Shown here: positions 1 through 64,000 of the stretch, one piece after another | Position numbering within the stretch: position 1 is the first letter of the stretch | Layout of the letters: each line of letters starts with the position of its first letter | Origin: Candidatus Krumholzibacteriota bacterium | GTDB lineage: Bacteria; Krumholzibacteriota; Krumholzibacteriia; Krumholzibacteriales; Krumholzibacteriaceae | NCBI GenBank assembly: GCA_016932415.1 | Contig: JAFGCX010000011.1 | Span: 62,001-126,000, forward strand | Direction of reading: 5' to 3' | DNA length: 64,000 bases | Translations under genes and position numbers: made by a program | Notes under the pieces: generated by a model | Seen by the model: only the letters and a program-made list of their open reading frames with translations | What the model was told of the DNA's origin: nothing | Database searches by the model: none

Positions 1-180
1 CGGCCAGTACCTCCACTGGCCCAAAACGAAACTGATGCCGAAAAGGAATAAAAACAGCCCCATCTCGGATGAGACGAGAAAGGTAAAAAGACCCCTCATA
101 ATGAAGCGTCTGCGCGAGGAAGACAGGGAACGAAGCGCGGAAAGCAGCTCGTTAAAAATATTGTCATTCAGTAAGAGCAT
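1..180 (-). CDS. Partial membrane protein, unrecognised (C-terminus beyond window)
   Basis: A 60-codon frame starts with ATG at 180 and stays open to the window edge. It overlaps the last 17 bases of the DUF4159 gene upstream of it, as expected for a coupled operon gene. The N-terminus is polar, with an LLSALRSLSSRRRFIMRG stretch. It is followed by one hydrophobic segment (about residues 38-55, GLFLFLFGISFVLGQW) that can span the membrane. I do not recognise the family and too little is visible to assign a role. An alternative is a short, non-coding extension of the operon, but amino-acid composition and the overlap favour a real gene. Confidence 0.5.
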   Translation of the reverse strand, partial: MLLLNDNIFNELLSALRSLSSSRRRFIMRGLFTFLVSSEMGLFLFLFGISFVLGQWRYWP

Positions 181-898
181 AATAGAGAATATTCACCGCC
201 ATCCTGATCGCCGCCTCCCTTTTTCCCGGCGGATCCCCATGCACATCAGGATCTTCAAGCCCGTCGCCGATATCACTTTCATATGTATAGAATATCATAA
301 GCCGCTCTCCGTCGAAGACTCCAAGACCCTGTGGAGGCGATCCGTTATGTTCGTGGATCTTGGGAGGGCCATCGAGATGGTAGAAAGAATGATATATGGG
401 ATGATCGAGAGATACGGCCACAAGTTCCCTTTCCGGAAAAAGCTCTCTGACCATCGAACGGAAAGATTCATCCATGCCGTAATTGTCATCGGCATAGAGG
501 AACCCTCCGGCAAGAAGATGCCCGCGGAGATTTACAAATTCCTCACGATCCAGTGAGATATTCCCATGACCGGTCATATACAGAAAGGGGAATGAAAATA
601 ACCCGGGATCAAGCAGAGAGACGACCGTCTCATTTGCCGCCGTCCTGATACCTGTTCTTTTATTGAACTCTCTCAACAGGTTTGGTATCGACGACGGGTC
701 CCCATACCAGTCCCCGCCCCCTCCATATTTGATCCTGCCTACGCCTGTCCTGGACCTTTCGATATTTATCCGGTCCTCTTTTCCTTCCCCGGCATCATCA
801 GCCGCCTTTTCCGGCCTCTGATATCCCTGGCTCCTCGCCGAGACTGCCGGAAGGATCAGGATCATGAAAAGAAAGAGGTGCGTCGCAATCTTTTTCAT
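164..898 (-). CDS. DUF4159 domain protein, secreted
   Basis: A 244-residue protein with an N-terminal signal peptide (about residues 1-22, ending near SARSQG) followed by a DUF4159 domain. The signature RIKYGGGGDWYGDPSSIPNL lies at about residues 55-74, and a glycine-rich YMTGHGNISL segment and GGFLYADDNYG follow, all typical of the family. DUF4159 proteins have a class-I-glutamine-amidotransferase-like fold in structure predictions, but no reaction is established. The family is often linked to MoxR/DUF58/BatA clusters; here that cluster lies about 57 kb away and this gene instead follows a giant histidine kinase by 3 bases. The ATG at 898 has a GGAG ribosome-binding site 6 bases upstream, placed inside the end of the kinase gene, so the two are probably translated together. 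Family call is firm; function unknown. Confidence 0.85.
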   Translation of the reverse strand: MKKIATHLFLFMILILPAVSARSQGYQRPEKAADDAGEGKEDRINIERSRTGVGRIKYGGGGDWYGDPSSIPNLLREFNKRTGIRTAANETVVSLLDPGLFSFPFLYMTGHGNISLDREEFVNLRGHLLAGGFLYADDNYGMDESFRSMVRELFPERELVAVSLDHPIYHSFYHLDGPPKIHEHNGSPPQGLGVFDGERLMIFYTYESDIGDGLEDPDVHGDPPGKREAAIRMAVNILYYALTE

Positions 899-901
899 CA
901 G

Positions 902-3900
902 TTACTCCAGCGCGGCCGGGATCCTTACTATAGCTTCTACTCCCTGGCCGTCTTTCCTGTTCCTGATAATTATTTCTCCTTCCATCTCCCGGGCGATACT
1001 CTCGCATATCGCGAGGCCGAGGCCCGTACCGTTAGTCTTGGTGGAAAAGTACGGTTCGAAAAGTCTTTCCTCTATCTCGCCAGGGAGGCCGCATCCGTTG
1101 TCGATCACCGAGATCTCCGTCATTTCCCCGTCGCGGGCGGTACTTATCGAAAGAATGCCGGAACCTTCCATGGCGTCAAGGGCGTTCTCGATAAGATTTA
1201 CCAGGATCTTGCGCAACCCCTCCCTGTCAGCTTTGACCGCGATTTCTTCAGTATCTTCAAAGCTTATCTCCACTCCCGGAGCTCCTTTATATCCCGATAT
1301 TATCTTCTGAATGAAATCTCCAGCGACGATCCGCTCAGGACTGAGGTCTATCGACTTTCCAAAGCTGGAGAACTCGGAAGCGATCTTCCTGAGGATCTCC
1401 GTCTGCTGTATTACCGTCTCGGCGCCTTCTTCGAAGATCTTCCCGAACTCTTCCCTGTTTCCGCGATATGCTCTCTGCATCAACTGGACAGACAGCTTTA
1501 TAGGAGTAAGCGGATTTTTCACTTCGTGCGCTATCTGTCTTGCCATCTCGACCCACGCCGATAATTTTTTCGTCTTTATCAGCTCGGTCAGGTCATCGAA
1601 GACTACTACCGTTCCGAGACTCTCATTCTCGGCTGAAAGGCTTGTTATCACCGCCTTGATTATCCTCTTGTCTTTTCCGGGAAGGGACAGTTCTTTCTCA
1701 ACAGTATTTTCGGAGGAACCCGAGAACAGTTCCATGAAAGCCCTGAGGTCCTTCCTCTCCACATCTTCCGGTTTCTTTCCAGCCAGATTCTCCTCTCCCA
1801 GGTCGAGCAATCTCGCCGCGGAGGGATTGACAGTAGCTATCCGTCCGTCACGACCGGTAGAGACTACTCCGGTCGCTATATTTTCAAGTATAGCGGAAAG
1901 GTATCTCTGTCTTTCCAGCAGATCACGCCTTGCTCCCCTGAGAGCGGTCGTCATCGTGTTGAAGGAATCGACAAGGTCGCCTATTTCGTCCTGCGCTTCC
2001 GCCTCGAGCATAAACTCGAGATCGCCCCTGATTATCCTTTTTGTCCCGCCCCTCAGCACGGCTATCGGGTTTATGATCTTTCCGGCAAGAAAGACACCGA
2101 GGGTCACCGCAGCAGAAAAAAGAAGCGCCAGAAGCCCAAGGATCAGAGCGTATGATTTCAGTATCTCTTTTCTGACCAGGGCGGTACGGTAAAGCATCGG
2201 CACGGAGAGGACTCCGCTGACATCGCCAGAGATCGACGATAACGCCCTGCTCGCCACCTTGTATGAATAATCGCCCAGAGCCTGGTCCCGGACAGTGACC
2301 TTGCTTCTTCCAAACCCCGTATCGGCATATACCACGGGAGTGAGAAGCTGGTCGAGGAACCCTCCGGTAAAAAGCTCTCTCTTGCTCGTCGCGTTGATCG
2401 CCCCGTTATAATACAGATTGATATTCTGTCCGACTACGCCGGCGATCTTTTCTATAAAACTGTCATCAAGCTTTCTTCTGTAATAAAGATACCCTCCTCG
2501 AGACCCCGGAAGGGAAACAGCAATCACCGTCCCGCCGTAGAGGAAGGGATAATTGTACGTGACCGTGACAGCTCCTGTCTCACTCTGCATGATAAGCGAC
2601 GCTATTTCCTCATTGCCAAAATCTTCAAGGTTCTCATCGAGCAGGATCCCTCCGTCCGCGTCAAAGAGGGTAAACCGCGTTTGCGCAAACCTTGAGATCT
2701 CACCTATCCTCGGCTCTCTTGCCCCTGACAGGACATCCCCGAGATAACGGCTTCCAGCAAAAGCCTCGGCTTCGGATCTTATCGAATGCCTGATAAAGGA
2801 CTCTGCCGATTTTACCGCGGCGACCGCCTCGCGGTCTCCTTCCGCCGTGAACCTGTACCGGATATATCTGCCTGAAAATATCCCCATCAGCAGCACCGGC
2901 ATTACTGAAACCGCGAGGAACGAAAGAAGAAGCTTCCGCCTGAAACTCAATCTTCCCGAAAATTCAACAGCCGGCGTCAGGCTCCCCAGGACTGGAAGCC
3001 TTCTGACTATCATCAGCACTATCAGCGAGATAAGTGTCAAAATAATATCGAGAGAGACGACCATCGCCCATTGCAGCACCCGTTCATTCAGTGCGGCCTC
3101 CCTGTACCCCACGAGAAATCCTGTCCCGTCCGCTCCATACCCCGTCAGGCAGCTGTACCTGTCGCCGTCGACTTTCAGCTGGAACCACTCCCCCGTTTTT
3201 TCGGAAAGGGTTGTACCCGAAGCAAGAACCGGCGCCGATGAACTTATCACCTTGTCATCACTGATCCTGGCAACGAGAAGATCCTCCGGTTCATCGATCC
3301 TCGGGGCAAGTTCTCCGCTCTCCAGATTCTGAAATATCTCCGGCGCCATCGGCCCGGCGCTGACAAGAAGCTCGGGGTTGTCAAAGAAGTAGGGCACCAT
3401 GATCTGCACATATCCGGCGCTGACACCGCTGATATGGTAAAGCGGAGATGTCCCCGCGAGGAAATAGACCTTTCCCCCTTCCGTCTCCTTTATCATCCTC
3501 TTTACACTGGGAACCCTCGAAGCGATCAATGTGTCCGGCAAGGCCCGCATCACTTCATGAGGCATCCCGACGGAAAACCTGGAGAATCTATCTCCTCTCG
3601 CGTCGTAGACGTCGAAGACGGATGAGAATCCGAATCTGCTCAGTTCGCTCTCGGCCCAGAGTTCGAACGCCGTAGATTTTTTCCGGGATAGCGCTTTCGC
3701 GACTGCCGTGCGGCTTTCGGTGATATTCTCGCAGAGATCGGGGAGCACCACCATCAACCAGTTCCCTTCAGGATCATTGAAACTTTCCAGTTTTTCCATC
3801 ACCCTTCCCCTTCTAAGCCCCTCATATTCGAGCGATGCCGTCCCGTAGACTACAAGAGACGAGATCAGGACTATGAAGAAGGAAGAAAATATAAGGGAAA

Positions 3901-5773
3901 GGGCCTCTTCCTTTCTGAGCATCGGAAAGATCCTGATAGAGAGAAAAAACAGCGCCGCGCAGGCTATTGTCGAGGACCAGTGAGGATCGAGGAAAAATAT
4001 GACGGCTGTCATCGCCACAATACCGGCCGGAAGCCCTTCGGAAAGATTTCCTCCGCCCCAGACCAGAACGACTCTGCTACTGAAGATCGCAGCAATGAAA
4101 ATACCTGTTATTGAAAACAACATCGCCATGTGGAGCGAAAGGACGGGAACCGTATAAAACTCCGTGTCAAGCCCGAGCAATCTTGGATTGGCGTTCAGAA
4201 TCACCCTTGCCACGGTCCTTGACGAAAGATAGCTCGCCGCCCCGAGGATCAGAGCAAGCAGGACCGCCTTTACGATTATCCTCCACGGATCGATCCCTCC
4301 CCTTTTCTCGATCCTTCTTTCCATGAAGCCTGAGAAATAGGTCCGGAAGACCTTCACGCAGCCAAAAACGAGTATCAGAAAGAAAAGGGAAGTAATAAGA
4401 TAATCTCCTGTCGTCCTGGTCAGGCCACCGGGCAGATTATCTGCGAATAGAGCTGGATCGAAGAGACTGATCCCGAAAAAGATGCTTGGAATATCCATTC
4501 GAAGGAGAATATATCTTATCAGACCAAGAAGGGAGACGAGAAATAACAGGCGCCTGGCAAGATTCCAGATCTCCCGGCGCCCAGCCCTGAGTTTCTTCGC
4601 GAAACGCCCGTAGACCCATTTGGCCAGGACAAGGGCGTTCAATATCAGCAGGGCTCCGGCCCATAGCGTCTTCTTTTTCTCCCGGGAATCGATCGCCGCC
4701 TGGAAGGTGTCTCCACTTATGTTCAACATCGCCAGTTTCTGACCTGTCCGGGAATTGACGACCCCGAAGATCCTTATCTTACCGTTTTCCTCCTCAATGA
4801 CTCTCGGTCTGTTCCCGGCAGGCATGGCTTTCTTCTGTTGTATCCCGGAAGGATCGTTTCCCTCCCAGAACCTGTATTCGATCTCGCAGTGATATTGTCC
4901 CGACAGGACCTCGCCAAGTCCTGTGCTCCTGAGAAACCGGTTGCTAATGCGGTAGTTGACTTCCAGCGGAAGATCTACTACTACCCTGCCGCCCCCGATC
5001 GGGGCTTCATGTACCAGCAGCGTGTAGAGCTGCGTCGTGCTGGTAAAAATCGCCTCTTCAGCGCTTCCCGATCTTACATTACCATGATAACGGGGCACTC
5101 CGCCCCAGGCGATACGCCGGCCGTTCGCCGTGATCACCTGTATCCCCATTTCCCTGAAAGGCCTCTGTCCCCGCCCTTCGGCGACGGCAAGGGAATCGAG
5201 AGAGAGGACCAGAAGCGATAACTTTTCCCCTTCTATCTTGTCGAGATCCTTCCCTGCAACAAGCCCCGCCGCCATTCTGGCGCTTGAAATCGCTTTTTTT
5301 TCAGCCTTGAGTAACGCGGCCTCCGCCCTTTCGTATATTTCCAGGAGCCTCTCCGTCTCCTTTTTTCCTGCTCCTTTCTGATCCCTGTGAAACGGCATCG
5401 CCAGGATCACGATAAGCAACAGGAGCAAAAGAGGGATCAAAGGAACCGGCTCTATCGTTCTTGAGGGTGAAAGGATCTTTCTTTTTCCACTCTCCGGCGC
5501 CTCGGGCTGTCTCTCTACGATCTCGTCAAGATTTCTGGGATACCACCGGGATGATAGTTCCCCGCCGGGCGAGGATCCCGCCTGCTGCCTGCCGGGATGC
5601 GGCAGAAAAAGAAATATTATGAATCCAGCGTTGAGGAGCAGAAGGACAAGCCAGACCGGAGCCTTTATACTTATCCTTCCCGCCGAGATAAAAGCGATGA
5701 AAAAAACAAGCGCCACTATAAGAAATACCCAGAGCGCCGCTTGAAATATCTTTCTTTCCTTCTCTATATGCAC
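902..5773 (-). CDS. Very large NtrY-like membrane sensor histidine kinase
   Basis: At 1623 residues this is about twice the size of ordinary NtrY kinases. Hydrophobic segments predict about 14 membrane spans: three in residues 10-127, eight in 369-645, then 902-924, 948-966 and 1207-1231. They separate three likely extracytoplasmic sensor regions (about 130-368, 650-900 and 970-1205). The cytoplasmic part is standard: HAMP (about 1231-1285), PAS (1290-1390), HisKA with the phospho-acceptor His at about 1416 in QIAHEVKNPLTPIKLS, and HATPase with N box (NLIENALDAME), G1 (DNGCGLP), F box (FEPYFSTK) and G2 (GTGLGLAI). All catalytic motifs look intact. No response regulator gene is adjacent, so the partner is unknown. 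The start is GTG with GGAG 9 bases upstream. It sits between an NTF2-like secreted protein and a DUF4159 protein in one operon. Ligand unknown. Confidence 0.9.
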   Translation of the reverse strand: MHIEKERKIFQAALWVFLIVALVFFIAFISAGRISIKAPVWLVLLLLNAGFIIFLFLPHPGRQQAGSSPGGELSSRWYPRNLDEIVERQPEAPESGKRKILSPSRTIEPVPLIPLLLLLLIVILAMPFHRDQKGAGKKETERLLEIYERAEAALLKAEKKAISSARMAAGLVAGKDLDKIEGEKLSLLVLSLDSLAVAEGRGQRPFREMGIQVITANGRRIAWGGVPRYHGNVRSGSAEEAIFTSTTQLYTLLVHEAPIGGGRVVVDLPLEVNYRISNRFLRSTGLGEVLSGQYHCEIEYRFWEGNDPSGIQQKKAMPAGNRPRVIEEENGKIRIFGVVNSRTGQKLAMLNISGDTFQAAIDSREKKKTLWAGALLILNALVLAKWVYGRFAKKLRAGRREIWNLARRLLFLVSLLGLIRYILLRMDIPSIFFGISLFDPALFADNLPGGLTRTTGDYLITSLFFLILVFGCVKVFRTYFSGFMERRIEKRGGIDPWRIIVKAVLLALILGAASYLSSRTVARVILNANPRLLGLDTEFYTVPVLSLHMAMLFSITGIFIAAIFSSRVVLVWGGGNLSEGLPAGIVAMTAVIFFLDPHWSSTIACAALFFLSIRIFPMLRKEEALSLIFSSFFIVLISSLVVYGTASLEYEGLRRGRVMEKLESFNDPEGNWLMVVLPDLCENITESRTAVAKALSRKKSTAFELWAESELSRFGFSSVFDVYDARGDRFSRFSVGMPHEVMRALPDTLIASRVPSVKRMIKETEGGKVYFLAGTSPLYHISGVSAGYVQIMVPYFFDNPELLVSAGPMAPEIFQNLESGELAPRIDEPEDLLVARISDDKVISSSAPVLASGTTLSEKTGEWFQLKVDGDRYSCLTGYGADGTGFLVGYREAALNERVLQWAMVVSLDIILTLISLIVLMIVRRLPVLGSLTPAVEFSGRLSFRRKLLLSFLAVSVMPVLLMGIFSGRYIRYRFTAEGDREAVAAVKSAESFIRHSIRSEAEAFAGSRYLGDVLSGAREPRIGEISRFAQTRFTLFDADGGILLDENLEDFGNEEIASLIMQSETGAVTVTYNYPFLYGGTVIAVSLPGSRGGYLYYRRKLDDSFIEKIAGVVGQNINLYYNGAINATSKRELFTGGFLDQLLTPVVYADTGFGRSKVTVRDQALGDYSYKVASRALSSISGDVSGVLSVPMLYRTALVRKEILKSYALILGLLALLFSAAVTLGVFLAGKIINPIAVLRGGTKRIIRGDLEFMLEAEAQDEIGDLVDSFNTMTTALRGARRDLLERQRYLSAILENIATGVVSTGRDGRIATVNPSAARLLDLGEENLAGKKPEDVERKDLRAFMELFSGSSENTVEKELSLPGKDKRIIKAVITSLSAENESLGTVVVFDDLTELIKTKKLSAWVEMARQIAHEVKNPLTPIKLSVQLMQRAYRGNREEFGKIFEEGAETVIQQTEILRKIASEFSSFGKSIDLSPERIVAGDFIQKIISGYKGAPGVEISFEDTEEIAVKADREGLRKILVNLIENALDAMEGSGILSISTARDGEMTEISVIDNGCGLPGEIEERLFEPYFSTKTNGTGLGLAICESIAREMEGEIIIRNRKDGQGVEAIVRIPAALE

Positions 5774-5803
5774 AGGTCAAATCTCCAGGATCGATATCGA
5801 CGG

Positions 5804-6298
5804 TCAGCGTGAAGTCTTGATCTCGGTCATCACCCAATCGTCCCCTTCTTTGCAGAGCGTAATATATACCTTATCCTGAAAGACCCTGTCACTGCGAATG
5901 TTTTTATAGCTTCTATAGGCGACGGCAAAGACTTTTCTGCCTGGCTTATCGACATTGTGATATTTAACGAATTCGAATTTCATCTGGGAATATTCCCTGA
6001 AGATCTTTTTAAGCAGATAGAAGACCTGCGAGCTGCTGTAATATCCGCTTTTCGGCCCCATCTCTCCCATCACTATATAAACCTTGCCGTCACCTACGAG
6101 ACCGGCCAGATATCTCGCGTCCGATTTTCGCCACGCCCCCTCGATCCTTCTGAAGATCATCGCGGGGGAGATACTCTCTTTAAGCACGAGCGTGTCGACG
6201 CGGGCTTTTCCGGTTCGCTGAGCCAGAGCTTCCCCCCCCGGCAGATCAATAAAGGGAAGAAGCACCGCGAGCGACAGGTATATCAGGAACCTTTTCAA
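5804..6298 (-). CDS. Secreted NTF2-like protein (DUF4783-like)
   Basis: A 164-residue protein with a signal peptide (about residues 1-27, cleavage near EALAQR). The mature part reads like an NTF2/SnoaL-type cone domain: AMIFRRIEGAWRKSDARYLA, GKVYIVMG, the SQVFYLLKKIFREYS helix and a C-terminal VYITLCKEGDDWVMTEIK strand pair. The pattern resembles DUF4783 proteins, whose function is not known. Translation starts at TTG 6298, with AAAGGT about 6 bases upstream and no better ATG. It is the first gene of the operon that continues with the giant kinase, 30 bases downstream, so it may modulate or feed that sensor; this is inference from position only. I see no convincing -35/-10 pair in the 161 bases upstream. 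Confidence 0.65.
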   Translation of the reverse strand: MKRFLIYLSLAVLLPFIDLPGGEALAQRTGKARVDTLVLKESISPAMIFRRIEGAWRKSDARYLAGLVGDGKVYIVMGEMGPKSGYYSSSQVFYLLKKIFREYSQMKFEFVKYHNVDKPGRKVFAVAYRSYKNIRSDRVFQDKVYITLCKEGDDWVMTEIKTSR

Positions 6299-6409
6299 AT
6301 CGACCTTTCTGGTCAGGGCATGGTAATACTGTCAGCCTAATATGTAATGGCAAGGCATGTGCCAGCAGTTTGATTTGAAAAATAACGAGTTACAACGATT
6401 TTCAGGGCT

Positions 6410-6439
6410 ATGGTGTCCTGTTTTTTAGAATGGTGTCCT
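6410..6439. repeat. Pair of 10-bp direct repeats, 20 bp apart
   Basis: The decamer ATGGTGTCCT occurs at 6410-6419 and again at 6430-6439, exactly two helical turns apart, in the 161-bp gap between the DUF456 gene and the start of the NTF2-like/kinase operon. A protein binding both copies on one DNA face is possible; a remnant of a mobile-element end is another option. No transposase or terminal inverted repeat is visible nearby. Confidence 0.4.
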
Positions 6440-6459
6440 TAAAAGCGTACACCGGATGG

Positions 6460-6975
6460 TCATCGCCAGCTCTTAAATATAAAGATCCCGAGACAGACCA
6501 GCCCCAGGGCGAACTTTACAAAATAGGCTAGCAACTTGCCCAGAAAAGCAAAAAATCCTGTCCTCAGAGCCTGATCAAGGGAGTTGTAATAGATATATTC
6601 GCATATCACCGCACCCGCGAAGGCCCCGATCAGAGCAAATACCACGCTTCCCACTACAGGTATCACCGCCGTCCCGCCTATCGCTCCGGCTATCCCACCC
6701 AGAAAAGCGCCGAGGACTCCCCATTTCGTCGCCCCCTTACCGGCCACGACAACGACCCCGAGAGTCGCTTCGATTATCTCACCCACCACCAGCAGAGCGG
6801 CCATGACGATCAACGATACCCACCCGATCGATGATATTCCCGCCACCAGTGAGAAAATCACGATAGATACGAACATCGCCCATCCGCCTGGAAGGCCGAC
6901 GAAAATCAGAAGATTGAGGATAAAGAGAAATATATACAGCAGGACCAGCCCGCCGCTCTGAAGTACAGCTCCCAT
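6460..6975 (-). CDS. DUF456 family membrane protein
   Basis: A 171-residue, very hydrophobic protein with about five membrane segments, rich in small residues (GVLGAFLGGIAGAIGGTAVI at about 85-104 and GSVVFALIGAFAGAVICEYI after it). The glycine-rich pair of helices and the VVGEIIEATLG motif are characteristic of DUF456, a family of unknown function. It lies 48 bases downstream of secF on the same strand and probably belongs to the secD-secF transcript. No specific link to protein export is known. The ATG at 6975 has no strong ribosome-binding site in front of it, so the exact start is less certain than the family. Confidence 0.8.
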   Translation of the reverse strand: MGAVLQSGGLVLLYIFLFILNLLIFVGLPGGWAMFVSIVIFSLVAGISSIGWVSLIVMAALLVVGEIIEATLGVVVVAGKGATKWGVLGAFLGGIAGAIGGTAVIPVVGSVVFALIGAFAGAVICEYIYYNSLDQALRTGFFAFLGKLLAYFVKFALGLVCLGIFIFKSWR

Positions 6976-7023
6976 TCGGACGCATCCTCACTGTAAGGTC
7001 AAGCCGCCAGATCACAGGTGATG

Positions 7024-8193
7024 TCAGACTCTGGCTTTCATACGAGCCGTTATCCTGTTCTGCCATTCTATCAGGACGGGGCTGGCAACGAAGATCGACG
7101 AATATGTTCCCACCACAATACCTACGAGCAGGGCGAAAGCGAAATCATGGATCACTTCCCCTCCGTAAAAATAGAGGAAAAGCACGACTATCAGAGTAGT
7201 AAGTGATGTTATGATCGTTCGCCCGAGAGATTCGTTGATAGAGATATTTATCATCTTCTCGTACGATTCGCGCCTTCTCAAGCTGAAATTCTCCCTGATC
7301 CTGTCGAAGACCACGATCGTGTCGTTCAGGGAATATCCGACGATAGTCATCAGCGCCGCCACGATCACAAGCGATATATCTTTTCCCAGAAGAGAGAATA
7401 TACCGAGCGTGATGATAACGTCATGAGCAAGAGCGATTATCGCGCCAATGGCGAATTTGAATTCGAACCTCCAGCTGATATATACGAGGATACCGAACAT
7501 CGAGATGATGATAGCCGCCCATGCCCGGTTTTTAAGCTCTTCTCCGATCTTCGGTCCGACCGTCTCGGTACGCCTGATCTCGATCTCCCTTTCAGGGAAT
7601 CTTTCAAGGATAGCAGATTTGAGAGCTTCGGCCGCCTTTGATTCGATACCCAGATACGGGAGGCTGAAAGCGATCCTGTCCTCCGACTCTTTTGTCACTT
7701 CGACAAAACCGACGCCGTTCGCCCTGACGCCGTCCTTAAGCGCTTCCATTTCAGGGATCGTAGCCGCTTCGACGACGATGAGGTTACCGCCCTCGTAGTC
7801 CCGGGAAAAATCAGGTGGCATCTCTTTGGCGGACACTACAGCCCATCCCGCCTCCGGGGCGGTCATTACAAGAGCTTCGAGGAGTTTTTCCGCCGCCATC
7901 TCAGTCTCGCTTATTTTCGCGATCGTTATCAGGTATTCGTTCCGTTCGCCGAACTCCTGGATGTCCCCATCACCGTATCCCGCTTCTTCCACCACAGCCC
8001 TGAGATCGGAAACAGGCACCGCCTCATCAAACCTGAGCTGTATCAGGGTCCCCCCCTCGAAATCGATGCTCAGATCGGGGCCCCCTTTGATAACGAGAGA
8101 GACGAGGCCCGCCAGGATAAGAACAAGAGAGATGATGAAAGCCTTGTTCCTGAAATCCACAAAATTAACGTGTGTTTCGCCAAAAAACTGCAT
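7024..8193 (-). CDS. secF: Protein translocase subunit SecF
   Basis: SecF works with SecD as the proton-driven partner of the SecYEG channel, pulling exported proteins across the inner membrane. The 389-residue sequence has a first membrane helix at about 17-36, then the signature DLSIDFEGGTLIQLRF, a periplasmic P4-like domain (about 55-220), and five more helices. These carry the conserved acidic motifs AHDVIITLGIFSLLGKD and GYSLNDTIVVFDRIREN. Length and order match the family. The ATG at 8193 follows GAGGAG with a 5-base A-rich spacer. secD ends 24 bases upstream, so both share one transcript, as usual. Confidence 0.97.
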   Translation of the reverse strand: MQFFGETHVNFVDFRNKAFIISLVLILAGLVSLVIKGGPDLSIDFEGGTLIQLRFDEAVPVSDLRAVVEEAGYGDGDIQEFGERNEYLITIAKISETEMAAEKLLEALVMTAPEAGWAVVSAKEMPPDFSRDYEGGNLIVVEAATIPEMEALKDGVRANGVGFVEVTKESEDRIAFSLPYLGIESKAAEALKSAILERFPEREIEIRRTETVGPKIGEELKNRAWAAIIISMFGILVYISWRFEFKFAIGAIIALAHDVIITLGIFSLLGKDISLVIVAALMTIVGYSLNDTIVVFDRIRENFSLRRRESYEKMINISINESLGRTIITSLTTLIVVLFLYFYGGEVIHDFAFALLVGIVVGTYSSIFVASPVLIEWQNRITARMKARV

Positions 8194-8217
8194 TTTTTCT
8201 CCTCTTCAGGTAGCTCT

Positions 8218-9951
8218 CTAGATGCTGAGCTTTTTCATCTTTCCGTTCCTGGTCCACATATCGAATAAAAGCCGGCTGAATATCAGCGCGGAGAACATAC
8301 TTCCAATTATACCTATGCTGAGCGTAGTCGCGAATCCCTTGATCGGCCCCGTACCAAACTGCCACAATACGACGGCTGTGATCAGGGTCGTGAGGTTCGC
8401 GTCTACAATAGTCGTAAAGGCCCTGTCATAGCCGGCATCTATCGCCGAACGTACCGTCTTTTCTTTCCTCAGTTCCTCGCGGATCCTTTCAAAGATCAGC
8501 ACATTCGCGTCAATTGCCATTCCTATCGTAAGGATGATCCCGGCGATCCCTGGCAGCGTGAGGGCAGCTCCAAGATAGGCCAGGAGCCCGAACAGTATCA
8601 GAAGGTTGAAGATCAGAGCGAGGGAGGCGATCAGCCCGGATAATTTATAGTATACGATCATAAACAATACGACCAGCGCCAACCCGAGAAGCGCCGCGCG
8701 AAGTCCCATCATGATCGAGTCGGATCCGAGGCTCGGGCCTACTGTTCTTTCTTCCCTCGGAATCAGATCGGCAGGGAGCGCTCCCGCCCTGAGGACGACG
8801 GAGAGATCCCTTGCTTCAACGTCGGTGAAGGTCCCCTCTATGACTCCGCGTCCGTCAGGGATCTTCGATCTTATCACGGGGTATGATTTTATTTTTCCAT
8901 CAAGGATTATCGCGGTGAACCTGTTAATATTCTTCCCCGTGAATCTCGACAGCTCTCTAGCTCCGGCCCGATTAAACTGGAACCTGATCAGGAGCCTGTT
9001 GGGGCTGTTCGGATCGGATGCCGGTACGGCGTTCTGCAGGTTCTTCCCCGAGACCATCTCGTCACGGGCTACCAGGAAAAGGAATTTGCCTCTTCCTCCT
9101 TCGGGAAGATCGGCCCATTCATCAAGCCAGAGGAAATCTGAATCCTCGGGGATCACTTTCTGCGCTTCAGCGCTCGCGAGTAATTTTCTTACCCTTGGCA
9201 CGTTACTTTCATGGACGACAAGCCAGTCCTTGTAGAAAGTCATAAGAAGGGAAGAGAACGGTTTGTCGCTTTCCGCCGCCTGAAGCGGTATCTCCGGGAG
9301 GATATCCGTCTGGGGAATCGGAAGGCCGAGCGAATCTACCGCAAAGGAATCAGGTCCCGCCTCTATTTCCCGGGTCATTCCGGCATCGTCCCCCGCTTTG
9401 AGCGGATCCGCGCCTATCGAAGTCTGCACCGGATCTTCCTGCTGCTCCGATCCCGAATCGGGCATATCCTTCAGGACCTCGTCGAGCCGCCTTACTATAT
9501 CAGCGACAAGAGTCCTCTGACGCACCAGCCTCCACTCGAGCATCGCTGTCTGACCGATAAGTCTTCTCGCCCTGGCGGGATCCTGGAGCCCCGGCAACTG
9601 GACGATTATCCTTTTAGATCCCTCTCTTTTAATATCCGGTTCGGAGACACCGAACTGATCGACGCGGTTTCTTATTACTTCCAACGCCCTGTCGACGACA
9701 TCGACCCTTTCATCATCGCTGAGTTTCGAGTCATCGACTTCGAGGACCAGGTGCATTCCTCCACTCAGGTCCAGCCCGCGCTTGATCGTCTTACTCTCAA
9801 GCTTGTCATATTCTTCGGGCTTCTCGATCGCCATCTGCTGCCTCTCTTCCGGACTCATCATCACGAGTCGGAAGGTCGGCAACAGGAACCATAGAGCACC
9901 CATAAGGACTATAAGTACCAGAATTGTCTTGTATCTCAGACTCTTGCTCAC
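8218..9951 (-). CDS. secD: Protein translocase subunit SecD
   Basis: Partner of SecF in the Sec holotranslocon. An N-terminal helix (KTILVLIVLMGALWFLLP), then KRGLDLSGGMHLVLEVD, the periplasmic P1 domain, and five C-terminal helices with the GIILTIGMAIDANVLIFERI and DANLTTLITA motifs are all present. The P1 region contains an acidic, low-complexity insertion (roughly residues 160-215), longer than I expect in enterobacterial SecD. I place the start at GTG 9951 because family members begin just before SLRYKTILVLIV and a GAGG lies 4 bases upstream. An in-frame GTG at 10032 would add 27 mostly basic residues. No yajC gene precedes it. A strong promoter lies at 10062-10089. Confidence 0.93.
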   Translation of the reverse strand: MSKSLRYKTILVLIVLMGALWFLLPTFRLVMMSPEERQQMAIEKPEEYDKLESKTIKRGLDLSGGMHLVLEVDDSKLSDDERVDVVDRALEVIRNRVDQFGVSEPDIKREGSKRIIVQLPGLQDPARARRLIGQTAMLEWRLVRQRTLVADIVRRLDEVLKDMPDSGSEQQEDPVQTSIGADPLKAGDDAGMTREIEAGPDSFAVDSLGLPIPQTDILPEIPLQAAESDKPFSSLLMTFYKDWLVVHESNVPRVRKLLASAEAQKVIPEDSDFLWLDEWADLPEGGRGKFLFLVARDEMVSGKNLQNAVPASDPNSPNRLLIRFQFNRAGARELSRFTGKNINRFTAIILDGKIKSYPVIRSKIPDGRGVIEGTFTDVEARDLSVVLRAGALPADLIPREERTVGPSLGSDSIMMGLRAALLGLALVVLFMIVYYKLSGLIASLALIFNLLILFGLLAYLGAALTLPGIAGIILTIGMAIDANVLIFERIREELRKEKTVRSAIDAGYDRAFTTIVDANLTTLITAVVLWQFGTGPIKGFATTLSIGIIGSMFSALIFSRLLFDMWTRNGKMKKLSI

Positions 9952-10061
9952 GTTTCCTCGCTTTATTACGGCCCTGGACCGGTCATAGTATCTTTTTCGA
10001 CTACCTTTGTTCGTATCCCGCCATCGGGACACACTCGCCCATTATCGAGTAGAGAACTTAA

Positions 10062-10089
10062 ATTATAACAATTAGGCCTTCCCAGTCAA
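10062..10089 (-). promoter_or_regulatory. Promoter of the secD-secF operon
   Basis: On the minus strand TTGACT (10084-10089) and TATAAT (10062-10067) are separated by 16 bases: one mismatch to the sigma70 -35 consensus and a perfect -10. The predicted start of transcription, near 10055, leaves a leader of about 100 bases if secD starts at 9951, or about 20 bases if it starts at 10032. Confidence 0.75.
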
Positions 10090-10184
10090 AGAGAAAATAT
10101 CGCGTTCGACGCATATCTGCATATCCTCCCGGAAGAGCGCGGAGACCCTGTTTAGAATATCCGGCGGCGGCAGATGGAAACTCT

Positions 10185-10213
10185 TTGAATAAATGACTGT
10201 TTTACTGTGTAAT
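10185..10213 (+). promoter_or_regulatory. Promoter of the zinc-ribbon gene
   Basis: TTGAAT (10185-10190) and TGTAAT (10208-10213) are 17 bases apart, about 45 bases upstream of the ATG at 10258. It is back-to-back with the secD promoter, about 95 bp away, so the two could share a regulator. Confidence 0.55.
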
Positions 10214-10257
10214 ATATATCAGGAAATAAACCGATCGTGTATTGAAGGAGGGTATTA

Positions 10258-10467
10258 ATGAAGGGACTGAAATTCACTTGCCCGAAATGTTCAAACTCAG
10301 GGTATGATATAAGCGAATTTCGCGCTACAGGGGGTTTTCTCACGAAGATCTTCGATATCCAGACTAAAAAATTCACTACCGTCACCTGTACGCGCTGCCA
10401 GTATACAGAGATATACCGCGCCGACAGCAGCATGCTCGGAAATATCTTCGATTTCTTTACCGACTAG
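10258..10467 (+). CDS. Small zinc-ribbon protein (COG3478-like)
   Basis: A 69-residue protein with two CxxC knuckles, CPKC at residues 8-11 and CTRC at about 44-47, that should bind one zinc in a rubredoxin-like ribbon. The spacing and the GGFLTKIFDIQTKKFTTVTC segment between them match the COG3478 group of predicted nucleic-acid-binding zinc ribbons; no experimental role is known to me. Translation starts at an ATG with an excellent GAAGGAGGG site 6 bases upstream. It stands alone: secD diverges to its left and the hybrid kinase converges from its right. The C-terminus (NIFDFFTD) lacks any membrane segment, so it should be cytosolic. Confidence 0.8.
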   Translation: MKGLKFTCPKCSNSGYDISEFRATGGFLTKIFDIQTKKFTTVTCTRCQYTEIYRADSSMLGNIFDFFTD

Positions 10468-10543
10468 CTTTCTTGATTGTTCTTTCGGGCAGGTCCCGGC
10501 GAGGCCCCCCGGAGCGAGATGTTGTACCGTGGCATATTCAGAC

Positions 10544-13027
10544 CTAGCAGAACCCGAGTATCTTGGCGACAGCCCTTGAAAACTGGGTCAGGCCGAACGG
10601 TTTCTGGATGAATCCGTTCATCCCCTCATCGAGGAGTTTCTGCGCCCTCTCGTCCAGTATAAACCCGCTGGAAAGGATCGTCTTTACATCGGGATCTATC
10701 TCCTTGACCTTCCTGAAGAACTCCGCGCCGTCCATCCCGGGCATAACCAAATCTATGATCACAAGGTCTATTTCATCATGGTTGTCCTTGAAATATCCGA
10801 TCGCCTCCTGGCAGTCCTGAAATATATTCACTTCATAACCGAGTTTTAGAAGCATGCCGCGTGTGACTTTCAGGACGATCTCCTCATCATCGACAACAAC
10901 GATCCGGCCCCTGCCTGTCAACGGGATTATCGTTTTCGTTTCGCGTGCGTCCGAGGTGGCATTCTCGTCAACCGGAAGCAGGACCCTGAACGTCGCGCCC
11001 ATTCCTTCCTCGCTTTCGACGCTTATGCTTCCTCCATGATTGACAAGAATCCCGTATACCATCGCAAGGCCCATACCTGTACCGTCTCGCTTCTGCTTCG
11101 TCGTGAAGAAAGGATCAAAGACCCGGGCCTGGATCTGTTTCGGTATCCCGTATCCCGTATCCTCCACCTCGATCACTAGATATCTTCCCGGTCCACCGGC
11201 TCCGTTCGCTTCGGCAGCACTTTTATCGAGATCGACATTCCCCGTCCTGACAAGCAGTTTTCCTCCCGATGCCATGGCGTCCCTGGCGTTCAGCGACAGG
11301 TTCAGGATCACCTGTTCAAGCTGAGTCGGATCGCCCGAAACGATCATGTGCTCCGCTTCGAATCTCATTTCCACCCTTATATTCCTGTCGAGGGTCTTTT
11401 CCATCATCGAGAGAACGTCATTTATCACTCTCTGCATATCGACCGGCTGGACAAAATGTTTCCCCTCCCTTGCGAACCCGACGAGCTGCGAAGTCAGTCT
11501 CGAAGCCCGTTCCGCCGATTTTTCTATGACCTCGACCGCCTTGAGGACCTCTTTATCATCGTGCCTGTCCATCTTGAGCATATTGGAATAACCGAGTATT
11601 CCTGTCAGAAGATTGTTAAATCCGTGCGCTATCCCCCCCGCCAGCGTTCCGATCGATTCCATCTTCTGCATCTGGAGGACTCTCTCCTCGAGCATCTTCT
11701 TCTGCGTTATATCGGAAAAAATCGCCAGGACCACTCTTTTCCCGTCTTGTTCTATCGCCGACACATGAACATTGAGAGTCCTCGAATCGGTTCTGCCCGA
11801 TGGTATTATCTCAAGCTCGAAGAGGTCTTTCAGATCAGATTCCCGTATTTCTTTTATTTTTTTCCGGATGAGAGGGAGATGCCGTTTGAGAGGAAGTACA
11901 GATCCAATGTCATTTCCAATGTATTCTTTCCAGCCGACCCCGACAAGGTCCGCGGCCGCCCTGTTCGAGTCGATAAGCGTACCGTCAAACCCTATGATCG
12001 TGATTCCGTAAGGCGAGGATTCGAAAAGGTTCCTGTATTTTTCCTCGGAAAGCCCGAGCGCCCTTTCGACCTCATGCCGGTCAAGCGATTCCCTTTCGAG
12101 CTCAACCGCTTTTTCCGACAGCGCCATCCTGTTCTTTCTGGCTTTCCTGACATATACGAGACTGATCGCCGCGAAGACGAGGGTAAGAAGCGAGTATAGC
12201 AGATGCCTGACTTTGCTGTACCTGTAACCTTTTTCACTTCCCATCGTCATGTACCGTTCGATCGACTGGTGCAGGACTGACTCTGTGTCGTATATCATCT
12301 CCTTTATATGCCTGTCGAAGGTGTCCTGGAACTCTTCCGGCGCATCTTTCCTCAGAGCGACCCTCACCTCGATCGGGGAAAGTACGATAGCAGTCTCCTC
12401 GAGATCCTCCGCCTGCCAGTAGATCTTTCCAAAGACCCTGTCGACGACTCCCGCGTCAGCCTCATTCGATTCTACTTTTCTAAAGACTTCAAAATAATCC
12501 CGGCAGACGACAAAACTGCAATTCAATCCGAAATCGCTCGCCCTGGCGATCATATTCCTTGCGTATATATCATCTTCCTGTACGGCGATCACCCTGTGAT
12601 CGAGATCGACCATCGATTTGATATCCGAACCCCTCTTCACATATATCCTCGCCCAGGTTATCAGCAGCGTCTCGGATGTGAATCTCAGGAGAGATTCCCT
12701 CTTCTTGTCGTAGGCGATCGCCAGCAGGATATCTATTTCTCCGGTTATTATCTTTTCGTACACTTCCGGCCAGGAACCAAGCACATATTCGATCTGCCAC
12801 TTTTCCCTCGATGCTATCTCTTCGAGTATCTCAACGCAGATACCATGGGTCTTTCCACCGGAATCAACGAAGACATAAGGCTCGTTCTGGTAGATCCCTA
12901 CCCTGTAACTTTCCTGCCGGGAAAATCCATTTGCCGAGAGAAGCAGAACGAAGATAGCGCCTGAAAGAAATGCGCGCCGGAAATTACTTTTCGTCAATTT
13001 TTTCGCCTGATGAATAAATATCCTCAT
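10544..13027 (-). CDS. Hybrid sensor histidine kinase with periplasmic solute-binding domain
   Basis: The 827-residue protein has a signal anchor (about 18-35), a bacterial extracellular solute-binding type-3 domain (about 40-260; YRVGIYQNEPYVF, GEIDILLAIAYD), a membrane helix (about 275-293), PAS (about 325-445), histidine-kinase core and a C-terminal receiver domain. The HATPase motifs (NLSLNARDAM, EDTGYGIP, GTGMGLAM) and the receiver (phospho-acceptor Asp at about 759 in VIIDLVMPGMDG, Lys in QKPF) are intact. In the H box the residue after His468 is Gly (GIAHGFNNLL), where Asp or Glu is normal. The frame could be extended to a TTG at 13120, but a strong promoter sits inside that extension, so ATG 13027 is preferred. 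It probably senses a small solute such as an amino acid; the ligand and output are unknown. Confidence 0.9.
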   Translation of the reverse strand: MRIFIHQAKKLTKSNFRRAFLSGAIFVLLLSANGFSRQESYRVGIYQNEPYVFVDSGGKTHGICVEILEEIASREKWQIEYVLGSWPEVYEKIITGEIDILLAIAYDKKRESLLRFTSETLLITWARIYVKRGSDIKSMVDLDHRVIAVQEDDIYARNMIARASDFGLNCSFVVCRDYFEVFRKVESNEADAGVVDRVFGKIYWQAEDLEETAIVLSPIEVRVALRKDAPEEFQDTFDRHIKEMIYDTESVLHQSIERYMTMGSEKGYRYSKVRHLLYSLLTLVFAAISLVYVRKARKNRMALSEKAVELERESLDRHEVERALGLSEEKYRNLFESSPYGITIIGFDGTLIDSNRAAADLVGVGWKEYIGNDIGSVLPLKRHLPLIRKKIKEIRESDLKDLFELEIIPSGRTDSRTLNVHVSAIEQDGKRVVLAIFSDITQKKMLEERVLQMQKMESIGTLAGGIAHGFNNLLTGILGYSNMLKMDRHDDKEVLKAVEVIEKSAERASRLTSQLVGFAREGKHFVQPVDMQRVINDVLSMMEKTLDRNIRVEMRFEAEHMIVSGDPTQLEQVILNLSLNARDAMASGGKLLVRTGNVDLDKSAAEANGAGGPGRYLVIEVEDTGYGIPKQIQARVFDPFFTTKQKRDGTGMGLAMVYGILVNHGGSISVESEEGMGATFRVLLPVDENATSDARETKTIIPLTGRGRIVVVDDEEIVLKVTRGMLLKLGYEVNIFQDCQEAIGYFKDNHDEIDLVIIDLVMPGMDGAEFFRKVKEIDPDVKTILSSGFILDERAQKLLDEGMNGFIQKPFGLTQFSRAVAKILGFC

Positions 13028-13052
13028 TTTAAACAAAGCGGGGTCGCGCGCG

Positions 13053-13081
13053 ATTCTACTGAAACGGGCATTTTCCGTCAA
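13053..13081 (-). promoter_or_regulatory. Promoter of the hybrid kinase gene
   Basis: On the minus strand TTGACG (13076-13081) and TAGAAT (13053-13058) are separated by exactly 17 bases. Transcription should begin near 13046, giving a leader of about 19 bases before ATG 13027. Its position decides the start codon of the kinase. Confidence 0.7.
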
Positions 13082-13151
13082 GAATATTTTACCTTCCAAA
13101 ACATCCCTGCCTCCTGACAAAAAAGGATGTAACCTCCCTCATCGTTCTGCG

Positions 13152-13157
13152 TATAAT
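13152..13157 (+). promoter_or_regulatory. -10 element of the surface-repeat gene
   Basis: A perfect TATAAT lies 59 bases upstream of the preferred ATG at 13216. No good -35 is found at 16-18 bases, so the promoter may need an activator. It places transcription start at about 13164, which rules out the GTG at 13162 as start codon. It diverges from the kinase promoter about 70 bp away. Confidence 0.4.
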
Positions 13158-13215
13158 AGAGGTGTTTAAAAATAAGCCGATATATGCGCCGCCTCGCGCG
13201 AGAAAGGCCCTCACG

Positions 13216-14727
13216 ATGAAACGTCTGTTTATGCTTTTTATAATAATCGTCCTGTCATTGCCGCCTGTTCGCGCCAGATCGATCGAGATCGAGCGAAGAA
13301 CAGACGACGATGATCACCACGGGGAAAGAAAAAGCCTTGATCTGGCGATAAACGGCTACGGTATCAGTTTCGGCAACTCGAAACGGATGAAGGGGATCAG
13401 GCTGAATTTCAGGGATTCGTATGTCGATGAGGTGACCGGAATAAACCTTACGCTGTGGAAACCGGGGGACAATCCCGACGCGACGATCCGAGGCCTCGCG
13501 GCAGGCCTGTACGGACCTTCCGCGTGCGACCTGGAGGCTGTCTCGATAGGACTGATCTCGATAGAGGCTGAATGCTCGATCTCCGGAATATCGATAGGAG
13601 GATTTTCCACTGTCAGCGGTGGCCCGATAAACGGCATTTCGATAAGCGGTCTCGCTACCGTGGCAAAAGAGGATGTGAACGGGATCACCGTCAGCGGGCT
13701 CTCTACCGTGACCGGCGGAAATCTCACGGGGATAAGTGTGGGTGGTCTGGCCAACGTCGTTGACGGAAATCTGGACGGGATCTCTCTCGGCGGCCTGGCA
13801 AATGTCGTCGACGGTAATATCACGGGGATATCTGCCGGCGGCCTCGCAAATGTCTGCGACGGAAACAGCTCCGGGATAACCCTCGGCGGATTCGCCAACG
13901 TCACTGAATCGAATATAGATGGGATCGCTGTGGGAGGGCTTTCCAACGTGAGCGGAGGAAACACTTCGGGGATAACGATCGGTGGGCTGGCGAACGTCGC
14001 GGGAGGGTCCGTCTCGGGGATATCGATCGGCGGACTGGCTAATGTCGCCGGTAATGAATCGGCAGGGATCACTATCGGCGGGCTGGCAAATGTGTGCGGA
14101 TCGACCCAGAGCGGGCTGAGCGTCGCCGGGCTGGCAAATGTCGCCGGAGGGAAACTTGAGGGGATCGCGCTATCCGGGATAGCCAATGTCGCGGGAGACG
14201 GCCTGAACGGGATCTCGGTAAGCGGGCTTTTTACCGGCTCCGAGGAAAATATCACCGGGATCCATCTCTCCGGCGGAGCTTTAGTGACCGACTCTGATTT
14301 CTTCGGGATCGGCCTGGGCGTAATAGGTGGATTCACGACCGAATCGAGCGATTCGGACGATGAATATTTCGGATCCGATATCGAACTTTTCGGATTCAGA
14401 GCGAGGAACGCCGGTCTCCTGGTGATCCACGGCATCGACATAGATATCGACGAAAGGCTGATCGGCCTCGGCATGGGGGGGATCGACATCCGCGCGGGAG
14501 AAATATCCGGCTGCGCCATTTCGGGGATCTTCACACGGGCTGAACGCCTTAGCGGGTTTTCGGCAAGCTGCGTGAATATGGTCGAGGGGCCACAGACAGG
14601 GCTCACCATCGGGCTGGTCAACTTTGCCGAAAAGCTCCAGGGCTTTCAGATAGGCCTTCTCAATATCGCCAAAAACAACCCCGGCGGATTCAGGATACTT
14701 CCCCTGATCAACGCGCATTTCGAATGA
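13216..14727 (+). CDS. LA_2272-type surface repeat protein
   Basis: A 503-residue protein with a signal peptide (MKRLFMLFIIIVLSLPPVRA). Its core (13585-14304) consists of fifteen tandem 16-residue repeats of the type GISIGGLANVAGGSVS, in exact register with no insertion or deletion. The C-terminal part (about residues 400-503) has looser copies ending in GFQIGLLNIAKNN and LPLINAHF, which is the mark of LA_2272-family surface repeat proteins. The repeat should fold as a beta-solenoid or barrel-like structure at the cell surface; function is unknown. ATG 13216 is chosen over the GTG at 13162 because it starts the signal peptide and has GAAAGG 9 bases upstream. It is transcribed alone, divergently from the hybrid kinase, with a convergent neighbour 25 bases downstream. 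Confidence 0.8.
   Translation: MKRLFMLFIIIVLSLPPVRARSIEIERRTDDDDHHGERKSLDLAINGYGISFGNSKRMKGIRLNFRDSYVDEVTGINLTLWKPGDNPDATIRGLAAGLYGPSACDLEAVSIGLISIEAECSISGISIGGFSTVSGGPINGISISGLATVAKEDVNGITVSGLSTVTGGNLTGISVGGLANVVDGNLDGISLGGLANVVDGNITGISAGGLANVCDGNSSGITLGGFANVTESNIDGIAVGGLSNVSGGNTSGITIGGLANVAGGSVSGISIGGLANVAGNESAGITIGGLANVCGSTQSGLSVAGLANVAGGKLEGIALSGIANVAGDGLNGISVSGLFTGSEENITGIHLSGGALVTDSDFFGIGLGVIGGFTTESSDSDDEYFGSDIELFGFRARNAGLLVIHGIDIDIDERLIGLGMGGIDIRAGEISGCAISGIFTRAERLSGFSASCVNMVEGPQTGLTIGLVNFAEKLQGFQIGLLNIAKNNPGGFRILPLINAHFE
13585..14304 (+). repeat. Fifteen in-register 48-bp coding repeats
   Basis: Each unit encodes 16 residues with the pattern G-I-x-hydrophobic-x-G-L-A-N-V-x-x-(G/D)-(N/G)-x-x. 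Unit 1 begins at 13585 (GISIGGFSTV) and unit 15 at 14257 (GIHLSGGALV), the offset being exactly 14 x 48. Codons differ between units, so the array is old or under selection at protein level rather than recently expanded. Confidence 0.85.
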
Positions 14728-14752
14728 TCCCGGGCGATCAGACCGATCCAGG

Positions 14753-17700
14753 TCACCGGAGCAGCACCATCTTCTTCGTGCTGCTGAACTCTTCCGCGTC
14801 GATCCGGTAGAAATATATCCCGCTCGCCGCTTTCGCCCCGGCGTTGTTCGTTCCCTTCCAGTCTACCGAATGCGATCCCGCCACCCATTCCCTGTCGGTG
14901 AGGGTCTTCACAAGCTGCCCCGAGGCGTTGTAGACTGACAGATTCACATGCCCCGGCGCCGGCAGGTCGAACCTGATCCGGGTCGAAGGGTTGAACGGGT
15001 TGGGGTAGTTCTGGGCGAGGGCGTAGACCACAGGCACCGGGTCGGTACCGGTGTTCCAGTCTCCGTTCTCGAAAAAATCCTGCGTCAGTTTAAAAAGCTC
15101 CTGTCTCGCAATAGGCCCGGGCGACCCTTCGTCCCTCACATACATCAGACTGTGCCCTATCCACGAAGTGCGGGCGGTACCGCCGAAAGAGTTTATATAC
15201 TGATTCCTTACACCGATATAATAATCGGTCGACTCGTACGAAGGAAGCTGCAGCGTCTTTACTCCCGTCCCTGTCGTGGTGAGCACGTCGAAATTGTTGA
15301 TCACCGGACATCCGCCAAGGGCGTGGTAGGAGAGCCCCGCGTATATATCAAGTCCCGTGACAAGGGGGGCGAAAATCCCTCCGCCCGCGTTACCCCCTGT
15401 CATCTGATAGTAACTGTAATTGACATGCGTGACACCGCAGGCCGTCGCCATTAAATCGATGGCGATCTGAGCCCCTGAATTATCGAGATCGGAGGCTACG
15501 CCATCTCCCAGGATAAAGAGGTTCGCCTTCTCTCCCTCAGGTTTGAAGTCCAGCCAGTCGTAGAGAAGCTGCGCGTCGTTACTCTTGTCACTGTGGTCCG
15601 TCCCCTCGGTTATCGTCCCAGTGCTGAGATTGCCTGAATCCCAGATTATCTCTTCGTACGCCTGCAAGAGGTGATCCAGCGTGGCGCGGCTTCCCGGTCC
15701 GTTACCGACGAGCGACGAGGGACTGTTGACGTCGTAGCGGTCGGGAGTGTCATTGATAAAACTGAAGGTGTTGTCCCAGTAGACCTGGGCTGTGCCCTCG
15801 AACGTCCCTCTTCCGTCGTAATCGTCCACATAGAGGATCTCACTGCCGAGGGTCGGCAGGCACGTGAACTCGAAATGATAGCTGCCTCCCGGGTGGGGAT
15901 ATTCTCCAGCCGTTTCCGCCTCCGCGGGAAGGGTCGAACTCTTACCGGCGTTATCGAACGCCTTGAAGTAATACTCGATCATATACCCGCGGGTAAAAAG
16001 GGAATCGTTAAGATCAAACATATACTTATCAGGAATCAGGTGTCCGCTCCGGGTCCGGGCCGTATCGCCCTGTATCACCGTCCATGTCCCGTCATCGCTT
16101 ATATATGTCCCGTATGTCCCCTCGAGGGATGGACCGGAAAGAGCCGGCTTCGGCGCTCCCGGATCCCCTATGTAAGAGCACTTAACGTGCATGAAGACCC
16201 TTGCTCCATTTCCGTCTTCCTCGATGCCGCCTCCCATCGGGGAAGTGCAATCGACGACGATCGAATCCCCCGGATCTACGACGGGATCGTCGTTTGACCT
16301 GAGATCGTTCGCAGCGTCAGCCCTGACCCAGTTCTCTATATCGCCCCCATCCGACGGAAAATTATCCTGGAAGAGATCGAGGGCGCGGTAATACCACTGC
16401 GGGCCGCTCGAATCGTAGCGCAGAATGGCTATATTGTTGAAATAGGGGGATGTCGTATGCTCCGCGCAGTTTCCGTAAAGGCCGAACCAGATGTCGCACA
16501 TATCGACGACCTTCAATCTAACCTGTATCGAATCAGTCGAGACAAGATCGGAGATATCGTTGACGCTGAAGTAATAATCGTCCGACAATCCTCCGTACCC
16601 GAATCCCCGGTCGCGCCAATCCTGCGGACAGCCGCCCGAGATTCCCCGTACTGACCAGTCATAAAAGACAAGGTTGGAATATGGGAGATCGCGGTATACT
16701 GTAAATTTAAGCTTCACCCCTCCCAGGTCGGGAAGGACTGACGGCGCGATCGCCGCATCCTGCTCGCTGTCGCCACCTGTCGAATACCTTGTCATATCGA
16801 TAACGGGGGATATGGCAGATTCGTCCTGGCAGACTTCAATTCCATCCGTTGTCTCGGTGCAGAAAGGGGTGACATAGAGCCCGGGGCATTCGACGCTCGG
16901 CATGCAGGTCTGGTTAAAAAAGACCATCTGATAGCCGATCTTCTCATTGCAGGGATCCTTGTCGCAGAGACCGGCGATAAGGCTTGAATAGCAACCGAAA
17001 GGTTCCCTGACATCGGCTTGCCAGAAACCGGTCGCCCTGTCCCCGACCTCCGCCGATTCGAAATCCTCGTAGTCGATTATCCCGAACCCGTCACTGATCG
17101 TGATGCTGTCGATGATCGCGGCGCCATCGGTATTGAAGAGGCCATCCTCGTCGCTCCACGCTCCGTCAGAGAGGAACCGGAACCTTATCTTCGTGCGGGA
17201 ACCGGCGAATATGAAGCTCTCTGTTGCGACGGTATCGATCTCACCGGCGAAAGATGCTAATTCCGTCCAGGGATTTAGAGAATGCCCGTTGTATTCGACC
17301 ACAGTCGAGTCGAATCCCGCCTCCGAGTCGAACCTTCCGTGAAACGATATTGTGACAGTTCCATGAAACTCGAAAGGTTCGGAGACAAGCCTCTGGTCCC
17401 AGCCGTTTCCATATCCCGGCGCGGAATTCCAAGAACAGAGATACTGATCGCTACCCGGCCTCGCACCGCACCATATCGACTTTGAACCTTCTATAGGCGA
17501 AAGCATTCCGTTCACTCCCGGACCGATTCCGGCAAAATCATCGACATGGAAAAAAGTGTCGACCTGCGCCGTATGGTCGAACCGGGAAAACCCGAGCCAG
17601 TCGCCATCGGAAAAATCATACTTGACTATCAGATATGTATCTACCGATGCTGGCGCCATCAGGATCCTGTCGGCTCCTGAGATCCCGGCGCTTACCTTCT

Positions 17701-17818
17701 CAGGCGCCCACTCCTGCATGAATTCAGGTTGTTTTTTATCTGTATCCCTGGCGAGAACGATTCCGTTTACGGTGAGAAGGATCAGGACAGTCGACAAAAA
17801 CAAGACTGGTGATTTCAT
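14753..17818 (-). CDS. Large secreted protein with FlgD-like C-terminal sorting tail
   Basis: A 1021-residue protein with a signal peptide (MKSPVLFLSTVLILLTVNG). The middle contains beta-rich segments resembling the galactose-binding/MAM-like modules of immune-inhibitor-A-type proteins (ISFHGRFDSEAGFDSTVVEY, FIFAGSRTKIRFRFLSDGAW), followed by several cysteine-rich stretches. The last 85 residues are a FlgD Ig-like fold starting LAQNYPNPFNPSTRIRFDLP and ending SGIYFYRIDA...KKMVLLR. In FCB bacteria this tail acts as a secretion or surface-anchoring signal (Por-secretion-tail-like). No catalytic motif was recognised. ATG 17818 is chosen because it begins the signal peptide and has GGGGGGAA directly upstream; an upstream in-frame ATG at 17836 lacks this. 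A promoter lies at 17996-18024. Confidence 0.8.
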   Translation of the reverse strand: MKSPVLFLSTVLILLTVNGIVLARDTDKKQPEFMQEWAPEKVSAGISGADRILMAPASVDTYLIVKYDFSDGDWLGFSRFDHTAQVDTFFHVDDFAGIGPGVNGMLSPIEGSKSIWCGARPGSDQYLCSWNSAPGYGNGWDQRLVSEPFEFHGTVTISFHGRFDSEAGFDSTVVEYNGHSLNPWTELASFAGEIDTVATESFIFAGSRTKIRFRFLSDGAWSDEDGLFNTDGAAIIDSITISDGFGIIDYEDFESAEVGDRATGFWQADVREPFGCYSSLIAGLCDKDPCNEKIGYQMVFFNQTCMPSVECPGLYVTPFCTETTDGIEVCQDESAISPVIDMTRYSTGGDSEQDAAIAPSVLPDLGGVKLKFTVYRDLPYSNLVFYDWSVRGISGGCPQDWRDRGFGYGGLSDDYYFSVNDISDLVSTDSIQVRLKVVDMCDIWFGLYGNCAEHTTSPYFNNIAILRYDSSGPQWYYRALDLFQDNFPSDGGDIENWVRADAANDLRSNDDPVVDPGDSIVVDCTSPMGGGIEEDGNGARVFMHVKCSYIGDPGAPKPALSGPSLEGTYGTYISDDGTWTVIQGDTARTRSGHLIPDKYMFDLNDSLFTRGYMIEYYFKAFDNAGKSSTLPAEAETAGEYPHPGGSYHFEFTCLPTLGSEILYVDDYDGRGTFEGTAQVYWDNTFSFINDTPDRYDVNSPSSLVGNGPGSRATLDHLLQAYEEIIWDSGNLSTGTITEGTDHSDKSNDAQLLYDWLDFKPEGEKANLFILGDGVASDLDNSGAQIAIDLMATACGVTHVNYSYYQMTGGNAGGGIFAPLVTGLDIYAGLSYHALGGCPVINNFDVLTTTGTGVKTLQLPSYESTDYYIGVRNQYINSFGGTARTSWIGHSLMYVRDEGSPGPIARQELFKLTQDFFENGDWNTGTDPVPVVYALAQNYPNPFNPSTRIRFDLPAPGHVNLSVYNASGQLVKTLTDREWVAGSHSVDWKGTNNAGAKAASGIYFYRIDAEEFSSTKKMVLLR

Positions 17819-17995
17819 TTTATTCCCCCCGGTCAAATGAAAACAGATGTCGCCGGAAAACTCCGGAAACAGGTCCGTACCGCCATCCCATGATGCGGGC
17901 AGAAGCGATATTTTTTTATTGTCCGTTTTTTCCGCATCCGCCGCGCGGCCTGCCCCTGGTGGCGGCGTGAGGATCTTAACCTGCCACTTAAGGTC

Positions 17996-18024
17996 AATCT
18001 ATCACATATTTCGGGTTTTTTCAA
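17996..18024 (-). promoter_or_regulatory. Promoter of the FlgD-tail protein gene
   Basis: On the minus strand TTGAAA (18019-18024) and TAGATT (17996-18001) are 17 bases apart. The predicted leader before ATG 17818 is about 170 bases. Confidence 0.55.
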
Positions 18025-18074
18025 TAATTTCCTGCCCTGAAACCACTTCTCGCGTGATGAGTCGCCGTTTAGGC

Positions 18075-18104
18075 TTGACATTGAAGCAAATCAGGAGTCT
18101 TATA
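18075..18104 (+). promoter_or_regulatory. Possible upstream promoter of the DUF4912-GH57 operon
   Basis: A perfect TTGACA (18075-18080) is followed by CTTATA at 18099-18104 (18-base spacer); TATAGT at 18101 would require 20 bases. It is weaker than the second TTGACA-containing promoter 45 bases downstream, so the pair may act in tandem. Confidence 0.4.
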
Positions 18105-18119
18105 GTAGTTACGTAGCAT

Positions 18120-18148
18120 TTGACATGATTATATCCGGAATATATATT
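18120..18148 (+). promoter_or_regulatory. Main promoter of the DUF4912-GH57 operon
   Basis: A perfect TTGACA (18120-18125) and TATATT (18143-18148) are separated by 17 bases. Transcription should start near 18155, giving a leader of about 88 bases that begins with a GC-rich hairpin. Confidence 0.75.
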
Positions 18149-18163
18149 ACGCGCCAAATGAAA

Positions 18164-18194
18164 GGCCGCGGCCGCCCCGAGCGGCCCCGAGGCC
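18164..18194 (+). promoter_or_regulatory. GC-rich hairpin in the DUF4912 leader
   Basis: GGCCGC (18170-18175) and GCGGCC (18181-18186) form a perfect 6-bp stem with a 5-base loop. Outer GGCC copies (18164-18167 and 18191-18194) can extend it. There is no following T-run, so it is not a standard terminator. It starts about 10 bases after the predicted transcription start and could protect the RNA end or control translation. Confidence 0.4.
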
Positions 18195-18242
18195 GGAAGT
18201 CTGTAACATGCCGGATCAGCGGCATAAAGGGGTGTGGTCAAA

Positions 18243-19439
18243 ATGACACCTGACGAACTTAAAAACCTGCCCAAGGCCGGTCTTCTTGAACTGGCAAGGC
18301 AGAAGAAGATACCAGTCAAGACAAGGATGCTGAAAGTTGAGCTTATCGAGATAATCGGCGCTCACCTGTCTTCAGGTAAAAAACCGGCACTGAAAGCCAA
18401 AGCGAAAACAAAAACAGCAGCGAAAAAAGCGGTGAAAAAGAAACCGGCAGGAAAAAAACCTGCCGCTGGCAAGACCGCACCGGCCGCGACAGGAAGGGCG
18501 GCTTCGAAAAAACCTGCCACGAAGGCCAGGCCGCGGAAGAGACCTTCCCCGCAGAGCCCTGTCGTGAACGATGAACGGACCATCAGGCAGAAGGCGGTCG
18601 AGGAGAAATATCATCTGACCACGTCGCCGGTCTCTCTGCCCCCGGTCGATTCGATGGATATCCCTTACAGCTATAATATAACGAGGATCGTAGTGATGGT
18701 CCGCGACCCGAACTGGCTCTTCGCCTACTGGGAAGTGACCGGCGAGCGTTACCGCGAGCTGGAAAAGGAGTTCGGCGACAGGTGGTCCGACTGCAGGATC
18801 ATTCTGAGGGTCTATGACCGGTCGAAGGGCCGCGAGGATTCCTTTGATATAGATCCCGGCCATGACGCTTCTAACTGGTATATAAAGGTCTCGGCCAGCG
18901 GGATCTACCAGGTGGCGATTGGCCTTCTCGACCCCGATGGAAGATTCATCGAGATAGCGATCTCGAATATCGCCGAGACCCCGAGCGACTCGATCAGCGA
19001 CATCGTCGATGATAAATGGCTTGTCCCCGATGATATATACGACAGGATATTCTCCGCCTCGGGAGGGTACGAAAGACAGGATGGCTCGGCAGAGCTGCGG
19101 GCCCTTTTCGAGCAGAAGATGATAGAGGAGATGGGGTCGGAAGCGGTCTCGAGTTTCAGCAGCGGCGAACTTCAGAAATTCAAGAAGCTGAGAGGCTTCA
19201 GGCTCTGGGTCGCTACCGAGCTGATACTTTATGGAGCTACTGAACCTGACGCGCGCGTGACGATACAGGGAAAAGAGATCAAGACCCGCCCGGACGGGAC
19301 TTTTTCGGCCCGTTTCGCGCTGCCTGACGGAGCGATCGACATCCCTGTCACCGCCGAATCATCTGACCGGATCGAGGAACGGACGATCGAGACAGCGGTC
19401 AGGAAAAAATCAAAGCAGAGAGATCCGGTGATAAGATGA
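18243..19439 (+). CDS. DUF4912 protein with SAP/Rho-N-like N-terminus and basic linker
   Basis: A 398-residue protein in three parts. Residues 1-40 (TPDELKNLPKAGLLELARQK, then KVELIEIIGAHL) resemble the helix-extended-helix of SAP or Rho N-terminal domains, which bind nucleic acids. Residues about 45-105 are an almost pure Lys/Ala/Pro/Gly linker, histone-H1-like. The rest is a DUF4912 domain with the family marks DPNWLFAYWEVTGERY and DPGHDASNWYIKV, followed by a region ending in a beta-sandwich-like segment (LYGATEPDARVTIQGKEIK). DUF4912 function is unknown, but the gene regularly sits beside GH57 alpha-glucan enzymes, as here: its stop overlaps the next gene by 4 bases. ATG 18243 is preferred over GTG 18234 because AAAGGGG lies at the correct distance. 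Confidence 0.8.
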   Translation: MTPDELKNLPKAGLLELARQKKIPVKTRMLKVELIEIIGAHLSSGKKPALKAKAKTKTAAKKAVKKKPAGKKPAAGKTAPAATGRAASKKPATKARPRKRPSPQSPVVNDERTIRQKAVEEKYHLTTSPVSLPPVDSMDIPYSYNITRIVVMVRDPNWLFAYWEVTGERYRELEKEFGDRWSDCRIILRVYDRSKGREDSFDIDPGHDASNWYIKVSASGIYQVAIGLLDPDGRFIEIAISNIAETPSDSISDIVDDKWLVPDDIYDRIFSASGGYERQDGSAELRALFEQKMIEEMGSEAVSSFSSGELQKFKKLRGFRLWVATELILYGATEPDARVTIQGKEIKTRPDGTFSARFALPDGAIDIPVTAESSDRIEERTIETAVRKKSKQRDPVIR

Positions 19440-21025
19440 CAGACCCCGGAAAAGGTTATCTCGCGCTTGTCCTTCACGCCCATCTTCCATTCGTGAGGCA
19501 TCCCGAACATGACGATTTCCTCGAGGAAGACTGGTTCTTCGAGGCATTGACGGAGACATATATCCCCCTGATAGAGATCTTCGACAGGCTCGTCGACGAG
19601 GGGATCCCGTTCAGGATAACGATGTCGCTTACTCCACCGCTACTGTCGATGATGTCCGATCCGCTCCTGCAGCTGAGATATATCAGGCACCTGAACAAAC
19701 TGATCGATCTTGCCGGCAAGGAGATCGCCAGGACGAGGTGGACGCCCGACTATCACGAACTGGCGCTGATGTACCACTGGAAATTCTCCCGGGCCCGCCA
19801 GATATTCCTCGAGCAGTACGACAGCAGGCTGATAGAGGCTTTCAAAAAGCACCAGGACCTTGGCAACCTCGAGATAATCACCTGTGGCGCGACGCACGGA
19901 TTCATGCCACTGATCCACAACCGCAAGGCGGCCAGGGCCCAGATACAGATCGCCGCCAACCACTACGAAAAACATTTCGGACGAAGGCCGAGAGGGATCT
20001 GGCTGGCCGAGTGCGGTTACACCCCAGGCGTCGACGAGCTGTTGAAAGAAGCGGGGATAAAATATTTCTTTACCGATACACACGGGATACTTTTCGGGGC
20101 TCCACGGCCGCGATACGGAGTCTTCGCTCCGGTATACTGCCCTTCGACCGCCGTTGCCGCCTTCGGCCGCGACAAGGAATCATCGAAACAGGTCTGGAGC
20201 GCGAAAGAAGGATACCCGGGCGATTTTGAGTACAGGGATTTCTATAGGGATATAGGGTTCGATCTCGATTATGACTATATCAGGCCATACCTCCACCCCG
20301 ACGGAAACAGGATACACCTGGGGATCAAATATCACAGGATCACCGGCGCGACAGACCAGAAGGAACCTTACCGCCCGACCGCTGCCAGAGAGAAAGCGGC
20401 CGTACACGCCGGCAATTTCATGTTCAACCGTGAAAAACAGATCGAACACCTCAACGCCCTGCTCGGAATGAAGCCGCTCATAGTGTCCCCTTATGACGCG
20501 GAACTTTTCGGGCACTGGTGGTATGAAGGTCCCGAATGGATCGATTTCCTTCTGCGCAAGCTCCACTTCGACCAGGATACGATAATCCCGATCACTCCAT
20601 CGGAGTATCTGGAAAGGCACCCGAAGCTGCAGGCCGTCCAACCGACGATGTCCTCGTGGGGACACAAAGGATATAACGAGGTGTGGCTTGAAGGCAGCAA
20701 CGACTGGATCTATCCACATCTGCATATGATGTCGGACCGGATGGTCGAACTGACCGCGCGCTTTCCCGAATCGGACGGCGTTCTGAGACGGGCCCTGAAC
20801 CAGGCCGCTCGCGAACTTCTGCTGGCCCAGAGCAGCGACTGGGCTTTCATCATGAAGACCGGAACGATGGTCGAATACGCGCACAAAAGGACCAAAGACG
20901 CGATCGGACGTTTCGACAAGCTGTATAATGATATTCTCTCGTCGAAAATAAACGACCAGTGGCTCAAGGAAGTGGAAAGCAGGGACAACCTCTTTCCTGA
21001 TCTCGATTATCGCGTATACTCCTGA
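19436..21025 (+). CDS. GH57 1,4-alpha-glucan branching enzyme
   Basis: A 529-residue member of glycoside hydrolase family 57 of the branching-enzyme type (DUF1957). The N-terminal LVLHAHLPFVRHPE is the first conserved region. The predicted nucleophile is Glu192 in GIWLAECGY and the acid/base is Asp354 in SPYDAELFGHWWYEGPEW; these correspond to Glu183 and Asp354 of the characterised Thermococcus enzyme TK1436. The helical C-terminal part contains SSDWAFIMKTGTMVEYAHKR, also typical. It should form alpha-1,6 branches in glycogen-like polymers in the cytoplasm; there is no signal peptide. It overlaps the DUF4912 gene by 4 bases and is followed after 14 bases by a second GH57 protein, so all three act together. 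Some relatives have weak or no branching activity, so the exact reaction is probable rather than certain. Confidence 0.88.
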   Translation: MTDPGKGYLALVLHAHLPFVRHPEHDDFLEEDWFFEALTETYIPLIEIFDRLVDEGIPFRITMSLTPPLLSMMSDPLLQLRYIRHLNKLIDLAGKEIARTRWTPDYHELALMYHWKFSRARQIFLEQYDSRLIEAFKKHQDLGNLEIITCGATHGFMPLIHNRKAARAQIQIAANHYEKHFGRRPRGIWLAECGYTPGVDELLKEAGIKYFFTDTHGILFGAPRPRYGVFAPVYCPSTAVAAFGRDKESSKQVWSAKEGYPGDFEYRDFYRDIGFDLDYDYIRPYLHPDGNRIHLGIKYHRITGATDQKEPYRPTAAREKAAVHAGNFMFNREKQIEHLNALLGMKPLIVSPYDAELFGHWWYEGPEWIDFLLRKLHFDQDTIIPITPSEYLERHPKLQAVQPTMSSWGHKGYNEVWLEGSNDWIYPHLHMMSDRMVELTARFPESDGVLRRALNQAARELLLAQSSDWAFIMKTGTMVEYAHKRTKDAIGRFDKLYNDILSSKINDQWLKEVESRDNLFPDLDYRVYS

Positions 21026-21039
21026 CATCCGGTGGGATC

Positions 21040-23559
21040 ATGGACGAGACCGGGAAAAAAAGACACCTTATAATACACGGGCATTTTTACCAGCCTCCGC
21101 GTGAGAATCCGTGGACCCAGCGAATCGACCGCCAGGAATCTGCCTCTCCCTATCACGACTGGAACGAACGGATCAGCCGCGAATGCTATCGTCCTAACGC
21201 CAGATCAAGACGCCTTGACGGTTACGGAAGGGTCACCCGCCTGGTAAATAATTATGAGGCGATCAGTTTCAATTTCGGCCCCACTCTTCTGTCATGGATC
21301 GAGGATAAAGACCCGGCCCTGATCGATCAGCTGGCCGAAGCGGACAGGGCGAGCGCCCGGCGGCTCGGGGGAAAAGGGAACGCCGTCGCGCAGGTGTACA
21401 ACCATATTATCATGCCTCTGGCGAACATCCAGGATCAGAAGACCCAGATCAGGTGGGGCGTGTCAGACTTCGAAAAGCGTTTCGAACGAAGCCCCGAGGG
21501 GATCTGGCTTGCCGAAACGGCGATCAATGACCTTTCTCTTGGACTTCTTATCGATTTCGGGTTCCGGTTCGCCATCCTCTCTCCATTCCAGGCGGAGAAA
21601 TTCCGTCCCCTCGGAAAAAGCGGAGGTTGGAAAACCGTTGATGACGGATCTATTCCGACAGGCCGGGCGTACAGATCATACACCAGGACAGGGAAAGGAA
21701 AACGCAGGACGGACCGGTTCATCGACATCTTCTTTTACGACGCAAGACTTTCGACCGATATAAGTTTCAATCACCTTCTTTCCAACGGAGACCGGCTTGC
21801 CGAAGCGATATCCGATTCATTCGAAAGGTGCGGCGGCGACCTTGTCACGATCGCCACAGACGGCGAGATATACGGCCACCACGAACCGTTCGGCGATATG
21901 GCCCTCGCCTATCTGATAGACGAGGGAGCCCGCAGGTATGATATCTCTTTAACCAACTTCAGCGCCTACCTCGACTCTCACGAGACGCAGTTCGAGGTCG
22001 TTTTAAAGGCAGGGAAAAACGGCGAGGGGACCGCATGGTCCTGTTCTCACGGAGTAGGAAGGTGGAAGGAAGATTGCGGTTGCAGCACCGGCGGATTGCC
22101 GGGCTGGAATCAGAAATGGAGAACCCCGCTCAGGGAAGGCCTCGACACTCTTCGAGACCGGCTCTCGGCTATCTTTGAGAAGAAAGGCGCCCTGCTTCTG
22201 ACTGATCCGTGGCAGGCGCGCGACGATTACATCTCTGTCATGACCCCTCGAAGTGTCGAGAAGGTCAGCTCTTTTATCAGGGAAAAGTCACGTGTCGATC
22301 TTTCCGATGAGGACCTCTCCCTCGCCTGCAGGCTTCTCGAGGCGCAGAGAAACGCTCTTCTGATGTTTACCTCATGCGGATGGTTCTTCAACGACATTTC
22401 CGGCATCGAGACGGTCCAGCTTCTCAAATATGCCGCGCGGGCTATCGAGCTCGGCGGATGCGAGGATGCCGCAGATATAGAGAATGAGTTTCTACTCGCT
22501 CTCGAGAAGGCCAGGAGCAATACGGCCCCGGCGGGGACCGGCAGGGATCTTTACCTTGAGGCCAAAAGTTCATCATCGGTCAGACCCTCGTTTCTTGCCG
22601 GCCAGTATGTACTTGCTTCCTCTCTTTCTTCGACGGAGGCATCTCCGGAGATCTTCGGTTATAACTTTAATATCTCCGATGATACCGTGATGGAGGTTTC
22701 AGGGATCACGCTGAACATCGGCAGGGTTTCGATGACGTCACCGTATACTCTCGAAAAAAACGATTTCAAATATATACTTGTCGTTGGCACTCCGGCCCGC
22801 GTGGCCTGCATGCTTAACGAATGCGCCGGCAGTGAGGAATTCGAATCGATGAAGTCCCATTTTTCAGCCCTCCCTGCCGACACTGATTATTTCGATATAG
22901 TCGCCGATATGGCCGATTACTTCGAAGGGAATATCTTCGTTATGCGCGACCTTTTCAGCGAAGACAGGGAAAAGATCCTGGGGCTTCTGGCAAAAAAACA
23001 GATATTGGAAGTAAAAAGCATATTCGAGAAACTCTATTTCGAGAACCGCGAGATCCTCAGGCTCTTCAAGGAGACTTCCCTCACCCCGCCGGAAAGCCTC
23101 CTTGCTCCGGCGAGGGCAGTACTTGCCGAACGTCTTTCCGGCGAGATCGACAGGTGGACCGAGAGTTTCGACACGGCCGGACTCGATGGGATAAAAAAGG
23201 TGATCTCCGAATCGAACTACTACGGCATAGAACTAGACAAGAGCAGGACGCTGAAGATCTTTACCGGATTTTTCCTCGGCATGCTTTCCCCGATGCGCGA
23301 ATCTCTCTCAAATAAGATCTCCGATCAACTCTTCACTTTCGCCGAATACTGCCGCGAGATCGATCTCGAACTGCCCCATCACGATATCCAGAACGAGATC
23401 TTCACTATCCTCGAGACCCGGGTCGGAGACGCCGCTGACAGGATCGCCACTGGCGCGGCCGGCTCGGGCGCCGATCTTTCAGACGTGGTGAGTTTTCTCA
23501 GGCTCGCCGAAAGATTCAATTTCAATATCGATTCGTGGCAGGAACGTCTTCCGAAATAA
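21040..23559 (+). CDS. GH57-type protein with DUF3536 domain
   Basis: An 839-residue protein. The first half is a GH57 catalytic barrel (IIHGHFYQPPRENPW at about residues 10-24, the predicted nucleophile Glu in EGIWLAETAIND and a candidate acid/base Asp in TIATDGEIYGHHEPFGD). The second half (about 330-839) contains the DUF3536 region, beginning near GTAWSCSHGVGRWKEDCGC and GWNQKWRTPLREGLDTLRD. The family is annotated as alpha-amylase/alpha-mannosidase-like, but no member with a proven activity is known to me. There is no signal peptide, so it is cytosolic. It lies 14 bases after the branching enzyme. Together with DUF4912 this suggests a storage-glucan modification module. Length and domain order are usual; the substrate is inferred from context. 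Confidence 0.83.
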   Translation: MDETGKKRHLIIHGHFYQPPRENPWTQRIDRQESASPYHDWNERISRECYRPNARSRRLDGYGRVTRLVNNYEAISFNFGPTLLSWIEDKDPALIDQLAEADRASARRLGGKGNAVAQVYNHIIMPLANIQDQKTQIRWGVSDFEKRFERSPEGIWLAETAINDLSLGLLIDFGFRFAILSPFQAEKFRPLGKSGGWKTVDDGSIPTGRAYRSYTRTGKGKRRTDRFIDIFFYDARLSTDISFNHLLSNGDRLAEAISDSFERCGGDLVTIATDGEIYGHHEPFGDMALAYLIDEGARRYDISLTNFSAYLDSHETQFEVVLKAGKNGEGTAWSCSHGVGRWKEDCGCSTGGLPGWNQKWRTPLREGLDTLRDRLSAIFEKKGALLLTDPWQARDDYISVMTPRSVEKVSSFIREKSRVDLSDEDLSLACRLLEAQRNALLMFTSCGWFFNDISGIETVQLLKYAARAIELGGCEDAADIENEFLLALEKARSNTAPAGTGRDLYLEAKSSSSVRPSFLAGQYVLASSLSSTEASPEIFGYNFNISDDTVMEVSGITLNIGRVSMTSPYTLEKNDFKYILVVGTPARVACMLNECAGSEEFESMKSHFSALPADTDYFDIVADMADYFEGNIFVMRDLFSEDREKILGLLAKKQILEVKSIFEKLYFENREILRLFKETSLTPPESLLAPARAVLAERLSGEIDRWTESFDTAGLDGIKKVISESNYYGIELDKSRTLKIFTGFFLGMLSPMRESLSNKISDQLFTFAEYCREIDLELPHHDIQNEIFTILETRVGDAADRIATGAAGSGADLSDVVSFLRLAERFNFNIDSWQERLPK

Positions 23560-23571
23560 CCATCTCCGTAG

Positions 23572-27656
<4,085 letters not shown>

Positions 27657-28010
27657 ACGATAATTGTATCTTTATCGGTGCCGGCGAAGTGGGCGATCCA
27701 CCAGATCTATACCTTGCCTCCCTTATGATCCAACGGTGGCAGTCTCAAATGAGGGCGGCGGGCCGATCAGAGACCGCCCGGAAATACAGATCCCTGTGAC
27801 GGAATAAACCCTTACCGCACCTGCCCTTGAAATCTCTCCCGATTTATGATAGAATAGGCGCCTGAGGCGGCATTTTAACCTCGTTACAAATTTTCGCCTG
27901 CCATCTCCGGCAATCGGTACGGCAGGAATCCTGATTCAGAGCGTTTACCCTGGCGGGGCGCCCTTTATCGTGGAATTGTTTTTTCCCCGACCCTTGGAAG
28001 GGGGTTCGAA
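27657..28010 (+). other. Non-coding region with promoter and long leader, 354 bp
   Basis: The first 170 bases contain a GC-rich inverted repeat around 27752-27778 (GGGCGG ... CCGCCC) without a T-run. A promoter follows at 27827-27855. The 150-base leader behind it contains a possible stem (CTGCC about 27897, GGCAG about 27921) but matches no riboswitch class I know. No coding frame is convincing. Confidence 0.5.
27827..27855 (+). promoter_or_regulatory. Promoter of the repeat/FlgD-tail protein gene
   Basis: TTGAAA (27827-27832) and TAGAAT (27850-27855) are 17 bases apart. The predicted leader before ATG 28011 is about 150 bases. Confidence 0.65.
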
Positions 28011-30476
28011 ATGAATCACAGGGGCATCGCGTTCCTTACAATCCTGCTTGTTCTTTCCTTTTCTTCCACACCTGCCGGCGCCTTATGGCATCAGGGGGGG
28101 AATCTGATCTGCGACGAAGTCTCTACCCAACGCTATATTCAGTCGGCTCCCGACGGAGCGGGAAATATCTATCTCGTTTGGGAAGATTACCGCTCGGGGA
28201 GCGGGCCCGACATCTACGCGCAGATGATCGACAATCGCGGCAACGAACTGTGGACTTCAGGGGGGATCGCCATCGCCACAGGGACGCCGAACCAGTGGGA
28301 ACCGCTCATAACAGGTGACGGGGCTGGCGGAGCGATCATCGTATGGGAAGATTTCGAGACAGGTCCCGTTTATGGCATCAAAGCCCAGAAAATCGATGCC
28401 GATGGAACTCCGCAGTGGACTGCCGGCGGGGTGACTCTCCTTAGCGGTTCATCGGGCTATACCGACCTTAAGCTCATCTCAGACCTGACAGGCGGTGTCA
28501 TCGTCGCGTGGTACAGCTCCGTATCGGGAAATTACGATATCTACGCGCAGAGGGCCGACTCGGACGGCACGGTGATGTGGGGAGCGAGCGGCACTTCTCC
28601 ATGCACCGAGACATCTATACAGCAACAGCCAGAACTCTGCCCCGACGGAACAGGCGGAGCGATCATCGCCTGGATGGACAGCCGCAACGGCAATCTCGAC
28701 GTATACGCGAGAAGGATCGGGCCTTCAGGTTCAATCTACTGGACATCGAACGGCGTGCCGATATGCACGCAGACCGCTTCACAGTCCGTCAATTCCGTGG
28801 TCGGGGATGGAGGCGGCGGGGCGATAATCATCTGGCAGGACTTAAGAAACGGAACGAGTGATATCTTCGCCCAGCGCGTCTCAAGTGGCGGAGTGGCGCA
28901 GTGGTCGTCTAACGGACTCCCTGTCTGCCTCGCCTCCGGGAATCAGAATAACCCTGGCGGAGTGTCTGACGGAAGCGGCGGCGCCGTAATCGCCTGGTCG
29001 GACGACCGGACGACCAATACAGATATCTACGCGCAGAGGATCGACCCTGACGGTACGGGGCTATGGACTTCGGACGGAGTAGCCGTATGCACTGAAAGGC
29101 ACATGCAAACCGGCCCGAAGCTCATCATTTCCGAGAACGGGAATATAATCATAGGATGGACAGATTGCAGGCTTATCGAATATACACATTACGCACAGAT
29201 GCTCGACCTTTCCGGCTCGGCGCATTGGGCGACGAACGGAGTCCACGCCGGGCACACCACATACAGGACATCGGCCTTCGACATGTCCCCAGACGGCGAA
29301 GGGGGAGTTATCTTTTCGTGGGATTCCTATTATTCAAGCACTTACGACTTAATGGCCCAGAGGGTCGAGCGCAATGGATACTGGGGATACCCCTCCCCCG
29401 TGATCGCCGACATCCGCGACATACCGGGAGATCAGGGGGGCTCGGTCGATCTCGCCTGGTACGCCAGCAGGCTCGATCCCTGGCCGGCAATGGCGATATC
29501 GCATTATACCGTCTGGAGGGCGATAAGCCACCCCGACGCGATCCTTCTTGCGAGCCGCGGAGCAACGATCATCGAATCGATATCGGAGATAGCCCCGCAG
29601 AAGGATCGGGACTTTTCCGCGGAAGAGTTGAGCAGATCAACATCTCTCCCCTCCCCGCCGGATATCATAAGAAGCGAAATGGCCGGCAGTACGACGATTT
29701 TCTGGAAGATGATCTCGATGATTGACGCGTACTACCTCGATTCCTATTCGGAGGTCGCAGCCACCCTCTTCGACTCTACCTCGGCGTCGGATGAGAACCA
29801 TTACTTCCAGGTGATCGCGCATTCCGGCGTCCCGTCGGAATTCTGGATCTCCGAAACAGACAGCGGGTACTCTGTCGATAACCTCGCGCCGGTAGTCCCC
29901 CTCGGCCTGGCCGGAGAACAGTCGTATTCTCCCGAAGGGATCGTACTCACCTGGGACCCCAATACCGAAACGGATCTCTCAGGATACAGGATATATAGAG
30001 GACTCACCGATGATTTCGAGCCGGGACCGGGAAACCTGGTGGCAAGCATCCCCGATACTGTATATATGGATGATGGCTGGTCATGGGAAGATGAATGGTT
30101 CTACAAGCTTGCCGCCGTCGATATACACGGGAACGAAAGCGGCTATGCCCTGCTCGCTCCTTCGGGGATAACCGGAGAAGATATCCCCGACGCCCCGCTG
30201 GCGACATTCCTCGCTCAGAACTACCCCAACCCCTTCAATCCGACGACGACCATCAGGTTCGGGTTGAAAAAAGCGGGGCATGTCTCGCTGAGGGTCTACG
30301 ACGCGGCAGGAAGGCTCGTCCGGGAGATGATAGACAGGGAGATGCCGGCAGGAGACCACGCTGAACCATGGGATGGCCTGGCTGATGACGGCAGTGTCGC
30401 CGCGAGCGGGATGTATTTCTACCGCCTTGTGACATCGTCATTTGCGGAAACAAGAAAAATGGTGATGCTGAGATGA
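28011..30476 (+). CDS. Secreted beta-propeller-like repeat protein with FlgD-like tail
   Basis: An 821-residue protein with a signal peptide (about 1-24, ending TPAGALW). Residues about 30-450 hold seven or eight repeats of roughly 50 residues with the pattern (I/V)YAQR-(I/V)D-x-DG-x-x-x-W-x-x-x-G-(V/I)-x-(V/I)-C and a GGAIIAW strand, for example QRIDPDGTGLWTSDGVAVC. This spacing suggests a beta-propeller blade. A fibronectin-III-like segment (about 630-700, VPLGLAGEQSYSPEGIVLTW) precedes the C-terminal FlgD Ig-like tail LAQNYPNPFNPTTTIRFGLK ... RKMVMLR. It should be exported and anchored or released at the surface; ligand unknown. ATG 28011 follows GGAAGGGGG. It has its own promoter and its neighbours are unrelated membrane proteins. 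Confidence 0.78.
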   Translation: MNHRGIAFLTILLVLSFSSTPAGALWHQGGNLICDEVSTQRYIQSAPDGAGNIYLVWEDYRSGSGPDIYAQMIDNRGNELWTSGGIAIATGTPNQWEPLITGDGAGGAIIVWEDFETGPVYGIKAQKIDADGTPQWTAGGVTLLSGSSGYTDLKLISDLTGGVIVAWYSSVSGNYDIYAQRADSDGTVMWGASGTSPCTETSIQQQPELCPDGTGGAIIAWMDSRNGNLDVYARRIGPSGSIYWTSNGVPICTQTASQSVNSVVGDGGGGAIIIWQDLRNGTSDIFAQRVSSGGVAQWSSNGLPVCLASGNQNNPGGVSDGSGGAVIAWSDDRTTNTDIYAQRIDPDGTGLWTSDGVAVCTERHMQTGPKLIISENGNIIIGWTDCRLIEYTHYAQMLDLSGSAHWATNGVHAGHTTYRTSAFDMSPDGEGGVIFSWDSYYSSTYDLMAQRVERNGYWGYPSPVIADIRDIPGDQGGSVDLAWYASRLDPWPAMAISHYTVWRAISHPDAILLASRGATIIESISEIAPQKDRDFSAEELSRSTSLPSPPDIIRSEMAGSTTIFWKMISMIDAYYLDSYSEVAATLFDSTSASDENHYFQVIAHSGVPSEFWISETDSGYSVDNLAPVVPLGLAGEQSYSPEGIVLTWDPNTETDLSGYRIYRGLTDDFEPGPGNLVASIPDTVYMDDGWSWEDEWFYKLAAVDIHGNESGYALLAPSGITGEDIPDAPLATFLAQNYPNPFNPTTTIRFGLKKAGHVSLRVYDAAGRLVREMIDREMPAGDHAEPWDGLADDGSVAASGMYFYRLVTSSFAETRKMVMLR

Positions 30477-30551
30477 TCGAAGAGCGGATGAGATAGACCG
30501 GCCAAAGCCAGGCATGAAGAAGCTCGCGTACCGGCGATCCGTCAAGAGCCG

Positions 30552-30580
30552 TTGACATCGGCGGCTGTATAGTGTATACT
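30552..30580 (+). promoter_or_regulatory. Strong promoter of the GT-C gene
   Basis: A perfect TTGACA (30552-30557) and TATACT (30575-30580) are 17 bases apart, the best promoter match in the window. The element CTGTATAGT is present at its -10 region (30565) and again 43 bases downstream (30608), in the untranslated leader. Confidence 0.75.
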
Positions 30581-30622
30581 GGTCTTCTGATTGTAAATGA
30601 GAGGAACCTGTATAGTACACTG
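30565..30622 (+). repeat. Duplicated CTGTATAGT element at the GT-C promoter
   Basis: CTGTATAGTGTATACTG (30565-30581) overlaps the -10 box. A related copy CTGTATAGTACACTG is at 30608-30622. The shared nine bases are identical and the flanks are similar, so both could be operator half-sites. The distance of 43 bp is close to four helical turns. Confidence 0.4.
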
Positions 30623-30642
30623 CAGTAGAACTGGCGCGATCA

Positions 30643-32349
30643 ATGTCTAAAAACCTTTCAACGGCGCTGGGCGCGTGCCTTTTGCTCGTCGTTCTGTCGT
30701 TTCATATATCCATCGCCTGGCAGGATTTCGGCACGCTTGCCGCAAACGGGTATCTCTATGACGACAGCTTCTATGCCTTTCAGATCGCGAGGAACATAGC
30801 TGGCGGAAACGGCATCTCCTTTGACAGCATTCATTCTACGACCGGGTTCCAGCCCCTTTATGTATTCATGCTCGTCCCAGTCTATATGCTCTGCGGAACG
30901 AGCTGCACAATCCCGATCCATGTCGCCCTTTCACTTCTGTCGATTTTTACAACATTTACGGCGCTTCTGATCTACAGGATCGCGAGAAGGTATGTCGCCC
31001 GCGCCGCGTCACTGGCAGCCGCGGGGCTCTGGGCGATCTCGCCTATCGTGACCAAACAGACGGCAAACGGACTTGAGACGGCGATCACGACTTTCATGAT
31101 AGCCCTGAGCATCTACTATTATCTTTCCCGAGTGCGTCCCGCGACCCGCCCCATATCCATCCGATTCTTCATTCTCGGCATATTTTTAGGCCTGACCGTT
31201 CTAAGCCGGATAGACAGCGTCTTCCTGGTCCTGACGATCCTTCTCGACTACCTTCTTCTGCTCAGGAAAAGAAAAAGTCCTGTTTCGGTGCTGCTCAGCC
31301 TTTCCCTCATCCCTCTTGGCGTGATCGTTCTCTACGGGCCCTGGCTTATCTTCAACTTCATGCAGAGCGGAAGCGCGCTTCAGGACAGCGGCACCGCCAC
31401 GCGCTACCTTTCCCTTGCCTACGCGTCATATTTCGGGCAGGGCTCGAAGGATCTTTCCTCCGTCGGCCCCGATCCTTCATTTGTATGGTCGCAGGTGGTC
31501 CATTCAGTCTCGGCGATGAAGGTGATCCCGCCGCTTCATATCCTTTTCAGAATCATCGACAAGGCGGGCGGGGCGATCGATTCCTACAAGACTTTCCATT
31601 CGGCCGGTAATATCCTTGGATTCATTCTTCTTTTCGCCGGCATAATCAGCATTGCCAGATGGCGCAGGGAGAGAGGAAAAGCGCTCAGGCGGGAACTCGA
31701 TTTTCTTGTGCTCTTTTCGTTGCTCCTTCTCGCCTCGTATTCTTTTTACATATTCGGCACCTTTTTCTTCCTGCGATATTATTACCCGCTCTATTTTCTC
31801 GCTTCGATCTATTCAGCCTTTTTTATCCAGGACTTATTCGACTGGGTCGGATCAAAGAAGCTTCTCGTCCGCAGGCTCTCTTTTTCTTCGGGGCTTGCCT
31901 ATCTCCTTCTTTTCGTGGCTTTTTCCCTTTCCCAGGCGTACAGGTCCCGCCCCGTATATCCCTTTTACGATATAGCCGGCTGGATAGAGGAGAACACGTC
32001 GGCAGAAGACAGGATAGGAGTCTTTCAGGCGGGGACAATAGGTTATCTCTGCGACAGGGAGGTCATAAACCTCGACGGCAAAGTCAACAGGGAAGCGCTG
32101 GCCGCCATGAAAACAGGCTGCCTCAGGGATTATATCATCAAGGAAGGTATAGACCTGGTCGTCGATCATTCCCAGATACTCGAGATCTTCCTCGCGCTGC
32201 CCTCCGGTGACGATTCCCCGATCCCGATCCTCAATGAGAGCGAAGAAAATTCGTCAGGCTGGATCGCCGTCCGCGCGGACAGATGCGGCAACCACATTCC
32301 TTCTGCCGGAACTGAGACCTCGAGCTCGCTGCTTCACCTCTGGAAATGA
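30643..32349 (+). CDS. GT-C family membrane glycosyltransferase (ArnT/PMT-like)
   Basis: A 568-residue membrane protein with about 10-11 helices and a short soluble C-terminus. The first periplasmic loop has YDDSFYAFQIARNIAGGNG (about residues 37-55), with the double aspartate that in GT-C enzymes binds the lipid-linked sugar donor, and TTGFQPLYVF just after. These are typical of undecaprenyl-phosphate-sugar-dependent transferases. The C-terminal part (GVFQAGTIGYLCDREVINLDG) is also common to this group. It should add a sugar to a surface polymer or lipid on the outer side of the inner membrane; donor and acceptor unknown. It has its own strong promoter, 63 bases of leader and no clear ribosome-binding site. 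The convergent MATE gene ends 67 bases downstream. Confidence 0.75.
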   Translation: MSKNLSTALGACLLLVVLSFHISIAWQDFGTLAANGYLYDDSFYAFQIARNIAGGNGISFDSIHSTTGFQPLYVFMLVPVYMLCGTSCTIPIHVALSLLSIFTTFTALLIYRIARRYVARAASLAAAGLWAISPIVTKQTANGLETAITTFMIALSIYYYLSRVRPATRPISIRFFILGIFLGLTVLSRIDSVFLVLTILLDYLLLLRKRKSPVSVLLSLSLIPLGVIVLYGPWLIFNFMQSGSALQDSGTATRYLSLAYASYFGQGSKDLSSVGPDPSFVWSQVVHSVSAMKVIPPLHILFRIIDKAGGAIDSYKTFHSAGNILGFILLFAGIISIARWRRERGKALRRELDFLVLFSLLLLASYSFYIFGTFFFLRYYYPLYFLASIYSAFFIQDLFDWVGSKKLLVRRLSFSSGLAYLLLFVAFSLSQAYRSRPVYPFYDIAGWIEENTSAEDRIGVFQAGTIGYLCDREVINLDGKVNREALAAMKTGCLRDYIIKEGIDLVVDHSQILEIFLALPSGDDSPIPILNESEENSSGWIAVRADRCGNHIPSAGTETSSSLLHLWK

Positions 32350-32416
32350 CCCGGGGAAATCTCTTTCATCTTCCGGGGCCACCCGCTGCTGCCAGTTAAA
32401 GATTGCGCTTCCAGTA

Positions 32417-33844
32417 TCACGCGGCCCAGTCATCCTCTTCGACTTTCCTTACCTGGAGCCACAGCACGCTGCGGGAAATGACGCCGGAGAGCAAATAAGC
32501 CGTCGCTATCCCCGCAAAGATCCCCGTCAGGCCAAAAAATCTTGCCCCCACCCACGCCAGGGGCACTGTCAGAATAAAGACCTGCGCCGCGCCAAGGGCG
32601 GCCGCCTGCAAAGGCCTGTTCAGTACGTTTAGGACTCCCGTTACGAGATGGAAAATTCCGAGTGAAAAATACGCCGCCGGAACGACCCTCAGGTAAAGGA
32701 CGATCCCTTCTACGACTTCCTGGTCTTTAGTGAATATCATGGCGATCGGCCTGGCGAAAAGGGCGAGAAGGGCGAATGCTCCAGCCCCCCACATAACGGC
32801 AAAACGGTTGCTCAGGATTATACCTCTTCTCAGCCTGTCGAATCTGCCTGCTCCCCAGTTCTGCCCGACGAAAGGGGCAAGGACCGAGGAGAGGGCCATT
32901 ATGATCGCGATGGCGAAAAATTCTATCCTGTTGGCGACGCCGAGCGCGGCAACCGCTTTAGGACCGAAGACGGCGATTATCCCCGTAATGATCCCCAACC
33001 CGATCGGCACTACCATTCTCGTCCCGGCAGCTGGAAGAGCTATGTAGAGGATCCTCTTCCATGAATCGAGCAACACCGGCAGGGATGGCCTCTCGAAGGT
33101 AATCATCTTTTTCTTTTTATAGATCACCAGGAAAGAGACGATAAAGGTCGTCATTCTGGCTATGACGGTGGCGAGCGCCGCGCCTTTCAGACCGAGCCGT
33201 GGGAATATCCACGGGCCGAATATAAGGAGCGGGTCGAGGACGACATTGACAGCGACCGCGGTGAGCATGATCTTCATCGGGGTCCTGGTATCCCCCGTAG
33301 CCCTGATCGAGTTGTTGCTGACCATAGGAAAGACTACGAATATGAGGCCGAAATACCAGATCAGCATATATTCCCTGACCATCGTGAGGACCTCTCCACT
33401 GGCCCCGAGCCTGCCGAAGACAAAGTCTATCGTGAGAAATCCCGCCACCGTAAGCACGGCGACGCTTGCCAGCGAGAGTATCAGGCCGTCGGTCGTCAGC
33501 CGCTGGACCTGTTTCCAGTCCCCTTCTCCTATAGCTTTGGATATTACCGATGCCGATCCTATCCCGATCCCCAGAGCGAAGCGCGTGAGCACGAGCACTA
33601 CGGGGAGTGTGAAGCCGAGAGCGGCGAGCTGCATTGTTCCAAGGCGGGCAATAAAAAAGGTGTCGGTGAGATTGAACGCCACCATCGCCACTATCCCCAC
33701 AGTCATCGGCATGGTGAGCCTGGCAAGAGTCCTCCCTATAGCTCCTTCAGTCAGAACTGCCCTTACGATCCCTCTCCCCCCTCTTCCGTCCTGTATTTCG
33801 CCTTTTTGCTGCCGCTGTAAATATCGTATCTCTGGTAGCGGCAT
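32417..33844 (-). CDS. MATE family efflux transporter
   Basis: A protein of about 475 residues with 12 hydrophobic helices in two repeats. Family marks include LTEGAIGRTLARLTMPMTVG at the N-terminus, FIARLGTMQLAALGF, and the second-half equivalent VAALGVANRIEF. MATE proteins export drugs, metabolites or lipid-linked compounds using Na+ or H+ gradients; the substrate here is unknown. The start is uncertain: the family usually begins a few residues before LTEG, but no ATG, GTG or TTG is available there. The nearest in-frame ATG, at 33844, makes an 82-base overlap with the preceding methyltransferase gene and adds about 36 residues. A GGGGGGAGAGGG run just before an ATC codon at the junction may be the true ribosome-binding site, implying a rare start codon. 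It is the last gene of its operon. Confidence 0.85.
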   Translation of the reverse strand: MPLPEIRYLQRQQKGEIQDGRGGRGIVRAVLTEGAIGRTLARLTMPMTVGIVAMVAFNLTDTFFIARLGTMQLAALGFTLPVVLVLTRFALGIGIGSASVISKAIGEGDWKQVQRLTTDGLILSLASVAVLTVAGFLTIDFVFGRLGASGEVLTMVREYMLIWYFGLIFVVFPMVSNNSIRATGDTRTPMKIMLTAVAVNVVLDPLLIFGPWIFPRLGLKGAALATVIARMTTFIVSFLVIYKKKKMITFERPSLPVLLDSWKRILYIALPAAGTRMVVPIGLGIITGIIAVFGPKAVAALGVANRIEFFAIAIIMALSSVLAPFVGQNWGAGRFDRLRRGIILSNRFAVMWGAGAFALLALFARPIAMIFTKDQEVVEGIVLYLRVVPAAYFSLGIFHLVTGVLNVLNRPLQAAALGAAQVFILTVPLAWVGARFFGLTGIFAGIATAYLLSGVISRSVLWLQVRKVEEDDWAA

Positions 33845-34938
33845 TCGATCGGTCCGTTGAAGAGCTTTATCTTCTTTGACGCGCGAAGCCCCACTGATTT
33901 GAGAGCTTCGAGATTGGAACTGATGATCCACGCCTCGTACCCTTCATATCGGGATTTGAGCGTATCGCCGATACTTTTGTAGAAAAGAGCTATCTGTTCT
34001 GCTCCGAGTCGTTTGCCGTACGGTGGATTGGAGACCAATATTCCCGGCCCCTCCGGCGGCTCGATATCAGTGACGCCGCCCTGGCGAAGTTCGATGAGCC
34101 CGGAAAGCCCGGCGCGCTCGATATTGTTTCTCGCCATCTTTAAAACGCCTTTCGAGATATCCGATCCGACGACCGCGCGGCGCGTCTTTCCAGCTACTTT
34201 AGACGCAAGTTCCTTCATGATCTTTTTATACAGCGCGCTGTCGAAATCTTTCCATCTTTGAAACCCGAATTTTTTTCTCGACAACCCTGGCGCTATCGAA
34301 GCGGAGATCATCGCCGCTTCGATCACGATCGTTCCCGATCCGCATAGAGGATCGATAAAACTTCTCGAACCGTCATACCCGGCAAGCATCACCATCCCTG
34401 CGGCGAGCACTTCGTTTATCGGCGCCGCCGACCCCTCGAGCCGGTATCCCCTCCGGTGGAGAGGGGCCCCTGAACTGTCCAGCGATATCGCGCATTCGTC
34501 GGCGTCGATGTGCAGGTTGATCCTCAAATCGGGATCTTCCCTGTCGACCGAGGGACGTCTTCCATAGCGATCCCTGAACTGATCGACGACAGCATCCTTG
34601 ATCCTGAGCGCGGCGAATTTTGAATGGGTGAAATATTTCGAGTGGACTACGGAATCTACCGCCAGAGTACCGTTTTTGTCCAGATGTTCCTTCCAGTCTA
34701 TGTCGCGGGCGATCTCGTAGAGTCTCTTTTCATCGCGTACCTTGAAGCTTTTCACCGGAATGAGAAGCCTTGAACAGGTCCGAAGGGAAAGATTGGCCCT
34801 GTAAAGAAGCTCTTTGTCCCCCATGAAAGAAACGGCCCGGTTAAGAAGCTTTATTTCTTTGGCGCCAATACTTTCGAGTTCTCCCGCGAGAATGGGCTCA
34901 AGCCCGAAAAGGGTCGTTGCCGTTATTTCATTATTCAT
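33763..34938 (-). CDS. THUMP-domain RNA methyltransferase (RlmL/Trm14-like)
   Basis: A 391-residue protein with an N-terminal ferredoxin-like and THUMP region (about 1-160; ATTLFGLEPILAGELESIGA, RIKDAVVDQFRDRYGRRP). A Rossmann methyltransferase domain follows. The catalytic NPPY appears as ILVSNPPYGKRLG (about 305-317), and the SAM-binding part as FIDPLCGSGTIVIEAAM. NPPY marks N-methylation of a base, so the product is probably an N2-methylguanosine in 23S rRNA or a tRNA (RlmL N-terminal half, YpsC or Trm14 group). The exact target cannot be read from sequence. It lies 31 bases after pdxJ and overlaps the MATE gene. Confidence 0.9.
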   Translation of the reverse strand: MNNEITATTLFGLEPILAGELESIGAKEIKLLNRAVSFMGDKELLYRANLSLRTCSRLLIPVKSFKVRDEKRLYEIARDIDWKEHLDKNGTLAVDSVVHSKYFTHSKFAALRIKDAVVDQFRDRYGRRPSVDREDPDLRINLHIDADECAISLDSSGAPLHRRGYRLEGSAAPINEVLAAGMVMLAGYDGSRSFIDPLCGSGTIVIEAAMISASIAPGLSRKKFGFQRWKDFDSALYKKIMKELASKVAGKTRRAVVGSDISKGVLKMARNNIERAGLSGLIELRQGGVTDIEPPEGPGILVSNPPYGKRLGAEQIALFYKSIGDTLKSRYEGYEAWIISSNLEALKSVGLRASKKIKLFNGPIECRYQRYDIYSGSKKAKYRTEEGGEGS

Positions 34939-34969
34939 TTATCACCGGTCGATCCTGCCATCGCCGCCC

Positions 34970-35689
34970 CTAGCGGCGTAAAAGTCCGACCATCTCCCTG
35001 ACGGCATTCTCTATGCCGACGAAGACAGCTCTTGAGATGATACTGTGGCCGATATTAAGCTCCTCTATTTTTTCGATCTTCACGATCGGGTGGATATTAT
35101 GATAGGTCAGACCGTGCCCCGCGTGGATATGAAGCCCGTATTTCGCCCCGGCAGAGGCAGCATCGACTATATCTTTCAGGGCGGCCTCGACAGTTCCCCT
35201 CGTCGCGTTGGCGTATTCGCCGGTATGTATCTCGATAGCGTCGAAACCCAGCCTCGAAGCTTCCTTTATCTGGTCCCTGTCAGGCCCTATAAAAGCGGCC
35301 GTTTTGATCCCTCCTTCTTTCAGCGCCCTTACGATCCCGGCATATTTCTCCGCCCCGCGGATCAGGTCCAGCCCCCCTTCTGTCGTCACCTCTTCGCGCC
35401 TTTCCGGCACCAGGGTGACCGAGTCCGGGTGCAGCGCCAGAGCGATCTCCTGCATCTCCGCGCTCGCCGCCATCTCAAGATTTACCAGGGTCTGGGCCAT
35501 CTCGCTGACCAGCCTGGCATCGCGGTTCTGGAAATGCCGCCTGTCTTCGCGCAGATGAAAGGTGATCTGGTCGGCCCCTCCCATCTCCGCCATCATCGCG
35601 GCGGTGACGGGATCAGGCTCCGTAGTCTTCCTCGCTTCGCGAAGCGTCGCGACATGATCGATATTCACTCCGAGCCTTATTCTTTTCAA
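34970..35689 (-). CDS. pdxJ: Pyridoxine 5'-phosphate synthase PdxJ
   Basis: Condenses 1-deoxyxylulose 5-phosphate with 3-amino-2-oxopropyl phosphate to form pyridoxine 5'-phosphate, the last ring-closing step of the DXP-dependent vitamin B6 pathway. The 239-residue length is usual. The N-terminal LGVNIDHVATLREAR, DQITFHLREDRRHFQNRD and the C-terminal LHIHAGHGLTYHNI are the main conserved blocks, with the active-site Glu in DAIEIHTGEYA. The partner gene pdxA is also in this window (49.6 kb), in another operon. The gene follows the deacetylase-like gene by 21 bases. Confidence 0.97.
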   Translation of the reverse strand: MKRIRLGVNIDHVATLREARKTTEPDPVTAAMMAEMGGADQITFHLREDRRHFQNRDARLVSEMAQTLVNLEMAASAEMQEIALALHPDSVTLVPERREEVTTEGGLDLIRGAEKYAGIVRALKEGGIKTAAFIGPDRDQIKEASRLGFDAIEIHTGEYANATRGTVEAALKDIVDAASAGAKYGLHIHAGHGLTYHNIHPIVKIEKIEELNIGHSIISRAVFVGIENAVREMVGLLRR

Positions 35690-35710
35690 CGTTCCTCCCC
35701 TTTCGGCCTT

Positions 35711-36913
35711 TTATTTCCCATCTTCGAGCATTTCCGACAAATATACCATTTTTATCCCCCGCTTGCGCGATTCTTCGATCAACCAGACGAGTTCTTTCAG
35801 GCTGTCTCTTCTCACGTGCATTATAGCGGCTACCTTCCCCTTTCGAACAGCCATTGAAAGAAGTTTTTTCATGTTTTCCCTGGTGTTTTCCTTTTTGTTA
35901 TCGAGAAAGAGATCATTTCTGCCACTTCTCACCCCGACATCGACGGCAACTTCGGCGACTACCGATCCTGGCGAAGTCAGGCTGTCGAAAAAGAAAAGCC
36001 TCTCCCTGCGGCAGACTCTGAGCACAGCCTCCATCACCCTCCGGTCGGCAGTGGCCCTTGAACCCATGTGGTTGTTTATTCCGGATACGCCCGGCGTATC
36101 TCTCAGGGCCCTGGCGACTATATCCTCTATCTGCGCCTCTCCCATGGAGACCCGGACAAGCGGTATGTCGCCGACATCGTCAGCGTCCTTCTCCGGTTCC
36201 ATCGGTAGATGGCAGAGGACCTGCTTTCCCGCTTCCCTGGCGAGCCTGCATATCTTTGAGGAATGCTTCAGCCCCGGGATGACTGTGACCGTCAACGGCG
36301 CCTTCAGCGCGAGGAAGTCCCTTACCAGGTTGTTGTTGAAAAAACCGAAATCGTCGACGACCACGGCTATCATCGGTCCGGCGCTCTCCGGCAGCGTATC
36401 TGCCTTCCTTGCTCTTTCCCGGCTGATATAGCACCTGTGGGTGACATGGCGCTTTGTCCCCACCACGATCTCTATCGAATAGTCCCTTTTAACTTCCCTG
36501 CCTGAACGTATAAAAGCTCCCGTCGATTCGACCGCCCTGTCGATCGCGGCGTTGACCTGGACGAGCGATGCTTCCCCGGGGATCTCGATCTGGACTGCGC
36601 TGGCGCAAAAAGGTTTTTTCCTTCCGTCCTCTTTTACTATCCTGATCTGTTCCCCGGCGATCCCGAGCCGGCTGGCCTGGTACCTTATCCTCTTGTCTAT
36701 TTCCTCCCGGACAGATTCAAAACGCGTGTTCAATGTTTTTTCGGGAACGACGAGATCGAGGTAATCAAGGATGAATACATTCCCTCTCGGTTCCTGAAAA
36801 AACCTGTAGAGGGCGAATATTATTATTGCAAGGGCGGCGAGGGAACAGGCAAACCTCCGGTCGAAGGCCCACGACGGCGACTGTCGTTTTTTTTTCGATT
36901 TTTTCCCAGCCAT
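35711..36913 (-). CDS. Divergent polysaccharide deacetylase family protein (YibQ-like)
   Basis: A 400-residue protein with a basic cytoplasmic N-terminus (GKKSKKKRQS) and one membrane anchor (about 22-40). The C-terminal half is a divergent polysaccharide deacetylase domain: AVVVDDFGFFNNN carries the DD pair of motif 1 and INNHMGSRATADRRVMEAVL is the most conserved block; LPMEPEKD and FFFDSLTSPGSV are also present. These proteins (COG2861, YibQ) keep several metal-binding positions of the NodB fold, but no activity is established. The enzyme would face the periplasm. It is the first gene of an operon with pdxJ, the methyltransferase and the MATE gene, behind the promoter at 36997-37026. The ATG has GGGGGA upstream. 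Confidence 0.82.
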   Translation of the reverse strand: MAGKKSKKKRQSPSWAFDRRFACSLAALAIIIFALYRFFQEPRGNVFILDYLDLVVPEKTLNTRFESVREEIDKRIRYQASRLGIAGEQIRIVKEDGRKKPFCASAVQIEIPGEASLVQVNAAIDRAVESTGAFIRSGREVKRDYSIEIVVGTKRHVTHRCYISRERARKADTLPESAGPMIAVVVDDFGFFNNNLVRDFLALKAPLTVTVIPGLKHSSKICRLAREAGKQVLCHLPMEPEKDADDVGDIPLVRVSMGEAQIEDIVARALRDTPGVSGINNHMGSRATADRRVMEAVLRVCRRERLFFFDSLTSPGSVVAEVAVDVGVRSGRNDLFLDNKKENTRENMKKLLSMAVRKGKVAAIMHVRRDSLKELVWLIEESRKRGIKMVYLSEMLEDGK

Positions 36914-36962
36914 CCCGGTCCCCCGTTATCTGTTCCTCGTGTCGGTTCCTGTTTCCGCGGGG

Positions 36963-36992
36963 CTGCCTTGCCGCAACCGCCGCGCAAGGCAG
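36963..36992 (-). promoter_or_regulatory. Perfect 9-bp hairpin at the transcription start of the deacetylase-pdxJ operon
   Basis: CTGCCTTGC and GCAAGGCAG (36984-36992 and 36963-36971) pair perfectly around a 12-base GC-rich loop. The stem begins within a few bases of the predicted transcription start, so the mRNA would begin with it. It may protect the RNA or bind a regulator; it lacks a T-run and is not a terminator. Confidence 0.45.
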
Positions 36993-36996
36993 GACT

Positions 36997-37026
36997 ACTA
37001 TAGTTGCCAGAAGCAAGCTGTGTCAA
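36997..37026 (-). promoter_or_regulatory. Promoter of the deacetylase-pdxJ-methyltransferase-MATE operon
   Basis: On the minus strand a perfect TTGACA (37021-37026) and TATAGT (36997-37002) are 18 bases apart. The leader before ATG 36913 is about 77 bases and starts with a hairpin. Confidence 0.7.
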
Positions 37027-37058
37027 GGGTTCGGGCGAAGATGGCAGGCGGGTAGAAC

Positions 37059-37087
37059 AAAGCCCCCGCTGCCAGGGCGGAGGCTTT
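37059..37087 (-). terminator. Hairpin terminator after the lipoprotein gene
   Basis: AAAGCCTCCGC and GCGGGGGCTTT form an 11-bp stem with one T-G pair around a 7-base loop, 37 bases after the stop of the minus-strand lipoprotein gene. The trailing TGTTCT is a weak T-run. It separates the long right-hand operon from the promoter at 36997. By symmetry it could also act on the other strand. Confidence 0.55.
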
Positions 37088-37124
37088 AAACCCGTATCGT
37101 TTCCGATCGTCCGTCGACAGGGTA

Positions 37125-37718
37125 TTAACCTGCCGGCCTGTCATAGACTATGAATATCGCCCATTTGTCCGGATCATCATGATGCGGCCTGATTATAAAG
37201 TCGACATACATCCCCACCCCGGAGAGGGGAACAAGCTCTCCATGATGGTCGATCGTCGTCGTTATCGTATACTGCCTCGTTGTCAGGTAGCATTCGTCGC
37301 ATATATCAGTGTAAGGCTGCCAGCTCCCGGGAGAGGGATCGAGGGAAAGGACGAGGGCGGTGGCGTTGTTCCATACGTACATCGACCCCTCGACATCCTC
37401 GGCGAGAGTCATGAAGGGATCACCGCCGACCGGCACGTCGTCGGGCTGGTAATAGAATACGTACTCCTCTCCTTCGCCCTGGTAGAGGATGTTGGTGTAC
37501 TTTTCCTCCAGTTCGATCTTGCTCACCCTGTTGTAATACTTGTAGCAGAGGCTGATCGTCTCGATCACATCCTCTTTCTCGTAAAGCTCGGGCCAATCGA
37601 TTTCGACCGGCGGGGGTGGTTTCTTGTCCGTTTCGGGGTTAAGTATGCACCCCTCTATAAAAAAGAGCGCGGCTGAAAGATAAGCCGCTGCCAGCAGGCG
37701 ATTGGATATTCTACTCAT
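37125..37718 (-). CDS. Small lipoprotein, paralogue of its upstream neighbour
   Basis: A 197-residue protein with a signal peptide ending in FFIEGC, a slightly unusual lipobox whose Cys would carry the lipid. Behind a proline-rich spacer (KKPPPPVEIDWPELYEKEDV) comes a domain with ISLCYKYYNRVSKIELEEKY and a final strand KWAIFIVYDRPAG. The pattern of a helix with tyrosines, a beta sheet and a terminal tryptophan strand is shared with the next gene upstream and looks NTF2-like; I do not recognise a named family. The start at ATG 37718 has a near-perfect GGAGGAG site 7 bases upstream. It has its own promoter (37739-37767) and is followed by a terminator. The Cys pair in CDECYLTT might form a disulfide. 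Confidence 0.7.
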   Translation of the reverse strand: MSRISNRLLAAAYLSAALFFIEGCILNPETDKKPPPPVEIDWPELYEKEDVIETISLCYKYYNRVSKIELEEKYTNILYQGEGEEYVFYYQPDDVPVGGDPFMTLAEDVEGSMYVWNNATALVLSLDPSPGSWQPYTDICDECYLTTRQYTITTTIDHHGELVPLSGVGMYVDFIIRPHHDDPDKWAIFIVYDRPAG

Positions 37719-37738
37719 AATTACTCCTCCTGTAGTGG

Positions 37739-37767
37739 ATTTTAACATATTTTCTCTGTTATCGCAA
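37739..37767 (-). promoter_or_regulatory. Promoter of the 197-residue lipoprotein gene
   Basis: On the minus strand TTGCGA (37762-37767) and TAAAAT (37739-37744) are 17 bases apart, in an AT-rich stretch unlike its surroundings. The start of transcription would be about 15 bases before the ribosome-binding site. Confidence 0.6.
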
Positions 37768-37824
37768 GGTATCAAATAATGAATTGCGGTATATCTTACT
37801 TTCGCCTTCCTACAGGGGGCCTGG

Positions 37825-38391
37825 TCACTGCAGCGTTTTTCTCAGGTAACTTGACGTGGTATATTCATCTGAATAGATATCCGTATCCTCCCATCTGACA
37901 AGGACCCATCCCACCGAGCCTTTCTCTACGAAGAACTTCGCTATCCCGGCGTATATGACAGGCTCGACCGAACCCTCCGCCTCGAGGGTTATCACATACA
38001 TCCCCTCGAACTCCGCCTTTCCCACCCCGATATTCTCGCGCTCGAAGATCCCGTCCTCGTCGCCGAACTGTATCTTCCTCTCCCCGGTATAATCTCCTTT
38101 CAGCCTGTCGAGAAAGTTGATCTCGTTCTGCTTGTTCCAGCTTGTGAATTCCGGCCAGTCCTGGACCCTGGCGACAAACTCGAACTTCTCGTCGAGGCTT
38201 CTTTCATAATTGGAATTCGTCACCGCGTGAAACCCCGAACTGAGGTTGAGAAAGACATCTTTCGGAGAATTCGGTATCGCCCAGGGATCGCTGTCCTCGC
38301 CGGGCTGCTGCGGGACTCTGGCGTCGAAGAGACACCCTGAAAAGACGACAGCCGTCGCGACGAGTACTACTGAAAATATTCTTTTTTTCAT
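37825..38391 (-). CDS. Small lipoprotein, unrecognised family
   Basis: A 188-residue protein. Residues 1-20 (MKKRIFSVVLVATAVVFSGC) are a clear lipoprotein signal, with Cys20 the lipidated residue. The mature part contains NSPKDVFLNLSSGFHAVTNS and NYERSLDEKFEFVARVQDWP, then beta strands ending GWVLVRWEDTD. It shares this layout with the lipoprotein gene downstream, so the two are probably old duplicates. Function unknown; an NTF2-like fold is my guess. The ATG is preceded by AGGTGG, which spans the stop of the barrel-like gene directly upstream; the two genes are adjacent without a gap and are likely cotranslated. A longer frame from GTG at 38400 adds three residues. Confidence 0.7.
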   Translation of the reverse strand: MKKRIFSVVLVATAVVFSGCLFDARVPQQPGEDSDPWAIPNSPKDVFLNLSSGFHAVTNSNYERSLDEKFEFVARVQDWPEFTSWNKQNEINFLDRLKGDYTGERKIQFGDEDGIFERENIGVGKAEFEGMYVITLEAEGSVEPVIYAGIAKFFVEKGSVGWVLVRWEDTDIYSDEYTTSSYLRKTLQ

Positions 38392-38400
38392 ACTGACCAC

Positions 38401-40368
38401 CTAAAAATCAAGCGTGAAATTCGCGTTTATCTCCCAGAACTGCCTTCTGTCCTCCGAGAGGAAGGGACCGTATCTTTTTACATACGCTATATTGAGATCG
38501 AGCCTGCCGCTATCGGTAAACTCCGTCTTGTTCTCCATCCCTATCCTGAAATCTCCCGATTCGCTCGGAGAAGAAGTCCTCACGACCCTTTTTCCGTCGA
38601 CGAACCCGAGAGAGTTGCTAACCTGGTCCTTGAACTGCGTCTCGACAAAGAACGCCATATCCTCTTTCGGGGTATAGTTGAGATTCATCCTCAGCCTATG
38701 CTCGAGGTTTTCGTTCGTCGGCCCGTACAGCCTCGCCCCCCCGTCCCTCGAAGTATAACTGCCAGTATCCTTCATCTGATACCTGTGGTTGAATCCGAAC
38801 CTGAGTGGCCGCCATATCATGAAGGTCGCGTCGGTAGTAAGAACTGTGTTCCTGTTGAGATAGTTCCTGTCAGGGTCGAAGGAAAATTCCGTATAGTCCA
38901 CCTTGATCTCGTACCCCTGTTTGATCGTGACCCATTTCGCCGGGGATATCGAGAGTTCGGGAACGAACTTGTACTGAGAGTCGATCCTGTTGTCTCCGGA
39001 AAGCGTCGCGTCGATATTTATCGTCTCCCGCCGGTTCACGCTCCCGGTGATGCTGGTCCTTATGACTCTGAAGAGGTACGTATCGATCGTTCCCGCAAGC
39101 GACGAATAGAGATAATCAGCGTCCCTTGGATTCTGTTCCTTTTTCTTGAAGAATTTCTGCTTGAGGGTCATCGAACCTTTAAGCGACACCCTGAGAGAAT
39201 CATGGATCGCGTGGTTGAGCGATCCGTTCATCTCGTAATCCTTGACCCGATAGCTCGCCACCGATGTCGGGCCGAACTCGGTATCGGATTCTCCCCTGAG
39301 CATCGAGACCGACAGCGCGCCGTCGTCCGAGTATCTGTACGCGACGCTCGCCTTGAGATCGTTCGTCTCCAGTTCTTTGTTTCTCCGGTCTTCTATGAGA
39401 AAACGCTCGTCGGAATAGTTATGATCAAACTCTATTTCGACCGACAGGTCTTCAAAAGGTTCGATAGCCGTCTCCACCCGGAGGATCTCCCCCTTTATCC
39501 GGTTCTCTTCCCTTTGCGCGTCCTCCGGCCTGTCGAGGGCCTGCATCGAGTTTCCGAGCGGCGGATCTACCCTTCTCATCACGCCGATCTTTTTCGAATA
39601 TTTGACCTTTAGAAAGCTCTCGTCATCACCGGTGATTTCGAACGCCGCCCTGAAAGTGTCGACCCTGCTTGTGATGCCGTTGAATTCTATCGGTCCGACA
39701 TCACTCGCTTCCCTCTTGAAATTCGTTCCGAATCCGCCCCCTATCCCTATCCTGTCGCCGAGAGTGTAATTCTGGTACCCTCCCGTCTCAGCGGCGAAAG
39801 TCTTGTTGTACTTGAAGTCCTGCTGACCCTTCGAGCCCCTGCTCTTGAGAAAGAACTTTGTCTTTGAAGCTCCAAGCCTCGGATTCATATAATCAAAGTC
39901 GGCACCAACCGACTCGTCTTCCATTATGATCTCTTTCCCGTAGAGAGAAAGCCCGAGGCTCTTCTGTCTGGAGTAAGTCTCCCCGATCGAGATATTCAGG
40001 GTGTATTTCCCCGGATCGGTTTTCAGCGCCGACGCGAGGAAATTCTCCATGATCATTGTCATGTCCCTGCCACGGAATTTTTTCTCCGTGACTGTGAGGT
40101 TGCCGTTATATATCCAGCCATCTGCCGCCTGGTAGAGGGAAGACCCCCCCGTTTCTCCGAGGTAGTATGTCTCTGTGAATTGAAGTTTCGAAGTCGATTT
40201 TATCGACAGCCTGTCGATCCTGACGGTGTCTGCCACTGCCGGACTGGCAGCTACCGGCGAGGGATTGGGGGAACCCTGACCGCTTTCATCCGCCGTGGCA
40301 GGATTCGCCGTGGCAGCGGCGATATAGAATGCCGCCATCGATATTATCGTCTTTCCACAAAAGCTCAT
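38401..40368 (-). CDS. Putative outer-membrane beta-barrel protein
   Basis: A 655-residue protein with a signal peptide (about 1-27) and then a Pro/Ala/Ser linker. From about residue 50 onwards it is made of alternating amphipathic strands (for example SLRVSLKGSMTLKQKFFKKK, LRFGFNHRYQMKDTGSYTSR, RLRMNLNYTPKEDMAFFVET). It ends with NANFTLDF: the C-terminal Phe is the usual signal for the Bam insertion machinery. I count some two dozen possible strands, which fits a large barrel. No family is recognised, so transport, secretion or a structural role cannot be told apart. Its ATG overlaps the rsmA stop by 4 bases, and the lipoprotein gene follows at once; barrel and lipoproteins may form one complex. 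Confidence 0.65.
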   Translation of the reverse strand: MSFCGKTIISMAAFYIAAATANPATADESGQGSPNPSPVAASPAVADTVRIDRLSIKSTSKLQFTETYYLGETGGSSLYQAADGWIYNGNLTVTEKKFRGRDMTMIMENFLASALKTDPGKYTLNISIGETYSRQKSLGLSLYGKEIIMEDESVGADFDYMNPRLGASKTKFFLKSRGSKGQQDFKYNKTFAAETGGYQNYTLGDRIGIGGGFGTNFKREASDVGPIEFNGITSRVDTFRAAFEITGDDESFLKVKYSKKIGVMRRVDPPLGNSMQALDRPEDAQREENRIKGEILRVETAIEPFEDLSVEIEFDHNYSDERFLIEDRRNKELETNDLKASVAYRYSDDGALSVSMLRGESDTEFGPTSVASYRVKDYEMNGSLNHAIHDSLRVSLKGSMTLKQKFFKKKEQNPRDADYLYSSLAGTIDTYLFRVIRTSITGSVNRRETINIDATLSGDNRIDSQYKFVPELSISPAKWVTIKQGYEIKVDYTEFSFDPDRNYLNRNTVLTTDATFMIWRPLRFGFNHRYQMKDTGSYTSRDGGARLYGPTNENLEHRLRMNLNYTPKEDMAFFVETQFKDQVSNSLGFVDGKRVVRTSSPSESGDFRIGMENKTEFTDSGRLDLNIAYVKRYGPFLSEDRRQFWEINANFTLDF

Positions 40369-41192
40369 TGCTGCCTCATCAACTCAAGATATCTTTCAAA
40401 GAGAATGAACCATTGGCCGAGAGAAAGCTCTTCCGCTCTGCTCCCGAGATCGACTCCCGTTTTTTTTTCGAGCTCAAAAGAAAAACCCTTTTTGTCGACG
40501 CCCCGGGGCCCTTCAATAAGATTTGAAATTTTTTTCCGCCTCTGCGAAAAAGCCATTTTCAGAAAGAGGAGGAAAGATCTCCTCTCCTCCGGGGCTCCCG
40601 GGATCTGTTTCGGCTCGAACTTCAGAACGACGCTGTCTATCTTCGGTCTCGGCCGGAACGATCCGGCTTTTACAGCGGCGACCTTTTCAATCCCGAAATA
40701 CGCCTGCATAAAGACAGAAAGGATACCACAATCGCGTTTTCCCGGCGAAGCAAGAATCCTCTCGCCCACTTCTTTCTGCATCATTATCACCGAACGCGTG
40801 CTTCTGACCGCTTCAGGCAGTTTGAGCAATATCGAACTCGTCAGCATATAAGGGATGTTGCCCGCGATGACATATTCAGCCCATCCTCTTTTTTCCCCTT
40901 CTAGATCGAAATCGATATCGATGATATCGGCGTCGACGATCTCGACGCTGCCGTACGAATGGCAAACCTCCCGCAGCTGGCGCGCCAGACCGGCGTCCAC
41001 CTCGAACGCGGCAAGACGCGCTCCCGCTTCGGCAAGGGGTATTGTGAGAGCTCCCTTTCCCGGGCCTATCTCGAAGACAGGTACAGGTCCACCCTGCATC
41101 ACCGCGCCGACTATCCGGCCGATAACCGCTTTTGAGATCAGAAAATTCTGACCGAGGCTTTTCCTTGGCCTCTGACCTGACTTTTCTATCAA
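40365..41192 (-). CDS. rsmA: 16S rRNA dimethyladenosine transferase RsmA (KsgA)
   Basis: Adds two methyl groups to each of two adjacent adenosines near the 3' end of 16S rRNA late in ribosome assembly. The 275-residue length is standard. The N-terminal KSLGQNFL, the SAM-binding FEIGPGKGALT (about 40-50), the DADIIDIDF acidic motif and the catalytic NIPYMLTSSILLK (motif IV, NLPY-like) are present, followed by the small C-terminal helical domain. Translation starts at TTG 41192 with GGAGG about 7 bases upstream; no better start exists. It overlaps the barrel gene by 4 bases. Confidence 0.96.
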   Translation of the reverse strand: MIEKSGQRPRKSLGQNFLISKAVIGRIVGAVMQGGPVPVFEIGPGKGALTIPLAEAGARLAAFEVDAGLARQLREVCHSYGSVEIVDADIIDIDFDLEGEKRGWAEYVIAGNIPYMLTSSILLKLPEAVRSTRSVIMMQKEVGERILASPGKRDCGILSVFMQAYFGIEKVAAVKAGSFRPRPKIDSVVLKFEPKQIPGAPEERRSFLLFLKMAFSQRRKKISNLIEGPRGVDKKGFSFELEKKTGVDLGSRAEELSLGQWFILFERYLELMRQQ

Positions 41193-41273
41193 TCCTTGCC
41201 TCCGGCTAGATCGAAAATATTTCTGTTTTCCCAGGGGAATCGCGTCGGAGCCTTTCCACGCTCAGCGGAAGGC

Positions 41274-41681
41274 TTATTCGCCTCTCGTTCCGCAACGCGG
41301 GCAGAAACCCTCGTTCGCCTTATATTCGATGTTGCATACAGGACAGAAAAACGAGGAGTCGAGATGTTTTTCTATCACTTTCTGCGCTTTTTCCCATTCT
41401 TCCGCCTGTACGAGTAATATCATACCAGAAGGATCGAGCGATTTCAATAAAAGAGACTTTATCCCGTTTTCACGAAGGATCTTTTCGCGATGCCCGGCAA
41501 TGAAACCGCGCCTGAAAAACCCTATTCCCTGCCACTTAACTCTGCCGGCCTCCTCGAAGTGCCTGTCGCAGACCGCTACTCCATCGATCAAAAAATCAAC
41601 GCTGTCGGTCTCTTCTCCGCATATCGCGCATCGCCTCGTCTTATTCACCCCTGATATCCTGTCCTGCCGCTCCCGATCCAT
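41274..41681 (-). CDS. Small protein with two zinc knuckle pairs
   Basis: A 135-residue protein with CAIC (about residues 18-21) near the N-terminus and a final CPVC ... CPRCG zinc ribbon (about 113-132). Between them, KSLLLKSLDPSGMILLVQAEEWEKAQKVI resembles the ferredoxin-like DUF2007 fold found in small signal-transduction proteins. A dual-zinc adaptor or regulator is possible, but no function can be assigned. It starts 7 bases after the tatD/radical-SAM fusion gene. The ATG at 41681 has only a weak CAGGA upstream; a GTG at residue 12 is an alternative start. A bulged hairpin (41249-41274) lies directly behind its stop codon. Confidence 0.6.
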   Translation of the reverse strand: MDRERQDRISGVNKTRRCAICGEETDSVDFLIDGVAVCDRHFEEAGRVKWQGIGFFRRGFIAGHREKILRENGIKSLLLKSLDPSGMILLVQAEEWEKAQKVIEKHLDSSFFCPVCNIEYKANEGFCPRCGTRGE

Positions 41682-41688
41682 TCCTGGA

Positions 41689-43083
41689 TCAGAATATTCC
41701 CGAAGCGGGAGCTATGTGGTATTTTCGAATTTTAAACTCCGCGCCCTTTATCTTTCCGACCAGTTTTCGCGCTTCCCCGATATCTACCCCCGGGTAATCA
41801 AGGACCGTCACGATAGTATCAATCCTTGAAGCAGCCGCCTTTCGAATAAAATCAAGGACCGCGTCGAAGGCTTTTCCACCGGCGTCGGGCCTGCAGAGCC
41901 TCAGATACGAATCCCTGTCGGGAGCATTGAGGCTTATCGATACCGACGAGAAACTCTCTTCAAGTTCGGGGATTATATCGCGCCGGTTTATCATGTTTCC
42001 CTGCCCGTTCGTATTGAGCCTGACCGGAAGACCGGCCCTTTTCACCATGCTTGCGACCTCCACGATCTCCTTCACTCTCGTCGCAGGTTCCCCGTAACCG
42101 CAGAAGACGATCTCTTTGAATTTTCCTTCGTCAAGATACTTCCCCGCTGCCGCTGTCATATCCGCGGGCGAAGGATCGACGGCGAGATCGAGGTTGTAAC
42201 CGTATAGTGTCTTCCCCGGCTGTTCGCGTGAGCAGAAGAGACAGCTGTTCGTGCAGCTTGAAGTTGGATTTATATAGAGCCTGTCGCCGATCGAATACGC
42301 CACGCTTGCAGGCAGATCTCGCTCTCCATGCATCAGTCTGCGATAGTTCACCTCCGCGGCCCGTTCGATGTCGGAGACCCCCACGCTCCTGAGCCCGGCG
42401 AATTTTTCGGCGATGATCTTTACGTAGGCCGGTTCGTTCCTTTTTCCCCTGTACGGGACGGGCGTAAGGTAGGGACAATCCGTTTCGAGGACGAATCCAG
42501 AGGAAGGGAGCCTCTCGACGATATCGGGAAGCTTCGAATTCTTGTACGTCAGCGGTCCGCCTATTCCCACAATAAACCCGAGTTCAAGTATCTTTGCCAG
42601 TTCGTCAGGCCCTCCCGAGAACGCGTGGAATATCCCACCCGCTCGCGAAGCGCCCTCTTCCTCAAGTATCCTTACAAGATCCTCGAAAGCGTCCCTGCAA
42701 TGGATGACTATCGGTTTCGAAAACCGCAGCGCCAGCCCGATCTGCCTTCTCAACACATCCTGCTGGACATCTCTCGGGGAAAGGTCCCTGTAGTAATCGA
42801 GGCCGATCTCCCCCACGGCGAGGACTTTCTTTTTGAGAAGAAGAGGTTTGATCTTTTCCTCGAGAGAGGGAGACCAGTCGGTCGCGTGATGAGGATGTAT
42901 GCCCGCGGCAGCGTATATTCCCGGATATTTTTCCGCCAGCGCGATCGTGGCGTCGATAGAGGAAGGATCATATCCAACGTTGAGGATCTCCCCTATCCCG
43001 GCCTTCCCGGCTCTTTCCATCACTTCACCGAAGTCGTCCCTGAACTCGGACATATTGAGATGAGCGTGAGAATCAATCAGCAT
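41689..43083 (-). CDS. TatD-family nuclease fused to a radical SAM domain
   Basis: A 464-residue fusion. Residues 1-255 are a TatD metallo-hydrolase with all metal ligands visible: His6 and His8 (DSHAHLN), Glu92 (VGEIGLDYY), His128 (VIHCRD), His153 (FHAFSGG) and Asp202 (ETDCPYLTP). TatD acts as a 3'-5' DNase in repair. Residues 265-464 are a radical SAM domain with the iron-sulfur motif Cys277-Cys281-Cys284 (SSCTNSCLFC). Free-standing and fused radical SAM partners of TatD are known (TatD-linked rSAM family), but their reaction is not. The fused domain is short (about 200 residues) and may need another protein. It lies 8 bases after metG and directly before a zinc-knuckle gene. I see no frameshift at the domain junction, so the fusion looks genuine. 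Confidence 0.88.
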   Translation of the reverse strand: MLIDSHAHLNMSEFRDDFGEVMERAGKAGIGEILNVGYDPSSIDATIALAEKYPGIYAAAGIHPHHATDWSPSLEEKIKPLLLKKKVLAVGEIGLDYYRDLSPRDVQQDVLRRQIGLALRFSKPIVIHCRDAFEDLVRILEEEGASRAGGIFHAFSGGPDELAKILELGFIVGIGGPLTYKNSKLPDIVERLPSSGFVLETDCPYLTPVPYRGKRNEPAYVKIIAEKFAGLRSVGVSDIERAAEVNYRRLMHGERDLPASVAYSIGDRLYINPTSSCTNSCLFCSREQPGKTLYGYNLDLAVDPSPADMTAAAGKYLDEGKFKEIVFCGYGEPATRVKEIVEVASMVKRAGLPVRLNTNGQGNMINRRDIIPELEESFSSVSISLNAPDRDSYLRLCRPDAGGKAFDAVLDFIRKAAASRIDTIVTVLDYPGVDIGEARKLVGKIKGAEFKIRKYHIAPASGIF

Positions 43084-43090
43084 ATCTCTG

Positions 43091-44629
43091 TCAATCCTTG
43101 AAAATATCTTCCGGATCTTCCTGTATTCTCGGAAAAAGAGGGGAGGGCTGACTTATCTTTACCGCCGCGCAGCTTTTCGGAGGAAGATCGTCCAGCGAAA
43201 GGCCATCCTGACCGAGCTGCCCTGACAGCTCTTTCATGCGCTCCGGCATAAAGGGGGAAAGGACGACGGCCGAGCTCCTGAGCACGGCAAGCAGTTCCCT
43301 GAAAACCGCTTTCAACTCCTCCTTTTTTGATTCGTCTTTCGCCAGAACCCATGGGCTTTTTTCCTCTATATACCTGTTCGCTCTCTGTATGACAGTCCAG
43401 AAAGCCCCTAGCGCCCTGGAGAATTCAAGGTTTTCCATATTCTCCCGGTATCCATCGAGAGCGGTGGCAAGATCTTCGTAAAGATCGTTGCGCGAATCGA
43501 AAGGCGCCTCGTCGATATTCCCGCCAAGATATTTCGAGATCATCGCGAGGGTCCTGCTGGAAAGATTCCCGAGTTCGTTCGCCAGGTCGGCATTATATCT
43601 GTTTACCAAAATATCGACAGATATATCCCCGTCCTTGTCGAACGGGACTTCCCTCATGAGAAGATACCGGAGAGGATCAGCTCCGAAGACTGCCGCCATC
43701 TTTGCCGGATCCAGAATATTTCCCCGCGATTTGCTCATCTTCTCCCCGGCGAGCGATATGAATCCGTGAGCAAAGACGCTTTTCGGCAGTTCTACTCCCG
43801 CGGCCATAAGCATCGAGGGCCATATTACGCAGTGGAACCTTGTTATATCCTTGCCGATCACATGAAAATCGGCGGGCCAGTACTTTTCGAATGCGCCGCT
43901 TTCTTCCCCGCCGTAATCGAGAGCTGAGATATAGTTGGTCAGAGCGTCGAACCATACATAGACGACATGACCGGGATCGATCGGGAGAGGGATCCCCCAC
44001 GCTACTCCCGCTCTTGATATCGAGACGTCATGAAGTCCGCTCTTTATCACGTTAAGCACTTCGTTCGCCCTCGTCTTCGGCCTGATGAAACCTGGATTCT
44101 TCTCGATATGATCGAGAAGCGGTTTCTCGAATTTAGACAGGGCGAAGAAATAGTTCTCCTCGCTGATACTTTTCGGCGCCTGCTTGTGGCTGGGGCATAG
44201 CCCGTCGACCAGGTCTTTCTCGCTGATGAATTCCTCGCACGATTCGCAGTAGAGTCCTTCGTATTTTCCCTTATAGATATATCCATTCTCGTGGATCCTG
44301 GTGAACAGGCAGCTGACTGCCTTTTCGTGCCGCTTCTCCGTCGTATGTATGAAATCGTCGTACGAGATATTCAGTTTTTTCCAGGTCCCGGTGAATTCTT
44401 CCGACATGATCCTGCAATAATCGAGCGGTTCCATATCTCTTTTTCGAGCTTCGCGTTCGACATTTGTGCTGTGCTCGTCGTTGCCCATCACAAAATGCGT
44501 CTCGAACCCGCAGAGCCTTTTGTACCTTGCCATACAATCGGCCCCGATCTTTTCATACGCCGTCCCAAGGTGGGGTTTCTGGTTCACGTAGTCGATCGCA
44601 GTCGTGATATAGAACCTCTTTTTACTCAT
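43091..44629 (-). CDS. metG: Methionyl-tRNA synthetase
   Basis: Attaches methionine to its tRNA. The 512-residue protein has the Rossmann core with the HIGH-type motif HLGT (about 20-23, in QKPHLGTAYE) and KMSKSRGN (about 297-304). The zinc-binding insert has CESCEEF and CPSHK, and the anticodon-binding helical domain forms the C-terminal half. It lacks the C-terminal EMAP/tRNA-binding domain, like other short bacterial forms. I prefer ATG 44629, preceded by GGAG with a 4-base spacer; an in-frame ATG at 44647 overlaps the ricT stop (ATGA) and would add six residues. Membership in this operon, between ricT and tatD, is common in many bacteria. Confidence 0.96.
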   Translation of the reverse strand: MSKKRFYITTAIDYVNQKPHLGTAYEKIGADCMARYKRLCGFETHFVMGNDEHSTNVEREARKRDMEPLDYCRIMSEEFTGTWKKLNISYDDFIHTTEKRHEKAVSCLFTRIHENGYIYKGKYEGLYCESCEEFISEKDLVDGLCPSHKQAPKSISEENYFFALSKFEKPLLDHIEKNPGFIRPKTRANEVLNVIKSGLHDVSISRAGVAWGIPLPIDPGHVVYVWFDALTNYISALDYGGEESGAFEKYWPADFHVIGKDITRFHCVIWPSMLMAAGVELPKSVFAHGFISLAGEKMSKSRGNILDPAKMAAVFGADPLRYLLMREVPFDKDGDISVDILVNRYNADLANELGNLSSRTLAMISKYLGGNIDEAPFDSRNDLYEDLATALDGYRENMENLEFSRALGAFWTVIQRANRYIEEKSPWVLAKDESKKEELKAVFRELLAVLRSSAVVLSPFMPERMKELSGQLGQDGLSLDDLPPKSCAAVKISQPSPLFPRIQEDPEDIFKD

Positions 44630-44643
44630 CCTTCTCCCGATCG

Positions 44644-45528
44644 TCATTCGTCAAGATCTTCATCCTTGAATTTCTTGAGCAGTTCTTCCTCGTCAATGAT
44701 CTCATCCTCGGGTTCTTCCTCGATCTCGCATATCCCGAGTTCTTCCCTGAATTTATCAAGAGATATCTCTATCGTATTGGCATCCTCGTCAGTAAGAGAG
44801 ATCGTCTCGTTGAACAGGTTGATCTTGTCCAGCCTGTGTCTCGATCCGAAACATTTTATCTTGCTCCCGACTTTCGGGATGTCCTTCATCAGTTCCATAT
44901 AATCAGACAGTTCGTACGCGAGGCAGCACATGAGCCTCCCGCAGGCGCCGGATATCTTTGCCGGTGTCAGCGGCAGGTTCTGATCTTTCGCCATTTTGAG
45001 CGTCACCGGTTCGAAGTCCTTGAGAAAAGTCGAGCAGCACAGCCTGCGGCCGCACATCCCCATGCCGTCGAATCTTCGCGCTTCGTCCCTTACGCCGATC
45101 TGCCGCAGATCGATCCTCGTCCTGAAAACAGAGGCGAGGTCCTTGACGAGTTCCCTGAAATCGATCCTGCCGTCCGAAGTAAAGTAGAAGGTGATCTTGT
45201 TTCCGTCGAACTGGTACTCAACGTCGACGAGTTTCATGTCGAGTTTATGGCTTTCCGCTTTTTCCTGGCATATCGAGAGAGCTTCCTTTTCCTTCTCCCT
45301 CACCTCTTTCATCATCTCGAGATCTTTATCGGTAGCGTGCCGGACGACTTCTTTCGCGTTTACCGGGATATCCCTGGCATGTACCTGCGCGAGCGAGATT
45401 ATAAGACCCATATCTTCACCGCGGTCAGCCTGAACTATGCAATAGTTACCTTTTCTGAGATAAAGGGCTCTTGAGTTTTTGAAATATTCTTTTCTTTGAG
45501 CTTTGAACTGGATCTCTACGATTTCCAT
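44644..45528 (-). CDS. ricT: RicT/PSP1 domain protein (YaaT-like)
   Basis: A 294-residue member of the PSP1 C-terminal domain family. In Bacillus, RicT (YaaT) is part of a complex with RicA and RicF that carries iron-sulfur clusters and affects RNA processing by RNase Y. The core here has DLRQIGVRDEARRFDGMGMC, then CGRRLCCSTFLKDF and GACGRLMCCLAYE. The C-G-x-x-L-C-C and C-x-x-x-x-C-C cysteine sets match the family's metal-binding positions. The tail is strongly acidic (about 265-294), which is not usual for the Bacillus protein. No ricA or ricF gene is in the window. Position between holB and metG is conserved in many genomes and supports the call. Confidence 0.9.
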   Translation of the reverse strand: MEIVEIQFKAQRKEYFKNSRALYLRKGNYCIVQADRGEDMGLIISLAQVHARDIPVNAKEVVRHATDKDLEMMKEVREKEKEALSICQEKAESHKLDMKLVDVEYQFDGNKITFYFTSDGRIDFRELVKDLASVFRTRIDLRQIGVRDEARRFDGMGMCGRRLCCSTFLKDFEPVTLKMAKDQNLPLTPAKISGACGRLMCCLAYELSDYMELMKDIPKVGSKIKCFGSRHRLDKINLFNETISLTDEDANTIEISLDKFREELGICEIEEEPEDEIIDEEELLKKFKDEDLDE

Positions 45529-45623
45529 GAGAGCATCTCACCCCAGTCGATGTTATTGTTGAAAAGGGCAGCAGCAATCTGCTTTCTGTCCCTTCATCAC
45601 CTGCTTTACGGTGTAAAAGGAAT

Positions 45624-46718
45624 CTAATACCACTTCCCTGCCAAATCAAGGAGGAGTTGGTCCCACATAAGTTCGACGTCGATGTTCCTTCTCAATCCCT
45701 GCGAGGCCAGATTCACTTTTCTGATGTCGGCACTGATATCCCTTCCCGCGGCAATATCGATCAAGTCTTTTCCCAATTCCTTCCCCAGCGCCACTGCTTC
45801 GCGCGGCGGAAGAGCCCCGGCGTTGAAAAGCAGTACCTGCCGCAGAAGGGATGTCATTTCTTTCAGAAGCGCGGCGGTTTCTTCGCGCGTATATTCATCG
45901 GCCATGACCTCCGCCTCGCCAGGAATCTGGCGCGCCTTGCCTTCAATGACGAGCTTCAGCGCCTGGACGGCGTCATTTCGAAGCCTCAGAAACCTTTCGT
46001 CAAGAAAATCAGTCCCCCGGCGAAGATTTCCACCAGCCCGCAGAGCCAGTTCTCCCGCCTCTTTCTTTTCGACAGAATAGAATTTTTCAAGAAACTTCGC
46101 CGTCGTGCTCTCCGGAAGGTGATCGAATCTGATCTCCTGGCACCTGGAAAGGATCGTCGGAAGAAGCCGTTCGGGAAATTCGGTCACCAGAATAAGAACG
46201 GCCGACGAAGGAGGCTCTTCCAGAAGCTTGAGAAAAGCATTTTGCGCCTCGATTGTCGCCATGTGCGCCTCAAAAAGTATTACCGGAGAATATTTTCCCT
46301 CGAAAGGATGTTTCGACAGCGTCTCGACAAGCATCCTTATAATATCGATCCCGATGCTCCTCGCCTTGCTTCCGAACTCTCCCTTTTCGAAAAAATTCTC
46401 CCTTCTGCTTTCGATGATCACCGGAAGGGTCTTCTCGACCGGTCCGGACGGAAGCGGATAGACAAGATGGAGATCGGGATACTCCAGCCTTCCCGCTTTC
46501 AGGCATGCCGGGCATCTTTCTGCGGGGCACCTGTCCGGCGCGAGGCAGTTGAGTCTCGACGCGAGGGAAAAGGCGGCAAGTTCTTTTCCGGAACCTTCCG
46601 GTCCGGTAAAGAGAAGCGAAGACGGGATCTTTCCCGTCTCAAGCATCGTTGATATTATCTCCGCCTGCCTTTGCTGACCTTTCGCGATCAGCGAAGCTGC
46701 ACCAAGGATATCGATCAC
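45624..46718 (-). CDS. holB: DNA polymerase III delta' subunit
   Basis: A clamp-loader subunit that helps open the sliding clamp during replication. The 364-residue protein has the AAA+ fold with a degenerate P-loop, GPEGSGKE (39-46), where the usual Ser or Thr is Glu; this loss of ATP binding is typical of delta'. A zinc-binding set of four cysteines follows (NCLAPDRCPAERCPACL). The sensor-1-like FLKLLEEPPSSAVLILVTEF and the SRCQEIRFDHL segment are well conserved. The helical C-terminal collar domain is less so. It overlaps the envC-like gene by 4 bases and precedes ricT by 95 bases, in which I see no clear promoter. Confidence 0.9.
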   Translation of the reverse strand: MIDILGAASLIAKGQQRQAEIISTMLETGKIPSSLLFTGPEGSGKELAAFSLASRLNCLAPDRCPAERCPACLKAGRLEYPDLHLVYPLPSGPVEKTLPVIIESRRENFFEKGEFGSKARSIGIDIIRMLVETLSKHPFEGKYSPVILFEAHMATIEAQNAFLKLLEEPPSSAVLILVTEFPERLLPTILSRCQEIRFDHLPESTTAKFLEKFYSVEKKEAGELALRAGGNLRRGTDFLDERFLRLRNDAVQALKLVIEGKARQIPGEAEVMADEYTREETAALLKEMTSLLRQVLLFNAGALPPREAVALGKELGKDLIDIAAGRDISADIRKVNLASQGLRRNIDVELMWDQLLLDLAGKWY

Positions 46719-47911
46719 TTTCCCCCTTTCTCAAGCCATTCTCCCGGATCAAGCGCCTTTTTTGATTTTCTTATCTCGAAATGCAGCGCGCTTTTCGCCA
46801 CATCTCCCGGTCCGAGAGTCTCGGCGATCAACCCTCCCCTCTCGACCTGCGTCCCCTGTCTGGCGAAGATCTCGGCTATATGCGCGTAAAGAGTATAATA
46901 GCCGTCGCCGTGATTTAGTATTATGCAGTTTCCATATCCGGGCAGGACACCTGAAAAATCCACACGCCCCCTTCCGACCGCCAGGACCGGCTCACCCGGC
47001 CTTGTCTCAATGTCTATCCCGGTATTATAGGTGACCGTCCCGAATTCAGGATGCTTGAACCTGCCGAACCTCTTTACAATATTTCCCGTTACCGGCCTGC
47101 TCAACCTGCCCTTTAACGAGGCAAAATCCTTTTCCCCGTATTCCCCCCATGCCTGGGCCTGTTCGATCCTTGCCTTTTCAAGTTCCTCTATGAAATTCTG
47201 CATCTTCTTCTCGGCTTCGGCAAGCTCGGCGACTTTTTTCTCGTATCCCTTTTTGTCAGATTGTATTTTCCCGACGATATCTTTCTGTTTTTTCTCATTC
47301 TGTCTCAGTTTCCCGAGTTCTTCCCTTTTTTCTTTGCTGGATATCGAGACTTCAAAAAGGACCTGGGTAATCTGCGATTCCTGCTCCCTGATCTCTTCCC
47401 TGCGTTTCCTGACGTCCTCGACCAGGTCGGCATCCCTTTCGGCGATCAGCGAGATAAATTTATATCTTTGAAGCAGATCGGCAAAATTCTCCGCTTCGAG
47501 GATCTCCGCCCACGTGTGCCTCGGCCCGTTTTTATATATCTCTCTCAACCGCCTGGAAAGGACTTCCCGCCTTTGCCAGTATATCTGTTCGTTCATTTCG
47601 AGGTCGACCCTGAGGCTTTCCGAGCTTTCTTCAAGCATCGCCTTTTTCTCTTCGAGCCCATCGAGGAGCTTACCGGTCAGCGCGGCTTCTTCCCTGAGTT
47701 TTTTCAGATATTCCGATTCGTTTTTTTCCCGTTTCTCAAGATCTTTTATCTTCTTTCTCTGCTGTTCGATCTGGCTGCGAAGGTCCTGCAATTCGTTTTC
47801 TTTCTTTGTTATCTTTCCACTCAGATCGTTTTCCTGGGCGTGCCCCGGCTCCACGAGAAGCGCCGCCGCGAGTGCAAGGTGGCAGATGATTATTTTTGCA
47901 AGGTATCTCAT
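46715..47911 (-). CDS. envC: EnvC-like murein hydrolase activator (coiled coil + degenerate LytM)
   Basis: A 398-residue secreted protein: signal peptide (about 1-25), a long coiled coil (about 28-255) and a C-terminal M23/LytM domain (about 285-395). In Escherichia coli EnvC is recruited by FtsEX and activates cell-wall amidases at the septum; it has itself lost peptidase activity. The same loss is seen here: the first zinc ligand, normally His in HxGIDI, is Asn (NTGIDIETRPGEPVLA), while the Asp, the LYAHIAE His and the final LHFEIRKS His remain. Position directly after ftsE and ftsX supports this role. The frame overlaps holB by 4 bases. A true peptidase cannot be fully excluded but is unlikely. 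Confidence 0.88.
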   Translation of the reverse strand: MRYLAKIIICHLALAAALLVEPGHAQENDLSGKITKKENELQDLRSQIEQQRKKIKDLEKREKNESEYLKKLREEAALTGKLLDGLEEKKAMLEESSESLRVDLEMNEQIYWQRREVLSRRLREIYKNGPRHTWAEILEAENFADLLQRYKFISLIAERDADLVEDVRKRREEIREQESQITQVLFEVSISSKEKREELGKLRQNEKKQKDIVGKIQSDKKGYEKKVAELAEAEKKMQNFIEELEKARIEQAQAWGEYGEKDFASLKGRLSRPVTGNIVKRFGRFKHPEFGTVTYNTGIDIETRPGEPVLAVGRGRVDFSGVLPGYGNCIILNHGDGYYTLYAHIAEIFARQGTQVERGGLIAETLGPGDVAKSALHFEIRKSKKALDPGEWLEKGGK

Positions 47912-47927
47912 TAGACTATAGAACGGT

Positions 47928-48797
47928 TTATGATCTTAAAAATCTCCTCAGGGCGGCATAACTTCCTACCGCGCCGAGCAGGGCGCAGAGAAAGACGAAG
48001 AGCGCTATAGCGTCCAGTCGAATAAAGACGAGGTCATGGATATATCGACTGGCAAACGCGTGGATGACTCCGAGCAGCCCCACGGCCAGGATCGAAGATA
48101 CGATTCCCTGCAAAGCCCCCTCTATTATGAAGGGGATCTCAATATATCTGTTTGTCGCCCCGACGAGCTTGAGGATATCTATCGTTGCCCTGCTGTTGAA
48201 TATCGTCAACCTGACAGTATTCGAAATCACGAATATCACGGAAAGAAAGACTATAAGGCCAAGGACAAGGTCTATTATGTAAAAGCTTCTCACCAGCCTC
48301 TCGCCCTTTTCGAACCACCGCTTTCCGAACCTTACTTCTTCGACTCCTTCCCAGGCGGCGATCCTTCCGGCAATCGCGTCCATCATACCACTACTTACAT
48401 ACCCTTCCTTCAGCTTGAGCCTGTATGCGTCAGGCAGCGGGTTGGAGTCAAGGGCATCGAGAAGCTCGTTCCCTTCTCCGAGAGTCTCCCGAAAATCTAC
48501 GAGCGCTTCCTCCCTGGAGATAAAGACGACTTCCTCGACGCCTGTCTCCGATAACAATTTCACCTGGATCTCCCTGGACCGTTCTTCGTCAAGACCCTCG
48601 TCGAGATAAACGTACATCCTCGTCTCTTTGCTTGTTTTGTCTATGAAACCGGCGATATTGAGGGTCACCATCAGAAAAACGACCAGTATCAGCAGAGACA
48701 GCCCCATGATGATCACTGAGATCAGATTCGCAGTCTTGCGTCTCCAGAGCATGCTGACTGATTCGTCGAGTATGTACCTGAATTCGTTTATCTTCAT
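47928..48797 (-). CDS. ftsX: Cell division protein FtsX
   Basis: The membrane half of the FtsEX ABC complex that controls cell-wall hydrolysis at the division site. The 289-residue protein has the FtsX layout: a cytoplasmic N-terminus, helix 1 (about 24-47), a periplasmic domain (about 50-165; YVYLDEGLDEERSREIQVKL), then three helices with the FtsX/MacB core (LKLVGATNRYIEIPFIIEGALQG). The KLVGAT segment and its surroundings are the most conserved part of the family. Its ATG overlaps the ftsE stop by 4 bases and the envC-like gene follows after 16 bases. FtsEX-EnvC together form one functional unit. Confidence 0.95.
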   Translation of the reverse strand: MKINEFRYILDESVSMLWRRKTANLISVIIMGLSLLILVVFLMVTLNIAGFIDKTSKETRMYVYLDEGLDEERSREIQVKLLSETGVEEVVFISREEALVDFRETLGEGNELLDALDSNPLPDAYRLKLKEGYVSSGMMDAIAGRIAAWEGVEEVRFGKRWFEKGERLVRSFYIIDLVLGLIVFLSVIFVISNTVRLTIFNSRATIDILKLVGATNRYIEIPFIIEGALQGIVSSILAVGLLGVIHAFASRYIHDLVFIRLDAIALFVFLCALLGAVGSYAALRRFLRS

Positions 48798-49576
48798 TCT
48801 TCGTCCCCGCCGGTTATTTCATGCCCCGAAAGTCTTTCGGCGCTTTCGCTGACGCTTGATTCGTCTATCCTGTCTCTGATGTCACCTATATAGATTTTTT
48901 CGCTGTCCCTTACTATCGTGCCGTTTTCAAGATATATGATCCTCTGTCCGAAACTTCTGACAAGGTTTATGTCATGAGTAGCCATCAGGACGGCAGTGCC
49001 GCCGGCATTTATTTTAAACAGAAGCTCAAGTATATTCTTTGTCGCGACAGGATCGAGATTTCCGGTCGGTTCGTCGGCGAGAAGGATCGACGGTCTGTTC
49101 GCCACGGCCCTTGCTATCGCCACTCGCTGCTGTTCTCCACCGGATAGAGTCCGGGGATATTCGTACCGTTTGTGATAAAGTCCTACCCGCGTGAGAATGT
49201 CAGTCATCTGGCGCTTGATCTCACCCATCCGCAGACCTGTCACCTTCATCGCCAGCGCTATATTCTCAAAGACCGTGCGATCGTCCAGGAGCCGGAAATC
49301 CTGAAAGATGATCCCCATTCTTCGTCGAAGGTCCGGGATTGTCTTTCTTTTCATCCTCGATGAGACGTACGGGCCAACGACGACTTCTCCCGAGGCGGGA
49401 ATATCATCCATATACAGCATCTTCAGGAGTGTGCTCTTTCCGGCGCCGCTCGGACCGACAAGAAAGACGATCTCTCCATTCGAGATCTGGAGATTGACGT
49501 CTGTCAGGCTGAAATGCCTGCCCAGATCCTTTGAAAGGTGATAGACCCCCGCGATTATCCTTTTTTCCTGCGTCAT
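48794..49576 (-). CDS. ftsE: Cell division ATP-binding protein FtsE
   Basis: The ATPase of FtsEX. The 260-residue ABC protein has Walker A GPSGAGKST (41-49), the signature LSGGEQQRVAIARA, Walker B ILLADEPTGNLD and the switch His in MATHDINL. The tail after residue 220 (SEKIYIGDIRDRIDESSVSE) is longer than in enterobacterial FtsE. ATG 49576 is chosen because family members start a few residues before the first strand (YHLSKDLGRHFSLTDVNLQI); the open frame could be extended to 49630 inside pdxA. It begins 8 bases after pdxA ends. Confidence 0.95.
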   Translation of the reverse strand: MTQEKRIIAGVYHLSKDLGRHFSLTDVNLQISNGEIVFLVGPSGAGKSTLLKMLYMDDIPASGEVVVGPYVSSRMKRKTIPDLRRRMGIIFQDFRLLDDRTVFENIALAMKVTGLRMGEIKRQMTDILTRVGLYHKRYEYPRTLSGGEQQRVAIARAVANRPSILLADEPTGNLDPVATKNILELLFKINAGGTAVLMATHDINLVRSFGQRIIYLENGTIVRDSEKIYIGDIRDRIDESSVSESAERLSGHEITGGDEE

Positions 49577-49583
49577 CCCGATA

Positions 49584-50597
49584 TCAGACCCCTGTTTTTT
49601 CCTTCCTCTTCGAGAGACACTGCTCGGCAAGAGTGAGAGCCGCTTCGAGGCTTCCGGTCGAGGCGACAGACTTTCCCGCGATATCGTAGGCTGTTCCGTG
49701 ACAGACCGAAGTCCTGATAATCGGAAGCCCTATCGTCATATTAACTCCGCCGGTGAATCCGTTGATCTTGAAAGGTATCATGCCCTGATCATGATAAAGG
49801 GCGATAAAAGCGTCTGCTTTTTTATTCTCCCGGGAACAGAAAAGAGTGTCGGCGGGGACGGGGCCGTCCGCGTCTATCCCTTCGGCCCTTAACTTTTCAA
49901 TGGCAGGCGCTATTATATCGATCTCTTCCCTTCCGTTTATCCCTCCATCGCCGGCATGCGGATTGAGCGCGGCGACCCTGATCACGGGGGCCTTAATCCC
50001 GAAATCCCTGACAAGGGAATCCCTCGTGACCCTCACTCCCGTAATTATGAGATCTTCCGTTATCTGAGCGGAGACGCCGGCGAGAGGAATATCTCTCGTC
50101 AATATCAGTATCCTCAGCTTTCCCGAGACCATCAGCATCTGGCAATCGGGCGCGTCCATCAATTCCGACAACATCGCCGTATGGCCGTTATAATGATAGC
50201 CCCCGAGATGAAGCGCTTCTTTCGATGCCGGACCCGTCACTATCCCATCGATGAGTCCCTGTTTCGCCATATTTATCGCCAGTTCGACCGAACGGCCCGA
50301 GATCAGGCCGCTTTCAGCGGAGGGACATCCCTGTTCGACGTCAAGACCCCCGGTAAGATCGATGAACGCGGGAAATGCCACCGGTCTCTTTCCCGAAAGA
50401 GCCTCTTCCGCCGTAACCGCCTCTGCCGCGACCGACACTTCCTCTCCGAGTTCCTTGTTCATCGGCCCGAGACTACCTATGATCCATAGATCCGATCGGT
50501 CCAGCCGGCCCCTTCCGAGTAATGTCGTGACGATCTCGGGACCTATTCCCGCCGGGTCGCCGATCGTGAGCGCGATCCTCCGCCTTGTCTCACGCAT
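49584..50597 (-). CDS. pdxA: 4-hydroxythreonine-4-phosphate dehydrogenase PdxA
   Basis: Oxidises 4-phosphohydroxy-L-threonine with NAD(P)+ to give the amino-ketone that PdxJ uses, in vitamin B6 synthesis. The 337-residue length is usual. Conserved blocks are LTIGDPAGIGPEI (about 9-21), GPASKEALHLGGYHYNGHTA with two metal or substrate ligands, RVAALNPHAGDGG, ALYHDQGMIPFK and GLPIIRTSVCHGTAYDIAGK near the C-terminus. ATG 50597 has a strong GGAGG 5 bases upstream, inside the end of the S4 gene; an upstream TTG at 50621 is less likely. It overlaps the S4 gene by 8 bases. Confidence 0.96.
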   Translation of the reverse strand: MRETRRRIALTIGDPAGIGPEIVTTLLGRGRLDRSDLWIIGSLGPMNKELGEEVSVAAEAVTAEEALSGKRPVAFPAFIDLTGGLDVEQGCPSAESGLISGRSVELAINMAKQGLIDGIVTGPASKEALHLGGYHYNGHTAMLSELMDAPDCQMLMVSGKLRILILTRDIPLAGVSAQITEDLIITGVRVTRDSLVRDFGIKAPVIRVAALNPHAGDGGINGREEIDIIAPAIEKLRAEGIDADGPVPADTLFCSRENKKADAFIALYHDQGMIPFKINGFTGGVNMTIGLPIIRTSVCHGTAYDIAGKSVASTGSLEAALTLAEQCLSKRKEKTGV

Positions 50598-50874
50598 TCC
50601 AGCCTCCACTGTCTCCTTCAAGAGGAGTCTCCCGGATGACTCTGAAGTATTCCGCTCTGTCCTTCCTTGAAATCTGCCCGGTGGGGATCCGCGTAAGTTC
50701 GATCACCGTCAGCCGTTCAGGAAACCTTATTTCCACTCTGTCTCCGATCGAGACGATGCTGGAAGGTTTTACGGCCCTTCCATTGAGCTTTATGCTCCCC
50801 GCTTCGCATCCTTTTCTCGCAAGGGTGCGCGTCTTGATCAGACATAGCGCTTTGAGCAGCAGGTCGATCCTCAT
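50590..50874 (-). CDS. Small S4-domain RNA-binding protein (Hsp15-like)
   Basis: A 94-residue protein, almost only an S4 domain: MRIDLLLKALCLIKTRTLARKGC followed by GSIKLNGRAVKPSSIVSIGD and a beta strand VEIRFPERLTVIEL. The pattern R-x-D-x-x-L-x-x-x-x-x-x-K-T-R-x-x-A is the same as in Hsp15 (HslR) and the RqcH-associated RqcP proteins, which bind stalled 50S subunits with tRNA. No RqcH gene is in this window, so I do not assign a symbol. It overlaps the surA-like gene upstream by 4 bases (ATGA) and pdxA downstream by 8, so it is fully embedded in the operon. Confidence 0.85.
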   Translation of the reverse strand: MRIDLLLKALCLIKTRTLARKGCEAGSIKLNGRAVKPSSIVSIGDRVEIRFPERLTVIELTRIPTGQISRKDRAEYFRVIRETPLEGDSGGWNA

Positions 50875-52187
50875 CGCTCCTCTTCGCTCTTTATGTCGAC
50901 GTGATATATTTCCTTGAGGTTCGCCACGTAATCCTCGAACGTCTTCATAAAGCTCTCTCTCTGGATCAGATCCCTTATCCTTTCTCTCGCTTCATCAAGG
51001 TTGAACGGCCTCTCTTCGGTCCATCCATTGACCTTGATGATCCTGAAACCCTTTTCCTCCTCGACCAGAGGGGCTATCTCCCCCGCTTTCAGCCCCTGGA
51101 TCGATTCAAGAAAAAACGCGGGAAGCCTGTTCACGGCGATCTCTCCTATATTTCCGCCGTCTTCTTTCGTACTCCAGTCTTCAGAGTAGAGCCTTGCCAT
51201 CTCGGCAAAATCGGCGCCATTGATGATATCCTCCCTGATCTTTTCCGCCATGGCACGCGTCGCGTCGACATCGGTATCTATCTTGATCAGTATATGCCGC
51301 AATTTTATTTCATCGCCGCTGACCTCTTCCAGTTTTATCAGGTGAATTCCATGCTCTGTCATCACGGGACCGCTGACCTCGGAGACTGTCAATTTCCGGA
51401 CCGCTTCCTCGAACCGGGGATTGTCGAGATCCTCGAGTTTTAAAAACCCCAGGCTTCCACCGTATTTGGCGCTTGGCCCCTCGGAAAATGATTTTGCCGT
51501 TTCAGCGAAATCGGCTCCTTCCTCAAGCCTTTTCTGTATTTCCGCGATCTTCGCCATCGCGGCTTCCTCCGCGCTTTTCTCGGCCTTCATATAGATAAGT
51601 ATCTGGGCAAGAGAGACCGTTCCGGGGCGCTTCTCGAACTCGTTATAATGCTCCCTGTAATATTTCCGGATGTCATCTTCCGTCACTTTTTCATTCATCA
51701 GCCCTTCACGGTATTTCAGGCTTTCTATCAACGCATTCGCCCTGATCTTCTCCCTCCACTGGGATTCAAGCTGTTCAAGGGTGATGCCCGCCTTCGCCAG
51801 TTCGACATCAAGCGCGTCTCTGCCGCCTATCGCTCGAATATTCTCGTTAAGTATCCGGTCGACCTCGGACTCAATCCTCTCCTCAGCCACTTCGATCCCC
51901 AGCTTTTCGGCGTGCACGACCAGAAGAAGATGTGACACCAGTCCGTCAAGGATCTCCTCCCTTTTCTGTTTTTCCTCGGAAGCCGGCAGGCTTGTCTTCT
52001 GAAGCTGCATGAGCAGCTGCTGGTATTCCATCTCTATGTCACTTGCAAGCAAAGCCCTGTCCTGGACTATAGCGACGACCCTGTCGATGACTTCCCGATC
52101 TTTTTCTTCCCCTTCGGCCGGCAATGACAACGCGGCTGACAACGCAACGAAAAATGCCGCGAAAACGACTCTCTTCAATCCCTTCAC
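50871..52187 (-). CDS. surA: SurA-like periplasmic chaperone / peptidyl-prolyl isomerase
   Basis: A 438-residue protein with a signal peptide (about 1-25), a SurA N-terminal helical domain (about 35-175; VIDRVVAIVQDRALLASDIE is typical) and two parvulin (PpiC) domains (about 185-280 and 292-385). The repeats can be seen as YGGSLGFLKLEDL and GGNIGEIAVNRL, each followed by the conserved G-x-H-I-I/G-F-R-I-I-K strand. SurA escorts outer-membrane proteins to the Bam complex. This fits its place beside two lipoprotein isomerases. It starts at GTG 52187 with GGGAGGAAC upstream and overlaps both neighbours by 4 bases. Confidence 0.9.
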   Translation of the reverse strand: MKGLKRVVFAAFFVALSAALSLPAEGEEKDREVIDRVVAIVQDRALLASDIEMEYQQLLMQLQKTSLPASEEKQKREEILDGLVSHLLLVVHAEKLGIEVAEERIESEVDRILNENIRAIGGRDALDVELAKAGITLEQLESQWREKIRANALIESLKYREGLMNEKVTEDDIRKYYREHYNEFEKRPGTVSLAQILIYMKAEKSAEEAAMAKIAEIQKRLEEGADFAETAKSFSEGPSAKYGGSLGFLKLEDLDNPRFEEAVRKLTVSEVSGPVMTEHGIHLIKLEEVSGDEIKLRHILIKIDTDVDATRAMAEKIREDIINGADFAEMARLYSEDWSTKEDGGNIGEIAVNRLPAFFLESIQGLKAGEIAPLVEEEKGFRIIKVNGWTEERPFNLDEARERIRDLIQRESFMKTFEDYVANLKEIYHVDIKSEEER

Positions 52188-53095
52188 AACTGTTCCTCCC
52201 TTTCCGGAACCGTGTCTCCGCTCACCGGATTTTCAGCCGGGACATCTGCCAGCGGCACGTAATTCTTTTCGAAATATTCTATGTCGGTTGAATTTCTCAA
52301 CGCCCCGGTGAACTCCTTGAATGCTTTTTCCCGTTTCTCCATGATCAGCCGGCTCATGATCCCTCCCCTGATCTCATCGAGGGAGACTTTCACCCGGGCT
52401 TCGCGCATACCGACCATCTTTATTATGTGAAATCCGAAGTCAGATTCTACGATCCCGCTGACCTCGTCCGGTTTAAGGTCGAAGATCACAGTCTCGAATT
52501 CAGGGATCATATTCCCTTTTGTCAGATACCCGAGATCTCCCCCGCGTTTGGCGACCGGATCGACAGAATACCTGTTCGCGACCCACGCGAACTGTTTTGT
52601 CTTCAGAAGCTCCTGGACTTCCTCGGCCTCTTCCAGGGTATTTACCAGAATATGCCTGACCCTGTACTCGTATTTATACTCATCTCCATGACGGATGAAG
52701 TAATCCTCGATCTCTTCCTCGCTCACCTGGATCCGTTCTCGCAGTTCGAGAAAGATCAGGTGATCGGCCAGAAATTCTTTTTCAAGCCCCTTTATCCTCG
52801 CCCTTACGCGTGGATCGTTCTGAAGCCCTCTGCGAAGAGCTTCCCGGTAGAGGATCTCCAATTCTACCCAGTGCTGTATGAACCTGCTTTTTTCCTCGAC
52901 GGAAAAGGGGATCTTTTCGCTTTCCGGCAGCAGGTTCTCAAGCTTATCGTCAGTCAGCACGATATCGCCGACTCTTACTATCGCTCCCGCCGGGATCGCG
53001 CGCGCGTTATTTTTTTCCGTTTCCGCGCAGCCGGTTATCGCCGCCACCACCAGAAAAAAAGCGATCGGCAATCCGGCCTGTCTCCCGTTTTTCAA
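52184..53095 (-). CDS. Lipoprotein peptidyl-prolyl isomerase (PrsA-like)
   Basis: A 303-residue protein with a lipoprotein signal (AFFLVVAAITGC, Cys at about 23). One parvulin domain (about 144-235; VRHILVNTLEEAEEVQELLK, GGDLGYLTKGNMIPEFE, DFGFHIIKMVG) is flanked by SurA/PrsA-type helices. It should be anchored in a membrane and act on exported proteins. It starts at TTG 53095 with GGTGG about 5 bases upstream; there is no other start before the signal peptide. It lies between the SurA-like gene and a larger lipoprotein isomerase. The three together look like one chaperone set rather than redundant copies, as their domain numbers differ. Confidence 0.88.
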   Translation of the reverse strand: MKNGRQAGLPIAFFLVVAAITGCAETEKNNARAIPAGAIVRVGDIVLTDDKLENLLPESEKIPFSVEEKSRFIQHWVELEILYREALRRGLQNDPRVRARIKGLEKEFLADHLIFLELRERIQVSEEEIEDYFIRHGDEYKYEYRVRHILVNTLEEAEEVQELLKTKQFAWVANRYSVDPVAKRGGDLGYLTKGNMIPEFETVIFDLKPDEVSGIVESDFGFHIIKMVGMREARVKVSLDEIRGGIMSRLIMEKREKAFKEFTGALRNSTDIEYFEKNYVPLADVPAENPVSGDTVPEREEQL

Positions 53096-53110
53096 TTAGC
53101 CACCAGCCTT

Positions 53111-54811
53111 TTACAGTCTGGTCCTGTTCATCTTCGCTTTTTCCAGATTCTTTTCGTAGATCTCTATTACATACGTTTCGCGCCAGTCTTCCATCTTTTT
53201 ATCAAGAAGCTCCGATCCCTTTTTCTCCATCAGTTGTTTTTTGATCGCGGACTCGGCTTCCTCAAAGGTGGGGATCCCGCCCGGCTCTATCTCGAGCACC
53301 TTGATGACAGCCCACCCTCTTGACATTTCGAAAGGGTCTGATATCGAACCGACCGCCGGGAGGGCAAAAGCGACGCCGTCATACTCGAGATAGTTGCCTG
53401 AGGGTATAAGCCCCGTTTTTCCCATGTTATCCTTGACGGTTGGATCCTTTGAATATTTTCTGGTCAGCAAGTCAAAACTTTCCTTGGCCCTGGCTTTCTG
53501 CGCAACCATATTCGCGGTAGCCTCATCCTCAAGGACTATGATCTGGTAGTTTCTTTTTTCCTTGGTCCTGAACATTTCCCTGCTCTCTTCGTATTCCTCC
53601 CTGATCTCTCTTTCAGTAACGCTGATCTCGTCCTGTATCTGATCCTGGTAGAGCCTGTACACGAGGAACTGTTCGAGGCGCTTTTCATAATTTTCCTTTA
53701 CTTCCGGCACCTCGAGGACCTTGGCCACCTCTTCCGCGTACACGGGAAGAATCCTGTCATAAATGACCTTCTTCAGGAGCTGGATAATACTGTATTTGCC
53801 GGTCGAATGCCGAGGCCTGTCCGGCAGAGCCGTCATGGAATAGAGTTCCTCGAAATCGGCAAGGGTATAGATCCCGTCATCGTATTGACAGATAATAAGC
53901 TCTCTGTACTTATCGGGTATCTCGACCCTGGGGGCGTTCTCCCTGGTCACCCTGCCATTGATGAATTCTTCGAACGGGACATCTTCCGGAAGGTGATCAT
54001 AGGCGATATCGACCGCGTCGCTGTAGATCTGAAGATGTATATCACGTTCGATCTGTTCCTTCAGGAGGTTGCGGCCCTTGTATTCCTTTATCGCGCGCAC
54101 CCTTTTCCCCGCGTATTCCCTGTCCTTGTCGGGGAGGATCTTGCGTTTCTTCAGTACCTTCAGAAGCCCCCAGCCGTTGTCGGTCATGACCGGAGGAGAT
54201 ACATCCCCCACCTCCATGTCGAAGAGGACTTCCTCTACCCACCAGTGGATCCTGCCGACCGATTCGCTGCCTACATTTCCGCCATTTTCCCCTTCCGGCC
54301 CGAGAGAATATCTCTTCGCCATCTCGGCGAAATCCTCCCCTTCCTCTACGATCTTCTGCCTTATTTCGAGAGCTTCATTCTCATTGGCGACCAGGATCTG
54401 GGCGAGCGTGTATTCATAATGCATCTGTTCCCAGTAAAAATCGGTCTCTTCTTCCGTCACTTCGACCTTTTTAGTTATCTCCTCGTTCCATAGCGCCGTT
54501 ATCAGGAAGGGGCCCTTGAACTGTTCCCAGAAGCTCTGGAACGCATCCTCGCGCTGATAGCCGAGAGCATACGCCTTCAGCGTCATTACTTCCTTGTTGA
54601 CCATATGCCGGAGAAGCTCTTTTTTCCCCTCCATATCATTTGTTTCTGGAAGATATTTATTATCAAGAGTTTCCGCGGTCGTCTCAAATTCCCTTACCGT
54701 TACCGTCCTCGTGTCCACCTTCGCGACGACAAGATCTTCTCTTTCAGTCCTGGAGCATCCCATCGCTATCGCGAGGGTGACTCCAACCATTAAAATGATC
54801 GTCTTTCTCAA
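53111..54811 (-). CDS. Large lipoprotein with two parvulin-type isomerase domains
   Basis: A 566-residue protein with signal TIILMVGVTLAIAMGC (lipidated Cys at about 18). Two parvulin domains are visible: about 130-225 (AQILVANENEALEIRQKIVE, NGGNVGSESVGRIHWWVEEV, NGWGLLKVLKKRK) and about 405-500 (YQIIVLEDEATANMVAQKAR, MGKTGLIPSGNYLEYDGVAF, GWAVIKVLEIE). Long charged helices lie between and around them. The function is likely folding of exported proteins. The start is placed at TTG 54811 because AAGGAG lies 5 bases upstream and the signal peptide begins there; ATG codons at 54832 and 54841 would add a charged extension (PGKERE) in front of it. The neighbours are mfd (74 bases upstream) and a second lipoprotein isomerase. 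Confidence 0.82.
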   Translation of the reverse strand: MRKTIILMVGVTLAIAMGCSRTEREDLVVAKVDTRTVTVREFETTAETLDNKYLPETNDMEGKKELLRHMVNKEVMTLKAYALGYQREDAFQSFWEQFKGPFLITALWNEEITKKVEVTEEETDFYWEQMHYEYTLAQILVANENEALEIRQKIVEEGEDFAEMAKRYSLGPEGENGGNVGSESVGRIHWWVEEVLFDMEVGDVSPPVMTDNGWGLLKVLKKRKILPDKDREYAGKRVRAIKEYKGRNLLKEQIERDIHLQIYSDAVDIAYDHLPEDVPFEEFINGRVTRENAPRVEIPDKYRELIICQYDDGIYTLADFEELYSMTALPDRPRHSTGKYSIIQLLKKVIYDRILPVYAEEVAKVLEVPEVKENYEKRLEQFLVYRLYQDQIQDEISVTEREIREEYEESREMFRTKEKRNYQIIVLEDEATANMVAQKARAKESFDLLTRKYSKDPTVKDNMGKTGLIPSGNYLEYDGVAFALPAVGSISDPFEMSRGWAVIKVLEIEPGGIPTFEEAESAIKKQLMEKKGSELLDKKMEDWRETYVIEIYEKNLEKAKMNRTRL

Positions 54812-54884
54812 CTCTCTCTCCTTTCCGGGCATTTTTCTCATTCTGTCGGTATGAGCCTGTTCGACCCATAGAGGTTAAACTACC

Positions 54885-57800
54885 TTATTTAGCAGAAAAT
54901 TCCAATAAATTCAATAAACTTTCAAAATCAGCGATACCCGGTGATTCTTTCCCCATGGCCGACCGCCGCGATCTCCCATCAGCGGTATCATCCCGGTATT
55001 CCGGTTTGACGGAAAGGGAAAATCCGACATCGGTATGAAATGTCAGCCTTCCCCCGAACCTGTCGACAATCGCCGCGAGTAGTCTTTTTCCCGGAGTATG
55101 CCCCGGTTCAAACCTCGCGCGTAGCCGGCCTGCAGTATCGATCTCGACCTTATCCAGGCGGACGTTTTGCGCTCTTGTCCTGAGTTCAACGAGCTTTAGC
55201 ATATTCTCCGCCGGCGCAGGAAGTGGACCGAACCGGTCCCTCAGTTCCAGGCCGATCTCGAATACTTCCCCGGCCTCACCTGCACGCGCTACCCTTCTGT
55301 ATATATCCATCCTTTCCTCTGAGTCGTGGACGAATTCTTCGGGCAGGTATGCTGGCACCGGGATCACCATCTTCGCCTCTCTCTCTTCCTCTATCTCTTC
55401 CCCGCTTGACCTGGCGATCTCCTCCCTGATCATTCTCGCGTACAGATCGAGGCCTACCGAGTTAATCTGTCCGGACTGCTGGTGGCCGAGAAGATTGCCG
55501 GCGCCCCTGATCTCCAGGTCTCTCATCGCTATCCTGTAACCAGCCCCCAGATAATCAAACTCGCTTATCGCCTGGAGCCTTTTAAGCGCCGTAGCGGTAA
55601 GGGTCCGTCCTTTTGGAATAAGCATATAGGCATGAGCTTTTCTGTCGGATCTCCCCACCCGGCCGCGAAGCTGGTAGAGCTGGGCCAGCCCGAACCGGTC
55701 CGACCTGTTGATTATAATGGTATTGACGTTTGGGAAATCAAGCCCCGCTTCTATTATCATCGTGCAAAGCAGGAGGTCGAACTTTCCTTCCAGGAAATCG
55801 ACCATGATCCTCTCCAGCTCCCTTTCTTTCATCTGCCCGTGCGCGTGAGCTATCCTTACCCTGTCGGGCAACAACCTCTGAAGGTATCCTTCCATCACCG
55901 TTATCGACTGCACTCTGTTGTGCACAAAAAAGACCTGCCCTCCGCGGTTTATTTCTCTCATGACCGCTTCCCGTATCCTCTCATCGTCAAAGGGAAGGAT
56001 CTCCGTATGTATCGGCAGCCTGTTACGGGGCGCCGTGTCTATGACCGAGATGTCCCTGAGTCCCGATATCGCCATCGAGAGCGTCCTTGGTATCGGCGTC
56101 GCCGTCATGCTCAGCACATCGACGCTCCTTTTAAGTTTTTTGAACGCCTCTTTTTGTTTCACCCCGAACCTGTGTTCTTCATCGACGATCACGAGCCCCA
56201 GGTCCCTGAAATGAACATCTTTTGATATCAGCCTGTGCGTCCCGATAACAATGTCGACCTTGCCTTCGGCCAAACCTTCCACGATCTTTTTCTGCCGGGC
56301 TGAAGGAACGAACCTGCTCAGCATCTCGATCGATACGGGATACCCCTGGAGCCTCTCGCGAAGAGTGTTGTAATGCTGCAGAGCCAGGACTGTCGTCGGA
56401 ACGAGAAAGGCTGCCTGTTTCCCCTCGACCACGACCTTGAACGCGGCTCGAAGCGCTACTTCCGTTTTTCCAAACCCGACGTCGCCGCACAGCAGCCTGT
56501 CCATCGGGATGAGATTTTCGAGATCCTTCTTGACTTCGGCCGTCGCTTCGAGCTGATGCGGCGTCTCCTCCCATGGAAACGACGCTTCGACCTCTTTCTG
56601 CCAGGGCTTGTCCGGTCCACAGGCGAATCCTTTTGCTACCTTCCTGGCCGCGTATATCTCGAGAAGATCCAGCGCGATATTGCCGGCGCTTTTTCTCGCC
56701 CTTTCCTTGGCCTTTTTCCATGCCTTGCTGCCGAGGCTTGCCAGAGCCGGCGAAGCGCCGTCCGAGGCGATATATTTTTCCACCATCCTCAGATGCGAGA
56801 CGGGAATAAAAAGCCTGTCGTCCCCCTCGTAACGAATATCCAGGCATTCCGTCATCCCTCCCTCGATCTCGAGTTTCCGCATCCCCATATAACGGCCTAC
56901 CCCATGGCTCAGATGTACTATGAAATCCCCCGGTTTAAAATGTGAAGGATCGTAAGTAAGGGATCGGCTCCTCGCCCGGGGGGAATGCCAGGGCCTGTGG
57001 AACCTCCCGAAGACTTCTTCCTCGCTGAGGAAAAGTACTCCGGCGTCCTCCCACCTGAATCCGCCCGACAGGAACCCCAGAGGAAAATCGATCTCGATCG
57101 AGACATCCGAAAGAAGTTCTTCGGCCCTTTCACTCTGCACCATTGTCGAACAGAAGAGAAAGACCTGCAGATCTTTATCAAGAGCTTTCCGGATATCGGT
57201 GACAAGCCCGTTCATCTTTCTTCTGTAGTCTCCGGCCGGAGTTGTAAAAAAAGTGACTGCTTTGTCGTCAGAGAACGAGATGAATTCGAGCGTACGCATT
57301 TTTCCGATATAACCGGCCAGTTCTTCTTCCGAAATGTATACCTGTTCGGGAGGAGGATAGAAGTTGCCTTCCTTTCTCGACGCGGCGTATCTCTCCACCG
57401 TCTCATCGCGGATATCTCCGAGCAAAGTCCTCATATCTTCCATGTCATATATCGCGATCACCGGAGGGGAATCAAAATATTCAAAGATCGGCGACAACTC
57501 GTGGACGGCAGCGGCATAATGCTCCATTCCGAAAAAGTGGATCCCTTCTTCGAGCCTGTCAGCGGGAAGAAGCCGCTTGAACCTTTCTTCCCTGCCGAGA
57601 GAATCGATATCGGCGGAGAGGAATTCCCTTAGTCTTTCCAGCCCGCCCGCGTCGGGACACAGATGATGAAAGGGCCTTATCCTTATTGTTTCCTTTTCCG
57701 CGCCGGACCTTTGGGACTCAACGTCGAAATCCCTGACAGTGATGACCGTGTCGCCATCAAACTCGATTCTCACCGGATCATCAGAGCTGACCTCGAATAT

Positions 57801-58346
57801 GTCAAGAATCCCACCCCTTATGGCGAATTGTCCTTTTTCCTCGACTATCGCGTGCCTCTCGTAACCGCGAGCGGTCAGATCGGCGGCGAGGGAAATAAGG
57901 TCCATTTCATTTCCTCGTACGATATCGAGAAGGAGGGAAACGAAAGAATCCCTGCTGTATACCTTTTTAAGAACGGAGCGCAAGGTGCAGACGAGGATCC
58001 TGCACTCTCCCTCGCAGAGCGCTTCGAGCGCCCTCATCTGCATTCCGGTGAGATTCCTATCGGGATCGTGATAATCATACGGCAGGATCTCGTCTTCGGG
58101 ATACGATACCACTCCCTCTACCCCGAAACTGACCAGATCTGCCTCTATGTCCCTCGCCTTTACAGGATCGGCCGCCACGATCATGAAGTTGCCTCCGAGC
58201 TCTCCCGCTATCGCCGAGACAAGAAGCGCTCTCGCGCTTCCCGACAATCCTCTCACCGGGACTCTCGCCTTCTCCTGCCTTATCCTTTTCATCAGGCCGA
58301 CGCCTGCAGGAAGGCCGAGGATCTTATTCTTCAGGTCATCCCACAT
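54885..58346 (-). CDS. mfd: Transcription-repair coupling factor Mfd
   Basis: Removes RNA polymerase stalled at DNA damage and recruits UvrA. The 1153-residue length is standard. Order: UvrB-like D1a-D2-D1b (about 1-330), the RNA-polymerase-interacting Tudor-like domain (about 475-545; FIVHLSHGVGRYMGMRKLEI), then the RecG-like helicase with Walker A (CGDVGFGKTEVALRA), DEEH motif (VIVDEEHRFGVKQKE), motif III (SMTATPIPRTLSMA) and motif VI (QLYQLRGRVGRSDRKA), and finally the TRCF C-terminal domain (YLPEEFVHDSEERMDIYRR). All motifs appear intact. Its start overlaps the BatA-like gene by 11 bases. Confidence 0.97.
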   Translation of the reverse strand: MWDDLKNKILGLPAGVGLMKRIRQEKARVPVRGLSGSARALLVSAIAGELGGNFMIVAADPVKARDIEADLVSFGVEGVVSYPEDEILPYDYHDPDRNLTGMQMRALEALCEGECRILVCTLRSVLKKVYSRDSFVSLLLDIVRGNEMDLISLAADLTARGYERHAIVEEKGQFAIRGGILDIFEVSSDDPVRIEFDGDTVITVRDFDVESQRSGAEKETIRIRPFHHLCPDAGGLERLREFLSADIDSLGREERFKRLLPADRLEEGIHFFGMEHYAAAVHELSPIFEYFDSPPVIAIYDMEDMRTLLGDIRDETVERYAASRKEGNFYPPPEQVYISEEELAGYIGKMRTLEFISFSDDKAVTFFTTPAGDYRRKMNGLVTDIRKALDKDLQVFLFCSTMVQSERAEELLSDVSIEIDFPLGFLSGGFRWEDAGVLFLSEEEVFGRFHRPWHSPRARSRSLTYDPSHFKPGDFIVHLSHGVGRYMGMRKLEIEGGMTECLDIRYEGDDRLFIPVSHLRMVEKYIASDGASPALASLGSKAWKKAKERARKSAGNIALDLLEIYAARKVAKGFACGPDKPWQKEVEASFPWEETPHQLEATAEVKKDLENLIPMDRLLCGDVGFGKTEVALRAAFKVVVEGKQAAFLVPTTVLALQHYNTLRERLQGYPVSIEMLSRFVPSARQKKIVEGLAEGKVDIVIGTHRLISKDVHFRDLGLVIVDEEHRFGVKQKEAFKKLKRSVDVLSMTATPIPRTLSMAISGLRDISVIDTAPRNRLPIHTEILPFDDERIREAVMREINRGGQVFFVHNRVQSITVMEGYLQRLLPDRVRIAHAHGQMKERELERIMVDFLEGKFDLLLCTMIIEAGLDFPNVNTIIINRSDRFGLAQLYQLRGRVGRSDRKAHAYMLIPKGRTLTATALKRLQAISEFDYLGAGYRIAMRDLEIRGAGNLLGHQQSGQINSVGLDLYARMIREEIARSSGEEIEEEREAKMVIPVPAYLPEEFVHDSEERMDIYRRVARAGEAGEVFEIGLELRDRFGPLPAPAENMLKLVELRTRAQNVRLDKVEIDTAGRLRARFEPGHTPGKRLLAAIVDRFGGRLTFHTDVGFSLSVKPEYRDDTADGRSRRSAMGKESPGIADFESLLNLLEFSAK

Positions 58347-60462
58347 CCCGATCGCTCCTTGCCGCCGCCATATCCTTCCTCTGGGACACGAGCAGTTCCA
58401 CGAAAAATATCATCAGCGCGGCAATAACCAGGGCTCCTGATATTTCCCTTCCCTCCCTCGCCATTTCAAGATGTCCGAGAAGATCCCCGCCTTGGGGTAT
58501 CAAGACTGAATCGTCTACTCCGAGCATATCGGCGATGACGGCAGTCTCCACTTTTTCGAGCCGGGACTCGGCAGATGATTCAATATTGACCGGAATAAGT
58601 TCTATCGTCGAATCTGCCGCCTCGATCCTTACAAATCCCGGTTCGTCTCCTGCCGTTATCATGGCGCCTGCGGACAGTTCTTTTTCAACCTTTCCCGGGG
58701 CGCCTCCTGAAAGATCCGACGGAATATATTCAACGCCGCCGGGAAGGACTGCCCTGATACCCTCCGCCTCTCTCCGCAGAACAAACCGTTCTCCCACCTT
58801 TCTTCCCTCCGTCCCGGCCAAAGCGGGATCGACCGAAAAGAGAAGCTGCCTGACGAGTGGCAGGAAAAGAGGCGAGAGAACAAGGTCTCCGCCCTCTGGC
58901 ACGGGATCGATCGAAGCAAAGACGATCCTTCCCTTTTCCACGCTTTCGCTCCACACAAAGGGATGGCCGCTTTCAAACCTCAGGTCGACCTCTCCCGGCG
59001 GAATGCCGGTGACGACCGGCGGCCCCCTGAATCTTATCCTGAAAAGCGCCTTCATATCCTCTCGATCGAAGGGGGAGAGGAATGGCGGTTTCTCCTGGTC
59101 ATAATCTATCGTCTCTTCCCTTCCGTTGAAATCGACTCCCGGCTGGTGGTTTGAAAGTTCTTTTATCATCTTTTCATGACCCCTCGTGACGAGAGCGAAA
59201 ATCCCTCCCCCGCCAGAGAGATACTCCTCGAGTATCCCGATCTCCCTTTGTGCCGGCCCGACTCCCGGCCCGGCGATGACGAGATCCGCCCAATCGAGAT
59301 CCGCGGTCACGAAATCATCCCATTTTTTACGCCTCAGTTCGATCTCCTCGTCATTTTCTCCGGGATTCAATGCCTGCCGCAGATAGTACTCTTCGCTGTC
59401 GCTGATCAGCAGGACTCTGTCTCTTTTTCTCGAATGAAACGAGAAGAACCTCGAGTCATCGGCTTTAAGCCGGTCATTCCGCTTGCTCGCCAAGCCTTCG
59501 ATCCATCCAGACCTGTCGATCTGTATCAGCGCTTTTTCTGTCTTCGAGCCTGCCGGAGCTATTTCTATCTCCCTTTCATGCACTATCTTTCCGTCGACCG
59601 ATATCCTGATCGGAAATTTCGCCCCCAACCGCTGAGAATGGTTTCTCATCACCACGCTGACCGCCGCCGTTTCCCCCTTGTGCACCACTTTTCCCGGAGT
59701 CACGACCTTATCGATCGAGACGTTCGCCGGCGCGTCTTCTCCTACCGGGATAAGGAATGTGCGTATCCTTCGTCTCTCTTCCCGTCCCACCCCGCCTGAA
59801 GAGTCGGAGATATCCAGGGCGTTTTCAGGAAGATCCGCGCCGGCGGTGAATCCGCTTTTCTGAAAATCAGAGATTATAAAAAGCTCCCTGATCTCTCTTC
59901 TTCCTGAAAGAAGTCTTTCCCTGCCTGCAGCCACTGCCGCGGCCAGATCTGTCCCGTAAAATGATGTCTCCTGCTTTTTCAGGATCTCCGAAACCTGTGC
60001 CGCCCTGAATCTGTCTGTCTCCAGTATTTTTATCACCCTCGTATCGAAAAGGTAGATAGCGACCTCGTCCTCTTCGCCCAGCATGCCGGTTATTTCAAGA
60101 GCCCGGTCTATCCCTTTCTGGAAAGCGGTCGTTTCTCCTTCCTCGACGGACATGCTGTAGCTCCTGTCTATCAGGATACATACCGCCCCGGATCCTTCGC
60201 CTGGAAATATCGCCGCAAGGCCGCCCCTGATCACCGGCCGCGCGAAAGCCAGAGCGATGAGAGCGACGCCGGCGACCCTGAGCAGGAGCAGAAGAAGACG
60301 CCTGAAATCGATCTTGCGCATACTCCGGCGCTCAGATCCTCTCAGGAAGATCAGAGAGCTGAATACGATCTCGGGGATCTTTCTCCTGCTGAAAAAATGG
60401 ATGAGGATCGGAACTGCCACGGCTCCGAGCATCACCAGAAATAATGGGTTGAGAAAATCCAT
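58336..60462 (-). CDS. BatA-like membrane protein with von Willebrand A domain
   Basis: A 708-residue protein. Residues 1-80 are the aerotolerance-regulator N-terminal (BatA) region with two helices (FLNPLFLVMLGAVAVPILIH, LLLLLLRVAGVALIALAFAR). A VWA domain follows (about 90-280) with the metal-binding DRSYSMS (DxSxS) motif. The long C-terminal part (about 290-670) contains a glutamine-amidotransferase-like segment (VIAGPGVGPAQREIGILEEY) and beta structure, then a final helix (ALVIAALMIFFVELLVS). Such proteins work with MoxR ATPases and DUF58 proteins in a metal- or stress-linked assembly system whose targets are mostly unknown. It lies 3 bases after the DUF58 gene and overlaps mfd. Confidence 0.85.
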   Translation of the reverse strand: MDFLNPLFLVMLGAVAVPILIHFFSRRKIPEIVFSSLIFLRGSERRSMRKIDFRRLLLLLLRVAGVALIALAFARPVIRGGLAAIFPGEGSGAVCILIDRSYSMSVEEGETTAFQKGIDRALEITGMLGEEDEVAIYLFDTRVIKILETDRFRAAQVSEILKKQETSFYGTDLAAAVAAGRERLLSGRREIRELFIISDFQKSGFTAGADLPENALDISDSSGGVGREERRRIRTFLIPVGEDAPANVSIDKVVTPGKVVHKGETAAVSVVMRNHSQRLGAKFPIRISVDGKIVHEREIEIAPAGSKTEKALIQIDRSGWIEGLASKRNDRLKADDSRFFSFHSRKRDRVLLISDSEEYYLRQALNPGENDEEIELRRKKWDDFVTADLDWADLVIAGPGVGPAQREIGILEEYLSGGGGIFALVTRGHEKMIKELSNHQPGVDFNGREETIDYDQEKPPFLSPFDREDMKALFRIRFRGPPVVTGIPPGEVDLRFESGHPFVWSESVEKGRIVFASIDPVPEGGDLVLSPLFLPLVRQLLFSVDPALAGTEGRKVGERFVLRREAEGIRAVLPGGVEYIPSDLSGGAPGKVEKELSAGAMITAGDEPGFVRIEAADSTIELIPVNIESSAESRLEKVETAVIADMLGVDDSVLIPQGGDLLGHLEMAREGREISGALVIAALMIFFVELLVSQRKDMAAARSDRDVG

Positions 60463-60465
60463 CTC

Positions 60466-61416
60466 CTATCCCATCCTCCGCCTCTTTCCGAGATAAGAGA
60501 CCAGAGCCTGATCGAAAGATGTATCGATAGTGACCAGGTTATAGTCTATCGCGTTTTCCTTGCACGATATTTCAAGACCCTTGATCCATTCTTCGATGTC
60601 GGCCCGGTATTCCTTTTTTAAAAACCAGGGTTGTGTCCTGATCTTCTCCCCCGTTTCCCTGTCGACGAACCTCACTTCTCCCCTGTAATCGAGAGAAAGC
60701 TCGAGAGGATCGAGAAGATGAAATACGACTATCTCGTGCCCTCTGTGCCTGAAATGTCTCAACCCGCTCAGGATTTCTCCCGGATCGTCGAACAAATCGC
60801 TTACCAGGATGATCAGCCCGCGCCTTTTCACCTTTTCGGCGATCTGGTGGAGGGTTTCGCTGATCCGGGTCTTCGCTCCGGGAGTGGCCTTTTCGAGAGC
60901 GTTCAATATGTGAAAAAGGTGTTTTCTTACTGACTTGTGAGGTATCATCTCGACTATTTTTTCGTCAAAAAGGGCAAGCCCTACCGCGTCGCGCTGCCTG
61001 ATCATAAGAAACGCCAGGGCCGCGCAGAGAAGCGTCCCGTATCTCAGCTTGGTGATCTCCCTGCTGCCGAAATCCATCGAGGCGCTTCTGTCGAGCAGGA
61101 TGGTCGCGCTCAGGTTTGTCTCGTCTTCGAATATCTTTGTATAATACCGGTCCGTCTTGGCAAATATCTTCCAGTCGATATTCCTTGTCGATTCTCCGGC
61201 GTTGTACTGCCTGTATTCCGCGAACTCGACCGAAAACCCGTGATAAGGCGACCTGTGCAGCCCGGCGATGAATCCCTCGACGATCAATCTCGCCCTCAGA
61301 TCCATCCGCGCGATCCTGCTTACTACCTCTGGCTGGAGAAAGCTGCTTAGATCTTTTTTTTCCGGGGGCATGCCGATTCCACCGTTCTCGTCTCCGGGCG
61401 ATATTCCCCGGGTCAT
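60466..61416 (-). CDS. DUF58 domain protein
   Basis: A 316-residue cytosolic protein with the DUF58/VWA-like fold. The signature EYRQYNAGESTRNIDWKIFA (about 84-103) is typical, followed by the metal-binding motif LLDRSASMDFG (DxSxS). DUF58 proteins are regular partners of MoxR ATPases, probably as the adaptor between ATPase and membrane VWA proteins. Their detailed action is not known. The start ATG overlaps the moxR stop (ATGA), so the two are translationally coupled. An internal ATG at residue 16 would also be possible. Confidence 0.92.
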   Translation of the reverse strand: MTRGISPGDENGGIGMPPEKKDLSSFLQPEVVSRIARMDLRARLIVEGFIAGLHRSPYHGFSVEFAEYRQYNAGESTRNIDWKIFAKTDRYYTKIFEDETNLSATILLDRSASMDFGSREITKLRYGTLLCAALAFLMIRQRDAVGLALFDEKIVEMIPHKSVRKHLFHILNALEKATPGAKTRISETLHQIAEKVKRRGLIILVSDLFDDPGEILSGLRHFRHRGHEIVVFHLLDPLELSLDYRGEVRFVDRETGEKIRTQPWFLKKEYRADIEEWIKGLEISCKENAIDYNLVTIDTSFDQALVSYLGKRRRMG

Positions 61417-62396
61417 TGCTCGACAGTGTCCAGCAGCCTGCCAACGAGTTCATCGGCAGTGATTCCGTCTGCTTCGGCGTGGAAATTTGCCACAAGCCTG
61501 TGACGAAGTACCGGCCAGGCGACTTCCCGCACATCATCAATGTCCGGTGTCGTCCTGCCAGTCATAACCGCCCTGGTCTTTGCTCCGAGTATAAGATACT
61601 GCCCCGCCCTCGGGCCGGCTCCCCACGAAAGATACTTTCCCACGCCGGGAAAGGTTCCATCTCTGCTAGCCCGCACGAGCCTCACCGCGTAGGAGAGGAT
61701 CTTTTTCGAGACCGGGACCTTCATTATCATCTTTTGGATTTCAACGATCTCTTCTCCGCCTATGATTTTCTCCGGTGTTTCGGGAAGAGCAGAGGTAGTA
61801 GTGTCGACGATCGCTAGCTCTTCCTGCTCAGAGGGATAATCGACCCTGATATTGAACATGAACCTGTCCAGCTGCGCCTCGGGCAGAGGATAGGTGCCTT
61901 CCAGCTCGATCGGATTCTGCGTGGCAAGGACGAAAAACGGCCTTTCAAGCGCGTGCGTCATCCCGCCTACGGTGACATCGTACTCCTGCATCGCCTGCAG
62001 AAGGGCCGCCTGTGTTTTTGGAGGAGTCCTGTTGATCTCGTCGGCAAGGACTATATTCGAGAAGACAGGCCCCCTGATGAACCTGAATACCCTGCCGTGA
62101 GTCGATTTGTCTTCTTCGAGGACCTCGGTCCCCATGATATCGCTTGGCATCAGGTCTGGAGTGAACTGGATCCGGGAAAAGTCAAGGCCGAGACATTCTG
62201 CTACCGTCGAAACGAGAAGTGTCTTCGCAAGGCCGGGGACGCCGACGAGAAGACAGTGCCCGCCGGCGAAAAGCGCGGTGATCAGCTCGTCGACCACCCT
62301 GTCCTGCCCTATTATTACTTTTGCGATCTCGGCCCTGAGCCTTCCATACGCGTCGGCGAACCGGGCAAGAATGATCTCTTCCTTGTTATGATCCAT
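61413..62396 (-). CDS. MoxR family AAA+ ATPase
   Basis: A 327-residue ATPase of the MoxR group (AAA_3). Walker A is GVPGLAKTLL (about 51-60), Walker B IVLADEINRTPPKTQ, with sensor 1 in VLATQNPIELEGTYPLPEAQ; the lid domain (about 240-327) contains GAGPRAGQYLILGAKTRA. MoxR proteins act as chaperones that insert metals or fold partner VWA-domain proteins. Here the DUF58 and BatA-like genes follow at once, the standard order. The gene starts 25 bases after the S9 peptidase. Confidence 0.95.
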   Translation of the reverse strand: MDHNKEEIILARFADAYGRLRAEIAKVIIGQDRVVDELITALFAGGHCLLVGVPGLAKTLLVSTVAECLGLDFSRIQFTPDLMPSDIMGTEVLEEDKSTHGRVFRFIRGPVFSNIVLADEINRTPPKTQAALLQAMQEYDVTVGGMTHALERPFFVLATQNPIELEGTYPLPEAQLDRFMFNIRVDYPSEQEELAIVDTTTSALPETPEKIIGGEEIVEIQKMIMKVPVSKKILSYAVRLVRASRDGTFPGVGKYLSWGAGPRAGQYLILGAKTRAVMTGRTTPDIDDVREVAWPVLRHRLVANFHAEADGITADELVGRLLDTVEQ

Positions 62397-62421
62397 AGCT
62401 CCGGAGATCTCCCTGGCGACC

Positions 62422-64000
62422 TTAATTTGTCCTGTCGCTGTTTTTAAGGTGTCTGTCGAGAAATTTCAGGACAGCGCCGTACCCGGCCAGCCTGTTCTCC
62501 TTTTTAAGGAATCCGTGCCCTTCATCGTCGAATACCATATATTCTACTACCGCGCCGTTCCTTCTGGCCGCTTCGACGATCTCGTCCGATTCTATCTTGA
62601 AGACCCTCGGGTCATTCGCGCCCTGCAGGACCATAAGAGGCCTTTTTATATTTTCGGCATGGAAAAGGGGCGAGATACTTTTCAGGTACTCTTCGTCTGT
62701 CTCCGGATCTCCGATCTCCTTGTACAACGCGTCCCTGTAATTTTCCCACCAGGGTGGTATATTGCTCAAAGTCCTTACCCAGTTTGATATACCGAAGAGA
62801 TCCACCCCCGCCGCGAACTCTTCCGGCTGGAACGCGAGAGCGGCAAGCACGATATATCCTCCATAGCTTCCTCCCAGTATCCCTATCCGGCCAGGATCGA
62901 CATACCCCGTCTTGATAAGCCAGTTTTTACCTTCGACGCAGTCTCGAAGGTCTCCGTTGCCATGGCTGTGGTCGTCCAAAGCGGAAAAACGCTTTCCATA
63001 CCCGGAGCTTCCCCTGTTGTTCACCGCGAGGACGGCGTATCCATGATTTACAAGATACTGCAGCAGCGCCGAATACCCGACTCGCGCCTGCCCGCCCGGT
63101 CCGCCGTGAACGTAGACTATCGCTGGCACGCTCTCTCCTGGTTTTATCCCTTTCGGCTTGAAGTAAAGGGCAGGTATCACTTCGTCGTCAAACGACCTGT
63201 ATCTTACGATCTCCGGTTCTACAAGATCGTTTCTGTTGATCTCCGGATTCATCGAATCTGTCAGCTTCCTGTACTTTCCCGTTTCGAAGTCATAGACGAA
63301 AAGGTTGTTCGTCGATCTTGGATCGCTCAGATGGAACCTCATGTATCTTTCGCTTTTTGAAAACCCCACGGAAGATATGACGCCGTCTGGAAATGCTGGG
63401 AGCTCTACCAGCTCTCCCGTTTCTGTCCTGTAAATCCTGATCTCTGTCCTTCCGTCATTATTTATTCCCGTCGCCCGGTACGTTCCATTCCACGAGCAGT
63501 AGGAGAAGCTGATATCCCAGTCGGCTTTTTCAACCGTCTCGCTCTTCCCGGTCGCCAGTTCGTATTTTTTCAGATATGTGAATTCGCTTTCCTCGTCTGT
63601 GAGATAATACAGGTAGTTCGAGTCCTTGCTGAACTCGAGAGGTGTATATATTATATCCCCGGTGTGTTCCGATATATGTCTCATCTCTCCTGTTTCGCGG
63701 TCATAGATGTACATCTCGGTATCATGCTCTGTCAGCACTCTGGAGAAAGCCATATATCTCATGTCATCTGAGATCCAGGCGAAATTATATCCCGCGTCGT
63801 TGAGATATATCATCTTAGGAGTTAACGTCTCGATATCCATCAGGTAGATATCCATATACTTCGAGTCTCGCTTGTTCGATCCGAAAACGAAGTTATCCTC
63901 ATTTTTCGTCCATCCATAGAAAAGCGCCCTCGCTTTTACCTCCGGAGTGAGATCTTCGATTATGCCGTCTTCATCGCGCAGGTATATATGGTATATCTCG
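62422..64000 (-). CDS. Prolyl oligopeptidase family S9 peptidase (N-terminus beyond window)
   Basis: At least 526 residues; the frame remains open to the right window edge, so the methionine at 63855 is internal. The visible N-terminal part is a beta-propeller (repeats such as YMDIYLMDIETLTP and DTEMYIYDRETGEMRH). The alpha/beta-hydrolase domain occupies the last 260 residues. The catalytic triad is readable: Ser in GGSYGGYIV, Asp in LQGANDPRV and His in DDEGHGF. It should cleave short peptides after proline or related residues. Whether it is secreted cannot be seen. It precedes moxR by 25 bases; a role in that cluster is not known. Confidence 0.9.
   Translation of the reverse strand, partial: EIYHIYLRDEDGIIEDLTPEVKARALFYGWTKNEDNFVFGSNKRDSKYMDIYLMDIETLTPKMIYLNDAGYNFAWISDDMRYMAFSRVLTEHDTEMYIYDRETGEMRHISEHTGDIIYTPLEFSKDSNYLYYLTDEESEFTYLKKYELATGKSETVEKADWDISFSYCSWNGTYRATGINNDGRTEIRIYRTETGELVELPAFPDGVISSVGFSKSERYMRFHLSDPRSTNNLFVYDFETGKYRKLTDSMNPEINRNDLVEPEIVRYRSFDDEVIPALYFKPKGIKPGESVPAIVYVHGGPGGQARVGYSALLQYLVNHGYAVLAVNNRGSSGYGKRFSALDDHSHGNGDLRDCVEGKNWLIKTGYVDPGRIGILGGSYGGYIVLAALAFQPEEFAAGVDLFGISNWVRTLSNIPPWWENYRDALYKEIGDPETDEEYLKSISPLFHAENIKRPLMVLQGANDPRVFKIESDEIVEAARRNGAVVEYMVFDDEGHGFLKKENRLAGYGAVLKFLDRHLKNSDRTN

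What the first reader, a model, noticed from the sequence alone, without database searches (positions are those of the whole stretch)
18120..23559. Coupled DUF4912 - GH57 - GH57/DUF3536 operon led by a protein with a DNA/RNA-binding-like head
Seen: the DUF4912 protein has a SAP/Rho-N-like N-terminus and a 60-residue histone-H1-like Lys/Ala/Pro linker. Its gene overlaps the branching-enzyme gene by 4 bases, and a second GH57 protein follows after 14. Known: DUF4912 recurs beside GH57 enzymes but has no function. Inference: the protein could bridge nucleic acid and glucan, tether glycogen particles, or regulate the operon (which starts with a stable leader hairpin). This is the strongest candidate here for an undescribed system.
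Basis: partly seen in the sequence, partly recalled or inferred. Interest (0 to 1): 0.62.

Follow-up and report, generated by a model that had tools for sequence, protein, structure and literature searches.

The report
DUF4912 partner of glycogen branching enzyme
A protein of unknown function turns out to be the near-constant companion, across at least ten groups of bacteria, of one type of enzyme that puts branches into glycogen, and it often carries a DNA/RNA-binding-like head that might tie the glycogen-making machinery to the chromosome.

Summary
In detail: DUF4912 (ATG 18243), GH57 branching enzyme and GH57/DUF3536 genes are coupled (4-nt overlap, 14-nt gap), and the DUF4912 protein has a real Rho_N head plus a histone-H1-like K/A/P linker. 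Only the leader hairpin is unremarkable.

The pairing is far from chance. In 80 loci found by DUF4912 alone, the branching-enzyme gene lies within three genes downstream in 72 of 75 usable loci, over about 12 phyla. Among 149 Desulfotomaculum-type Bacillota genomes, 78 of 78 with the enzyme have DUF4912, and 15 carry two separate pairs. Among 149 Spirochaetota, 73 have both, 37 of them at separate places, so operon hitchhiking cannot explain it.

DUF4912 also leads a glgC-glgA-GH57 cluster and is fused to glycogen synthase (GlgA) in two genomes. All 85 partner enzymes read are AmyC-like, lacking the catalytic loop. The head is exchangeable: Rho_N plus basic linker, basic tail only, membrane helix, or none.

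Best reading: a dedicated accessory and anchoring subunit of loopless GH57 glycogen branching enzymes. Partnership in glycogen synthesis is well supported (about 0.85), direct binding likely (0.55), nucleoid/RNA tethering a hypothesis (0.35). No paper found describes this.

The parts
18120..18148 (+). promoter-like site TTGACA-17-TATATT upstream of the operon
   Evidence: scan, 11 of 12 matches; same site in the congener G024
18226..18232 (+). ribosome-binding site AAAGGGG, 10 nt before ATG 18243
   Evidence: sequence
18243..19439 (+). DUF4912 protein, 398 aa, proposed accessory/anchoring subunit of the branching enzyme
   Evidence: ORF, Pfam PF16258 3.5e-28
18243..18371 (+). N-terminal Rho_N/SAP-like helical head (residues 1-43)
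   Evidence: profile hits Rho, Pfam Rho_N in 21/25 heads, AF2 pLDDT 95-97
18375..18581 (+). disordered histone-H1-like Lys/Ala/Pro linker (residues 45-113)
   Evidence: AF2 low pLDDT, composition
18672..19010 (+). DUF4912 core, FN3-like beta sandwich (residues 144-256)
   Evidence: Pfam, AF2 pLDDT above 92 over most of it, VIA-align Z about 10 to FN3 domains
19218..19406 (+). C-terminal Ig-like beta domain (residues 326-388), weak Glucodextran_B similarity
   Evidence: AF2; Pfam 8.6e-5 here, 40 of 75 relatives match
19436..21025 (+). GH57 1,4-alpha-glucan branching enzyme, AmyC type without catalytic loop
   Evidence: Pfam GH57 + BE_C, T. maritima AmyC 2b5d E 1.6e-164, loop absent
21040..23559 (+). 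second GH57 protein with DUF3536
   Evidence: Pfam DUF3536 6.6e-81

Best explanation
The DUF4912 protein is a dedicated accessory subunit of the loopless (AmyC-type) GH57 glycogen branching enzyme. Its FN3-like DUF4912 core most likely binds the enzyme and/or the growing alpha-glucan and helps the enzyme branch rather than hydrolyse. Its exchangeable N-terminal head anchors the complex: to nucleic acid through Rho_N plus an H1-like linker here, to the membrane through a helix in Desulfotomaculia. SHOWN: near-obligate co-occurrence, adjacency over about 12 phyla, linkage and fusion to glycogen synthesis genes, the domain anatomy, and the exchange of heads. INFERRED: physical binding, activation, and nucleoid/RNA tethering by analogy with PhaF and AlgP.
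For: (1) Loci fetched by DUF4912 only: branching enzyme within three genes downstream in 72 of 75 loci, +1 on the same strand in 67 gene copies; in 42 of 68 measurable pairs the genes overlap or lie 30 nt or less apart. (2) Co-occurrence: own phylum 28 both / 2 / 3 / 47 neither (Fisher 6e-16); Spirochaetota 73/3/11/62, of which 37 unlinked; Bacillota sample 78/3/0/68 with 15 genomes holding two or more separate pairs. Fisher p-values ignore phylogeny. (3) Glycogen context: DUF4912-glgC-glgA-GH57 (L185), GH57/DUF3536-GlgA::DUF4912-GH57-glgP (L114), glgC-GlgA::DUF4912-GH57 (L112); DUF4912-[GH57::glycosyltransferase] beside a phosphorylase-like gene (L188, read from sequence). The own genome has GlgA and no GH13 branching enzyme over the curated cut-off. 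(4) All 85 partner enzymes read are loopless; the one own-phylum enzyme without any DUF4912 (G079) has a long loop. Loopless GH57 enzymes have low branching and high hydrolysis when assayed alone (PMC6616209, PMC10346327), which leaves room for a missing partner. (5) Rho_N head and basic tails recur in many phyla; a membrane helix replaces them in 23 Bacillota.
Against: No physical interaction, activation or localisation has been shown. FN3-like folds are generic and do not reveal a ligand. AmyC from T. maritima has some branching activity alone (PMC6616209). About 92% of GH57 branching enzymes are loopless (PMC10346327), so the loop correlation is weak evidence. Some Spirochaetota have divergent, loopless GH57 proteins without DUF4912, and one close enzyme (G184) has no DUF4912 found. 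Heads differ or are absent, so nucleic-acid tethering cannot be the core function.
Confidence: 0.6

Rival explanations
1. DUF4912 is purely a glucan-binding or acceptor-positioning subunit (CBM-like), and the N-terminal heads are dispensable low-complexity decoration.
For: Two beta-sandwich domains, the C-terminal one resembling glucodextranase domain B; fused to GlgA; headless forms exist (Elusimicrobia, L188).
Against: Rho_N is a folded, conserved domain found in many phyla, and membrane-helix heads in 23 Bacillota look like real anchors.
Confidence: 0.3
2. The DUF4912 protein is an RNA- or DNA-binding regulator of the operon, acting on the leader.
For: Rho_N head, basic linker, first gene of the operon.
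Against: Unlinked but co-occurring in 37 Spirochaetota genomes; heads replaced by membrane helices; fused to GlgA; leader hairpin not conserved or significant.
Confidence: 0.05
3. Operon hitchhiking: the genes travel together without functional relation.
For: Short tight operons are common, and the genes are tightly spaced here.
Against: Near-perfect co-occurrence including unlinked genomes and duplicated pairs.
Confidence: 0.02

Closest known systems
PhaF / PhaM / PhaH (polyhydroxyalkanoate granule proteins)
   Same: One end binds the storage granule, the other end is a DNA-binding part; PhaF and PhaM use a histone-like region, and PhaM also activates the synthase PhaC (PMC13052382).
   Different: Store is polyester, not glucan; homology not tested; DNA part is C-terminal there and N-terminal here; Rho_N head and FN3-like core are not described in those proteins.
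AlgP of Pseudomonas aeruginosa (polyphosphate granules)
   Same: Disordered K/P/A-rich (KPAA) histone-H1-like tail that binds DNA and spaces storage granules (PMC9239181).
   Different: Different store, different folded domain; homology not tested.
T. maritima AmyC and loopless GH57 glycogen branching enzymes
   Same: The window's enzyme is of this type (loop absent); T. maritima also has DUF4912 (control).
   Different: AmyC was studied without any DUF4912 partner (PMC6616209, PMC10346327); whether the T. maritima genes are adjacent was not tested.
Transcription terminator Rho, N-terminal Rho_N domain
   Same: Head of the DUF4912 protein matches it by profile.
   Different: No RNA-binding cold-shock domain and no ATPase follow; linked to a beta-sandwich instead.

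Membership tests
DUF4912 (PF16258) | score over Pfam gathering cut-off | tested here: met
   98.7 bits vs 29.4
Rho_N (PF07498) | own sequence over Pfam gathering cut-off | tested here: not met
   16.3 bits vs 24.9 for the window's head alone
Rho_N (PF07498) | profile similarity of the head family to Rho proteins and a short helical fold | tested here: met
   3l0o E 1.7e-7 and other Rho chains; 21 of 25 heads match Rho_N, best 8.2e-10; three helices pLDDT 95-97
Rho_N (PF07498) | binds nucleic acid | not testable with these tools
   needs EMSA or crosslinking
GH57 glycogen branching enzyme | GH57 plus BE_C domains and branching-enzyme Cys after the catalytic Glu | tested here: met
   Pfam; WLAECGY motif, aligned to AmyC
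GH57 glycogen branching enzyme, loop-bearing ('true') group | flexible catalytic loop as in T. kodakarensis TK1436 | tested here: not met
   loop absent: 33 residues against 44 in the same interval, alignment
PhaF/AlgP-type granule tether | histone-H1-like K/P/A-rich disordered tail | tested here: met
   composition and disorder; resemblance, not homology
PhaF/AlgP-type granule tether | homology to PhaF/AlgP; localisation to storage granule and nucleoid | not tested
   no comparison with PhaF/AlgP sequences was run; localisation needs microscopy
FN3/Ig-like glucan-binding module | fold plus glucan binding | tested here: inconclusive
   FN3-like fold, Z about 10, shared by many unrelated domains; binding not testable here

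The most novel reading that the evidence does not exclude
A widespread, undescribed glycogen-synthesis complex: loopless GH57 branching enzymes work with an obligate DUF4912 subunit that both shifts the enzyme from hydrolysis to branching and, through interchangeable heads, moors the glycogen particle to the nucleoid (Rho_N/H1-like) or membrane, a glucan counterpart of PhaF and AlgP.
Probability: 0.25. Interest if true: 0.82.

Novelty: new variant of a known kind. Interest (0 to 1): 0.62.

Why it matters
It gives a function class to a domain of unknown function found in many bacterial phyla. It also offers a testable answer to why most GH57 glycogen branching enzymes (about 92% lack the catalytic loop, PMC10346327) look like poor branching enzymes when studied alone: they may have been assayed without their partner. 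If the heads anchor glycogen, it would be a positioning system for bacterial glycogen; a recent review of bacterial organelle positioning (PMC13052382) does not mention glycogen at all.

Tried and rejected
Literature: 'DUF4912' occurs in one held paper only, a cotton transcriptome table; no paper found links it to GH57, glycogen or Rho_N. PDB by sequence: no hit for the DUF4912 protein or the DUF3536 protein. Rfam: none in 17800-23700. Leader hairpin: examined in 27 relatives, no consistent signal. Foldseek/VIA: core matched only generic FN3 domains; the list was filled by one domain, so head and C-terminal domain were not searched by fold. T. maritima gene order could not be fetched. A regular-expression test for Rho_N was too strict and was replaced by a profile; that profile includes many of the tested heads, so counts for seed members are circular, while the Spirochaetota hits apart from L129 (the locus of seed L074) are independent of it. 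The idea that DUF4912 replaces the loop was considered: consistent with the data but weak, as most GH57 branching enzymes are loopless anyway.

Full report
WHAT IS THERE. The window lies in a 3.1 Mb genome of the Krumholzibacteriota group, judged by the named relatives. A promoter-like site at 18120-18148 precedes three co-directional genes: a DUF4912 protein (ATG 18243 to 19439), a GH57 protein with BE_C domain (19436-21025) and a GH57/DUF3536 protein (21040-23559), followed by ligA (23620-25629). GTG 18234 is one base from the Shine-Dalgarno sequence; ATG 18243 is the better start.

ANATOMY. AlphaFold2 on 75 homologues gives four parts: a confident three-helix head (1-43), a disordered linker (about 45-113), a confident beta-sandwich with an inserted helix (about 147-250, the DUF4912 domain) and a second confident beta-sandwich (326-388). 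The head is a Rho_N domain: a profile of 25 heads finds Rho chains in the PDB (best E 1.7e-7), and 21 of 25 heads match Pfam Rho_N, although the window's head alone is below the Pfam cut-off. The linker reaches net +20 in 50 residues and up to 46/50 K/A/P/R/T/S. The core is FN3-like (Z about 10), a generic fold. The C-terminal domain weakly resembles glucodextranase domain B.

THE PARTNERSHIP. In the own phylum (80 genomes), DUF4912 and BE_C occur together in 28, DUF4912 alone in 2 (G011, whose match lies at a contig end; G045, a weak frame with stops), BE_C alone in 3, neither in 47. A scan of named genomes by DUF4912 peptides alone gave 80 loci from about 12 phyla. In 75 usable ones a gene of the window's GH57 cluster lies within three genes downstream in 72, 67 copies at +1 on the same strand; the cluster also holds some DUF3536 and LigA genes through chaining, and one search shows the +1 gene is the branching enzyme in nearly all loci. 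The gene pair overlaps or lies 30 nt or less apart in 42 of 68. In Spirochaetota (149 genomes) 73 have both, 3 DUF4912 only, 11 BE_C only, 62 neither; in 37 of the 73 the genes are not adjacent. In the phylum of Desulfotruncus (149 genomes) 78 have both, 3 DUF4912 only (two of them, G266 and G352, at or near contig ends), none BE_C only, 68 neither; 15 genomes carry two or more separate pairs. Fisher values (6e-16, 2e-26, 2e-39) ignore shared ancestry, but three phyla, unlinked co-occurrence and co-duplication make the functional link hard to escape.

GLYCOGEN. GlgA is present in the own genome, and no GH13 branching enzyme passes the curated cut-off there, so the GH57 enzyme is the only candidate found for branching. 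L185 (a spirochaete) carries DUF4912, glgC, glgA and the GH57 enzyme in a row; L114 carries GH57/DUF3536, a GlgA fused to DUF4912, the GH57 enzyme and a glgP homologue; L112 carries glgC, a GlgA fused to a degenerate DUF4912-like region, and the GH57 enzyme. In L188 a headless DUF4912 (161 aa) precedes a GH57 enzyme fused to a glycosyltransferase, beside a phosphorylase-like gene (names read from sequence, not from a family search). In Desulfotomaculia a glycogen-synthase-like glycosyltransferase and a nucleotidyltransferase/phosphoglucomutase protein flank the pair.

THE ENZYME TYPE. The window's enzyme resembles T. maritima AmyC (2b5d, E 1.6e-164) and lacks the catalytic loop; so do all 85 enzymes read (32-33 residues against 44/43 in loop-bearing archaeal enzymes). 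The only own-phylum enzyme found with no DUF4912 anywhere in a sizeable contig set (G079) has a long insertion there. Thermus composti, a control genome, has BE_C and no DUF4912. Published work finds loopless enzymes weakly branching and relatively hydrolytic when assayed alone (PMC6616209; PMC10346327). The inference that DUF4912 is the missing partner is mine.

THE HEADS. Rho_N with or without basic linker occurs in Krumholzibacteriota, Zixibacteria, Eisenbacteria, Spirochaetota, one Omnitrophota and several unnamed lineages; basic tails without Rho_N in most Omnitrophota, Firestonebacteria and some spirochaetes; a membrane helix in 23 Bacillota; no head in Elusimicrobia. So the head is an exchangeable add-on. 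Storage-granule proteins PhaF, PhaM and AlgP combine a granule-binding part with a histone-like DNA-binding part, and PhaM also activates its synthase (PMC13052382, PMC9239181). This makes nucleic-acid tethering of the glycogen machinery a reasonable but unproven reading; the membrane-helix versions would be the same idea with another anchor.

VERDICT. A real and widespread association, apparently undescribed in the held literature. Function class (glycogen branching) about 0.85; direct subunit about 0.55; nucleic-acid anchoring about 0.35. The leader hairpin claim is not supported, and operon regulation is unlikely.

Noticed in passing
L112 5027-8901, L114 about 4859-8772: GlgA fused at its C-terminus to a DUF4912 or DUF4912-like region, followed directly by the GH57 enzyme (family f5 of the phylum).
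   Followed up: partly
L188 2891-6179: Desulfotruncus: headless 161-aa DUF4912 followed by a 926-aa GH57 branching enzyme fused to a glycosyltransferase; similar 940-1050 aa frames in other second pairs.
   Followed up: partly
L006, L008, L032, L035: Some genomes of one genus have lost the Rho_N head but kept the basic linker.
   Followed up: no
L167-L172, L174-L176: Spirochaetota with divergent loopless GH57 proteins (EMGY/ELGY in place of ECGY); most lack DUF4912, three have a weak adjacent one.
   Followed up: partly
window 13162-14727: Protein with many imperfect repeats of the form GGLANVxxGNxxGI, probably a surface or secreted beta-structure.
   Followed up: no
window 14753-17836 and 28011-30476: Large secreted-looking proteins ending in a C-terminal sorting-type sequence (QNYPNPFNP...).
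   Followed up: no
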